From contig JAJEKV010000040.1 of the NCBI GenBank assembly GCA_021234155.1, positions 3,511,799 to 3,575,798 of the forward strand: DNA of 64,000 bases, written 5' to 3'. The DNA comes from Isoetes taiwanensis. Taxonomy: Eukaryota > Streptophyta > Lycopodiopsida > Isoetales > Isoetaceae. Every line of letters begins with the position of its first letter. Positions within the stretch are counted from its first letter, which is position 1. The position numbers were made by a program, and so were the translations under genes. Shown piece by piece: positions 1-64,000 of this stretch. The notes under the pieces are model-generated. The model made no database searches, had not been told where the DNA came from, and saw only the letters and a program-made list of their open reading frames with translations.

Positions 1-635
1 TTGTCATGCCTCTAGAGATTTTGTAGCTGTTCCACAGTGCCCGCAGTGCTTTGATTGATTATGCCATTCTAACATTATAGCTTCCAGTTATGAAGTTTCA
101 AAAACATATGGCTGCAAAAACTAAGAGGTAAATTCCAGTTTTTAGTTTTTGCTAAAAACATTACGGAAAATATGTAAACAATATCCAAGTGTTGCACATT
201 GTTCCCTTAACAGCGTATTTCCCTTGTATCTGATTCTTTCAAACATGCAAATAAGAAGATTTTAGAGATGCAAGATTGGTTACCTGATTAAGTTGTAGCT
301 TTACGTCATGATGCAGTTGCTCGGGTGTTTCCTCCACATTACTGACCCTGGAGCTTAAGAATCAATGATGGGTTAGCTAGGGTTAGCGGATGGCAACACT
401 AAGCTCCTTTTACAGTAAGAATCGCAACAGTATAGCAATCAGATCCTTGCTCCAATGATATCGCTACAACAACACAGCAACAGCAAGAATCGCAATAGTA
501 AGAATCGAAAACCCTGTGGTAAATTTCTGTGGCAAATTTCCTTGTCATTGTGTCATTGTTGTCGTTGATGGTTGTGGCAAACTTTGAAATCGAAGCCTTA
601 CTGTTGCACCCAATAGCAACTAATTGCACCGAACA
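1..635. other. Intergenic, no gene seen
   Basis: No coding frame of any quality is visible. From about 410 to 640 the sequence is built from degenerate short motifs of the type agaatcgcaa / gcaccgaa / agcaac, a simple-sequence stretch that gives short spurious open frames on the minus strand. Confidence 0.6.
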
Positions 636-888
636 GCACCGAACCCGGGGGATTCACTTATAACAAAGGGGATATGCCATCTGCGTTCAGGGGGTAGTAA
701 AAAACCCCCTAGTATACTGACTTATGAAAGCTATTTTAACCCCTTTAAGTATATGGTTTACCCCAAATAGTGGTTAAAAAACCCCTAGTATGGTACGTAT
801 GCCTACGTAAAGTGGTCGAAAAAACCCCCTATAGTTGAACTCACATGTTCTGTACGCCCAACAAATGTGAATCCCCCAGGGCACCGAA
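636..888. mobile_element. Small hAT-like MITE with 8-bp target duplication
   Basis: The element is 237 bp (644-880). It starts with CCCGGGGGATTCAC (644-657) and ends with GTGAATCCCCCAGG (867-880), inverted repeats of 14 bp with one mismatch. It is flanked on both sides by GCACCGAA (636-643 and 881-888), an 8-bp direct repeat as expected for hAT transposition. The inside carries no coding capacity; it repeats a motif AAAAACCCCCTAGTAT in degenerate form (about 698-715, 776-792, 823-832). A caution is that GCACCGAA also occurs once more just to the left (626-633), so the target duplication could be partly fortuitous. hAT assignment rests only on duplication length; transposase source is not in the window. 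Confidence 0.6.
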
Positions 889-2030
889 TAGCAAAATCAA
901 AGTTACTATAGCAACCACTAAAAAAGATATTTGGGTCTGAAACTTCGGGGGCTCCCTTCGTCTCTGCACCCGGCCCCTTGTTCTTTATACATCTGAATCC
1001 ATACGCTGTTGGTTAATGCTACACAGGACAAAAACGTTCTATTTTTTCCCACAAGAAGAGTGCAGGAAGACAGAAAAAAACACGACTAAGATTATGTCTT
1101 CTCCAAGATCATTGCTTTGCAGATAATGATCTATGGAGCAAAAGAAAAATCTGAGTCAGATATAAAAACCTGTGTTACAGACGAAAATGGCATGAGAAAA
1201 TGACCGAGCAAACAGGGGACAGAGCAAACAGAATGCGTTAATTGAGAGGAATCAACCATGCGTATGGCTGTGCCTTTGTCGCCATTGCCATAGCTGGCCT
1301 TCGGCGTCTGCCCAGGTCGAATATCTTGGCCGGGACGAAGCTCTATGGAAGCACCTTTGCCTCCGACAATGGCCTTCTCTTGCCCATGACCATGGCCCCT
1401 GCCTAACCACACCGCAGTTAGTTTCCCTATGTTTTACCTTCTCAAATCCATTTCTTTTATCAGTTCAAACGTCAAGCATTGTGCATCAAAAATCAAGCTC
1501 CAATATTTAGTTTTTATGGTAGATATAAGCTATGGAAACAGAGTTCTCTGCTCCCCATAGCCGAATTCATGGTATGCAACCAGATTCATGGCAAACAGCC
1601 GGACATCCCAAGCTTCCACAATTACATTTGATGGCACAATTACACAGTGGGATTTATGGCATAGGATTCATGGCCAGTAGCCCGACAACCAATAGATGAC
1701 TGCCTTGCTGCTGTCCTACTTCCAAGCCGACTCGACTTACAAAAAAGCCGGACAGCTTTGGCTATGGCGGCCCTTGAAGTGATGCCTATGGCTATGGCTG
1801 GGGACCAGAGATGCTTGTAGCTCCAAGAAATGGCAAAGCTTCAATTGGCAAAGCCGGAGTCCTGACTCCTGAAGGGGGTTCGGACCTACAGTTTACTGGC
1901 AACAGCCAGTTTGGAGCAGTCACCGGCATATCCTAAGCATATGCTGGCATATACTTGGATATGCCATAAACCCACATAAACAAGGGTTTGCCCCCTAGGG
2001 GCAACCCAAAAAGGATTGAAGCGCCGAGCT
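889..2030. other. Upstream region of CPN60 alpha, no gene seen
   Basis: The stretch contains short motifs related to gccatagc / ggctatggc (1,262-1,400 and 1,760-1,800) and to gattcatggca (1,567-1,675), but no convincing reading frame. The 5' untranslated region and promoter of the chaperonin gene should lie in the right part. I see no clear TATA box at an expected distance and do not assign one. A short dyad GGCATATCC...GGATATGCC lies at about 1,925-1,967. Confidence 0.45.
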
Positions 2031-4880
2031 ATGGCGTCTGCGTTCATGAAAAAGCCGCCAGTGTTCGCCTCATTGGCTTCAGAATCGACCCGGCCCACCA
2101 ATGTGAGTCTCTGTTCATTTTCGTGTATAGCCTGTGGCAACAGCATTCTTATATACTATTTTACACATATGCATTGCAGTATATTTTTTATCACAGCCCT
2201 GCATTTCTTAGTTATACTAGACGGCAATTGAAATCTTCATTAAAATACGAAATGAAGAGAAGGATTGTAGTTCGAGCTGGTCCCAAGGAAATTGCATATG
2301 GCCAAGCTTCAAGAACTGCTTTGCAAGCAGGGATTGACAAACTTGCAGATGCTGTGAGTGTAACTCTTGGACCTAGAGGCAAGTAAGTCCTCATCCGAAT
2401 CGCCATGTTAGAAGCGTGCATTTTCATTCTGCTCTGTTGGGTTCAGGTCGTAACGTCGTGTTGGACCAATCTGGAGTACCCAAAGTGATTAATGATGGAG
2501 TTACCATTGCTAAAGCCATCGAACTGTTGGATTCCAAGGAAGATGCCGGTGCAACCCTCATGCGGGAGGTTGGTAACTGCTAACTTGACAATGATTGTTT
2601 ATGAGCAGTCTGGATATGAAGACCATAGGATTCATCTTGACAAGTAAATATAGACATTTTTTCTTACTGATGCCATGTGTATATTAAGGTTGCAAGCAAG
2701 ACAAATGAGTCTGCTGGTGATGGTACGACTACTGCATGTATTTTGGCTAGAGAGATTATTCGCCTTGGACTTTTGAGCATAGCATCTGGTGCCAATCCTA
2801 TAGCTATTAAGAGGGGGATTGATAAGACCGTTAGCTTGCTTGTAGAAGAGCTGAAGAAAAGGTCTCAGGCTGTAAAAGGAAACGATGACATTGAAGGTTT
2901 TGATTTCAGCTTCACCTCTTTGTTATGCAATAAAACTTTCAGAATGTCTAATTTTGCATTTTTTTTTATGCAGCTATTGCAAGAATATCTTCTGGCAATG
3001 ACGATCTTGTTGGAAAAATAATTGCTGATGCAATTGATAAAGTTGGCCATGATGGTGTCCTATCCATAGAGTCATCGCCTTCATTTGAGACATCAGTTAT
3101 AGTCGAAGAAGGAATGCAGGTAACCTTGCTAGACATGGGTTTTTATGTATTTGTTTCTGTTTGTGATCATTGTGCATTGGAAGATCAGTTTGAGGAACTG
3201 CAATTTCGTTGCACTTGTGTTAACTGGGTTAGTTGTCATTACTTACAAAAGCATACCGATATTCAACTAAATGGCATGTGAACTTTGGGATTTTGAGTGC
3301 ATTATATTACCAAAGATTTGGAGGCAAGTTGTGTTTAAATAGAGCTTCCAATATTCTGCCTTTCTTGGACTGTCTTTACATAGTTAATAGTCATATCAAT
3401 GAATTTTCAATCATTATAGTTATAGTCATATCAATTTGCCTAAATGATGGATAATGGAAATTAGATTTTTTTCATTAAATATTTTTAAAGTTATTCGACA
3501 GTGGCTATCCAATGTTTGATATTGAATTGTTTGAAATGTAGGAAAGTGCCTGCCCTTAAGTGTCATCATGAACCTTATCATCTTTGCATTGAGCTCACTA
3601 ACATATCATTGGACAATGAAGGTGGATAGGGGTTACATTTCTCCCCAGTTTGTGACCAATCAAGAAAAATCAATTGTAGAGTTGGAGAATGTCAGAATAT
3701 TAATAACTGATCAAAAGATTACTGCTGTCAAAGACATAATTGCTGCAGTAGAAAAGACGACACAACTAAAAGTACCACTATTGATTATTGCGGATGATGT
3801 TTCTGGTGAAGCACTCTCCACATTACTTGTTAATAAGCTGCGCGGTATTATACATGTTGCTGCTATAAAAGCCCCTGGCTTTGGAGATAGGAAAAAGGCA
3901 TTATTACAGGATATAGCAGCTTTAACAGGTTTTTTTCTTGTCCTCCTTATTTACATCTCAATTCTGTAACGTGTTTTACATCTCAGCCTTTCTTTCATTT
4001 TCTCCAGGTGCAGAATTCCTCGTCAGTGACTTTGGATTGACACCTGAAGATGTTACAATAGACCAACTAGGTATCGCTAGGAAGGTGACGATTAAAAGCA
4101 ATTCAACAACAATCATCACAGATCCTGTGACCAGGGATGAGGTTCAGGCACGAATAGCGCAAATGAAGAAGGAGCTGAAACAGACACAGTCTTCTTATGA
4201 CTCACAGAAGTTGTCTGAACGGATTGCAAAGCTCTCAGGAGGAGTTGCCATCATCAAGGTGTGGTATATTTTTTCATTATGACCATCTTTGTAGAAATAA
4301 GGTGGTGTGATTTTACCACTAGGTTGGAGGTGCAACAGAGGCTGAGCTGGAAGATCGCAAACTGAGAGTTGAGGATGCTAAAAATTCTACATTTGCGGCT
4401 ATAGCAGAAGGCACTGTTCCAGGGGGTGGGGCTGCTATGGTGCATTTATCGACTCTTGTTCCATCATTAAAGCTTGCAATCATCAACACAGAAGAACAGT
4501 TAGGAGCTGATATAATTCAAAAGGTTGATTGACAAGCATCAGAGTTTTTGTGCGAAGCTATATGTTTGTAACCTGAATTGAGATTCATGCAGGCACTTCT
4601 GGCACCAGCAAAGTTAATTGCTGACAATGCAGGTGTTGAAGGGGATATCGTGGTTGAGAAAATACTCCAAGGGGAATGGGGGTTTGGATATGATTCTATG
4701 ATGGACAGATGTGGAAATCTCCATGAACTAGGTATCATTGACCCCGCCAAAGTAACAAGATGTGCATTACAAAATGCGGCTTCAATAGCAGGCATGATCT
4801 TGACAACCGAAGCAGTTGTAGTTGAGAAAATAAGGAAACCAAAACCTTTGATGCCTTCCGTGCCAGGCATAACCACCTAG
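2031..4880 (+). CDS. CPN60A: Plastid chaperonin 60 alpha subunit (RuBisCO large-subunit-binding protein alpha)
   Basis: This encodes the alpha subunit of the plastid group I chaperonin, which forms mixed 14-mers with beta subunits in the stroma and folds imported and plastid-made proteins, notably RuBisCO large subunit, by ATP-driven cycles. Exons that I could join by splice signals and frame are 2031-2102, 2180-2378, 2447-2568, 2689-2896, 2974-3119, 3622-3928, 4008-4258, 4323-4523 and 4593-4880. They sum to 1,794 nt, that is 597 residues plus TAG, close to the usual 585-600. Residues 1-46 are a Ser/Lys-rich transit peptide beginning MASAF; the mature part starts about [13 protein letters not shown]. 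Visible motifs are LGPRG (87-91), GDGTTT of the ATP site (141-146), VEDA with D453 matching the GroEL catalytic Asp398, and PGGG (468-471). Alpha rather than beta identity is shown by AGPKEIA and [10 protein letters not shown] plus the end sequence. Intron 2 is GC-AG (2379-2446). The start is the ATG at 2031; joining exon 1 to exon 2 at 2180 is the least certain junction. No in-frame stops; the gene looks functional. Confidence 0.95.
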
Positions 4881-6238
4881 CAAGCTGTAGAATCTTTGTA
4901 GAATTTAAGGCGTCTCTAGCTTTCAGGCTGCCCGGCAAAAGTTTGTTTCAAAGAGCAACATGTGTCAAAGTTCCTACTACATTGTTATTCTCATTCTTCA
5001 TCCTTGGCAGCATCCCAGCTACATTTTATTGTGTTCAAGCCAAGTAATCATTCAGGAAGAAAGTGTGCTTCTAGCTAAAACATGCATTCTGGAAAAGCTA
5101 TCTCAAGTTGAAGGTAATAAGAGAATCGAACCCCATCATTCCAGCTAGCAAAGCATATACTCTATTATGACACAGTTATACCATCTCTACTTATGCAAAA
5201 TGACAGACCAGAATGCTACAACTGGACATGCTTGTTTCCCTGGTGAAATCGAAAATATTATGTCTACAATGGCATAGTCATCCTATTTCTACAATGGCCT
5301 GCAATCAGTTTGGGAGTTATTTGGATGGTGATAATCATGATAGTGAATAGCTTGTTTCAAAACTGGGAGGATATACCTTATATTTTGTATGTACTGCAGT
5401 TTCATTCGAGTTTAGATTATCCCCAAATACACAATCATGTTCTACTATTAAAGACAATAACAATGGATCAAGCATTAGATTAGTTCCATGGCGGACACCA
5501 CGTACATGAGCATCTACATCAGCATTATGATCACTATACATAATACAATCTGCAAGGCATTCTTGTAGGAGCTAGCCATTTGACATCGTAGAATGAAAAT
5601 AGGCAAGCCATTTTTTTATAGCCAATTTGACCTAGTCAATGACTTGAAAGGTGGTGATGGTATTTTTAACATCGCCGGCTGTGGCTTATTTATGGAACAA
5701 TTTACAACACACCGAGATGGGTTCTTCCCCACCATTGTACATGATCGAAGTGGGTCTTTTCCCCACTAACTTTACAACAATGCTTGGCCACTTCACAACA
5801 AGGTGTTGAACCCTGTCCTGGCTCCCCTTGTGGCATGTGTAGGTTGTTGCGGACTAGGACAATACATCATTCTTGCTTTATTATCAATTGAGAGAGGTAA
5901 GAAACTGGTTCTACGACATCTAAAGTTCATGGATAGGAATTAGGATGCCAAACTGATGTGTACTTGTGTGCATGTTTGTGTGTCTTTGGCATGGGTTTGA
6001 TGCATGACATACTATACAATTCATATGTGGCTTCGTTTGAGGTGAATTTTTGTTGCCATTCTTGCATGATAGTTGCATCTAAGATATTTTCTGTAGGAGG
6101 AACAGGCAGTCCTTCGACTAGGCATTATACTCTTTGTGGTTCTGATTTTGTCCATGGGGTTCAATTACTCGTGCCTCTGTGAAATTGCTTTCCCATTTCG
6201 AATTGGTATTGTGGAGGTTTAGCTATTAAAGACACCCT

Positions 6239-6240
<2 letters not shown>
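4881..6240. other. Downstream of CPN60 alpha, no gene seen
   Basis: The first few hundred bases should be the 3' untranslated region and terminator of the chaperonin gene; no canonical AATAAA close to the stop is evident. Beyond that only short, unsupported open frames are present (for example 5,958-6,182), without similarity I recognise. Confidence 0.5.
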
Positions 6241-6269
<29 letters not shown>

Positions 6270-6298
6270 GGGTGGGTGGGTGGGTGGGTGGGGAGGGG
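6241..6298. repeat. Poly-T tract followed by GGGT repeats (potential G-quadruplex)
   Basis: Twenty-nine T residues (6241-6269) run directly into five or more GGGT units and GGGGAGGGG (6270-6298). Four or more runs of three G separated by single T meet the usual definition of a very stable parallel G-quadruplex on the plus strand. The homopolymer length is likely to be unreliable in any assembly. Confidence 0.9.
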
Positions 6299-6900
6299 CC
6301 TAGAATTTGGCTCTTTGATGCAAGAATTTATGTTCTAAACAAAAACATATGGAAAATGTTATTGTAGCTTTTTTCTTCTATAGCCAAATGAAATATGGCT
6401 ATATGATATGGTAATGCCTATAAGTTATTTTATCTGCAAAATTTCGAACACATTTCTTTGATCATAAGTTGCCATACTCTTTCTAATGTTATTGAAACAC
6501 ATAAAAAAACTAACATCAAATCCCCAACTGCCTCAATTATCTATAGTGCAATATTGTCTAAATTGACACATAACAAACCTGTGCATCTTATAAGAACCAT
6601 TATCAATAGTATCTAGACAACAATGATGAACTAACATCAACCACAACAATTCCTCATCAAATGTACTTAGAACAAAACAAAAATTTGCTAAAATCTTGCC
6701 CCTTTATTGCTCCTCTTCCAACTTCTCTGGTTTATAATATGCCACATGCTCCAACATTAATAACACTCAATTCCACTGTTACATTCAAGCTCCAACTCTT
6801 AATTTGCTCAATTGTCAACGGCCCAAAACTACTCCTTGCAATTGCCACTTCATTATAATTGAAGAAACCAGATCAACAAAACCACTTTTTTGCAATGTAT
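6299..6900. other. AT-rich intergenic, nothing recognised
   Basis: AT-rich sequence with no supported gene. One short open frame (6,661-6,858) has no features that would mark it as coding. Confidence 0.5.
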
Positions 6901-7600
6901 TTTTACGATTTTTTTTTCTTCGAAGGATGAAAGCAAAATGTCTATTAATCAGATAAAAATTACAGAATGTATATGTGTCATCAAACAAAAAGATGCCACA
7001 GAAACAAGAGCTTGAAGCACAATGTACTTACTCTAGAATCGGAGACTAATAATAAGAGCCAATTTGAAGATACTAGATCCAAATACATTCTCTCACTTCT
7101 GGCTCAAGGAAGGAACACTCGTAAGCCATCGATATCTTAGCCCGGGCCATAGTATTAACTCCGGGAGAAGATGATTAGATGCCCTGAAAAATGTGACGTC
7201 TGCGATGCTCCATATCGACCATAGGAGCCAACTAGGACCAAGATGGAATACCCTCTATCTAGATGCGGGCCATGCATTGGGGTAGGAAGCCAAGAGGGCT
7301 CATTGGCACTCTAGTGCACTATTAAATAAACCTTATAGCTAGGACCACGCCGGTTGAACCTTTGGACAAGCAAAAAGACAATGCTCAAGGGCTTCAACGT
7401 CTAAAAGGCAGAGCATATATACTGCAAATATACGAAGATCATAGTGATGTCGAAAGGCAATAACGCACAGGACATATGAATAACATGCCACCAAAGTCTA
7501 GACACTTTAGGATGGAGTAACCTATCCCAACGCCAACGCCATGTACAACTCGAATTGGGCTATGGAACCTGCATGCGCCACCATTTGGCAATGGGAGGGG
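6901..7600 (-). mobile_element. LINE (non-LTR retrotransposon) 3' end, degenerate
   Basis: On the minus strand the segment reads toward a 3' tail at the left: a T-run (6,909-6,917 on plus), preceded in element sense by a typical plant LINE 3' untranslated end of the form ctgattaatagacattttgc...ttcatccttcgaag. Further up, minus-strand 7,345-7,401 encodes DVEALEHCLFACPKVQPAW, which matches the zinc-binding domain that follows reverse transcriptase in plant LINEs (pattern ETxEHCLFxCPxxxxxW). A stop follows directly and flanking frames are interrupted, so this is a decayed 5'-truncated copy. The upstream (right) limit is uncertain; similarity may continue to about 8,000. No target duplication was identified. 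Confidence 0.7.
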
Positions 7601-8549
7601 TTGTGCTGCTAAGAGGTGGCGATATACTAAGCGATGACAACCTTAAGGCATCCTTTCTGTAACACCAACCCCCATAAGAGGCAAATGTTTTACGACCACC
7701 TTCCATACAGAGAAATCCCAATGATAGAGTAGAAATTTTGCCTGAAATTAAGGCTAAAACAATAAGCAATCGATCGGCTTCATACTATACTTGAATAGAG
7801 GCAACGCCTGCAAGGATCCGTCCTCTCTGTGTAAGGGGATGAACTGATGCAGCCAGTGGGGTTGCTGAGAGGTTTGGCGGCAATGGTGCTCACCACCACG
7901 GAATCTCCCACAAGTCGTGGATGGAAGGACACAACAAAAAAGGATGTTTGTCTGACTATAGCCCATGCTGCAACAATTCAACGCAGAAAAGGAGAAGCAG
8001 AGAATAAAATAATGCCCAAGGCAAAACTGATTTGACTGCCTTTTTGCTTAGAGGGATACAATGATTTAGAGATTGTCTAAGAAGGGATAAGCGAGGAGAG
8101 TCATCTTCACCATTCAGGAGTCTCCAAGCAAACTTTAAAATAAGGAATTTGTTCTACAATTATGATGATTGTTCGTTGAATTAGGTTTAAAAAGGTTTGT
8201 AGTATCAGTCAAATCTATTATGAAGTTGGAGGACGGAATGTACTGTAAGACTTGTACAAATGAATATAGTTGTTTTTTTTGCAAAATGTCATGGATGGAT
8301 CATTGAGGATATTGCATGATATAGAACCAACATACAAAAGTGTTGCAAACTAGTTTTTTAATGGATGGATTGAGAACAATATTAGTGGATACATGATATG
8401 GATGCAAATTTATTGTGGATTCAAAATAGATAGTTATTGATAGGTTTACATGCTCATGTAAATATGTTAGCTGATATACTTGTGCATTTGATTTGGAGCC
8501 ATGTGAAAGTTGAGAGGCAAGTGTTAGATTTCCTTGGGGATCATCTAAT
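7601..8549. other. No gene recognised; possibly further LINE sequence
   Basis: Short minus-strand open frames (7,560-7,769 and 7,754-7,981) may be further decayed LINE coding sequence, but no family motif is clear. From 8,036 to 8,549 nothing is recognised. Confidence 0.35.
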
Positions 8550-8690
8550 TGGGTTAATTGATATGGGAGAATCATGGATCTGAGGTGGATAATGGGGACA
8601 GTTATCTATGCATAATATAGTTGGTAACATTCAAGTTGGATCAATTGATATGTGAGAATCATGGATTTGAGGTGGATAGTAGGGATATCT
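8550..8690. repeat. Tandem duplication, about 88-bp period
   Basis: A segment starting TTAATTGATATGGGAGAATC at about 8,553 recurs at 8,641 as TCAATTGATATGTGAGAATC, each followed by atggat(c/t)tgaggtggata. Two copies with a few mismatches. Confidence 0.8.
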
Positions 8691-9908
8691 TCTTGTGCAT
8701 GAAGGTGTTTGAATGTTATGGGGACATTGAAATGCAAAAGACTGATAAAAGCTGTAGGCTTAATTTATGTGAGTTGTAGAGATGGCATCTGATGATATTT
8801 GTGTAATTGTTAGAAGCAAATCAGAGATGTCATATAGCAAAGCCGCAAATTGTGCTTATATTTATATGCATTATTATTGCTAAGTAGCAGACAGTCTAAT
8901 TCCTCCTATGACATATCAATGTTGACTACAGACAATTGATAGAATAAAGATGTTTGTTGCAGTGGTGATGATGCTTGGTTTTGGAATGATCCTATCACGA
9001 ACATATCAAGAATATCTAGCATTATAACAGGGTTTTTTTTTTGTGATTTTATATGCTTTTTGGCATGGTTTTTATATGATTTCATGGGCATATTACACGA
9101 GGCATACTAATCAGTATATCTAGAGTGCACGCATATTTCAATGGCATATTATCTATGGTTTTACAATGGTTTTGCATTGCATATTTATTCCTCCACAAAT
9201 AACTTATTTCTTTTACTCCCGAAAACACATGCAAGTATCGAGACCCTTGACTTTAGGGTTCTTGGAAGAAAGGATTTTAGGGTTTAGTCAGATGTTTCAA
9301 GAGAGCAAAGCAACGGTGATTTTTTATGGGTATTTGTTCTGGTTCCAGAAAGGGCGGTGAAGGAATCGTCATGCCCAACTCCAGTATTGCTGCTGTCGGG
9401 GAGCCCCTCCTCACCAAAAAACAAGAAGATGAAGAGACCGGAAGGCTCTGTGAGAATCTTTTATAGAAATGTCGATGGCAAGTGTAGAGCTTTGGATGCT
9501 GTTAGTTGGGTGTTTGGTAAAATGCGGTGTAAAGAATGTGTATTCACAGCCTATGCCAATCGTCAAAACCCTGATGTACACAGCTGATATTTGATGCGAT
9601 GCCATGCCGAGATGTTAATCCCATGGACAACACATATCATGCTAGAATTTTTTTTTTTATCAAATCCATGTTTGCAGGTTATGTTCATAAGGACGAAGAC
9701 AGTTATTTAGAGAAATCGAATTGGAAGTTGTGAGGCCAGATAAGTTGATATTTTTTACAGTGTTTGTTCCAGCCAGCTTATGGCAGTTTGTTTTGGCAGG
9801 CAACTTTTAATAGTCTGAGCCTCCTTTTTGGTAATGTGTTTTGCCTTATTTGTGTACTAGCCATTTTAAGTAGATTATCTCTGTAAGAAGGGCGAAAGAA
9901 TGCCAACA
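8691..9908. other. No gene recognised
   Basis: A 76-residue frame at 9,357-9,587 (plus) contains a Pro/Ser/Lys-rich start and a C..C pair near its end (MRCKECVF), but it has no partner exons or family that I recognise. It is left as sequence of unknown meaning. Confidence 0.35.
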
Positions 9909-10330
9909 CACTAACCCCAAAATCTGCTCTATATGTAGTTTTTTGCTGTTGTTTTTGCAAGAAAACAACACTCAAAGACCACCCATATAAATGTTCCGAA
10001 AATGCTAGAAACAACAGTAGTTTTTTAATGTAGTTTTTCACACGAAAAGAACGCGTAGTTTTCATGCGTGGTTTTTAGACAAAAACAACTCGTAATTTTT
10101 ATGTGTGGTTTTCACCATTGTTTATAGAGAAAAACAATGCCAAATTCTATGTGTAGTTTCGCATTTTTATGTGTGGTTTTCACCGTTGTTTATAGAGAAA
10201 AACAATGCCGGATTCTATCATTTCACCGCTAAAAAAAAAGAAACAATGCATGGTTCTTAGATGTGGCCTTTAGCTAAAAACTATGCATAGTCCTATATAT
10301 AAGTTTTTTTTTAGCACGCTTTTTCTCATG
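9909..10330. repeat. Left subterminal repeats of the first CACTA element
   Basis: Many copies of G(T/G)AGTTTTT, GTGGTTTT and AACAAC in about 400 bp. Within this, a 68-bp tandem duplication occurs at about 10,096-10,230: ATGTGTGGTTTTCACC(A/G)TTG followed by tttatagagaaaaacaatgcc occurs at 10,101 and again at 10,169. Such motifs are where the subterminal transposase-binding protein of En/Spm elements binds; binding here is inferred only. Confidence 0.6.
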
Positions 10331-11224
10331 TTATTTTTAGTATTTGTATTATGTTTTTCATTAATAACACGTTTTTCTTGTGTTGTTTTGGTACAATAAC
10401 ATATATATTTTTTTTGTAGTGTAGAAACAATGTGTTCAAATTAAACAAAAACAACAAAGATATGAAACTTAGGATTAGCGATTGTTTTCCATTGTCAAGA
10501 GATAATACAGTTAGATGATTGTAATAGTAAACAAGGAATTTTTGCATTATTCAAAATATATAGACTTTGAATACATATTCAACATTTCTTGTAGACAGTT
10601 TACATCATGTTCTAAAATCAGTTTATTCACATATTTTGTTACAACAGCTCATGTTTTAAAACATGAGTTCATAAAACTAGTTCATGAACACATATTTTAT
10701 TAAAATAAATTCAACTGCATGTTACCTATTCCTTTCTAGTTCTGTAGCAGCATCTTTTGATGCCTTTCATAGGTTTTTCTTGAAGTAGCCATACTTGAAA
10801 GCCCCGATTTTGCCTCAAACCTATCTCATTGCATTGTCTGCAAAATATTCCCCGACGAAAGGACTTTTATAGAAGAAAGAAGTTTCGGAATGTTTTACCA
10901 GATATCGCCCCTGTTTCAGTGCCATTTGCGCCAAGACAGCCGCATGTAATTATTGTAATCCGTCATGAGCTGGCCCTCGTTCCAGGGTAATGGTTTACAG
11001 ATAAGGTTCGGAGGAATAGACCATTGATTGCTGTTATGGTAGCACCCGGTTATGTTCTGCATGGAAACAATAGATGAGAAATTATTTAAAGAAAACAAAC
11101 ATCTACAAACATCTTTGAATTTCTGCATTCCTTGAAGGACAAGCAAAGCCCAGCTCCTTGGGAATCAAATCCTGGCCGGACTGCCAGCCTGTTTTTAGGG
11201 TAAAAATAGAATGAAAAAAAACCT
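10331..11224. other. Inside the first CACTA element, nothing recognised
   Basis: AT-rich sequence without a supported coding region. Confidence 0.4.
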
Positions 11225-11480
11225 GTTTGCCATCGCCAGCACGCCATAGCCCATTTGCCGGATCTGCCATCGCCATAGCCATCCGGATCTGCCGGATCTG
11301 CCATCGCCATAGCCATCCGGATCTGCCGGATCTGCCATCGCCATGGCCGGTAGGAACCGCCATCGCCATAGCACCTTCTGCCATAGCGCCATAGCACTCA
11401 GAGCCGGAGAAAGAATCACGAGCCGGGGCCCGGTAAAATCGCCATCGCCATATCCTGCTCTGCCATAGCGCCATAGCCTA
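11225..11480. repeat. GC-rich 34-bp tandem repeat with gccatcgccatag motif
   Basis: From 11,258 a 34-bp unit (CCGGATCTG + ccatcgccatagccat + CCGGATCTG) is present about 2.7 times, and shorter pieces (gccatcgccatag) continue to about 11,480. Because the unit is not a multiple of three, several minus-strand frames stay open across it and give repetitive Trp/Arg/Met-rich peptides; these are shadows, not genes. The same gccat(c)gccatag motif appears upstream of CPN60 alpha (1.26-1.40 kb). Confidence 0.8.
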
Positions 11481-12879
11481 CAGCTGGAGAAAGAATACGA
11501 GAGGGAAAGAAACACAGGGCGCACAATGGCGGGATAATCTCGGATTTCAATCTCAGCCCTTCATTTTGGTAGCCAGTAATATCATAGGACTAGGATCAAC
11601 ATCTATACCATTCATCTTTGAGTCAATCTGAACCGCTAAATAAAGACCAATAAGATCAAAGGACTCGGATCAAGATCTGTGCCGTTTATCTCGGCCTTTG
11701 ACAAAAAATCACGCGTATATAAAATATTATTTTATTTTCCACACCTAACAAATTCATTATTTTATAGGAAAATTATAAAAATTCATTATTTTATGGGAAA
11801 ATTATAAAAATACCCATGTATTTTCACAAATTGTTAAAATGCCCCTGTTTGTTAATAATACCCATGTTTGCCCCTGAGACGAATTATTAAAATGCCCCTA
11901 AGCGCAACCTTATCGTCTAAGTACCTTCTGTATTTTTTTTAAGTTTTAACCATTGTTAAGCCATTGAGTTATCACTTATAAACAATGGATACACCAAAAT
12001 GTGCAAATACGTGCACATGCCAGTGGTTCGATCAAGCCCAAGCCTTAAACCTGATAAGCTCCAGGGAACGAAGCACATGCAGCTAAATCATATGCAGCCA
12101 TAACCCAACAAAGAAGAAACCAAAGACTAGTTGCCGCCATCTTGTCTGGTTTGAAAAGGCAGGCGGGGTTTGTGTCTGGAATGGAGCATGTCGGATTGAG
12201 CTGCCTCCAAGCAACCATGCATCTTCAACCGGAACAAAATCCAAAATACAAATTTAAAGCGGTTGTGCATTCGAAATTAAAACTGAGATAAATATTCTGA
12301 ATGAAATCTGAGGCAAGAATACCAATAATGCATGCAACTCCACAACAACAGAAAAACTCAGAACCCCCATGAAACCAAAACCCAGACTCTGGCCACAAAT
12401 GCTTTGCTTGTTCTATTAGAGATGGCTCTAGAAGCCCCGGAAATGTTGTTCTTGTGGTATTAGAGATGGTCTGTAAAATTCCTTTGATCGCTTTGTTCTC
12501 TATTGTCAATTCCTTCGATTGTTGTTTTCTTCATCGCCTCTTGTGTCTAAGAACTTTCAATTCCTTCAATCACTCTAAGCACTATTCATCACTCTTGTGT
12601 TAAGCATAATCATCGCTCCTGCTCCTGTTTCTATGCACTATCCAATTCCTTCAATCGCTCGTGTCTATGCAATGCCCATTTTTTGGATCGATCTTGTTTC
12701 GATTCGATGTCCATTTCAATCTTGTTTCTATGTACTATTTTAGTTCTTGTTTCTTGATAGAAAACTTAGAATGGCGGCAAAGGATGCATGATAAATCCGT
12801 AAATGGTCCTGTGTTCAATAGGAGACCTCATCTTCTTTTCCACCATGGATTGGGACGTTATCGAGCAACAATCGAGCCT
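11481..12879. other. Inside the first CACTA element, nothing recognised
   Basis: Contains two related phrases (about 11,581-11,620 and 11,647-11,690: ggactaggatcaacatct / ggactcggatcaagatct) and simple TTCAATC(G/A)CTC repeats at about 12,480-12,740. No gene support. Confidence 0.4.
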
Positions 12880-14683
12880 AGATGGCATGTTGGAGCCCGC
12901 GTGGCATGTTTAAGCCACCATGGCATGTTTGAGCCTATAGTGGCATGTTTGAGCCTATAGTGGCATCGGGAGCCTTTCTAAGGTCCGTCTCTCGGTGGTC
13001 CCCTCTCCACGAGCCTAGGTGGCATGCCCTCGATCCACCTTGGTATGTTGGAGCCTAGGTGGCATGTTGGGGCCCACATAGCATATTTGAGCCACCTTGG
13101 CATGTTTGAGCCTAGGTGGCATGTTGGAGCCTAGGGTGGCATGTTTGAGCCACCTTGGCATGTTGGAGCCACCTTGGCATGTTTGTGGCATGTTGGAGCC
13201 AGGGTGGCATGTTTGTGCCACCTTGGCATGTTTGAGCCTATATGTGGCATGTTGGAACCTAGGTGGCATGTTTGAGCCACCTTGGCATGTTGGAGCCTAG
13301 GTGGCATGTTGGAACCTAGGTGGCATGTTTGAGCCACCTTGGCATGTTGGAGCCTAGGTGGCATGTTGGAGCCACCTTGTCATGTTGGAGCCTAGGTGGC
13401 ATGTTGGAGCCACCTTGGCATGTTGGAGCCTAGGTGGCATGTTGGAGCCTAGGTGGCATGTTTGAGCCACCTTGGCATGTTTGAGCCTATAGTGGCATGT
13501 TGGAGCCTAGGTGGCATGTTTGAGCCACCTTGGCATGTTTGAGAATGTTGGAGCCTAGGTGGCATGTTTGAGCCACCTTGGCATGTTTGAGCATATATGT
13601 GGCATGTTGGAACCTAGGTGGCATGTTTGAGCCACCTTGGCATGTTGGAGCCTAGGTGGCATGTTGGAGCCTAGGCCGCGTGGCATGTTTGAGCCACCTT
13701 GGCGTGTTTGAGCCACCTTGGCATGTTGGAGCCTAGGTGGCATGTTGGAGGCTAGATGGCATGTTTGAGCACCTTGGCATGTTTGAGCCACCTTGGCATG
13801 TTGGAGCCTAGGTGGCATGTTGGAGCACATGTGGCATGTTTGAGCCACCTTGGCATGTTTGAGCCTAGGTGGCATGTTTGATTGGAGCCTAGAAGGCATG
13901 TTGGAGCCCACGTGCCATGTTTGAGCCACCTTGGCATGTTGGAGCCTAGGTGGCCTTGGAGCCCAGCGTGGCATGTTTGAGCCACCTTGGCATGTTGGAG
14001 CCTAGGTGGCATGTTTGAGTCACCTTGGCATGTTGGAGCCTTGGTGGCATGTTTGAGCCACCTTGGTACGTTGGAGCCTAGGTGGCATGTTGGAGCCCAC
14101 GTGGCATGTTTGAGCCACCTTGGCATGTTGGAGCCTAGGTGGCATGTTGGAGTCCGTGTGGCATGTTCGAGCCATCTTGGCGTCTAGGTGGCATATTGGA
14201 GCCCGTGATGGCATGTTTGAGCCACCTTGGCATGTTTGAACCACCTTTGCATGTTTGAGCCTAGGTGGCATGTTGGAGCCATCTTGGCATGTTGGAGCCT
14301 AGGTGGCATTTTGGAGCCAGCCCCGTGGCATGTTGGAGCCTAGGTGGCATGTTGTGAGCCCCGACTTGGCATGTTGGAGCCCGCGTGGCATGTTTGAGAT
14401 ACCTTGGCATGTTTGAGCCTGGGTGGTATGTTGGAGCCTAGGTGACATGTTTGAGCCACCTTGGCATGTTGGAGCCTAGGTGGCATGTTGGAGCCCACAT
14501 GGCATGTTTGAGCCACCTTGTATTGGAGCCTAGTTGGCATGTTGGAGCCCACGTGGCATGATTGAGCCACCTTGGCATGTTGGAGCCTAGGTGGCATGTT
14601 GGAGTCCACGTGGCATGTTTGAGCCACCTTGCCATGTTAGAGCCACCTTGGCATGTTAAAGTGGGTGTGGCATGTTTGAGTCC
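12880..14683. repeat. Minisatellite array of 19-bp units
   Basis: About 95 units of a 19-bp repeat in two alternating flavours, GGCATGTTGGAGCCTAGGT and GGCATGTTTGAGCCACCTT, giving a 38-bp higher-order unit. Some units are shortened or carry substitutions (for example CCCACGT or CCCGCGT in place of CTAGGT). GCCACCT in one flavour and AGGTGGC across the next junction are inverted, so single strands can fold into many short hairpins. Frames on both strands stay open for up to 139 codons because three units equal 19 codons and the unit lacks stop codons in those frames; these are not taken as genes. Confidence 0.97.
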
Positions 14684-14862
14684 TTCAAGAAATGCCTATA
14701 TGATGCCAACCCAGTGTCCATCTTTGGTTCTTCATATCAATGTGTCTTCTACAAGTTGCCAAGTGACGGATGTCTTCAAGTTTCACTTTCTAGAAGCTCA
14801 CACACACACACACATGTATGAAGCCAAATGCCAGTGAAGAGTGTCAATTTGTAATGGCATGC

Positions 14863-15194
14863 AGACAACTTGGTCATACATGGATTCTTAGAAAACCATA
14901 AAAAACCACCCCTAAAAAAAAAACACTACCTTAAAAAACAACACCTTAGAAAAAACATCCCTTCAAAAAACCATATCGCCTGAGAAAACAACACATCTTT
15001 AAAAAAGAAACTACGCCTCCTTAAGAAACCACACAAAAAAACTACGGCTCCCTAAGAAAAACTACAGCATATCCTTGAAAAACCACGCCCCCGTATAACT
15101 ACGTATAGTTTTTTTTTTAAATCTTCAAAAAAACAACCCGTAGTGTGTTTTTACTGTTGTTTTCAACCGTGGAACAAATTTTGGGGTTGTAGTG
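14863..15194. repeat. Right subterminal repeats of the first CACTA element
   Basis: A-rich units of the form AAAAAACCAC / AAAAAACTACG / AAAACAACACC recur roughly every 15-25 bp, in the opposite sense to the left end. A homologous stretch beginning acaacttggtcatacat occurs in reverse orientation at 33,298-33,408, showing that this end belongs to a repeated family. Confidence 0.65.
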
Positions 15195-16193
15195 CAATTA
15201 GAAGCAGCCATATTGTTCATCTAGTTTTCCATTTCAGAAACCTGGTAAGCACTCAACGGCCCAGCATTTAGATGGCAGTTTAACCAGCAAATATTCTACT
15301 TATATGACTTTTAAAACTTGCACTAGAACTTGAAAGGCCGATTCTTGCTTGGCTGTGCTTGGATTTTTGCAGCTCGGGTGCCTCTGACAGATGGATGAAA
15401 CGGAAACCCCAAATAGGGTTTATATCAGATTTCAAAGGAGTCTTAAGTGTCTTGAATGACAGAAAACTTTGGAGCCTAGAGCCCCTTGATATTTTAGAAT
15501 AAGCTGAGTCCTCGTAAAAATTCTTGGGCCATGGTATATACTCATTGAAGCAAAGAGGATTGGATTTTCCAGAAGATTGAAGGTATTATTCTGAGTTTTT
15601 TTTGTTGTTGTTATGAACATGGAATGGGTTCGAGATGGATGGAATGGGGAGTACCGTCGCAGTGCAAGCCGACCAGAGCAGTTAGCCGATTGCTTTCAAA
15701 AGTTTGTAAAAACTTGTTTCTCAATTGATTGTTTGTAAAAGTTGAGCTTCGAGTCTGTTTCAGTAACAGTTGCTTTCATGAAAAAATCTGGAGAGAGTAA
15801 TGTCTCTTTGGAGCTTATAGCTTTTCAAATTCAAAGCTTTGTGATTAGCCTTCCAAGAAGACCTATGAACTCGGTGTATCCTTTCTGACTGTTATGAATT
15901 CACACCTTCAAGACCCATGATAACTCAGCTACATTTGGTTTCCCTCATAAGAGCATTTGTATGGTGAGTTTCTTACAAGGAGTTTGAGCAACTTCAGTTG
16001 GCTTGGTTTTCGTCATGTGCCATTACTATTTGAGCTTTGATGTGTGCTCCATTGGTCTTGTACGACTACGTCCTTCTGGTTCATAACATTTAAACATGCA
16101 GGCTATTTATTGTTCATAATACTAGATATTGTTCACAGATAATGTGACAAAAAAACTCATTCTTTATATCCCTTATATATACAAGAAATTTAT
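15195..16193. other. No gene recognised
   Basis: Plain intergenic sequence; the only open frame of note (15,432-15,620, minus) has no features. Confidence 0.45.
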
Positions 16194-16215
16194 CGCGGCG
16201 GCCAAGGCCGCCGCG
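16194..16215. repeat. Perfect GC-rich palindrome
   Basis: Arms CGCGGCGGCC and GGCCGCCGCG are separated by AA, a perfect 10-bp stem in strongly AT-rich surroundings. It could be a hairpin, a methylation target or the joined ends of an excised element; the sequence does not decide. Confidence 0.9.
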
Positions 16216-16588
16216 AACATTTCTCTTCCCCGGCTCCTCTCTATTTCATAAAGTGAGTGTTGTAAGCATTTCCTCCACGAGACTGACTAAATGAAGTTTG
16301 ATACAAATGCACATGAATCAAATGATAATTGTCATGACTGAGGGGTTAATGACCTCTATAAACTTAAAATCCTGAATCATGTTTTCTTATTGAAGCATGT
16401 TTTCTTATTGAAGCTGGACAGTGCGCATTGGGTTGTCATGCCCTTACAGATTTTGTATTTGTGTTGGGGTCAAATAATAGGGCAATAGTAGGCTTGAAGC
16501 GTTATGTTAGCCAAAGGTAGCAACTAACATGGGATTCAATAATCTAGCATGTAGATGACGAATCGTTACCAACGTTAAAATAGGCTCC

Positions 16589-16800
16589 CAAAGGGTTTTA
16601 TATCCCTTATTAAAGACCAAGAATGCCATGCTATGTATAGAGAAGGCCAAAATGACTAAGAGGGGTAACCAATCGAGATCATTTTTTTAGACCCAATGGG
16701 TTTTATATCCCTTATTAAAGACCAAAAGAATGCCATGCTATGTATAGAGAAGGCCAAAATGACTAAGAGGGGTAACCAATCGGAGATCATTTTAGACCCA
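16589..16800. repeat. Tandem duplication, about 105-bp period
   Basis: The segment beginning GGGTTTTATATCCCTTATTA (16,593) and ending atcattt...tagaccca is repeated directly at 16,697-16,800, with a few small indels. It is a recent duplication. Confidence 0.95.
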
Positions 16801-16857
16801 CCATTGGTATGCAACATTGAGGTGCAAATCACTACAAAACCATAGTTTGCTTTTACT

Positions 16858-17090
16858 TGTTGGATTTGCCTAGCATCAAAGATAAGAGGATGTTCTTAAA
16901 TGGCTTTGGATTTGCCTAGCAATCATCAAAGCTAAGAGGATGTTCTTAAATGATAAAGGGCTAATGTGTCCATTGGATCTCCTAGGATATGTCTCTAGTA
17001 CATGTTAATTTACTCTTTGTTTCAAAACCGTGGTTTGATTTTACTTGCTAGGTTTGCCTAAGCTTTCCAAAGCTAAGAGGATGCTCTTAG
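16858..17090. repeat. Three degenerate direct repeats
   Basis: GATTTGCCTAGCA...AAGAGGATGTTCTTAAATG occurs at about 16,864 and 16,909, and a diverged form at about 17,051 (ggtttgcctaagc...aagaggatgctcttag). Confidence 0.8.
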
Positions 17091-19665
<2,575 letters not shown>

Positions 19666-21055
19666 AATTATATAAGTGTACCAAATGTATCTAGAGATTT
19701 TGGTGTGTCGCCTAGACCGGCCCGGATCTGGAGATCCGGCCCCGTGTGGAAACCACCTCAATCCACCCCAGTGTACCAAATAAGCCACCTCAAATGACCC
19801 CTTTATTTGGGGCTTTTGATCCAATGGACGTCGGTTTGGAGGAATTAAATTGGGGCTTTTAATCGGGGCCATTCGAGCGTGAGCATTTAATTCAAGATGT
19901 TGATAAAAGTTAATGAAATTAAATGGCATTTTGAGGTGGCAGACAATTTTAATGAGGCATTAATTATAATTAATTACGTGGCGGTAGGGCATCTCCCTTC
20001 AATCCGTTTCTTCTTACGCCTTGGTTGCACCGATTTCCTTGAGCTTCTCGAATGAGAGCTCTTGGTGACTCCATTACGGAGGCGAGGAGGTTTGTATGGA
20101 GGGCCTTATTAGCCAATTAAAGCACTCAAGATTTGGGTGCCTATGTTCCGTGTCTCTGGCGGGCACTGTTAAGCACCACCTACCTTTCGGCACCGGTAAG
20201 ATGTGTTGGGCGGATGGGAAAAGAATACGCTAAGGGTTTGCTTCACTGACTTTTGTGGCGCCGGATTTGTATTCAAGGTGCCCATTCTTTTTCTTGCTTT
20301 TGCTCTTTGTTTGAAAGCAAAATGTGTGTCTTTTCGTGGATTCGACTTTCGAGAGCGCCTTTCCTTGGATTTTGCTTTCGGTCGTTGAATTTAACATATA
20401 AGATATCACGAGCTTTTCTTTCAAGATTTTTTTCAAAGTATGGAAACTCTTGTGGTCCAAACCGGTCTAGCAGCGATAGATAATCTTCCGTGACTTTGTC
20501 TTTGAGATGTGACCGTGTACTTATGTGTTGTTTTAAGGAGTTAACTGATGTCATATTTCTATGGGTTTTTTTGAAGGAGCGGAGGCGTTGGAACTCCGGC
20601 GAGATCCATAGCGGAGCAAGATTCTCTGGGCAAATCTTGGTCTATTTTTGACCCAAAAGGAGTCGATGCATCCCTGTCTCTGCCATTCTCTTTGCAATCT
20701 GCTTCATCCTTGAAATATGCCCACACTGAAATCACCTTCTAGTTTTTGTTGCCCACATCCATTATTTGCTATCTGCTACGTTATGATAATTTCATGTTAG
20801 AAATGCCAAAAGTCCGTGGACTGCAAAGGCGTTGTAAGTATTCGTGTTTGCATCTTTGGAATTTCAGGGGGGCATCGCATAGAAGAGAAGAACATCAGGG
20901 ATCCCACCTGTGGTTCTTTAATGGAGGTAAAGACTAGTAGCTGTGCTTAATCTGCATTGTAGCTAGTTAGTTGTGAATTAGTTGAACTATTGGCGGGGCT
21001 TACTTGAGCAATCTGCACCATTTTATTAATTTGTGGCTGTCTTTGGAATTGAGGT
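19666..21055. other. No gene recognised
   Basis: Open frames at 20,203-20,554 overlap on both strands and have no family features. The part from about 20,860 may hold the promoter or 5' part of the small subunit gene fragment that follows, but no start codon in a matching frame is found. Confidence 0.35.
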
Positions 21056-21400
21056 GTGAACACTTCCGCTGTATCTCCTTCCACGTTTAGATCGTCCCCA
21101 TCAGTGCATCCCTTTGCTGGAAATCTTATTTCAATTCAAAGCCCTCGGATTGAAGCAAAAAAACTGTCCAGAATGTGAGCAGGTAAGTTTTATTTCTTCT
21201 TTTGAGCTTCTGGTTCTTCATTTTCTTTCCGTATTCTGGGTTCCCATTTTATGTTGATCCTCCTGCAGACTATGAATCCGCTTACCAATCAGAGATTTGA
21301 AACTTTGTCTTATGTTCCTCCACTTTCTTCTGATTCTATTGCGAAGGAGATTGACTATATGATTTCCAAGGGCTGGATCCCCTGTCTCGAGTTTGACAAG
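21056..21400 (+). pseudogene. rbcS: RuBisCO small subunit gene fragment (transit region plus exon 2)
   Basis: Nuclear rbcS encodes the small subunit that caps the RuBisCO octamer in the stroma. The exon at 21269-21400 has AG before and GT after it and encodes 44 residues, including FETLSYVPPL and KEIDYMISKGWIPCLEFD, the hallmark N-terminal third of the mature protein. Its end falls at the conserved second intron site of plant rbcS. Upstream, 21056-21182 reads as a Ser/Pro/Thr-rich, acid-poor stretch (NTSAVSPSTFRSSPSVHPFA) like a transit peptide and ends in a canonical GTAAGT donor. However, it hits a TGA (21176-21178) and is one base out of phase with the next exon; loss of one base from the seven-A run near 21,156 would repair both. 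The third exon (GYYDGRYWTMWKLPMFGC region) is not found in the following 4 kb, and an in-frame stop lies at 21050. I call it a broken fragment; an assembly error is the main alternative for the frameshift but not for the missing exon. Confidence 0.75.
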
Positions 21401-22555
21401 GTAATATAAATATTGGGAGATGAAAGTTGCATTTTTCTTTTTTCATTGGGTTAGTGGATGGCATAAGATCTCGCAGCTAGATTCGCAAAACTCTTATTTA
21501 ATAAAAATCCAAACTCTTTCTAGACGCAGTGTCTTGAAGTTGGAAGTGTTTTTTGCTGCATTGTTCTCATTAATGTCCTTGTCAAACTCTCAAGGTATGC
21601 ATGCAATGAGATTGAGCAATAGCATTAACTAGTGATCATTGGCGTTCAGAGGTTTTATAATCTTGAATTCACGATTTGCTCTTGGAGCATTGAAACCAGC
21701 TGGTTTCTGACTATCAAGGTATGGGCTTCCAAGCGGCAGGTTTCCTTCTGTTTGTAAATCCGGAAATGTTTGCATGTGCTTTCCTTCGATGCATTTTGAC
21801 TATGGCAGCTTCCCTGAATGCTTTGCAGGCTTGAAGCTTTTCAAAGAACTAAATATATAAGGTTAAGACTTAGCGATTGGGTGCAGGATGAGACCCGTTT
21901 CCATGATCATCATGATCGGATTTTGGGGCTTGTGCGTACTCACATATACCAGATCATGAGAATGTTTGTTTCTTGGCATGGCGCTGCCTGTATCGCATCA
22001 TCGGTCTCATGTTGCAGACTTGGAGTGGACTTGGATTGGGTTGCATTTGGGATTTCACAGGTTTAACACAACTGGATCCGATTGCTCTATCACTATAGGC
22101 CTACCCATTACTTAGGCAATTTGCTCAAATATTTCAATGTTACATGGCTTCTGTTCCCATTATAATATTCCTAAAGATTTTGGTTGTATTTTCTTTTGTA
22201 GGTCATATAGAATGTGGACTGTCCATGTTAAACAAAAGTCAAATGTGCAGTTCTCTTATTTGGAGCAAATGTGTTGGTTCTACTTCTGTGGAGTAGATTT
22301 GGTTCTATTTTGTAACACACATAAAACCACTTTGTGATCAACTTGTTGAGAGAGCTAGCAGAGTAAGATTTCTATGATTTGTCTTTTTATACAAATATTG
22401 ATATTGTTAGTAACCATTTTAAGTTCATGCTATAGTGCACGGTGATGGAAGACCAATGGCATCAAAAATCTGGAAGCATGCCATTATTCTCGTTGGTCTT
22501 TACTTCCATCATTACACGAATTATCCTTGGGACACAACACAAAGTTTTCGTAAGA
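21401..22555. other. No gene recognised
   Basis: A coding-like patch at about 21,830-21,885 (LEAFQRTKYIRLRLSDWVQ, preceded by an AG acceptor) is noted, but I cannot assign it. The remainder shows nothing. Confidence 0.3.
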
Positions 22556-23190
22556 TTTCATAAGCATGGGCGGTTTGGGATAGTTCTAATTACAGCCATC
22601 TTGCCAGTTAAACAATGCTAGGTTTTTGTGTGAATATCGTGATCGGTTTCGACAAATAGTTAACCAGGGCGTTACTTTGGATGCATTTAAGATTTTTAAA
22701 TTTGTTTTATGCCTAGCCACAAAGATGCATGTTTTCCTTTAGGTTGACATGTGTATTCAAGGGATTGTCTTAAAAGCTGTTACCTATAGAAAAAGCTCCC
22801 TTGACTTTATGCATTATGATGGATGAAAAAGATTCTTTATTGTTATTGGGCTTAGCATTGGTTTTGGAAGTGATTCTAGGAACATCTCATCTTCACTTCA
22901 AAGAAAGGCTTGCTACGCTAGAAGGGAGGGTCAATCAGCTGGCTGCAGAATTAAAAGGAGACTAGAGAAATAATTCAGGTTGCCAAATCCTTCAAAAGAT
23001 ATTCTTTCTGACATTCAGATGAAACTTTCTAGCATTGAGAAATTCTTGTGCACAAAACTAGGTGAGTCTGTATCGAGCCTGATAATTAACCAAGGACTAG
23101 ATGATGAAGAATTTACTTTTAACCGAGGATTAAACAATGCTAAAAGCAATGCAAAGGCTACTGACGGAAATGAATTACCAGGTTATTTGT
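22556..23190 (+). repeat. Duplicated block, copy 1, with exon-like content
   Basis: Starts near TTCATAAGCATGGGCGGTTT and ends near aatgaattaccaggtta. It is present again at 24,579-25,182. It contains coding-like pieces: ERLATLEGRVNQLAAELK (about 22,903-22,960), with leucines in a coiled-coil-like spacing, and DIQMKLSSIEKFLCTKL (about 23,009-23,060), which is followed by a good GTGAGT donor. The two pieces are in different frames. I do not recognise the protein. Confidence 0.75.
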
Positions 23191-24578
23191 TGCTTGGTAG
23201 TCTTAGTCACTCTGCTTTAACTTCCAGATAATTTACGATTCCCTTATAGATTGTGCTTGTTGTTTTGACTTAGAACATTCTCCTGATATGTTTACTTGCA
23301 GGGGAGGCCTTTCCAGTGGGAATGGAATAATTGATCGAGCTGCGGATGCAATGCAATGAAGGAAGCATGCCACTTTGTTTTGTTTCGTATATAGTTGTGT
23401 GAATTACCAAGTACATGTGCCAAAATTAGGTGTGCAAAATATTATGCTTGGGTGGAGAATCATTCTACCCATTTCTTTGGGTTTTAGAATGCTGTTCAAC
23501 TATTTTTGATGTGAGCAAGATTGGCTAGATGCTATTTTCTATGGGAAAACTATTCATGCCATAAGATATGAAGTGGTGGTGTGCACGTTATTACAGTGCG
23601 ACCGGGTATTTGAAAGGAGATATGGTGTTGTATACGCCTCCTCTCATCGAAATGTAGTCTCATCGAAATGTAGTCTCATGGACTACAATGTTGGTTGCAT
23701 ATGTCCACTATGGATGCTTGGTAGGGGCACCGCATATTGTTTGATGAAATGCCTCGGAAGGATCTTTTTTACATTTGCGTGGAGTACCATTGCATATGCC
23801 AGGGAATGGGTCCCTACACCAAGCTCTACAATTATTGGAACAAATGATCTTGATTGGCCTTGCTCCCCGAATGTAATCTGAAGCCATAGTTCAAGTTAAG
23901 AAGGTACATGCGTTTATTAAGAAGGACAATTTAAATCTAGATGTTGAACTGGGGAACGGTCTCACAACGTTGTATGTTAAGGGTGGACAAATTCAAAGTC
24001 TTGAGAGTTGCTATTTTACAAAATGGATATACGAGATGTGGTTTTATGGGTTGCCTTGATTCAAGCATACAAACTTTGTAGTTATTATGATGCGGCCTTT
24101 TGGCATTTTCAACAAATGCAACTTACAGGGCCATGAACCAAATACGATAGCATTACATGATCAGAATGGATGTGTGTACTTGGTTGGGATCCTTAGCTCA
24201 AGATAAATGGATCCACAACATGTTGCACGCGTAAGTTGTGCATTAGTTATGAACTTGGATTGACATGGCATGCGAGCAATTAAATCTATCATTATGCAAA
24301 GATTACGGAATGGTGGAAGGACGGATTATTGGTGGTCGAAGTTTCTATTGGGTATGTTTTCTATTTGTTGAGTGTTCTTATAGATTCTTTTCCTTTTCAG
24401 AGATGGTTATTTTTCTTATGTTTTTACGGCGAAGCTTTGCGGTGAGCTAATAGTAGTTACACTAATTAAAGATGACTTGAACCTTTGTAATTTGTGCTCT
24501 ATCTTTCTCTCGTCGGCAAATATTAACTCCATCACCCTTGAGGCCATTACATATCAGTTATTCCCTTCCGGATGTTGT
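23191..24578. other. No gene recognised
   Basis: A 102-residue open frame (23,573-23,881) lacks any feature that would support it. A short direct repeat (ctcatcgaaatgtagt, 23,642-23,677) is present. Confidence 0.35.
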
Positions 24579-25182
24579 ATTTCATAAGCATGGGCGGTTT
24601 AGGATGGTTATAATTAAGCCCATCTTTGCCGATTAAACAATACTAGGTATTTGTGTGAATATGTGTGATGGGTTCACGATAAATAGTCAAAAGCGGGCGT
24701 GCTGGATGCTTTAAGATTTTAAATTTGTTTGTACTAGCCACAAAGATGCATGTTTTTCCTTTAGGTTGACATATGTGTATTCAAGGGATTGTCTTAGCAT
24801 TACCTATACAAAAGATCGCACTGTCACAATATGATGGATGCAAGATTCTTTTATTGTTGGTAGGCAGCATTGGTTTTGGAAGTGATTAGAGACATCTCAT
24901 CTTCACTTCAAGAAAGGCTTGCTCTGTTAGAAGGGAGGTCAATCGGTAACGAGAATTAAAGGAGACTAGAGGAAATAGATTCAGGTTGCCAATCCTTCCA
25001 AAAGATATTCTTCGACATTCCGGATGAAACTTTACAGCATTGAGAAATTCATGTGCACAAAGCCTAGGTGAGTACGTATCGGCTGATAATTCAACCAGGA
25101 CTAGTTAATGGAAGCATGCTTTTAACCGAGGATTAAACAATGCTAAAAGCAATGCAAAGACAGCGAAATGGTACGGGTTATT
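24579..25182 (+). repeat. Duplicated block, copy 2
   Basis: Same order and orientation as 22,556-23,190, offset by about 2.02 kb, with many one- to five-base gaps and substitutions. The coiled-coil-like frame is less well kept than in copy 1 (glycine-arginine region ends in a frame shift). Confidence 0.8.
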
Positions 25183-26289
25183 AATGATTGTTTTGCAATG
25201 CTAAAGTTTCATGTGAAATATGACAAATGAGAATGTTTATTAATGGTTGAAGCTGAGACCTCTTTTTGAGGATGCTATGACTAATCGATATCGATCTGTC
25301 AGGCCTCTATAATGTCATAAACGTCAAATCTTGCAGAAGCTAGATGTTCAACTAAGTATGTTATGCGGTACTTCTGCGGAAGTGCCCATGATCACCGCTT
25401 TGTTCTTGGAACTTTTATATTAAAATCTATAGCCACTTACCATTAGTCTGACCATGGCTGCTACACCAACTAACTAGCCTAGAAGGCACATTGTCCTCGA
25501 AGATAGATCATCTCTGTTGGATTGCCCCTTGCGGCGGTTTGTTGTTGAGAGTAGTAATGCCTTGCGGCGGTTGTAGTCAATGTCGCCCGGGTGAATTGAC
25601 AGGAGGACCAGGTGCTGGTGATTGCCCCTCTCACGGTGGTATAGCATGTGGTCCCACTTTTTGGCATCACAGAGGCTGATGGTCTCAAAGAGATTATCTC
25701 TTTATATGATATAGCAGCCCGGTGGCCTTAAATGGATTTCAGTTCTCCTTTGCCAATGGAGAAATGAAGGAAAGCTAGTTGTTGGAGAAGAGGAGGCGAC
25801 AAGCATGAGTCTCTCTTACCAACATGAGTCACAATGCTATGCGAGGATTAGAGGCACGGATGAAGAGATGTTGAGGCACATAGCGGCACAAATTAGTCTC
25901 TTTAATAAGCCTAGAACAAACTCATTGGAATTTATTGGTTGTAGTGGCTTTGTGTTGGCTTTGCATATTTGATGTCGAGTCATATTTACGCCCTTTGGGA
26001 AGGGAAAAGCGTCTTTAGGAAATTATCACAGGAATCACGCCGCTCACAGGTTTGTTGTTACTAAGATCCAAAGTTGATGATCGATCGACTTACTAATATT
26101 CTTTGATATAGTGCCACCGCAGGATGACAACTGTTGATATGGAAAGGCACATTGACTATTATGGAACTACTCCTAAGAATTATGGTAATAATAGGATCTA
26201 TTCTGCGATTTTAGCGATTTATTAAAATTTTCTTTTATCACATTGATAGGTATGCTTATTGAGTTTCGGAGTCCATTTGCATGTCTACC
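25183..26289. other. No gene recognised
   Basis: Overlapping short frames on both strands at about 25,480-25,690 only; a local repeat cttgcggcggtt(t/g) occurs at 25,528 and 25,561. Confidence 0.4.
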
Positions 26290-27200
26290 ATGAACTTGAA
26301 AATCTAGATATTTTTTTTCCATGAGCACTCCTTTTCAGTTCCTTGGACTTATAGTTGAAAATCCCATCGATCGAGACATCGGATAAGCCATTCTAAATGG
26401 AATGACATGCATGTTTTGCATGCATGCGGAAGTAGCATACTGATACAGTTGGAGTTACATTTATTTTAAGGCGCGTTTCGCCGACTTCTCGCCGGTAACT
26501 TCCTCTTCTCTCTCGTGATACCTTATTCTCTTTGAATTGTTTCGAGGCCGGGGAGGGCTTCTTCACCACTTTGGTTTAGTAATTGGCGTTTCTTTTCATC
26601 TTTGTCCTTTGTGCTAGCCTTCATCTGTGACCTTAGTCCTCGATCTGATTTGTTAAGGATCGCTTTGGTATTGGGCGGTTTGTTGGTTTCATCACGGAGT
26701 CCCATTCTAGAATCCCATCGATCCAGAGACATCGGATCGCCATTCTAGAATGGGGCGAGCATCTATCGATACGTATGCATCTTGGTGGCCTTATGCCCGA
26801 TACAGTTGGGGAGTTAAGCTATTTTAAGTGGCGTTTTACGCCCGACTTCTCATGGTAGCCCTCTTCTCTCTGTGATACCTTATTCTCTTTGAACCCACCC
26901 TCCCCTTCTTTTGTTGTGTATTTTTTATCGGCGTGGCGCATCGTAATCAACCCTCCACTCACAGGAGGTTTGTTTTATCTTGTTGTTTTGTTGGTGATGG
27001 TCACGAGGAGTCTGAGGGTTAAGCGAGTGGCCTCTGTTTCGACTTTTTTTCCATTAAGTGGGTTTTGGGAGGCGATTTTTATGCCTTAGTTTTTCGGTAG
27101 GTTTGTTGGTTTCATCACGAGTCCCATTCTAGAATCTAGATATTTACTTGCCAAAGCCTACACTCCCTTTCAGTTCAGCGGACTTATAGTTGGGCGATCT
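26290..27200. repeat. Direct repeats, two long and one partial copy
   Basis: A unit running from aatctagatatt / cccatcgatc...gacatcggat through gatacagttgg.gagtta to ctctgtgataccttattctc is found at about 26,300-26,540 and 26,690-26,900. Part of it (gtcccattctagaatc..., gacttatagttg) recurs at 27,105-27,200. Copies differ by many small indels. Confidence 0.75.
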
Positions 27201-29250
27201 GAGGCTTCCATATGCACATTGACCTTACCCATAGAAGTTAAGTAAGTTCTCCTTGAGATGATAACTTATTTTCTTAAGATTGCCTTATACATCGATCACG
27301 ATATTTATGCATTTCGTCAATATTGCATAAAACTAAAGCAACATGTTAATAATTTATCAGTTAAGACACCACAAATTTATTAGTTGAGCAGTAGCAGAAC
27401 TCCACAATGCTTTTGGACCTTAAGATGCTTTAATTTCTTGAACATGCATGCACAGAAAGGAACACATCTTTGAAATCATGCGAGCTTACACAACACTTAA
27501 CCTAAATGTTATGCAAGTTGGCTAAAATGTTATGCAAGTTGGTAACATCCATTAAAGTCCTCATGAATAAGCACCTCATTGAGTGTGAACTAGTGTGGTC
27601 AATTAGTGTGAATAAACACCTCGACATGTTTGCCAATACACACTCCAAGAGGTTGGCACTAGGATGGTGCCACCTACGTATTGCAATGATGTTTGCATGT
27701 GCGATGAAGCGCACATGTGAACTTGTTGTTTAAGTTACCCTTTGAATGAATGCAGCATATTGGCTGCTACCTAGCAATGGAAAACTAAGCTAAGCACTTC
27801 ACTTTACAAAACTACTTGAGGAAAAATGATAACCACGTTAAGATTGAACTTTTTGTTGTAGTGATTTCAATAATATATCGCTATTGTTTCACGGGTCTTG
27901 ATTTTGAGTAGCAATGAAATGCATATGCTTTGTTGTCTTTGGGTTTTGGATTCAATTGCAACACTTGGATTAATAAATCGCATGAAAACACTTGAATTTG
28001 TTTAAATATGACCATGTAAAGAAAACATGGCCTTTGTCGCGATATTAGGCGTTGTGGAACTACTTGGTAGGTTGCATGGATGTTATTATCATGTATTTTT
28101 CTAGACATCATGCATCAAATGCTATTTTTACTTTGGCTAGCCATTTTATAGCTGGAAGCTCTTCTAGTTTAATTCAAATTTTAGCTTGCCTTTTCAATTT
28201 AACCTTCTTTGAATGGAGTGACTTTTACTTCTATCTTGCTAAAATGTTGTACAAATGTTTTCATGCTTGCCTTCTACTTTTAAAGAAGCTCAAATTGATG
28301 TGAATTGATTGATGTAGAATTAAGAAACAATCCATCATGCTTAAGTCTCTTCTTCCTTTTTTTATTGGAATGGGAAGGGCTAATAATATTATAGTTTTGC
28401 TTGAACATGATATTCACATCATAAAATGGGATAAGCTTAAAAGTTACCTGATATTTCTTGATATTGGGAGTGCTTGGGGATTGTCAATGGATATATTTAA
28501 TTTGGTAGGCATTAATATAAAACTACAAGCTGTTGGGAGAGAGAAAGTGGAATTGTATACGTGACCATCAAAAATATATCTATGCATAAAATGTGAGGAA
28601 AGGTACATATTATTAGCATTTTTAATAGTAAAGAGGGAGAAAACCAAATAAGAAGGTTTGTGCTTTCCTATATATAGGGACATTATCTTTGATCAATTTG
28701 AGGATGAATTAACCAGTTTTTGCTGGAAATTATTATCGCGAGATCGTTCTCCTATAATCATTGATTGTACAACTACTCATAATTACAACTTCTGGAGAAA
28801 CAATAGCAGGTTAATAAAGTCTTTGCGACTGTGACTTTGCAAAATTCCTTTGTAGTACACCTCTTGATAAACCCCTCGTAGTACAAAAACTTGTATATAT
28901 CATCATTACATGTTTGTGTATTCTTTGGATAATATTATTATAGGCACCTTAGAGGCAACATGCACCATAGGCATGCATATTTCTTTAATAACCCCTTTAG
29001 AGTAACCCAGGTTCAAGGCAACGTACTATAGGCATGTATATTTCTTAATGGGCCTTGGAGTAACCAGTTCGATTCAAGGAGGCCTTATTATACATAACCA
29101 TTATATATCCTAATAATGCGTTATATGATTTGTTTTTTCATATTATTATTATTGTTATTATGATTTGTTTTTGTTATGGTTAGTTTTACCAAGCTTCGAT
29201 AATTAAGTCTACATGCATATATACTTGCATCCTTAGTGCGAGGCCTTTAT
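27201..29250. other. No gene recognised
   Basis: Small direct repeats only: ATGTTATGCAAGTTGG at 27,508 and 27,527, and a diverged duplication taggcatg(c/t)atatttctt at about 28,969 and 29,031. No coding support for the open frames at 28,052-28,683. Confidence 0.4.
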
Positions 29251-29738
29251 TAGGGCAGAAGGGGCCAAATTTTAATATAACAACGGCACATCACTATTAT
29301 TAACATTAATTAACACAAACCATTGCATCAACACACATTTAGAAATTAAAATCCCCACAGAAACCCCCTTTGGTTTGGGTGCATATTCACACGGGGGTTG
29401 CATTAGGCCGGCAGAGCCCTAAAAACTTTCAATACATGTACAAAATTAACACCATTAAGTACATTGCCTCAAACCTTATAGTATTTCCACAAATCTTAAT
29501 ATCTGATATATAAAACTTGTATACAGTCATACCCACAAAAGCGAGGATTGCTATGTATGGCCCGGATCAGGAATAAAGGGCAAATATGCCCATCAGAAAT
29601 GACTCGATGCGGATGGCTTAGATGTGAATATGCACCCAAACCAAAGGGGGTTTCAGGGGGATTTTAATTTAAATGTGTTGGATGCAATGGTTTGTGTTAA
29701 TTAATGTTAATAATAGTGATGTGCTGGTTGTTATATTA
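29251..29738 (+). mobile_element. Foldback MITE, copy 1 (most complete)
   Basis: Arms of roughly 140 bp are inverted: TAATATAACAACGGCACATC at 29,273 matches the reverse of gatgtgctggttgttatatta ending at 29,738, and cccctttggtttgggtgcat (29,366-29,385) matches the reverse of atgcacccaaaccaaaggggg (29,627-29,648). The centre (about 230 bp) is unique to the family and non-coding. Three further copies lie at 31.4, 40.0 and 46.6 kb. The left end shares TAGGGC(A/G)AAGGGGCCAAA with copies 2 and 3, so the family terminus may extend there. No target duplication could be fixed. Confidence 0.85.
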
Positions 29739-30404
29739 AAAAAAAATCATCAACGTGGTAGAAGTAATAAAAATATATAGATGTGAATGCATCATGTTCC
29801 CTACCTTGGCATGTGAGAACAACTTTATTGTCTAACGTTGACGGTATGATTACACACAGAATGAAGCATACTTACTATTGAAATGGGCTGGTGTTATATG
29901 TGTATAATTTCCTGCATGTGCATGCTTCATGAAATGTGGCCAATAGTTGTTGCATTTTGGAGTTAGTATGTTGCTCATTGTGACTTTTTGTTGATGTGAA
30001 GCTGATATTCAAAGCATGTGTTTTTCTGAGTATATTAATTTGGAAGGAATCGTTCCATAATATTTATACAAGACATTAATAATTTGTTTTAATTGGTTTC
30101 AAATGACATAGGAAGAGTTTGGTTGGTGGAATATTATTGTATTGTGAATTGGAATGGATATAGCACCTAAATTAGTAAACATAGATTAAAAAGCATCATG
30201 TCTCATCTTAAATACATCGAAATTGTGTTTTTCCAATTGGCAATCAAAAGTCCTAAGGTTATAATTTTCTAGATAAACTTGAAAGCGATATGAAGAATGA
30301 ATATGTAGCATAATAACAGGTTTTCTTTATTGTTTTTATGCAGCTTTCACTAAAGGTTTTTCCTATGATTTAAGTGATGTATTCCAAATGGATGTACTAA
30401 TCGT
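29739..30404. other. No gene recognised
   Basis: AT-rich, no coding support. Confidence 0.45.
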
Positions 30405-30745
30405 ACATCTAGAGTCGCCATTCACGAGCCATTGATTTTAGCCTTTTTTTCCAATGGTCAATAACCCAGTAGGCTCACAACAAGCCCTTTTTTTTTGTGG
30501 AGTGTGGTGCATAATGGTCAACAACCAATGGCTCACAATATAAAAGCCCTAATCGTCACATCTAGAGTGCGCACCATTTCACGAGCCATTGATTTTTAGC
30601 CTTTTTTTTTTTTTTTTTTCCAATGGTCCAGCGACCAATGGCTCATAACAAAGCCCTTTTTTTTTGTCGTGTGGTGCATAATGGTCAACAACCAATGACT
30701 CTAACAAAAGCCCTCTTTTTGTGTGTGTGGTGCATAATAGGCACA
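30405..30745. repeat. Tandem duplication, about 150-bp period
   Basis: TCTAGAGTCG(C)CCATT(T)CACGAGCC followed by a T-run, ccaatggtc, a second T-run after aagccc and gtggtgcataatgg occurs at 30,409 and again from 30,559, with length changes mainly in the T-runs. A third partial unit ends at 30,740. Confidence 0.85.
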
Positions 30746-31377
30746 TGAAGGAACTGAAGGGTGCATGTGCAGTTTCCGTAGAGCAACACATTTCTTATCT
30801 GCTTTTGATCGAACTCTGTTTGAGATGATTTTTGTGCGTTGGAAAGCTCCACGAGATCTTTTTTTTTTGATAGTGTATGATATGGTTATGTTTGGTTAAG
30901 TTATCTATACTAAAACAGCAATTTTCGTCCGGGTTTTGTAGGCTTTCACATCCTACCCGGTGATTAATGAGTTAGCTATTGGATATTGTTTATGGCTCAT
31001 TAGAATGAAGCTTGCAAAAATTTACCATACAATTTTAGATTTTGAAATGGGTTATTAAGCAAATTCCAAGGCTTCTACAGATCCTTGTGCTAACAAGCAA
31101 AAAAGTTTCCACTTTGGTTTCTCACCCACAAAGATCCATGGAGGCCAAAGTACAGCTGTTAAATTCTAGTTCAAAAATGTTTGTGTATGGGTGTTTGCAA
31201 ACTTTGCTGACTTTCAGGAATAATGGGATCAATCCGCTCTATCTTTATGGTAACTTTTACTTATGTTCTATTTGTTTATTGTGATGAAATTCCAAAGCTA
31301 CAGTGATGAAAGCCTCAAAGGAATTCTAGTTTTTACGGTTTTGATTCTAAATTTTACATCACCTGCGGGGATGTCCC
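30746..31377. other. No gene recognised
   Basis: An 80-residue frame (31,042-31,284) without features; nothing else. Confidence 0.4.
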
Positions 31378-31808
31378 TAAGGCCGAAGGGCCAAAAATTT
31401 TGCAACACAAACCATTAACATCCAACATATAAAAATTAAATCCCCAACACATAACAACCATTGACATTAACAACCAACACATAACTACCATTGACATTAA
31501 TTAACCTGACGGTGGGTCCGACACATTTTAAATTAAAATCACATAAGCCCCTTTGGTTTGGGTGCATATTCACAGGGGGTGGCGTAGAAGTGTGAGCCTC
31601 ATAATTGTATTTTACTGCATTACAAAATTAACACCATATAGTAATGCAGCGAAATCTTATAGTATTTTGCGAATCTTGTTATATCTGATATGTAAAATTT
31701 TATACTTGCATACCCCTGAAGCAGGAGCTACGTCTGATTAGATTAAAGGAATAAGGGAGTGAATATGCACATCCAAGCGACTCGTTGCAGTCTTAGTGTG
31801 AATAGAAA
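31378..31808 (+). mobile_element. Foldback MITE, copy 2 (right arm lost)
   Basis: Shares the left end (taaggccgaagggccaaaa), the inner arm cccctttggtttgggtgcat (31,549-31,568) and the centre with copy 1. The left arm contains an internal duplication of ccaacacataac(a/t)accattgacattaa. The right arm stops after gtgaata (about 31,803), so most of it is missing. One 62-residue frame across it is accidental. Confidence 0.8.
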
Positions 31809-32733
31809 CCTTTTTGCAACAAGCTGCGACATCTTATGCTATTACTTTTGCTTTATTATCATGATGACAGTAAAGAACTAGCCTTTTTTACATTATATCA
31901 AATTATTGCAGCTGCCTTACAACGTGCATCTTTACAGGTTACAAAAGTTTTGTGGCAATAAGTAAATACTATGCTGAAATGTCCACCTATTTGGTGGTGG
32001 GCAGTGTTGGGCAAATTCTGAGGAACACTATAAAAACACTATAAAACTGGTTGGAATTGAAAAATTTTTGGTCAAAGTTAATGTATCATAGGAATTTTTA
32101 GCAAGTTTGCACAAGCATAAGTGGACACTTTGGAAAGCGATTCTAGAGTGTCCGCGTTCTAACTGCCCGGTGGGATTTTGTCACGGTAGCTCTTTGTTTC
32201 AAGCCGTTAGTTTCCATCTCACGGTACGTGGAAATTCATGGAAATTCCACATGTTAGGTAGTTAGGGCCTTCGAGGATGATAAGCTTCTCAGGCTCCTGC
32301 TTATTCGGCAAAACTTTTCTCGCGTCCGGAGTCAAGGGGGCTAGAGAATTTGAGAGCGGGTTTTTCAAGAGCGGTTTAGTTTCTCGGGGTTCGATCCATT
32401 ATTTTGGTTTGCCTGAGGAATGCCCTCCGGCCTATTTTACATCGTTCTCGGTATTTTCACATTTATTATCTTGGCTGAGGAAAGCCCAAAGGTAGTTACT
32501 TCAAACATCTGAGTTGTTCTTTTATCTTTGTTCTTGGTAAAGTAAGAAGTATTATTAGGGTAATGACCTTCTTCTTTTATTATGCTCTTCAACCATTTCA
32601 TTAAGTGGGGAAACTTTTCATTGCGACTACCATGGATGGATGCTCACGATGTATGCCTCATTTGGTGCCACAATGCATTTACTGTGATAAGCGAGGGCTT
32701 GTTATCTACCATTTTCTCCTTTAGGCCGGCTTG
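31809..32733. other. No gene recognised
   Basis: A 72-residue frame (32,277-32,495) is the only open frame of note and has no recognised features. Confidence 0.4.
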
Positions 32734-32764
32734 TTCCACTACAAGATGATAGGGTTTTCGTCAA

Positions 32765-33230
32765 ACCTTGTGTCACTACCTTCTAAGGTTTGTCGGTTGT
32801 CAATGAGAATCTTGAAAGTGATACAAATTGAATTGATTATTAATGGGACTTGTGTCGATTACACTTAGCGTCAATAGCAGCGTCATGTTTTGTGACATAT
32901 TTATGTCAAACTTTTATTTACCTTTTGTTGGCTTTTGTAATGATTAGTGCATCATGTATTGCAAAAGTTTGTGACATAATTTAATGTCGAATATAGCAAT
33001 GGGTTTGTGTCACCATAACATCGTTAGGTCTAAAGTTTTGAGTCAATTTTTATTCGCATTTGTGTCACATTTTGTAGTAACTTCTTGTCATCTCCTATAA
33101 AACATTTGTGTCAATATATAGTGTCAAACATGGACAACTTTACATCAATTTTGTTTTATCGCATGGCACTTATATCACTTGGTGCATAAAAAGTGTCAAT
33201 ATAGTGACATTGTGAAGTAAATACATGGGC
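32765..33230. repeat. Left subterminal motif cluster of the large CACTA-like element
   Basis: TGTGTCA or its close forms (TGTGACA, TGTCAAAC, AGTGTCAAT) recur about every 30-50 bp in both orientations. This is the arrangement used by subterminal-binding proteins of En/Spm elements; the binding itself is inferred. Confidence 0.65.
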
Positions 33231-33297
33231 CTTGGCGTGAGACTATCGTGATATGGAGGTTTGGTTTTTCAAGGATATGCTCTAGTTTTCTTTAATG

Positions 33298-33408
33298 GTA
33301 GTTCTTTTTTTTTTTGAATGTGTGGTTTCTTAAGGAGGTGCAATTTTTAGGTGTGGTTTTATGTTCTTCTAAAATTTATGTATGACCAAGTTGTCCACAT
33401 GCCTATAC
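33298..33408 (-). repeat. Fragment related to the right end of the first CACTA element
   Basis: The reverse complement of gtgtggtttcttaaggaggt...atgaccaagttgt matches 14,865-14,925 (acaacttggtcatacat...aaaaccac). It is a piece of the same subterminal family lying inside the larger element, in reverse orientation. Confidence 0.6.
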
Positions 33409-33699
33409 TGCGTCCTTGATATGCAACAACGTACCACATATATCACGTCATCTAGCGTCATGTGACATGTACATAGCCTTTCTATACGGTGGTCTTCTAG
33501 AATCCTCTTCATGAAAAGAGGTATGGCGAAAGCCCTGCTCAAAGGGCTTCAACAGGTTCGATTGTTTGAATCCTTAATTCCCATAAGGTTATTTCACATT
33601 CAAGGATAACAATAATTATAGCGTTGAAGGATAGCAATAGGAGCCAAGTTGCATGGTCAATTTTTTTCAAAGAAGGAAACAGGTGACTACAAAATATCA

Positions 33700-36055
33700 T
33701 TGGACTAAGCTCCTTTGTACTTCTTGGCCAAGGAATGGTCTTACGTCACAAAACTTCACCCCTAGAAATGTGACATTTTGAGTGGAGTTAGCGAGTCAAT
33801 TTACAATTCTAGGATGGGAAAGAGTAGATGCGCTTTCCGTCGCCGAGGAGCCTTCTGAAAGAGAGAAGAGTTTTTGGGAAAAGTTGCTTACGGAATGAAG
33901 CATGCTAGAGTGTACCATGTAAATTACTTTTAGGGAGTCTTGAGAACTACCGGAAAAGTGCTTGATTACTAGTGTTTGAAACTTGCACAAGTGTCTCCCG
34001 ATAAGCAATAAGTTTGAGCATTGATTCATTCATTTAGTCTCTAATGGTATTGCTATCCTTTGATGCTATATATTGGCGTGTTGTTGACCTTCAATTCAAA
34101 ATTTTTTGATTGATTTTAATGGAAAGAAAAGTATGAAAATTACCCGGATTCAAAAGTACCTAGTGTAGATACTTTTGGGGTTTAAAGTGATAGCATGCTT
34201 TCACCCTCACGATGGATGGAGTCTTTGTCATCCCACAACTCTCGAGTAGCATGATGACATGGTGCCAAATCCTAGTCAAATTCGGCCTTGGTGGGTGCGG
34301 AATCTACCCCCTCGAGTCATGCGGCTAATGCCTTCTCCCGCAAGCTCGGTTCCACTATCCAGATCATTGAATCCTCCTCTCATTAGCTGATGACATGGGC
34401 ATGTTAAGGAAAATCCATGATCACGATCGGATTCGAGGGAAGCGTACCAAACATAAATTGTCCTAGGCTCTTTGGATAGAAACCCAATTGTTACATTTGT
34501 TCATGAAGAATGAGGACTCGAATGTGATTCAACAGCGGTATGCACCCAGCGTCAAAAATACCTTAGGGGTTAAGGATCATTGGTTAATGTCTTTATAAAT
34601 GCATTTCATAGGCGGATCTACAATAGATACAAGGAATAGACATGTACGTATTTGGCATAATGAAAACCACTCAACTATTAAGTTTATAGGCATCTTGGGC
34701 ATCATTCTAATGCAATGAGTGTTAAGAGCCATGTTTCTCGAATCACATTATTGCATATTCAAATGTTAGCAATCATGCACTTTGTGAAACTTGGTTTCTA
34801 AAAAGTAATATCAAAGTTAGAGCGGAGTTGGCCAAAGCTAATTAGCAATTTAGGCTTTGGTGAGGAGCTTTTGAAAACTTGCTTTAGAAGGGTTCTTCTG
34901 CGTCTTTTGGCACCATAACCTTCTTATTACATGATGACATGGTGCCAAATCTAAGAGGCGGGTGGCGGAGGCAAGTGTACGGAAACGACTATCCCTCTCC
35001 GAGGTTGTATGCTAATGCCTTTGCTTGAGAACGCTTCCCTTATCGATCTTTAGATCCTCCAATCGTAGACAATGTTACATGCATGTTGAAGAAAATCCAT
35101 GATGATCCTTGAGGGGACTTAACGAACCACAAAATCATCATGTGGATTTAGAAGAAACCAAGCTGATATGTCATTTAATGCTGAGGATGAAAGACGGAAT
35201 GGCGTCTCCACTTTGCCATGCCATCAAAATGTCAAAATTACCTTAGAAATTCGAGGTTACATGGTCGAGGGTTTTTCAAAGTATATGGTACCACGGATGC
35301 CACACTACCGATGTTCGCATCACGGCACAGACCATGATGACCATAAGTGTGTTGTGTTTTGAGCTCCTTTGGGTGCTTCACCGACTGGGGAGGCTGGTCT
35401 TACGCCCATGAAACTTGAGTACGGCGGAGGTCATATGCTAATGCCCTCTCTCAGGAAGCTCGACTCCCTATCAGATTGAATCCTCTATTCTGGACAATGT
35501 GCAGTATGTGAAGTGAACTCCAATGCGGTCGACCGCAATGCATTGAATGTCCGAATTACCTTAGAAGTCGCGGTCAGTTTTCTAAGAAGGGTATATGGGC
35601 GCCTCCCCAAGCGATGTTAGCGGGGGTAGCACCTTGGCCAATTGCCTATAGTATATTGGACTTTGGCTCCTTTCAGCGTCTTGGCCAAGGCGGTCTTACG
35701 CCCTATGGAACTTGGTACACAGAGTAATGTCAACATTCCACATCTATTGAGAGCATAGATCAATTTGCAACTCTCAGTTAAGGGAATTCATTCATTTGTG
35801 GTCAGGGCCTTCGAGAGGAAAGTTTTGAGGAAAGTTGCTTAGGGCTTCTTAAGGATCGATCTTGGCATCAAGACCCTCAGCGACATGATGACATGGTGCC
35901 ATATCTGGTTGAATCAGGCAACTTTGGAAAACTTTCCCATAGCGATCTTGAATCAAAACAAATGAAGCATGATCTTCAAAGGCTAAATTTACAATGAGAT
36001 GAAGATCAATAGCTGGCAATTTATATGGAATCAAATGGCATGAGGGCATTGATCA
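33700..36055. repeat. Degenerate long direct repeats
   Basis: Phrases recur in the same order: CATGATGACATGGTGCCA(A/T)AT at 34,249, 34,930 and 35,884; gctaatgcc(t/c)t(c/t)... followed by c(t)cgg(t)tcc and gaatcctc at about 34,325, 35,010 and 35,438; and ttggccaagg.(a/c)ggtcttacg at 33,724 and 35,681. Units are roughly 450-700 bp and strongly diverged. No frame is kept, so coding origin is unclear. Confidence 0.6.
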
Positions 36056-39000
36056 CGGACCATTTAAACTTCGATTGAAGAATATGAGATAAGTTTTCAA
36101 ATTATCAAGTACCAAGAAAAGTTTATAAACCTCTAGTGTTGTAGCCATCCTCGGAGACACTTTCTTCTTATTGACCTTAGAAGCTTGGATATGCCCAACA
36201 ATGCATTATTGGCAGGCTCTATCCTTTTCAGGGTACTACGCCAATCTTGTAGTGTTAGTTGTACCCTTCGCGATGGGGTGAAGTTCCTCTGGATTATATG
36301 TCATGACTTATCATCCTTGATATTTGGATCTTTAACAAACCAATTTTGCACTCTTTAGTTCCCTCGCCATGGATGAAATTGATGCTAAAATAACATACAA
36401 AAATAGCGTGAATTAGGTGAATAGAATATAACAATGGCGCAAGGGTCCCAATGTGCAACATATTGACCTTGGAAAAGTGGCTCCTATCTATATAAATCAT
36501 ACGTAGAGAAAGAAAGTCGAGAAAAGAAATTATAACAAATTGAATTTTATCCGGAAGCAAATTCACGAACACGTATAAATGATGTTAGAACCTAAAAGGC
36601 TGAGGCTTTTGGACGGATCTAACATATAAGTAGCAATTACTTTGGCTATCAAAGCTACGTAAACTTCTATTCGCATACAACTCTGGAAAATTTTTGTGAT
36701 ATAAAGTTTAGATAGTCACCCGGAGAATATATACCAGCATATACCGGAGAATCTCCCACTTACCCAAGATTTGGGGCAACTAATGACAATTAGCTTCTAG
36801 CAAGGAATTTATAAATTGGCGGTATGCGCGCCACTAGTTCTAATACTTTTTAGTGAATGCTATATATGCAAGAGAAATATATATTGGGGCGCAAGAGAAA
36901 TATATATTGGGGCACATCTTTGTAGAAAGTGTAGGATGATTTTAAGCTAGCTATTTACAATCAATAGGATTGGTTCCTTGAAAAAAATCTTTTGCCTTTA
37001 TCTATTCCTATACTCAATTAGATGATGAAGACGTGGAAAACTTGGACCCATATTGCTTTTTGTATCTAAGTGGTAAGCTTCCGATTAGGTTGAAGCTTCC
37101 ATCCATCCAATGTAAACTACACAACGTACAATATGAATCAACAACAAAATCGTAATGGAAAATTCTAGCATAGATAGAGCTATGATGTTGAAACTTCATT
37201 CTAACACAAGTACTCCTAGGTATGTTACACCATGCAAAGCCCATTTGTACAAAGAGTTATTTTAAAGAAGAACTATGGATAAACAATGCGAAGATCCAAA
37301 TATTAAGGTAATAATATCGGTGCAACCATGCCTTCCCTTACAGTTGTAAACGTAAATGTAGTAGATTCAACTGCACTATCGACAATATGTTGCTCATCTT
37401 ACAATGGACTATATGTTGCTCATCTTACAATAATATGAAGGTCAAAACTTTGTATCAAAGCGATATTCAACATCTCTAAAGAATCAAGAAACCCAAAGTT
37501 TAAATCAAGCTTCAAACAAAGCTCTCAATCTGCTTACATTTCGGTTATGTTCAATTACAAAATTCAATGTCTTAGCACATCTACATAACAAACTCAAAAT
37601 ATCAGTTGCTTCTATACTTTTACCATCAGACAGACTATATAGCAAAAGACCATTTTGGATTGAGCATATTAAGATAATCGTTTCAAAGTTTCAAAGATCA
37701 CGGTAAAAGCAAAGGGTCCTCCTTTTCAAACTCTCTTCATGTTTTTGCGATTAAAGCGAGTCATCTAGGCTTAGGTCTTGAATTTAGATTATTAGCCTTC
37801 ACAAATTGTGTATGAATATTGAACTTAGAAGCTTGAAGACAAAGCATTCGGCTCAACATGATGTTTCGGTCGGTGACATACACAACCTACATAACATAGA
37901 TTACGCATCCACTTCCACATATCGGCTTGTAGACCTTTGAATGCGTAACTATTTTTTTTTTTGCAAGAATAATTGTGAATCCTTGATCCTACCAAGAAGA
38001 TGGTAACTTGATGTGATTACAAAGCTGCACAAACACGTAGTGTCATGAAATAATGATAGGATAACTTAAAATATCTTAAACAAATATCTATATTTTTTAT
38101 GATCGGATAACTTAAAATATCTTAAACAAATATGTAGCATTATATGAGGGGTTGGCACTGATGTACATAAGCTTTTCTATATGGTTTCTATGATTTTGTT
38201 CTTTGTATTAAGTGCATACTAAATAGTATTTCTAGAGTGCATCAAATTTAGTTGATTTCTTGGTACGTGGCTTTAGGGTTTGTATAGGAAAAAGAGCAAC
38301 TTCGTGCTTTGGGGATTATGAAACTTTTAGGGCTTTAGGGTTTGTGTGTAGGAAAGCAACTCGTGACTTCAAATCTCACGGAGCTATTTGGCCAAGGCTT
38401 TGGGCTTCCATGGTATGGTAGTTTTAGTACCGTCGGCAAATCTCTAAGATGTGGCTATGCGTGGATCTGCTGGCTTCTCACTCTTGTATTTGAAGGCTCT
38501 AGATATGGGGCGGGATGAAATGAAGTAGGATTGAAGAGGCAATGTACCTGGGATTTTTCACTTCTTGGGATCAGAGCACAGGGGCTACTTTAAGGTGGAG
38601 CAGAGAAAATAAAGGGATGAAATTTGGATGCCCAAAATCTATTCACATGCAGCTTTGATGAAGGAGATGGAAAATAATGCGATCCTTATGATGTAGGCAT
38701 TTATCACATTTTTGTGGAGCCGAGAAGTGGCTTGATGGACAAAAAAAATGGTTTGATTCGAGAAAGAGGCCTCAAAGCGCTCCTCAGTGCTCCATTTTTT
38801 TTTCTTACACAACTCTGAACCTAGCTTTGTATGATATTTCTAACAATCCTAATACGTAAAGATTTGACAAAAGAAGCGACTTCTGCGTGGATCATTAACA
38901 AAGCGGATCAGGTAGATCTTCTTACGCAGATTATATGGCAAAATTGTCAATGAGACACAGTTTCCTACTAATTGATGATGTTTTAAAAGAGGAGCCAAAA

Positions 39001-40046
39001 CAGATCATTGATGAGAATAGAAGGACCTTTATCATCAAGAGAATCTGCGAAATTCCATCTCCAGGTTCTCAATAAGCGAAAAGAGCTTTGGTTGAATATA
39101 TAAATCTCTATGGTTATGCTCAGATTTGTCTGAGATAAATTATGGGTTTTCGGGGTGAAAGGCGAGAGTATGCGGGGACCATTCTACGATGCGTTTGAGA
39201 GGGTGCAATCGCATTTGTTTTGAGCCATGTAATGAATCTCACGGACCAAAAGCTTGATCTCGGTACTAGAGTGAAAACCTCTGATTCAGAGTCCTTCTAA
39301 GCCCATATACAAAGGTGCTTATGCGGACTAAGAGAGATAGGAGTAAATGGTATGCAATGCGTCAAAGCGATCTTCACGCATGATTTATTAGAAATGAAGT
39401 TATTGTGGATGCTCACTCAATATGATAACTCATTCAATTGTGGTACTATCATGCTTAATTCTTTTGATAGTGGTATTGTTGTTCTAAATAGATGCATCTT
39501 TACATTTTACGTAAAGCCCCATGTATTCTTAACATTAAGAAATGTTTTAATGGAGCAATCAAGTATTGGAGTTTTAATAGCTGCATTCTTTCGCGTGCGT
39601 GGAGAGGGCATATGGATTACTGAATTGCTAGTCTTTGGGCATGAACCATCTCTGCCAGTCTTGCGTATGCACTTGAGATGATTAGGCGTCCTGCTTGTAT
39701 ATCCTTATTCTCCCATCAATGTCCCCACCTCACAAAAGGGATCTTATGATGATGGTTGAACAAACGAGAACTTAAAAGCGCCATTTTGGGGCATTTATAA
39801 GATAGCATTTGCACCATAAAAGGCTGCGGATGAATTATATGATGCGATTGATGAGTACCGTTTGAAGATAAAGCGATGTAATTCCATCAATGGCATTCAT
39901 GATGCTCCCTCTTTCGAGGAATTAAGTTTGTTTTACATATGCCATATGCTTATAAATGCTTTGCGGAAATAATTTGTTTATCTTGATGTTATTGTGTTTT
40001 AGTAATTAATATTTAGGGCCATAAGTTTACCTATGTTTGCTTTAGT
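36056..40046. other. Inside the large CACTA-like element; no gene recognised
   Basis: Short tandem duplications occur at 36,868-36,912 (gcaagagaaatatatattgggg, twice) and 38,052-38,132 (ggataacttaaaatatctta, twice). The 109-residue frame at 39,352-39,681 is the longest plus-strand frame but carries no family motif. Confidence 0.4.
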
Positions 40047-40513
40047 TAGGGCGAAGGGCCAAAATTTTTTAATATAACAATCAACACACAACTACCATTA
40101 ACATTATTAACACAAACCATTGCATTTAACACATTTTAAGTGTCCCCTTAAACCCCTTGGTTTGGGTGCATATTCCTACGGGGGTTACGTGGGGCAGCGA
40201 GAGCTCCAAAATATGTTACAATACATGTACAAAATCAACACCATTAAGTACATTCTCAAACCTTATAGTATTTTGTAAATTTTTAATATACGATTATGCA
40301 AAACTTGTACATACGCATACCCCACAAGCGAGGATGTTATGCGGTCAGGATCTTGGAATACTAAAGGGCAAATATGCCCATCAGGCATCTGATTGCGGAG
40401 TAACCCAGGTGTGAATATGCACCCAAACCGAAAGGGGTTTAGGGGATTACAATTTAAATGTGTTAAAATGCAATGGTTTGTGTTAATAATAATGTTAGTG
40501 GTAGTTGTGTGTT
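40047..40513 (+). mobile_element. Foldback MITE, copy 3
   Basis: Both arms are present: the left arm starts tagggcgaagggccaaaa, and its inner arm ccccttggtttgggtgcat (40,151-40,169) matches the reverse of atgcacccaaaccgaaaggg (40,417-40,436). The outermost bases of the right arm diverge after gtagttgtgtgtt. The centre matches copy 1 throughout. It sits inside the large CACTA-like element. Confidence 0.85.
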
Positions 40514-40636
40514 CGACATCTTAGACAAAAATCAATCAAGAACATGTCCCTATTTTGTTGGCATGTAACATTGGAAAAAAAGTGTTTAAAGGGCAAGTGT
40601 TACGGCTTTAAAATTAAGAGGATTCTTTGCTTTTCA

Positions 40637-40762
40637 TAGTTAGTAAGTATATAAAATGGAAAACTATCTCATGGAAGTTCACATCGTGCACAGAAGTCTT
40701 TTCATAGTTAGTAGAGAGTATATAAAATGGAAAACTATCTCATGGAAGTTCACATCATTACC
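40637..40762. repeat. Tandem duplication, about 66-bp period
   Basis: CTTTTCATAGTTAGTA(G)AG(A)GTATATAAAATGG through ctcatggaagttcacatc occurs twice in direct succession with one small insertion. Confidence 0.9.
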
Positions 40763-41207
40763 TAGAAAGGATCGAAACTAAAAGATTGGCTTGGCCTTTT
40801 ACATTGTATGTGGTGGGTAATAATTGATTCTTGCCATCAAATAAAAACGTGTAGGCTCGATCTTAAGGGGCTTGAGGAAATTGGGTACAAAATTGCACAG
40901 TAGAGATGCCTCACATGTAAATTTGTAAATATTCATAATTCGCTGAGGAGCCCAGTAGGTTTGGCGTCAGGAGCAGCTCGTCAGAACTCTTTGGGCGGTT
41001 GCACCAATGACTCCAGCGGCTTGGCGTCAGAGCAAGTTTTCTTGCATTGACATGTGGCGTCCCTTAGAGGGCAGTTACAGAAGCTGCCAAAAGCTTACAA
41101 TCACGACCTGTAACTATGTGTCGCGGCTACATCATAATAGAATTATTAGGCGTTAGAGATAGAAAGCATTCCTAGGTTTGTTTGCTCCACTTTCTTCTTG
41201 CAATGCA

Positions 41208-42040
41208 TCATGTACGTAAAGAGCACGCATTACACTCAACATGAACGTAGTGCAGGGCCAGCTTCAAATATATAATGAATATCTCAATCGTTTGTTGGTG
41301 TACTCTGCATGCAATCAATACAGAAGTGCCATGAATCAACAAAAGTAGGTGCTTTTGCTTTGTTCTAATATGTCGCCGTTGTATGTATCTCCATAAACCT
41401 TGTCTGTATCTCCATGACCCTGCCACGCTGAATTGTCTCCAAAACTATGCCACACCATAATTTACGAGAATTTCGCAATTCACGGATGTGGGGTTACACC
41501 TCCACCTGATTCTCATTGAGACTCTCGGCCCGAAGGAATTTACAATTCAAGGATTATCCAAAGGTTCATCTATGTTTGTCTTGTTCTTCAAGTTTCTGGA
41601 ATTCTGTTCTACGTTTAGTTCCTGCCACGGCAAAATCCGTTTTCTATAATCTATCTTAGAACAGAGACGATCAAGTTTAGGCACATAAGTGACAGTGATT
41701 CTTATGCTTTCAATGAACCATAACCGTTTTCAAAAGATCGCCCCATACCTCATGAACTCTTCAAGTCCGGAACAACCTTAAAGCGTAGCCGGTTTGCACT
41801 TGTTGGGCGCCTACCTACCCTCTATTAGTTCCTCAAACGCCAGCCTACCAAAAAGATCGGTGATCCGTTCATAAGACCACTCTTGACTCTGTTTTTGCAC
41901 GAGCTTAGGGCTCCACCACTGCTTTATAATACCGGAGAATCATCGTGAAGTTTCGATCATCCTGACTCTCCGGTCCACGAATAATCCGGAACATTGAGGC
42001 TCTCCACATATGTGGCCAGCGGTTTCGAAGGTCGATGCAA
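41208..42040 (-). pseudogene. Coding-like fragment of unknown family inside the CACTA-like element
   Basis: On the minus strand, 41,545-41,730 has a 60-codon open stretch including DRLCSKIDYRKRILPWQELN and ends in TGA. Neighbouring minus-strand patches (for example LVQKQSQEWSYERITDLFGR near 41,870-41,930, and 41,208-41,426) read like protein but lie in changing frames. I cannot name the family. It could be a decayed transposase part or a captured host gene piece. Confidence 0.25.
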
Positions 42041-44700
42041 CTGTAAAATTTCAATTGCCTTGCGTGTATATTTTAAGGTAGGCCGGACATGCACAATTTT
42101 TATTAATTTGCCCCTTAGCGTCGTAATACAATTATATATTAGAGATATAAAGTTTAGCTAGTCACAAGAATGTCAGTATATCGGTACATACCTAGAATCT
42201 CCCATAGGAGCGCCTCACATGTAGATTAAAAGCATTCACATGAGCGAAAATTGAGCCCAGTGGTTTGGCCGTTTGGTAGGTCGTCTTGAGCTATTTAGAT
42301 GATTCAGGACCCGAGCGTCAGGCGGCGGCGTCGGCAAAACTAGCGAAGCTCACATGAAAGCGTCCCTTACCCAAGATTTGGGAGGCAACTTAAAAAAAAA
42401 AAGGTGGCGTGAAAGCGTAGGACAGCTCCTAAATAAAGAAAATTTTTGAAAGCAGTATACTATTTGAAGCTCCGCGCATTAAGCTTCCCTTCGTGGCTAT
42501 GGGCCACAAAGGCGAATGTCACGACTATGGTTTTAGATATCACGAGTCCAGCTTGGCCGATGGAGCATCTGGCTGATAAGAGCATCGGCGATGGTGAGAA
42601 GATAGCACGGAATGTTCATATTTTTTAGACTTTTACGTTTTCTTTAGTTTGCCATTTGGATTTAAGAATGCGAAGTAGCACAAACATTTTCTTTCTCAAG
42701 GAAGAGCACGGCAATCGCTTGAAATCAACAAATAGTTGGATGGCATCAACAAGCAACGAAGTGAAACGTGGGTTATTATTAAAGTTATTTCGCCTTTTTG
42801 TTCAGGCCGGAAATTTGAGTTTGCTTTGGTTTGATCTTTAAGGCCCGGATGGTGATGTGATTCCTCTAATTCAAATCTTGATGTAATTGCAAAAAAATAT
42901 GGCGAGGCAAATGAAAAGGCCCAGTGGTTATTAGGCATTTTACGCAATGTTATTGTACTGCATCATTTCTTACGGCCCCAGCGAGGTACTATTACGGCAT
43001 TCATTTTTTTTTTTCTATAATTTTACATAGGCTGTTGGTTGTATCTTTCCTCATAGCTTAAAACTTGTAGTCAATGGACATAAAGTTATCAACTATTCAA
43101 TTTGACATCTCGGGAGGTGATTTAATGTATCGATATTTTAGAATTCTGATGGAGTAGGATCATAAAAAATGTCGCGTGTTTGCTTACTATCTAGACCATT
43201 TTGTGGTTTTGGAATTCATGCTCTGCATTGTCATGATTAAATGCCAGCGAATGTCTTGCTTTGGTCTTGTTCTCCCTTATTGGCCTTGCAGTGTATGTTG
43301 ATGCAATGGCCGGAACTAAGATTTAGAATGAGAATTGATATCATGAATGGCTAGAGCTACTTGGTGCGATGATATCTAACAACCTCGATTTATTTTGACA
43401 AATTATGGGACCAACACGATTTCTTTCTCCTCTTTGTCCTCTTTGTTGATGATACATACCGCCCATTATCTCCGGTTCATAAATCATCCTGCGTGGGTAC
43501 GCAGCGATTTCCTTGTTAGATCCACAAGCTTGTTACCTTTTGCTTACGATTGATTTCAGCCTCTATGTAGAAACTTGAGTCTTAGCCTTGGCATCAATGT
43601 AAGTGTTATTTCTATGAGATATAGTTTTCTAAGTTTAACTTTTTTGCTCCCAATTCATTAGTGTACATCATTCTCTTGCTTTGGCCGTCTCGACTAACTG
43701 ATAGTGTGCCTACAGCTCCATTTCTTTTATTATAGCTTTTGTTGAAAATTAAACGCGAGCCTTGAGGAAAAAACTCCACAGTGCTTGGCCTAAGATTTGC
43801 TCCTGATTAGTTTTGCATGAAAAAGGAGAGCGACATATTTACGGCCAAGTTTGAGCATCTTAAGATAGGTAGATGCTATTTTTGTCTCTGCTTTTGCAAC
43901 CTCCAACTTCTAAGCATGTTATTTTGGAATGTAGACCATCTTTGGGAACAATCAGCCGGATGAACGGCGAGGTTGAAACAAAGCGGGTTTTGTGGGCCTA
44001 CAATCCCTTCCAGTCCCTACTTCGAGGAAATCTTAAGCGAGTTTGTATCAAAGGTGGATGCTTAATGGCGGCCCGGCCCGGCAACCAATTTAGATGTACA
44101 CCACCAAGAACCAGGAATTTGATGAGGGTTCGATACGAAGATAATTTAAATAGGGACCTAAATTCAATGCGGTTTAAAGCACGAACGCTATTTATATCAT
44201 GGCACAAGTCTAAATTTTTGGTGGAGAACTCTTTGCTCCAAAAGGCAGATAGAAGCCCTACTTAATGTTGGGAACTTTAAAGATAAATTTGTTCTAAGAG
44301 GGAAGCCAAAGGTCCCAAATGGACTTGCTCGGTTCTTAAGAAATAATATCAGCGACATGGCAAAGGGCAAAAATTCAAAAGATTCTTATATGAAAGGTAG
44401 AATTATGGTGGAGGTAGTTTTACAAAATTGCAAGCACGTTTACAAGTACATGTAAAAGAGTAGAGGCATGTTTATAATTTCAAATATTACAAAAGAAAAC
44501 AATTTTGTCTTAAGCTATATAACTAAAAGGTTGCAATCATGTTGTAAAATAAGGCGTGCTCGTTATATTTGCATAACAAAAGATATAAAGCATGTTATAA
44601 AGAAAGTTACAAATATGGCCTTAAAGGATCCAACCTATCCAAAATAGAATGCCAATATGGTGAAACAATTTAATTGCATGAGTCGGGGACTAGAATAATA
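42041..44700. other. Inside the large CACTA-like element; no gene recognised
   Basis: Phrases shared with 36.7 kb (ttacccaagatttggg.ggcaact at about 36,761 and 42,367; atataaagttta.(g)cta.tcac at 36,701 and 42,148) show internal dispersed duplication. A basic 130-residue frame at 43,873-44,265 has no recognisable domain. Confidence 0.4.
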
Positions 44701-44739
44701 CTCATCTACGGCGCCAATTAGTGAATTGGACTAAGTTAC

Positions 44740-45175
44740 TGACCTGGAAATATATCGTATTTGTTGCCACAAATGTAGTCATTGTGTCGAGGCTAATATG
44801 ATAGAAATAGGGGCCCGCAATTATTAAACAGCTTTGGATATAAATTTCAGCATAAGCGTGAGTATGCAATTGCCACAAATCACGATCATTGTGTGAGGTA
44901 ATATGTGTGAAAATATGGCCTTGGTGTGTATAGCCGATATAAGTTCGACACAAATATGCCATGTAATTGCCATAAATATAGTCATTATGTCATTTTTCGC
45001 GTTAATATGTAGTGACTGTACAATCTTGTGTGAAATGGCATGCATCGCGGCGTGAGAAGTATAACTAACTTGAAAGCGTCAATCTCGTGACGTTGGTGGG
45101 CCTTTTGAGGGACCAGCATAGAAATCACTTTGTTTGGCGCTATGCAGGCGGAAAACACCCTATTACGTTGTAGTG
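44740..45175. repeat. Right subterminal motif cluster of the large CACTA-like element
   Basis: TTGCCACAAAT(G/C)... CATTGTGT(C/G) followed by ggctaatatg or ggtaatatgtgtg occurs three times (about 44,764, 44,870, 44,968), then the terminus. Its sense is opposite to the left-end TTTGTGTCA motifs. Confidence 0.6.
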
Positions 45176-45178
45176 TTC

Positions 45179-46603
45179 CCTTCCTTTTATGATCCTGGAA
45201 ATTTTAAGTTAGGCCTCAGCTCATGCTCATGGTTATCACAGTTATTGCTATTTGGGGATGGATATTGGGATTTAAACACCGTTGCGGAGTCTATTGCCCG
45301 CGAGACATTTGGCAATGCGACATAAGCACATTTTTTTCTTCTAATATTTACTTTGGCATCACGAGCAAAGCTTGTTGATTACGCGCAGCGCGAGAAAGCT
45401 CTTTAAAGCGGCCAGTTTAAATATATTCAGCCGACCATTGAGAAAGACTTTGCACTTGATTGGTTTATTGGTGATGGTGGAGTACATCCGTTATGATCAA
45501 ATACGAGGTTATAATATAGGCAGGTTTACTGTTTATTGATAAAAAGAGATTAGGAAACCTTTCTGTTATGGCGATGCGGCTTTGATGAAGGAGCTTATGA
45601 AAATGGAGTGAAAAGAATTCGAGTTCATTTTAGCAGGGCGGTAAGTGATGTCCTTGATGGCTCAAGCATAAAATTTGTTGAGCAACTAGAAAAGATTTGA
45701 AGGACTTGCGTGATAAGGGATCACGATGCACAAGTATTGCCTCACGGAAGTGGGCGATATGGAGAGTGACAATGGACCATTATGAGGTAAGAATTAAGAA
45801 TGCGTTTAGTGGAAGCTGATCACCATGTTTGAGAATATTTGGATCGTTAGTTAGAAGGGAATCAACTTTTGTCATCTGCGGTTCCTTTAGGCCTTCAAAA
45901 TTTTAGCCTCACATCCACCATGTACTTCTTTATTAATGATGATAAAAATTGATACGTTGTCGCGGAGATAGGCTGGAATGTTGTCAAAGGTTAGGATGCA
46001 CAAGTCCTTGGAGAAGCACCAAATAAATTTACAAGTGCATGAGGCTCTAAAAGCTGAAGGAAGCTGATCCCAAAGGTCAATGATCAATACTATCCTCCTT
46101 TGTTATTATTAATGACAATGGGAAGAGTACATTGGAGCCTATTGTTGATAGGAATTGTGTTGTGGTATGAAATTCGTCTTGTTGCATGGTTATCTTGTGA
46201 GCTTTTGGAATAGAAATTTGATAAGTTTGATCGTGGCCATTTTCCCAAGATCCTATCGGGGATGCTTGATGATGTGACTAAAGCTTCCTAGTCACTATTT
46301 AGTATCCTGAAATCGATAGAACCGAGTATTTAACGAATAATGGCATTAAAAATACGGTTGCTTGCGAGGTCGTGAGTAAATTTTATATGGAATTGAATTA
46401 TCTTCACATGATTGCGGTGACCCATGATCTTCGCATTGAGGCAGTAAAGTTTGGCCCGTCACATTCTTCGGAATGGAAATAGATCAGTTACTTTAACAAG
46501 GAGAAGGAGGGAGTATGTTGAGATCCTAGCGATCGAGGCATAAGCTTCAATGAAAAGCTAGTTAATGAAGGCTATGGAAGTTATTTGAGACTGAAGGAAG
46601 CTA
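45179..46603. other. No gene recognised
   Basis: Scattered short open frames; none with a domain or splice structure I can support. Confidence 0.4.
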
Positions 46604-46994
46604 TTGTATTGCATATTCACCGCGGGGGTTACTCCGGGCATCGAGAGTATGGGATAGGCATGTTGCCCTATATTCCTTGATGGACCGTTACATGCGCCGA
46701 TCCTGCGTTTGTGGGGTATGCATGTCTGATTTTTGTATATTGTATATTGAGTTTGCAAATATAAAGGTTTAAGGGAATGTGCCAATGGTGTTAATTTGCA
46801 TGTATTGTAAGTTTTAGGGCTCTTAACGCCCTCGTGGCTTGGAGTGAATATGCACCCGAACCAAAGGGGTTTTAGGGGGATATTAATTTAAATGTATTGG
46901 ATGTAATGGTTTTGTGGTAATTAATGTTGATTGTAGTGATGTGTTGGTTGTTATTATGCTATATTACTAAAAAATTTGGGTATAGGGCCCTAAT
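46604..46994 (-). mobile_element. Foldback MITE, copy 4 (minus orientation, one arm truncated)
   Basis: The right part (46,840-46,965) holds atgcacccgaaccaaagggg, then the long arm and ggttgttattatg, and reverse-complement order of the family centre lies between 46,640 and 46,820. The outer tail tttgggtatagggccctaata matches the reverse of the family terminus. The left arm is lost except for catattcaccgcgggggtta (46,604-46,623). Confidence 0.75.
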
Positions 46995-47970
46995 AAAACC
47001 TTTGGGCATTAAGGATGGCATAACTTCCGCGTGCAAGCTGCTTTTACTTATGCATGTAATACCGAGAAACGCAATCTAATTACACCACAAACTCTGCATT
47101 TTATAGTGAGGATGAACAACCCAAAATTGACCAAATCACGGCAAATTTATTTACCATTTATGTTCTGAAATAAAATTGAATCAAATAAAAGCACGACATT
47201 GATATGCTCTACAATGTTTATTCACAAACCATTGCATGAACATCAACGTTATCTGGTAACAATTGGTGAGGTTCATAAGAACTTGATAATACTCTCACGG
47301 GTTGCACGGCTTTGGTTTAACAAGTGAAGAATCGGCCAGGTTTGGTGATGTGGAGTAGGTCTCATGGTCGGTGAAGCAAGATCAAGGGGTAGAGGTTTTG
47401 AAGCAAGCTTGCTACATTGGCGTTCCATATTGCTTCGACTCTGACTATTCCTCTTTCACAATGGAACTATTGTTTAACAATCCATGTGATTTTGGATGGT
47501 CCATCTCTAGCTTAAAGATAATGCATGATTCGCTGCAGTTCGATTAAGTTCCAAACCTACAATATAAATGCATTCTTGTAGCCCTTTGTTTGACTAATGC
47601 GCATGAAGTTCAAAAAAGCGTGGAATAATCCATGTTGTGTGCACAAGAATCGTTTTGATGATTGAAGCTAAATCTTTGCTATGAACAATTGACGGGCGAG
47701 AATATCCAAGAGTTAGCAGAGAAAGCAAGCGAGGAGGGCCTAAACTCGAAACTCTTTTGAATCTGCTGACAAATCTTAGAATAGCTAAAGGGAGACAAAG
47801 TGAGTTTTGCAGCACTACATTGTAGAACGGGGAAAACAATACCTTGTAAAAAACAGTTATGCCCTAGCTGAGAAGAAACATTAAAAACAAAATACCTTTG
47901 TAAGTGTGAGCAAAAATCCACATCGTGGTAGCAAAAATCCACTCGACAACAAGAATCCAAGAGGGCAAGT
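46995..47970. other. No gene recognised
   Basis: No supported coding region; overlapping frames at 47,594-47,839 are not convincing. Confidence 0.4.
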
Positions 47971-48070
47971 ACACATCGCGTACACATGCACATGCACACA
48001 CACACATGAACGCACTTTTTATGCAGTACACATGCACATGCATACACATGCACATGCGTGCACATGCTGC
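47971..48070. repeat. Compound CACATG / CA microsatellite
   Basis: Repeated ACACATGCACATGC with (CA)n blocks. It explains the His/Thr-rich and Cys/Met/Val-rich open frames on both strands at 47.7-48.2 kb. Confidence 0.9.
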
Positions 48071-50998
48071 GATGCATACGTCGCATTGTTCATGCACAAA
48101 GACATCGCGAGGAGAAGGGCAACAACCCTCGGATTGTTTCAATACTTGCTTGAAAATCAGCGGCCCATAAAAGGGTGCACTCTAGAAATACTATTTATTA
48201 CCTCAGCGAATCTATGATGAAATCATAGAAAAACATAAAATCTAAAAGTAACTTGTTATTATGCTAGATATTCTTAGTGGGAGGTTTGATCCGAATTAAG
48301 TCATGTTAATATTTAAAGTCGGCATCTTTCTACTATCGTCTTGTCTTTGAAGTACTTTGTGTTTTCTCTAGAGTGCGAGTGAAGCGTACCAAATGGTGAT
48401 ATGGTTGGGCATGCAGTGATCTCAAGGCAGCAATTGTTGCACAACGGTGATGACCGAAGCCATCAAGGTTATTTTGACTTGTTTTAAATTGGTACATAGT
48501 AGTTTTGTGCAATATGTAATCATTGGTATGCGCCGAGCATTTGTCTTCTGAGATAATGGTGGATGCTATTGAGCAAGTTGGAGGCATCTATCTTATTAGG
48601 CTAGGATCATGGCAATCTTTGGTATGGTGAAGAGAGATTCTAAGACAAATGAACACAGTGAAGGGACAAAAATGGGAATGTTCAAATCCTTACATCTCAT
48701 ACATTGGCACGGTAATGCTTGTTCTTTTCTTTTTAACTTGCATACCCTTTAGAAGTTATGATAATGGTAATTCTCATTGTGCTTGCATTTTTTGATTCAC
48801 GAGGTTCCAATTCACCGTGGAATTGGACTGGATTCTTGTGAGAAAAGAACATTAGGTTTAGGAAAGATCTTCCAAAATTTGGCGTGCTAATATAGCGGCC
48901 ACGATTATTAACCTGTGATTTTGAACCCAGAAGATTATGAACCATCTTTGATTGAGGTGGTTTAAATTGACAAAATCAAGCATTTCTGTGAGAACAAATT
49001 AATAATAAGAGAGACGGCCATCGTATTTTGTGAAGGAGAGGTGAAGTCTTTGTGCCATCTCGATTTGGCAAAACAAACCTAAGATTTTTGAATTATAAAC
49101 ACAATTCACAATTTTGAATGAAGGGAAATCATACTGTCACTTGGTGAGGTTTTGACAAAATGAGTTTTGCAGCTTATCATTCCTCATTTGATATTTGTGG
49201 TAATTTTTAACAAATGCAAGTCTATTCTTAAATAATGCAACCACCGATTTGGAAGTGGTATGACCTCATGCGTAATTCTTTAATGGAAATAAAAATCACG
49301 AGTCCTAGATCCCAACAAGTACATTTCATTTTATCATTAATATGCAATGAAATGACAATACTGATCTGGAAGATGCTTCCTTTTTTTATCTCGACCAGCG
49401 GCCAGTTTCGAGTCTTTATCTTGCCAACATTGATCTTTTGTAGTCCTTTTTAAAGAGCCTCGATCAATTTCTCCTGGAATTGTAAATTTTATTGAATTTT
49501 TAGAAAAGGATAACTAATATACAATGGCCCATGCAAAATGCAGGCAAAAATCTTGAACAATGGCGGTCGTGTATGAATTATGATGGCAATTCGGCGAACA
49601 ACATCTGCTAATGTAGGCTTCAAAACACGTGGTAATCTCCACTTCGTAAATGCGAGAGCCAGGTACACATTTCTAAAATGTATTGCATGGCCAGATTCTT
49701 CCTATCAGGGACCCAATAAAGGGATGCACAATGTAAGATTCATATATTATACATATTCTCTTAGCATGCTGAATTGAAATTCCAAAATTACTACGCTAAA
49801 ATTACCAATGCAAATCCATCTGCCTAGCCTTCTTCCCAATACTGCTTGAGTTACGCTGGTTACTTTCATCACAGTTTTTATGCGTGTTGTGCAGTCAAAT
49901 AGTAGATATCCATCAATGGCATATGTTGTGCACCGCGTAAGTAGAAAATGAAGCTCTATAGAGCTAACAATGCATTTTGAAAAGCTCAAGTTATTCTAAT
50001 TAAGTGACACACTTAAAGACAATTAGGAGGAGAGGTTTGTTTATTTTCAAAACATTCAGATTTGTGGAAGCATAGGACATAAAAGAGAATACAAAGTTAT
50101 GGGATGTATATCTATTTTCAATAGGTCGCTAGACATACAACAATCTAGATTGTGCTTATTGCATAATGGAGTGGGATGTATGCTTGCTTGCTTTCATTGG
50201 TGTCCTTTACACATAGAGAGCGAGGAGTAGATTGTGCTAATGCTAATGGCATAATGAGTGGCAATTGAGATACAAAAATATAGGCATGCCATCAACGTCT
50301 TTTACAAACTGAAAGCTTCCAGGCCTTTGATGTGAAAGTAAGTATTACGTTCTCTTTTCATTCTCTAGAAAGATATTCCAATTTAAATGATTGATGCATG
50401 AGTTATCCATAACTGTTGTGCTTTAGAACATGATCATTGAATTTCAAATGTGATTGCAGAGAAGAGCAGCAGCTACACATCACGTCCAATCCAATGTATG
50501 ACTCCAAATCTTGCAATTTGCTATGCAAAGTAATCAAACGTGCTTTTGACTAGTTCCAGCAAATTTTCTTGTCATTTTCTATTAAGACAATGGAAAGGTC
50601 CGGCTCTAAAAACAAGATTTCCGACTTGTGCCAAAATAACCGTAGAAAATTTTCTGATAGGACGTAAAGAGTTTGCCCAACACTTTGGGCCGCTGGTTTC
50701 CGGGCAGGGGGCGGCCCGTCGGAAAGCGGCGCCCACTAGTGTGGTTCCCTTAGCACTTATTCAAAACAAAAAGTAGAGACCAAATGTCGATTGTATTTCT
50801 CATCCTAGTTGCATGGCCAGAATGGCAATTCGGAGGTTCAATCAGTCACAGAGGTAGGATAGGGAGATCATTTCTAAGACTAACGGATATGTCTTTGGAT
50901 AAATCTTCTCTTTTTGTCTTGTCTTGAAGAAGCTAAATTCAATTTATTAGGTTAGTTTGTTGAAATATCTGATCTAAGATAAGACGAACCTCGGAAGT
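48071..50998. other. No gene recognised
   Basis: Mostly AT-rich. At about 50,685-50,745 a GC-rich patch can fold (GGGCCGC...GCGGCCC with TTTCC...GGAAAG outside), inside a 78-residue frame of no recognised family. Confidence 0.4.
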
Positions 50999-53900
50999 GT
51001 TGGAATGTTGGAGTATGTGTAATGGGCACACATGAAGAATGGCTTCGGTGGAAAGAGTAGAAAGCCCATCAAAGTGCATTGCTTCGATGGTAAAATTACT
51101 TGGCTTGCAAGCGGGGAGTCTGGAGTTCGATCCCGGCCTGTCCACCCATCATAGTAGGCTCATTTCCCAACATGGTATCGAGCACAAGAAACGCAGGTCC
51201 ATCTTCTGATTGTCCGTAGGAGGACATTTTTGTTACCCGGTTTCAAGGAGGACATGGCAAACATCTGAGTAGCTTACATTGTGTGTAATAAGGGGAGACT
51301 AGGCGGGCCCGTGCTTATGAGGCAGCGGATGGTTGAATTCAATAGAAACTTGAAATTGAGAAGAGAACACAGGAATGATTAGACAATTGCAAATGTGAGA
51401 GGAGAACTCATGTATTGACCATCGACTCTGGAGGCGAAGTTCGGTGGTAGCTCACCAAGAATCTTTGCGTCATGTTACAAAACCAATGAAAGCATGTAGT
51501 CAAGATGGGAAATGAGTTCTTGAGGTGTACATGGACACGGGGAATCTAAATTGTGAGGAAGGTAAAACTATTCTTAATGTGCGAGCATTATATGTCGGTA
51601 TGTTGTTCAATGCGGTTTTACATGCTTGAATTTAGTAGATGATGGTTATGAATTAAAGATTTATAAGGTAGGTGCAAGTTCATAAAAGATGGTGTAGAAA
51701 ACCTTTGAGGCACAAAGGAGCGGAAATTTGTTTGAATTGGATCACGAGAGGTTATCAATAAAGTTTACATTATGGATGATGCATACATGGCATCTTAGAA
51801 TGGGGCATATCAATTATACTTGATAAAATTACTTACGAAGCATAAAGTTGTTAGATAGGTTGATATGTAATGAAGATCATGGCGTGTGTGAAGGCATGTA
51901 TGCTTGGAAAGCAAACTAGACTTCCCTTTAAAAATAAAGGGCCCAGCGAGCAAGCCCGAGTTGCTGAATTGATGCGATGCGGCGTGTGGACCTATGCAAA
52001 CCGCAGGCCTTGGAAAATCATATTTTGCCACTTTTATAGATGATTGTAGCGGGCACCAAATGTTATTATCTTGGCACAAAAGATCAAGTATATGATGCTT
52101 TTTTCGGCTTTATGTGCTTGAGAGGTAGAAGCCCGAGAAACATCCAAGCGTGTATAAAATCGTTGAGGTGTCCGGATCTCGGAGGAGAATACAGTGAGTG
52201 AATTCACAAGGATTACATCATGTGCGGGGTATTAGAAGGCGATTATACATGTCGATATACACCTGTGAGCGGGGTATGACAGTAAACGCACCATAATGGA
52301 TCGCGGCTAGATGCATGTTGAAACATGCGGGATTGCCTAACTTTTATGGGGGAGAAGCGATGGCTGCGGCTGCCATGCGAGGAAACGGAGTTGCCCATAG
52401 GCTGCATTGAAGGGAGCAGTTCCTGAGGGAGAAGTGGTCTGGAAGAAGAAGCGTCCGTCGATCGATTAAGGGTCTCTGGATGTTTAAGCGTACGTACTTT
52501 CGTGCGGAGGCTGGAGGAAGTTAGATGTCCAGTATCCTCACTTTTCTAGTAGGAGTATGATGAGAGGCAAATGGCTATAGGCTATATGAACTGTGACCCA
52601 TAAAGTTTATGTTAGCGAGGGATGTTGAATTTGTTGAAAGAATACTTTATAAGGATAGGAAATCTTTGTGATCACGAGCGGTGGAATGGATACCAATAGG
52701 CGAAGCGATCTAGAAGGATCTTGGAGAAGATCAAAGGAGAGCGATAGCGGAACGGATGTAGTAATAAGTGATGACTGGATGATGGCCCGGGATGGGGTGC
52801 ATGAGACCATAGGGTCGCGGTGCACCACATACCGCCGGGCCCGAAACGCGAGGAGGTGCATGAGGCTCTTGGGTGATAGTGTGCGAGATATGTGCAGAAG
52901 AAGTGCATGAAGGAGATCAGAGAAGACATTGAAAGTAGAACAACCACTGCATTAAATGCGGAGGTGCAGGCAACTAAGCGAGAACTTCCTTTGATGCAGA
53001 TGTACCGGCGAGGACAAAGCGAGTTTGCAAAACAGAATAATATCTTGCTTGTGTGGGTGGAGCCCAAAACTGATAGAAACAAGGCTGTGATGGGGCGGAT
53101 TCCCTCAATGGAAAGAGGAGGCTATGGAAGTGAGTTGAAATCATTTGAAGAAAGCTGGAACATATGAATTGGTGTCGCGTCAGAGGAGCAAAAATGGTTG
53201 GCGTGGAGGTGGCTCTTTAAAATAAAGAGAAATCTTTGATGGATCCCGGTAGAAAGGTATAAAGCTGGCTAGTAGCAAAAGGATACACCGGGGAGAGAAG
53301 GAGTAGACTATCTGAGATACTTTTCACCCATAGTCAAGGTGACTAGTCTAAGAACCACGATAGCATTGGCGATTCGGAATGATATGGAGATAGAGCATAT
53401 GGGCGTGAAGGCGGCTTTCTTAAATGGAGAACTAGAAGAAAGAGAGATCTATATGGAGCCTTTGAAGGATATGGCTTGAGGAAAGAATATGGTTATGCGG
53501 TGAAAAAGCGATACTCTGACGGGAGCGAAACATCCCCAGGCAATGGTATGTTTGCATGAATAAGTTTTGCTTTCAATTGGGTTTTGAAAGTTGAAAAGCG
53601 GAAGGCAATCTATACATGTGGAAAGAAGGGACAAGTGCTTGATTATGGCACTTTATGTTGATGATTGTGTCATAGTGATAATGACAAATCATACCTAGAG
53701 ATGCAAAGAAGTGTGCGAAGAGCGATTAGAGATAACGAGAACTAGGTGACTCAGCGGTAGGTATGTCCGGAAAGGAATAGGAAAAAGGGGAGCTTGCTTT
53801 GTATAAAATGAGAATATCAAAAGGCTTTGGTCAGATCACGGAATGGCAAATTTTAATATATCAAAGCACCCTTATGCAATTTACAAAATTAAGCGATGAG

Positions 53901-54612
53901 ATGTGCAGAGAAACTTGGTGAACAAAGGGAAATGGAAAGGTCTTGGTATCGTGCATTGATAGGCTCGCTTTTACATATTACCAACAGCACAAGGCGGATA
54001 TCTCTTATGCGAGTTAACTTGCTCGGTCGTTTTGCAACAATCGAGGGGCCGAGCATTGGATAGCGGTAAAAAGGGTTTGAGATATTTGAAGGTACTTTGC
54101 ATGATGGTGTTCACTTCACCAAAATTGAAGAAAATGGTTTTAACGAGTTATCTGCGTCTGGTGAGGAGAATCACGGATGTGGGGAAGTCAACCCGAGGTT
54201 ATGTGTGTGCAAATTAGGTATCTTGCTATATCTTGGGGGTGTAAGAAGCGAGGGAATGTGTATGGAAATCTAAGCGCTTGAAGCGAGATATGTAGCGATA
54301 TCGCAGTGACCTCGGGAAATAATTTGATTCTGTGAATGCTCAAGGAGTTGGGATGTTTGTTCTTAAGTGCTACCAAGCTATCTTGTGATAACAAGGCGAG
54401 ATTGGCAATGACTAAAAATCAGTTCATCATTCGTACCAAACACATTGAAATACACCATCACTTCATACGGGATGAAGTGTCCGAGAAAAGGGAGATCGAT
54501 GTGACTTATATCCCCACAAAATTGCGGCGGACATGCTCACTAAGGCTCTATCTGAACCTAAGTTGATAGATGCTAAAACCAGTCGGAGTTGTGGAGTGTA
54601 AAGGCTAAGGGA
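50999..54612 (+). mobile_element. Ty1/copia LTR retrotransposon, degenerate
   Basis: The likely primer-binding site is at 51,173-51,184 (TGGTATCGAGC, one base short of the usual TGGTATCAGAGC complementary to initiator tRNA-Met), just after a CCCAACA end. Then come, in copia order and in shifting frames: a protease-like TIDSG patch (about 51,420-51,440); a GAG-pre-integrase/integrase part (about 51,780-52,080: ACMLGKQTRLPFK-like and FIDDCS-like); reverse transcriptase with VKAAFLNGELEE (53,408-53,445) and the catalytic LYVDDCV (53,651-53,672); and RNase H with RTKHIEIHHHFIRD (54,432-54,473). An end resembling a polypurine tract (ctaagggag, 54,602) is followed by TGTTG. Many stops and frameshifts make it non-functional. 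LTRs could not be paired: the DNA before the primer site and after 54,613 is not alike, so at least one LTR is lost or misplaced. Confidence 0.85.
51075..51147 (+). other. tRNA-like module beside the retrotransposon primer site
   Basis: GATGGTA (51,089-51,095), cttggcttgcaagcgggg and GGAGTTCGATCCCGGC (51,122-51,137) follow the spacing and partly the sequence of the D arm, anticodon arm and T arm (B box) of a tRNA with a possible TGC anticodon. The stems are imperfect and no acceptor stem pairs, so this is not a working tRNA gene. It may be a SINE head or part of the copia LTR. Confidence 0.4.
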
Positions 54613-54962
54613 GTATGTTGCATATATAGCCTTTACACATGTCATGTAGAAGCAGCATGAAGCAACAAATGGGAAACCATGCATGCGGGCATGGCATGCG
54701 GAATAGTTGCATGCGGGTATGGCGATAGTATAAGAGGAGACTCACGGAAGCAGAAGAAGGTGGAAGCAAAGGAAGCGGTGCATCCTGCGTTGGAACAATC
54801 CAGTGATTGGATTGAAGGTGAAGTGGCTGAATTGCAGGTGGCTTTAGGTGGAGTCTTGTTTATGCTTGAAGGGATAGAGCTTGGGCTCTCGGCTGTACAT
54901 ACAGCAGAAGAGTGCGGCTGTGGCAACAAGCCAGAGTACTGCTAAGAATCGAACAGGAAGAG
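54613..54962. promoter_or_regulatory. Presumed upstream/5' UTR region of the dehydrogenase gene, possibly from the copia 3' LTR
   Basis: This 350-bp interval begins TGTTG at the expected LTR start and ends at the SDR start codon. It contains TATATAG (54,619-54,625) and repeats of GCATGCGG (54,684-54,716). An open frame 54,679-54,945 runs through it but is not in frame with the dehydrogenase and has no domain. Whether it drives the gene is an inference from position alone. Confidence 0.3.
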
Positions 54963-56138
54963 ATGCAGAGCATGGAGGGCGACTCTAGGTCTCTGTTTCT
55001 TGCTCGGTTACTTTCTTCAGAAGAATCATAAAACGTTTTTTGACACATCTATTATGCTGCTTGCTGAATATTGCAGATGGTGGTCCGCAGATACCATTGC
55101 TCTTGTTACAGGAAGCAACAAAGGTATCGGTTTAGAAATTGTTAAGCAATTAGCGGAACATGGAATTAGGGTTATCTTGACTGCAAGAAATGAAGAACGA
55201 GGCAAAAAAGCAGTAGATTTTCTGAAAAGCCTGGATTTAGAAGTGGACTTTCATCAGCTTGATGTTTCAGACCCTGTCTCTGTAGCAACAATAGCTGCTT
55301 GGACGAAAGAAAAATATGGCGCCATTGATATCCTTGTGAGTTTCTGTTACACAAATTTGCTAACAAACTTGCAAGTTTTTAAAGCTTTCTTTTAACCTAA
55401 ATAAACGATATAGATAAACAATGCAGGTATTTCTCCACGCAGATTAGAAGGAGAACCCTATGAGATTGCAAAACAAGTCTTGGAGACGAATTATTATGGA
55501 TCAAAGAGGGTGACAGAAGCCTTTATTCCTTTGATGAAATCTACACAAGCTGGAGCTCGGATTGTGAACATAAGTTCTGAACTTAGCAGGTTTGATGGAA
55601 TGAACAATGTGAGCTCTAATTCTTAAATAGATCAGAAAGTTCTCGTAGATGTTTTGCTTAAACTTATTAAGTTAAAAGGTTTTAACAGTTAATATGTCAC
55701 TTTTTACAGTTCTGTAGCCTAATGGAACATTGCTATTTCATTTGACAGCAACTGAAAAATGAACAATGGAGGCAGAAATTGTCAAATGAAGAAACTTTGA
55801 GTGAAGAAGTGATTGAGGCATTGCTTGTGGAGTTCCTTGAAGATTTGAGAAACCAACGGATAGCAGAAAAGGGATATCCTAAAGTGATGCCAGATTACTC
55901 AGTATCTAAAATAGCATTAAATGCTTACACAAGACTACTGGCAAAGAGGTTTGCTACACTTACAGGAGGATCCAAGATTTATGTGAACGCTGTGTGCCCT
56001 GGCTGGGTGAGGACAGATTTAACTGGAGGCAATGGAATTTTCGATGTGAAAGAGGGTGCAGATACTCCTGTTTGGGTTGCTTTGCAATGTGCAACTTCTG
56101 GAAAACTTTTTGATAAACGACAAGAAGTTAGCTTTTGA
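54963..56138 (+). CDS. Short-chain dehydrogenase/reductase, menthone/salutaridine reductase-like
   Basis: A cytosolic-type monomeric NADPH-dependent SDR of the carbonyl reductase / neomenthol dehydrogenase / salutaridine reductase group (SDR114C in current naming), which reduces ketones in plant specialised metabolism; the substrate cannot be read from sequence. Exons 54963-54988, 55077-55335, 55414-55608 and 55749-56138 join with GT-AG introns and correct phases to 289 residues, usual for the group. Visible are RWWSADTIALVTG (9-21), the dinucleotide motif TGSNKGIG (20-27), NNAG (97-100), the Ser of VNISS (about 149-150), and YSVSK with catalytic Tyr210 and Lys214, then PGWVRTDLTGG. The helical insert before the active Tyr (about residues 157-203, rich in Glu/Leu) is the long flap typical of this group. 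No transit signal. The first exon (MQSMEGDS) is short but fits frame and donor; Met4 is an alternative start. It lies alone, directly downstream of a dead copia element, and has no in-frame stop; it appears intact. Confidence 0.92.
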
Positions 56139-58756
56139 TCTGAAGCACTATGTTTCTGATGTACACACTACTATGTGTTGGTAAACATTTGGATTATTGT
56201 TGCTAATGGTAGCATATTTGAGCTAACAATCATCCCTCTTGATAGGCGGTATTTGAGAGGGGATTTCATAGTCTTTGAAAGTACTGGATCAGTAATATAG
56301 CATAGGATATTTTAATATACGCAGTTCCTAAGGTACTAATTCTTATTTTGATATGTTGGCATTGGGGTTTTTGGCAAGTGCTTTTGCCACATCATCATGC
56401 ATTCCTTTTTCAAAAGTGTAGTTCGCCTCTTCTTTTGGCGTGTGGATAAGCTTGCAGAGAGGATGCCGTTATCTGCTGTGGCTTGGAGCAAAGCGAATTT
56501 TTTGCTTCTGTATCGGTACTTTTGCTTTATTTCATGATGTGATATGTGCATAGTTGACAGCTGATGGGTGTTCAGAAGGTATTCCATACGTTGTTTCGGA
56601 TATTTGTTCTAGGTGATTTCCAAGTGTTTGGGTCTGGTGTTTGCTATATTTTCTGATGCAAGCAGCTCCTCTATTTATTCATGTTTATGGGTTTTTTATT
56701 CATAGTTGATTGGCAGCCATTGATTGGTGGCATATTTCTGGTATTGTGCCAGATCCAGATCCATGGCTATTAACATTTTGGCTAAAAATCAATATGGTCT
56801 GAAAACAGTATTGCCATAATAAACATGGAATTTTTACATAACCATGGTCTCAAACTCATGGATTTGTACATGACGTGGCGGGCAGACTTATATACACGAT
56901 TAGAGAAATGACATCAGAAGACCTAATACTACAACATATGATGGCACAGAAATTATAAATTACTCTATTTTTTGCTAGATATAGCGACACCAAGATCCAC
57001 CTTAATATCTGTATAATGATTGAACAAAAAAAACCATTTGCAATCTCTTTCTCTGTGGTAAACTAAACTGAAACTGCTCGTTTCCTCCTCGGCTGCAAGT
57101 GACATATGACATAAAAAACGATTGTCTTTGCTAGAGCATCAAGTTGTGGTATTCCCATAAAAAACACAGTATTTTTACATAACCATATGGTAGCATCCAT
57201 CTCTACCCGAAGGCGTGCCGCCAGACAGAGAGCCTGGAGGATTCCAACCTCCAGGCCTTAATGGCCTCACCCAAGCCCAAGGCCTTAATGGCCTCACCCA
57301 AGCCCCAATAAAATAGTAGCTGTGATTACAGAGGCCTCACCCGGCCCAAATCAGAAGCGGAAGCAAACCCTCACATGCATCTGGCATGCATGAATAATAA
57401 TAATCCTGAGGATGGTTCCGACAAACCATCGGCATGAATCCAACTGAAGCAAGCCATCGACATGAATTCGATAGAAGCAAACCATCTGTGAATCCGACAG
57501 AATCTCTGCATGTGTTTGCTATGAAGTAACAGATTGCAGGGAATTAATCGAGTGGATCTCTATCTTTTTCCCCTTTCATGCAGATTAAAGATTGCATCGG
57601 ATTAAGCTTGCATTGTGTGACGGGCCTGGCCAGTTAACCTTTATGGTAACTGGAGATCCCATCAATCTCGACCATTGGATCTACTTAAGCCTAAAAACTT
57701 AAGAAATTAACTCATGCATCTAGCAACAATAACACTTAGGTAAAGAATTTAATTTTTATATCAATATTCTAAGGTTCCAAAAACTATTCCCGCATAACCA
57801 ATAATAATATTCTCATGCTACATCCATGAACTCGCAATTATAGCTTCAAGCAAGTTCTTATAATAATCAACAAGTTTATTTATTTGCAATCAATTCCTAC
57901 TTTTCGCCTTCGAAGCTTGGCTACACTCTGAGGCCTTGCCTCTTGCGTCTGCTTACCATCAACAGGGGTAGTCCACAAAGGACTAAGTGGGGATCGAGGT
58001 TCTAGGACATGCTAGCATTAACAACATAATGCATCCATCAGGAAACAATAACCCAACCTTGTTGTAGCCTAGCCCACTGAAACTCAAGTTAGTATATACA
58101 AGCATGTCCCACAATGCACAGTTACCCATAAATGTATCTGCACATACTACAACCATTGCAATTAAATACAAGACGTCCCCGATTAAACATAGCTAATAGC
58201 AGCGACCATGTATGGACAACAACCAATATTCCTCACGGAGTGCAGGCATGGTGCTTTCGGTTGATTAGGCCAATGACGAGGCCCGGGGAATAAACTCCGC
58301 GTGTACACACCCCTCCCGCATTTGCATCTGACATTGGAGGACCCTTGCGCCCGGTGCAAAGGCGTTGTACCCTAGGTACCAAGCGTCCATGTTCTAATTA
58401 AACCATGCACATATCACTAGGCAATAACCGGGAGTCTAGACCATCGCACCTAGACTCCGGCCCCAAACGATTATATCACATAGCACTCCAATACTATAAT
58501 AAAGCACAATTTCATTAAAATGAGAAATTTCATGATTCTAACTAGGGACGAAATTGTTTTTAAGACATTTTTAAGGTGTTTTATACGATAATGTAGCGCT
58601 ATTTAGCATTTTTTTCACACATATTTTGTGCAAATTTGGTGCCATTTATATCAGAGGGGAAAAAATAGAAAAAAAAAACTGCAATTTAAGTTAGCAAGAT
58701 GTACCTATTTTACATAAAGAAGGGCATCATTAACTTCTGAAATTGTATGGCACCAT
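56139..58756. other. No gene recognised; a few short repeats
   Basis: A direct repeat GTATTTTTACATAACCATATGG (about 57,169) resembles gaatttttacataaccatgg at 56,829. AGGCCTTAATGGCCTCACCC occurs twice (57,256, 57,281), and (cc)atc.(g/a)catgaat(c/t)cgatagaagcaa units at about 57,428-57,490. A GC-rich block at 58,250-58,470 has no assignment. Nothing codes. Confidence 0.4.
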
Positions 58757-58947
58757 GGCGCCATTTGCATCCTTAGCATGTTTGGAAATGGCACCTTGAG
58801 GGTGCAAATAGCGCCATCATTTGCACCTGACGGCCCCGAGAAAAGTTCTTTTTTTTTTTTTTTTTTTTTTTTTGGGTGTTGCCGGGATAGTAGCCATTTC
58901 ACCCTCAAGGTGCCATTTCCAAACATGCTGAGGATGCAAATGGTGCC
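58757..58947. repeat. 48-bp inverted repeat around a poly-T tract
   Basis: The arm 58,757-58,804 (ggcgccatttgcatcc...gggtg) and the arm 58,900-58,947 (caccctcaagg...ggtgcc) are reverse complements apart from one or two mismatches. The 95-bp loop contains a run of about 24 T (58,850-58,873). Further fragments (tttgcatcc, aatgcatttagt) continue to 59,070. This looks like a foldback element or an inverted duplication. Confidence 0.9.
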
Positions 58948-58959
58948 TCAGCATGCATT

Positions 58960-59070
58960 TGATATAGCAGACCAAATGCATGGTGGTGAATGCAAATGGA
59001 TTCCTCAATATGCATTTAGTAAAGGAGACCATGCTAAGGATGCACGCCATTTGCATCCCCAATATGCATC
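58960..59070. repeat. Additional gccatttgcatcc-type fragments
   Basis: Degenerate pieces of the neighbouring inverted-repeat arms, e.g. gatgcacgccatttgcatcccc (59,039-59,060) and gaatgcaaatggattcctca (58,988-59,007). Confidence 0.6.
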
Positions 59071-59199
59071 AAGCAAACATATATTCAAGAAACTGGTGCT
59101 ATTTGACTATGAAAACTAAAAAATCAAGTAAAAGAAGACCTACTTTTGCCTTGGAGACTTGCCTTCATGATTCTTGGTATCTTTAGTGTCTAGAGTAAT

Positions 59200-59350
59200 G
59201 TAAACAAAGGCGCTAAGCGCTGACGCTAGCGCTGGCACTAGGCGCTAGGCCATCTAGCAGCAGGCGTTGGCGCTAGGTCCAATAGGCCATCTAGCAGCAG
59301 GCGCCACTGGCAGTCGAAGCTAGCACGAGCAGTCGCAGGCGGCGGGAAGC
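59200..59350. repeat. GGCGCTA-type short tandem repeats
   Basis: Repeats of ggcgcta / gcgctgg (59,208-59,278) plus a direct repeat of TAGGCCATCTAGCAGCAGGCG-like units at 59,246 and 59,282. No coding. Confidence 0.8.
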
Positions 59351-59814
59351 AGGTGAATGTAGGCAGCACTGACGGGTGGGTATGGTGAAGCTCGTGGAAG
59401 GTGGGCGTAAATTTAAAAATGCTCGCCCAAATCTAAAACCCCTCCGCCCACCCAAATTTGAAATTCAAAGTTTGAAATCCCAAGTTGTTGCTGCTCGACA
59501 TATCATTTCTTTAGGCGCTTGTATAGATCCTTCTATAGGCGGATGCAGGGTCTTTGACGGTTCCTTATCGATCGGCACTTCTAGGCGGCTTCTTGCAATC
59601 ATTTATTTTTCAGTACATTAAATTTTGTTTTACCTGGGGGTTTTTTTTAGAAAAACTTCTTTTTGGGGCGCTGCAATATTCTTACAAGATCCATATACTC
59701 CAAGTCGCTGATAGTTTTTTCACCAAAATGGTGACCACCATATCTAGGTAAGTCTTTCTATATGCATCGTCTTTTTGTTAGAGCCATTCATCATATGTAT
59801 ACCCCCCCCCCCAA

Positions 59815-60220
59815 AAAAGAGCCATTTGGAGCCCTCAAATGGCTTGATGGCGCCATTTGGGGGGTGCTAGGGAGCAGGTATACCACCCAAATGGCGCCGT
59901 TTGGGGGGATGCCAGGGGGGCAGGTATACCCCCAAATGGCGGCATTTGCCCAAATGGCGCCATGGAGCCATTTGAGGTGCCATTTAGCCCTCAAATGGCG
60001 CCATTTTGGGGTCTTGGGGGAGCACCCCCAAAATGCAACCATTTGGGGTTGGGGGATGTACCTGCTCCTCCCCCCTGCCCCACCCAACCCAACTCCCATG
60101 GAGCCATTTGGGGGAGGTGTTTTTTTTTGGGGTACCCCAAATGGCCCCATTTGGAGGGTATATTAACCCCATGGAGCCATTTGGGGAGCACCAACAAGGG
60201 CAATTATACATGCCATTTGG
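59815..60220. repeat. Cluster of CCAAATGGCGCCATTTGG palindromes
   Basis: About a dozen occurrences of CCATTTGG(G) or CAAATGG in both orientations, several as full self-complementary units with centre GGCGCC, spaced 25-60 bp, with G- or C-runs around them and a 12-bp C tract at about 59,802. Six-frame open frames here (many of Ala/Pro/Phe/Gly/Trp) are by-products. It shares gcgccatttg with the inverted repeat at 58.76 kb. Confidence 0.9.
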
Positions 60221-60382
60221 GTAAAGAGAGCCACCCTTCATGGCAAGGATGTTGATCCATTGAATGTAGCAACAGAGGTCACGAAATCTATGGTGCCATC
60301 TATTGAACTTCCAATCATATGCTGGGATGCAGATAACATTGGTGAAGCAGTAGGTGCATTTATTCAGTTGCCAAAGAAGGAT
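60221..60382 (+). pseudogene. Orphan exon-like segment of unknown family
   Basis: Fifty-four uninterrupted codons read as a plausible internal exon containing NVATEVTKSMVPSIELPI and WDADNIGEAVGAFIQLPK, then end directly at a GTAAGA donor (60,383). The composition and lack of repeats contrast with the palindrome cluster just before it. No partner exon can be found, either upstream across the cluster or downstream; I do not recognise the family. It may be an exon remnant carried by an element, or part of a gene whose other exons are too short to see. Confidence 0.4.
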
Positions 60383-60423
60383 GTAAGACTGGTTGAGGCT
60401 TGTATGCTACACATGTGTACTAC

Positions 60424-60635
60424 TCACGTGTATCATATACCTGCAGAAGGTCTACAAATCTATTCATGTATCTTAAAAATATATGTATGATACATGGGTG
60501 TCATACCCGTATACCTAACACATGCAGAAGGTGTATGATACCGAGTAAATATGTTTTCTAAATATTTTATGGTGTACACAACATATGTATGATACAGGGG
60601 TACTGTACACATGTACCCTGCATACGGTCTACAAA
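60424..60635. repeat. Degenerate repeats gtgtatcatacctgcagaaggtcta
   Basis: Three diverged copies of a segment with tgtatgata, a C(C/A)TGCA(G/T) core and AAGGT(C/G)TA(C/T) at about 60,430-60,458, 60,484-60,540 and 60,585-60,633. Confidence 0.6.
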
Positions 60636-60639
60636 AAAA

Positions 60640-63600
60640 ATTCCAATTTTCTAAAACTTTTCCAATTATAACAAAATTGTGCTTAATACCACTGCATAAA
60701 AATATATCATAGCATATTCCAACAAGGGATTTCCAATGTCAACCAAATTGTGTAGCAAACAATAATGCATATTAGTGGGTACGCAATCACACCATGATAC
60801 ATCCCCAAAACATGCTTTTAACAATAATCCATGCATGCATAATTGTACTTTACTAAGGCAACCAAATTAGAGATATGATAAATCATAATTCCTTTAATTA
60901 AGTGCAAACATTAACAACAAGCTACATTGACAATAGTAAGTATGATCCCATGCTCCTAGAACGATTAAATCATCGACAAGATATACTTTTAAGGACCAAC
61001 AACCTAAGACAATTTAATAACATCATCCAACCGTAATACAAGTATGTGTGTTAAACTCATCAATTTCTCAGCTATTCAGAGTCAATCTCCACTATATGAT
61101 TATATAAAAACCACAGATGATAATCTAAAAGCACTACTTTTCCTTCTTCTTTACATTCAAGAATCTATCTTTGATTATATTAATTCAATTCAGATTATGC
61201 TCAATCCATTAAATCTACAAACCATCATCATTAAGCTTCCCCAAAACTACGTCAACCAAAACATAGACATCACAAGAACCCCAGGTGTAAGACTTGACCC
61301 CCACCTAGAAATACTTTGCTCCTTCTCCTTGGTTCAATTCTGATCAATCTGGTGCAAACGTGTCCTCCACAAAAAAAAAAAAGCTTCTTTCCCATAGAAA
61401 ACTCCTTCCCAAGAAATCCAGAATAATATTGTTGCACTTACATAATCTAACAATGACACTGCATGCATGTATTCCTAGCGCATAATCATTTATTTCACCA
61501 TTGAAAATGCACTCTTATATAATGACAGCGTTACTTACATCTTCATGTTGGTGCTAAGTTGCTAGGTTCATTACACATTGGATTGCATCGGATTGAAACT
61601 GAAGGAAAAGATGAGTAGAAACAATCTTTGGTGATGTGAAATATCTAGATTTGATGCATGCAGAAGAGCCACATGAGATTTAAGTGTTTGGAAATGTGTT
61701 CGTGAATTCTGAAAGGTATTCATGTGAAGCATTGAAATGCAATACGACAAATAAAATAGCCAATTCAGGTAGAGAGATACATATTATTCTAAGGAATGTT
61801 AGCAGGAAAGACATCATTGTTACAAGGTTCATACATAAACTTATAGTATGCACAATTCCGATAAAACTACACTAGATCTACATAGTGGATCTATGATTCC
61901 AAATCATCTTGCAGCCGGCTAAGCTGAGTGGAAGTATCTCTGGTTTCTTTTAGAAGTTTCTGAAACTTGTAAGATATCACCAGTGCCAGTCTTTTCCTTA
62001 TAGCTCAAGTTGCTTCTTGTTTTGATCTGCATGATATGCAGTTGTCTATTTGCTATCATTTGGTTAGATTCTCCTTGGAGTAGGGCTCTGACAAAAGGTG
62101 TTATTGCATTAGGGTGTTAAGTATTTTTAATCACTGAATAATTAACTTTAAATCCTTCATTTAAGCATATGTATTGGGGATGAATATGATTATGCTTATT
62201 TCTCCCATCATATTAAGAGTAGAACTTGCTTTTGGCATAGTAATTATGCACTTTTCTAATTTGCAACAGAAATGTATTTCCATATGCATTGCTAGATTTC
62301 TACATGCCATTTGCATAGTTCTTGCTTCATGTGATTAAATGACTTTGGTACTATATTAGAGTGAAAAACCTGCAACATTAGCTTTTACATGAAGTGCATA
62401 GCTCACATTAACAACCTTCAATATGCAAAATGCTTGGTTGTCTCATAATGGAACTTCATTTGCCTTGATCTGTTTTCTTAACCTTACGTTTCTTCCGTTA
62501 TTCAGTCAAATCATTTAATCAACATATAGACATGTTCCTTGCTTCCATTTCTTAATATTGAATATTGTTCTTAGACTGCAAATTGCTACTAAGGGATTAG
62601 AGTTAAGGCTCATGACAATAGTGCAAAGTAATACACATGCAAGGTTCATGCATATCTAATGGCTACATGCTGCTCAAAGATCATGACTGCTTTTGTTACG
62701 GCACATGCTCGGGGGAGTGGTTAAGGAGACTTGATAGATGAGTACAAGCAACCACTGTAGCCATAAATTGTCTGATTAACCAAACAAACATCTGCATTTC
62801 TACCCATTCCTTTCCCTTTTGAACAACATGTGACTACACTTCATTGACTGAACGCGACCTGTGACTACACTTCACTAATATGATTCCAGATTCTCGGAAG
62901 ATGATGGGAATAGTTAGATAAGCATCTGGAATTGCACATCTACTGATTTTATCAGATTAAAGGGTCGATTTGCCTATGATAGACCAACTAACGAGGCCCA
63001 CCTTTTCTAAGAAAATATCTGAGTCTGTACCTTTTTTCTAAACAATATAAAGTAGTGTTGAGAAGAGGGCAAATCATCCTGATCGTGTAGAAGCTGTAAG
63101 CATATGAGGTATTACATAAGCTGATGATCAGAATATATTGAGAATTAAACTATTGAGTATGACAGAGGCGATAAAAGAGTTAGACGGATCATGAAAATGG
63201 ACTTGCACCTATTTTCTTGGAATTTTTGTCTTTATCCCATTTTTTCTGTTAGAAGCTCTTTCTTGCCAAAAAATATGGGAGAAAGCAATGTTTTGGTGGT
63301 CTGAAGCAAAATTCCTGTAGATTAATTGCTGCCCTTATAGAAGGGTAGCCTCTGCGAGATTCTCTGTAATTGAAGCTACATTTTGAATACTGAATTGTCA
63401 TACTTATGAAGCAGGAATTCATTCACGATCGACCTCCTCATGGAAACAGTAGTCTTTGCAATTATAAGGGAAAAATCTAGAATTACATGTGAATTTTTAA
63501 AAGGCTCGGCTACAAAACTCTGGAACTCTTTGACCCTTATAATCTCTTTTTATCAGAAGACACCTTTGTTCCCAGTACGGTCGAATTTGAAGTTGAAATT

Positions 63601-63775
63601 ACTAATTCTTGGCTGAAGGAATTTGTGGAATCAAGTGCAATTGCTCCTGCAGGAACTTTTAGAGTGCATTTGGAGGAATTTCTCCTTAAATTTCTCTGAG
63701 TTGAATTCTCTAGTCCTGAGGAATTGATCTGCTTAATTGGAATGGCAATCCGATCTCTGTTGGTTAATTTTGATT
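60640..63775. other. AT-rich intergenic, no gene recognised
   Basis: Long AT-rich stretch. A 99-residue frame at 61,044-61,343 and a 63-residue frame at 61,684-61,875 lack any supporting motif. The last few hundred bases should be promoter of the gene that starts at the right edge. Confidence 0.4.
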
Positions 63776-63871
63776 CTAATTAAAGGCTTCTTCTCCCCTG
63801 TTTTCATTTTCCCCCTTTTTGTTATCCAATTCTTGCATGTGCTTTTGTTGCTTCCCCCTGAACTTTTTGCA

Positions 63872-64000
63872 ATGGATTCTAATTGTTCGCAAAACCCTAA
63901 ACATTTGGAATTTCTTCACACTTTTGCCAATCTTCTGGCCCAAGATCGCTCTTCTCTGCTCCAGAAATTGCAATCCTTTCAAGAAAAGCCGGAAGATACT
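63872..64000 (+). CDS. 5' end of a protein-coding gene cut by the window edge, family unknown
   Basis: An ATG at 63,872 opens 43 codons that stay open to the window end: MDSNCSQNPKHLEFLHTFAN then LLAQDRSSLLQKLQSFQEKP, a Leu/Gln-rich amphipathic helix-like start. The 90 bases before it are a CT-rich leader (ttctcccctgttttcattttccccc) typical of plant 5' untranslated regions. The minus-strand frame across the same interval is most likely its shadow. The product cannot be told from so short a piece. Confidence 0.5.
   Translation, partial: MDSNCSQNPKHLEFLHTFANLLAQDRSSLLQKLQSFQEKPEDT

Follow-up and report, generated by a model that had tools for sequence, protein, structure and literature searches.

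In maize, the En/Spm-dSpm system follows a two-component logic of autonomous and defective elements, in which the dSpm copies are mostly internal deletions of Spm. The family described here, from the lycophyte Isoetes taiwanensis, resembles that system in its two-component logic, its CACTA terminal inverted repeats (TIRs), its 3-bp target-site duplications (TSDs) and its subterminal motifs, but the interior of the Isoetes element is without TNP2 homology. The Tpn1 family of Ipomoea nil, also of the CACTA (En/Spm) type, has a mean length of 7,081 bp, and few of its members encode a transposase, according to the sections of the published account drawn on here (PMC5105172). It is similar to the Isoetes family in comprising non-autonomous elements with shared terminal regions, replaced interiors and 3-bp TSDs, and also in length, 8 of the 14 Isoetes elements that have both ends measuring 6.8-7.7 kb. 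The same sections describe genic regions of the host captured as Tpn1 interiors, and known mutants caused by Tpn1 elements, whereas in Isoetes the Pfam searches of the window copy and its relative L012 identified no gene fragment. Chenopodium CACTA elements carrying captured gene fragments and satellite arrays likewise owe extra length to foreign or repetitive DNA lying between ends that are still intact, although the part of that report used here describes 32.5 copies of a captured 171-bp satellite, in contrast to the few degenerate units and later nested repeats in Isoetes (PMC8978399). The word CACTA has no occurrence in the main text (as distinct from the supplements) of the Isoetes genome papers, and a literature search returned nothing on CACTA in Isoetes among the matches listed. 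The present locus documents a lycophyte CACTA family, supported by TSDs and empty sites, in which the terminal modules enclose interiors of several different kinds.

The window, that is, the whole stretch of 64,000 nucleotides analysed, contains a real cut-and-paste plant transposon of the CACTA type without a recognisable transposase of its own. By direct reading, it occupies positions 32737-45175 (12,439 bp) with TTC on either side, and its TIRs, both of which start with CACTA, are identical at 15 of 18 positions (Table 1), so that the termini and TTC duplication of an earlier sequence-only reading stand as placed. Elements of this kind are ordinary: a CACTA transposon lacking its own transposase, here enlarged by other repeats that landed inside it. 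The window as a whole holds 13 CACTA...TAGTG pairs with a spacing of 300-20,000 bp and matching 3-bp flanks, an abundance that would favor two unrelated CACTA-like termini having been paired by chance; however, the remaining 12 pairs score at most 11/18, against 15/18 for the pair that bounds the element.

Table 1. Features of the CACTA element and its flanks (window positions).
Feature	Position	Strand	Basis or remark
Left TSD copy, TTC	32734..32736	.	Direct reading; single TTC at empty site L042
Left TIR, CACTACAAGATGATAGGG	32737..32754	+	First base is the start of 38/40 scored genome matches
Left end module, rich in inward GYGTCA	32737..33226	+	Common to 20/20 fetched left-end copies
Left half of subfamily interior, no recognised coding	33227..36786	.	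Relatives; no Pfam match in window copy or L012
Degenerate tandem repeats within left interior half	~34233-35905	.	Repeat analysis
Nested insertion, ~5.3 kb, stack of other repeats	36787..42131	.	Absent from L010, L011, L012, L024; boundaries approximate, to some 10-20 bp
Nested repeat A	36829..41463	+	Pieces 36829-38132, 40513-40896, 41066-41463
Nested repeat B, inside repeat A	38129..40513	+	Right part is a MITE-like family (40040-40539)
Second small insertion, ~161 bp	42205..42365	.	Comparison with relatives
Right half of subfamily interior, no recognised coding	42366..44571	.	Comparison with relatives
Right end module, ~600 bp	44572..45175	-	Comparison with relatives
Right TIR, CACTACAACGTAATAGGG, inward reading	45158..45175	-	Start of 39/40 scored genome matches
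Right TSD copy, TTC	45176..45178	.	Direct reading; empty-site comparison

The genome from which the window derives (1.66 Gb) was searched with the end sequences. The left 201-bp end as query gave 40 scored matches, 38 of which start exactly at the terminus, and the right 201-bp end gave 40, of which 39 do so (the window included in both cases). Identical 3-bp flanks were present in 11 of the 14 elements having both ends (TTC, TAT, TCT, TCT, ATT, ATT, GTT, AAC, GCC, CTT and AAC, where one TCT belongs to L024, whose flank is the same as that of L011 and which represents a duplicated locus); the other three are mismatched (L012, TTA/AAA; C1042, AAC/ACC; C1072, CCC/CCT). The same two ends and core recur as one unit in four other copies at three independent loci. 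In addition, the joined flanks of the window element align at an empty site (C1007, L042) as a single stretch of 797 columns, 670 of them identical, with one TTC at precisely the two endpoints of the element, and among the 13 places found outside the window, 11 run across the junction. Because the genome search revealed sharp ends, 3-bp TSDs and empty sites, the chance explanation is removed, and we assign it a negligible probability; the sequence-only reading had judged the termini, subterminal motif clusters and TTC flanks together hard to obtain by chance. That reading had also proposed looking for other copies and for empty sites; both were found, with endpoints that agree between copies and with 3-bp duplications flanking further members. 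Two CACTAC-type right-end candidates were also encountered, in L015 (at 386 bp) and in L019 (at 6,673 bp), and were dropped, as both sequence and flank were unfitting.

The left end module shows 75-89% identity over 275-490 bp in the fetched left-end copies (20/20); it is alignable up to 490 bp from the window copy, and over ~610-830 bp between clean relatives. A tree of left ends gives no firm branching order for the window copy and the five rows closest to it. The right end module in the relatives holds a tandem repeat of roughly 100 bp. Inward GYGTCA, a motif picked after looking at the sequences, occurs 8 times at the left end of the window copy (0.57 expected) and 8-11 times at the left end in all eight elements tested. 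At the right end, 4-6 copies, above all 300 resamples, were found in L010, L012, L015, L026, C1057 and C1100; L020 has 3, within the range of 300 resamples. L010 and L012 each have 9 on the left and 6 on the right. The inverted subterminal clusters previously described for both ends are thus present in most relatives tested and at the left end of the window copy, but its right end has none (0 GYGTCA).

A Pfam search of all six frames of the window copy, of the kind suggested earlier, returned no family in 12 of 12 half-frames, and so no TNP2 (Transposase_21) domain, by which an autonomous CACTA element would be known; the six frames of the clean relative L012 likewise gave no domain, and tblastn at E 1e-3 detected no TNP2 homology in L010, L011 or L012. 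A 53-aa tblastn match in the window element (24.5%, E 0.043) was treated as chance, as were PF02794 in L015 (14.1 bits) and PF21483 in L021 (15.5 bits), both below the Pfam cut-off. Parts of the TNP2 gene are nevertheless present in some copies that share the left end. L023 matches Transposase_21 (E 2.8e-7), in a short match just over the cut-off (30.4 vs 28.6 bits), and DUF4216 (E 1.3e-8); the complete element L015 matches DUF4216 (E 2.1e-9) and has the TNP2 gene only in parts; further pieces occur in L017, L019 and L021. Substantial pieces are present in only 1 of the 12 complete elements, and larger ones in three incompletely read copies sharing the left end. The family right end was not found in L017, L019 or L023 within the 10-14 kb fetched, and none of the copies fetched combined the two ends with an entire TNP2 gene. 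The genome has at least 167 Transposase_21 matches, with none, among the matches listed, inside any of the 14 two-ended elements.

Because no Pfam transposase lies inside it, while pieces of the TNP2 gene occur in other copies sharing its left end, the window copy is a non-autonomous member, its ends and TSDs following the rule of that family; the non-autonomous carrier that had been suggested is upheld. The TNP2-gene pieces elsewhere, together with the old and broken look of the window copy, would also fit a once autonomous element whose own TNP2 gene decayed in place beyond recognition. We reject this as highly improbable: since the clean copies L010, L011 and L012 are without TNP2 homology and L012 without a Pfam domain, the interior was most likely TNP2-free already in the common ancestor of the subfamily.

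Both interior halves are common to the subfamily copies L010, L011, L012 and L024 (7.0-7.5 kb), and the first three are 96-98% alike over the core. The family is organized like Tpn1 of morning glory, in that shared ends with replaced interiors occur in 12 complete elements, whose interiors form six largely different groups (two of them joined by one 295-bp match, at 68%). This diversity, and the replacement of Tpn1 interiors by captured host sequence in the portion of the report considered (PMC5105172), raise the possibility of a carrier that, like Pack-type elements or Tpn1, took up fragments of host genes, which would be an addition to a non-autonomous CACTA element, not an alternative to it. 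However, Pfam gave no domain in the six frames of either L012 or the window copy. The degenerate repeats noted inside the element are indeed there, as a few units ~70-78% alike, and further loci among those fetched carry this block at 68-84% (68-70% in L021, shorter pieces in L014, L018 and L022), which suggests repeat DNA. We therefore consider host capture, suggested earlier as picked-up host fragments, rather unlikely: the extra DNA identified consists of other repeats and the recurring tandem block. Scanning the window for Rfam families and for tRNAs gave 0 matches each.

Changes in the window copy are concentrated at CAG/CTG and ACG motifs, flanks included. Because such a pile-up, extending into the flanks, is expected where nanopore calls on methylated DNA are left uncorrected, the sequence of this copy is probably poor, which would partly explain its degenerate look. 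That the CAG, CTG and ACG changes are real, produced in this lycophyte by a strand-biased hypermutation guided by methylation and comparable to some degree with fungal repeat-induced mutation, is very unlikely. Parts of the assembly may carry methylation-linked base-calling errors, which would break reading frames and make transposons look older than they are. The note's alternative of a divergent family is not supported; the element belongs to a CACTA family of the ordinary sort, as one of its subfamilies, with an apparent divergence probably inflated by sequence errors.

Together, these observations make it very probable that the element is a non-autonomous CACTA (En/Spm) DNA transposon, presumably mobilized in trans, with a replaced interior and later nested insertions. 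The two end modules (TIR plus at least 600 bp or so of subterminal sequence) would supply what a TNP2-type transposase from autonomous relatives needs. The interior between them was very probably replaced, before the subfamily spread, by the non-coding DNA that characterizes this ~7 kb subfamily. The element inserted into a repeat at a TTC, with the 3-bp duplication, and would have been cut and pasted there in trans. The window copy then gained ~5.3 kb of nested repeats, in which repeat A encloses repeat B, as well as the 161-bp insert, and is now probably silent and methylated. The 12.4 kb first reported therefore holds as a total length, but it consists of a ~7 kb element plus ~5.3 kb of later insertions. 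Repeat A starts with a palindrome, and three further loci that were read have it nearly contiguous over ~2.1 kb. The right end of repeat B is common to a MITE-like family, confirming as a MITE-like repeat the nested MITE that had been recognized within the element.

The CACTA element in the window both is, and works as, a non-autonomous member of its class. Its terminal inverted repeats (TIRs) are identical at 15 of 18 bases; across the whole window there are 13 CACTA...TAGTG pairs with equal 3-bp flanks, 300-20,000 bp apart, and the other 12 score at most 11/18. We searched the assembly from which the window comes (G000; 1,658,258,908 bp, 1110 contigs) with the 201 bp at each end of the element, scoring 40 of 78 candidates on the left and 40 of 67 on the right, so that the counts are lower bounds. 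Matches started at base 1 in 38 of the 40 left-end and 39 of the 40 right-end candidates scored, the window itself included each time. Twenty left-end copies were fetched, seven of which showed the family right end within the next 10 kb by a strict CACTACAA test; six more end pairs were taken from coordinates and then checked, one of them being the extended locus L014. Including the window, 14 elements had both ends, and the 3-bp flanks were identical in 11, with unequal flanks in L012 (TTA/AAA), C1042 (AAC/ACC, first bases changed) and C1072 (CCC/CCT). Because L011 and L024 have a flank in common, they were taken as one insertion at a duplicated locus, which gives perfect target-site duplications (TSDs) in 10 of 13 independent insertions. 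Three left ends within C907:7275600-7379849 (L009, L011 and L024) carry the same 10-bp flank, and this locus is therefore probably duplicated in segments.

The joined flanks of the window element match 15 places in the genome, of which two are the window's own flanks and 11 of the remaining 13 span the junction. One place (C1007:15500890-15501069) covers the whole joined-flank query, and another, on C1038, covers its bases 13-178. Base-by-base reading among the junction-spanning places covered L042, on C1007, which aligns straight across the junction with a single TTC (670 of 797 columns identical; 400 bp per side). These empty-site matches imply that the insertion target of the element was itself a repeat.

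Four relatives, L010 (7,456 bp), L012 (7,466 bp), and L011 and L024 (6,976 bp each), have in common with the window element 4.06 kb on the left and 2.8 kb on the right, with gaps. Nothing resembling window positions ~36787-42131 was present at the corresponding place in these four copies. Since both short repeats adjoining this point are retained in the relatives, an insertion into the window copy is favored over a deletion from the relatives. A genome search with the inserted stretch, in which 40 of 7,093 candidates were scored, identified the nested repeats A and B; repeat A is nearly contiguous across 2.1 kb at three other loci (L044, L045 and L046), and positions 41464-42131 had no match among the candidates scored. 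Many more copies of a MITE-like family appeared among the scored matches.

Features of the window, by position
Feature	Window positions	Length	Remarks
CACTA element	32737-45175	12,439 bp	TTC triplet on either side
Nested repeat A	36829-38132, 40513-40896, 41066-41463		Basis: genome search with the inserted stretch
Nested repeat B, inside repeat A	38129-40513		Right part is the MITE-like family
Second insert	~42205-42365	161 bp	
MITE-like family, four copies	29245-29753, 31468-31804, 40040-40539, 46653-46954		Inverted arms ~105-125 bp
Inverted matches	14856-15099 (A-rich), 33248-33403 (element's left part)	~100 bp	77-79%
Minisatellite	12874-14644	~1.8 kb	19/57-bp units
Direct repeat	22555-23156, 24579-25159	~600 bp	2 kb apart, 83% similarity; a possible LTR pair
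Chaperonin-60 gene, exon-like ORFs	1970-3969		
Short-chain dehydrogenase/reductase gene, ORFs	54946-56138		

We compared 12 complete elements, omitting L024 as a duplicate of L011 and C1042, which was not fetched in full. The elements share ~610-830 bp on the left (more in the close kin C1018, C1057 and C907b) and ~280-1,300 bp on the right. Considering matches longer than 250 bp, with the window pairs coming from a separate alignment to the fetched copies, the interiors form six largely different groups: window/L010/L011/L012, C1018/C1057/C907b, C1072/C1100, L020, L026 and L015. A 295-bp interior stretch common to L011 and C1100 (68%) counts against full separation. The arrangement matches that described for the Tpn1 family of Ipomoea nil, with shared ends, replaced interiors, 3-bp TSDs and a mean length of 7,081 bp (PMC5105172). 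CACTA elements that grew longer through gene fragments, or through an array of satellite repeats, are described in Chenopodium (PMC8978399). A tree built from 25 left ends places the window with L009-L013 and L024 (100/100), inside a 12-member clade (100/99) that also contains L017, L019 and L023, which bear pieces of the gene for the CACTA transposase TNP2. The inward-pointing subterminal motif GYGTCA, picked after inspection of the sequence, occurs 8-11 times at the left end (expected 0.40-0.57) in all eight elements tested, and 3-6 times at the right end in seven. Six of these seven lie above all 300 resamples and L020, with three, lies within them; the window element has none at its right end.

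Pfam searches detected no family, either in the window element (12 half-frames) or in the L012 interior (six frames). A domain scan of ten ORFs, taken from loci that share this left end, yielded Transposase_21 (30.4 bits; cut-off 28.6) with DUF4216 in L023, and DUF4216 in L015, a complete 7,488-bp element flanked by ATT/ATT. Searches by tblastn with TNP2-region ORFs located TNP2 pieces at five loci (L015, L017, L019, L021, L023), plus one of 34 aa in L028; with respect to the left end of the window element, the gene is on the minus strand. Among these loci the right end was seen in L015 alone; at the other five, the distance of ~1-7 kb from the left end makes the TNP2 gene a putative internal one. 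Only L015 among the 12 complete elements holds a substantial TNP2 piece; C1100 has one of 34 aa (73.5%, E 1e-10), and the other 10 had none at E 1e-3. Genome-wide, scoring 150 of 2,310 candidates gave at least 167 Transposase_21 matches. Among the matches listed, those without internal stops include open frames of up to 537 aa, and none lies inside any of the 14 elements with both ends. A histone-like ORF (L018:8087-9010; PF00125, 3.5e-20) was seen ~8-9 kb from a CACTA left end.

Core identity is 86-87% between the window and its relatives and 96-98% among the relatives themselves; the window's excess differences are not random. Compared with L010, L011 and L012, the window kept intact 6/40 CAG, 3/36 CTG, 1/16 CCG and 5/15 CGG motifs, versus 108/140 CAT, 115/136 ATG, 122/148 TTG and 96/148 CAA. 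In CHG motifs, substitutions affected 127 of 310 positions, versus 236 of 2,648 at distances above 20 nt; A became G at 14 of 22 ACG sites. The changes are strand-biased, with A-to-G outnumbering T-to-C (146 versus 65). The flanking repeat, set against the empty site, retained 4/31 CAG, 11/36 CTG and 3/13 ACG, versus 29/37 CAT, 43/55 ATG and 11/21 CGT. The CHG pattern is weak in L024 (29/348 versus 22/3,064) and L011 (52/397 inside versus 57/2,553 at more than 5 nt), and hardly present in the control pair L010/L012 (24/631 versus 85/4,261). In the L024 element, at C907:7346000-7355997, the first 150 bp have AAGGCC at three places where L010, L011 and L012 have GCGTC, a motif-linked change of the same kind. 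Small indels (up to 7 nt) amount to 116 deletions and 119 insertions per 6,644 aligned bases in the window; nine deletions and three insertions are private to L010.

Observed/expected CAG+CTG in 2-kb bins is 0.25-0.80 within 12-54 kb and 0.62-1.12 outside; because these ranges overlap, the edges of the depletion are not sharp, and the 12-16 kb bins hold the minisatellite. The ratio is 0.64-0.95 in 13 of 14 fetched copies and 0.39 in L009. Homopolymers of at least six bases tend, unevenly, to be scarcer in 24-56 kb. CAG/CTG depletion marks ~12000-54000, with motif-linked changes and many small indels where testable (the element and its flanks). Nanopore basecallers are described as erring at 5-methylcytosine in CCAGG/CCTGG (PMC6591954); these are CHG contexts. 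That the motif-linked changes instead record real hypermutation appears very improbable. We consider it likely that this region is methylated DNA whose nanopore sequence, mostly from one strand, was poorly corrected; the 7-9% difference left away from the motifs may reflect either error or true age. The Isoetes taiwanensis assembly is described as having 1658.30 Mb (204 scaffolds, 909 contigs); it was built using miniasm, racon and pilon, while Bionano maps served for scaffolding and LR_Gapcloser for gap filling, a round of pilon being run in between (PMC8566536). Long-read gap filling, as a candidate source, would explain the poorly corrected stretch.

Outside this region, the first chaperonin-60 ORF matches GroEL (3.1e-6 over 33 residues), and the second, recognized by eye, presumably belongs to the same gene. 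The first dehydrogenase/reductase ORF has alcohol dehydrogenase 1 (5o98) and isopiperitenone reductase as best PDB matches, and the second, likewise recognized by eye, we take to be part of that gene.
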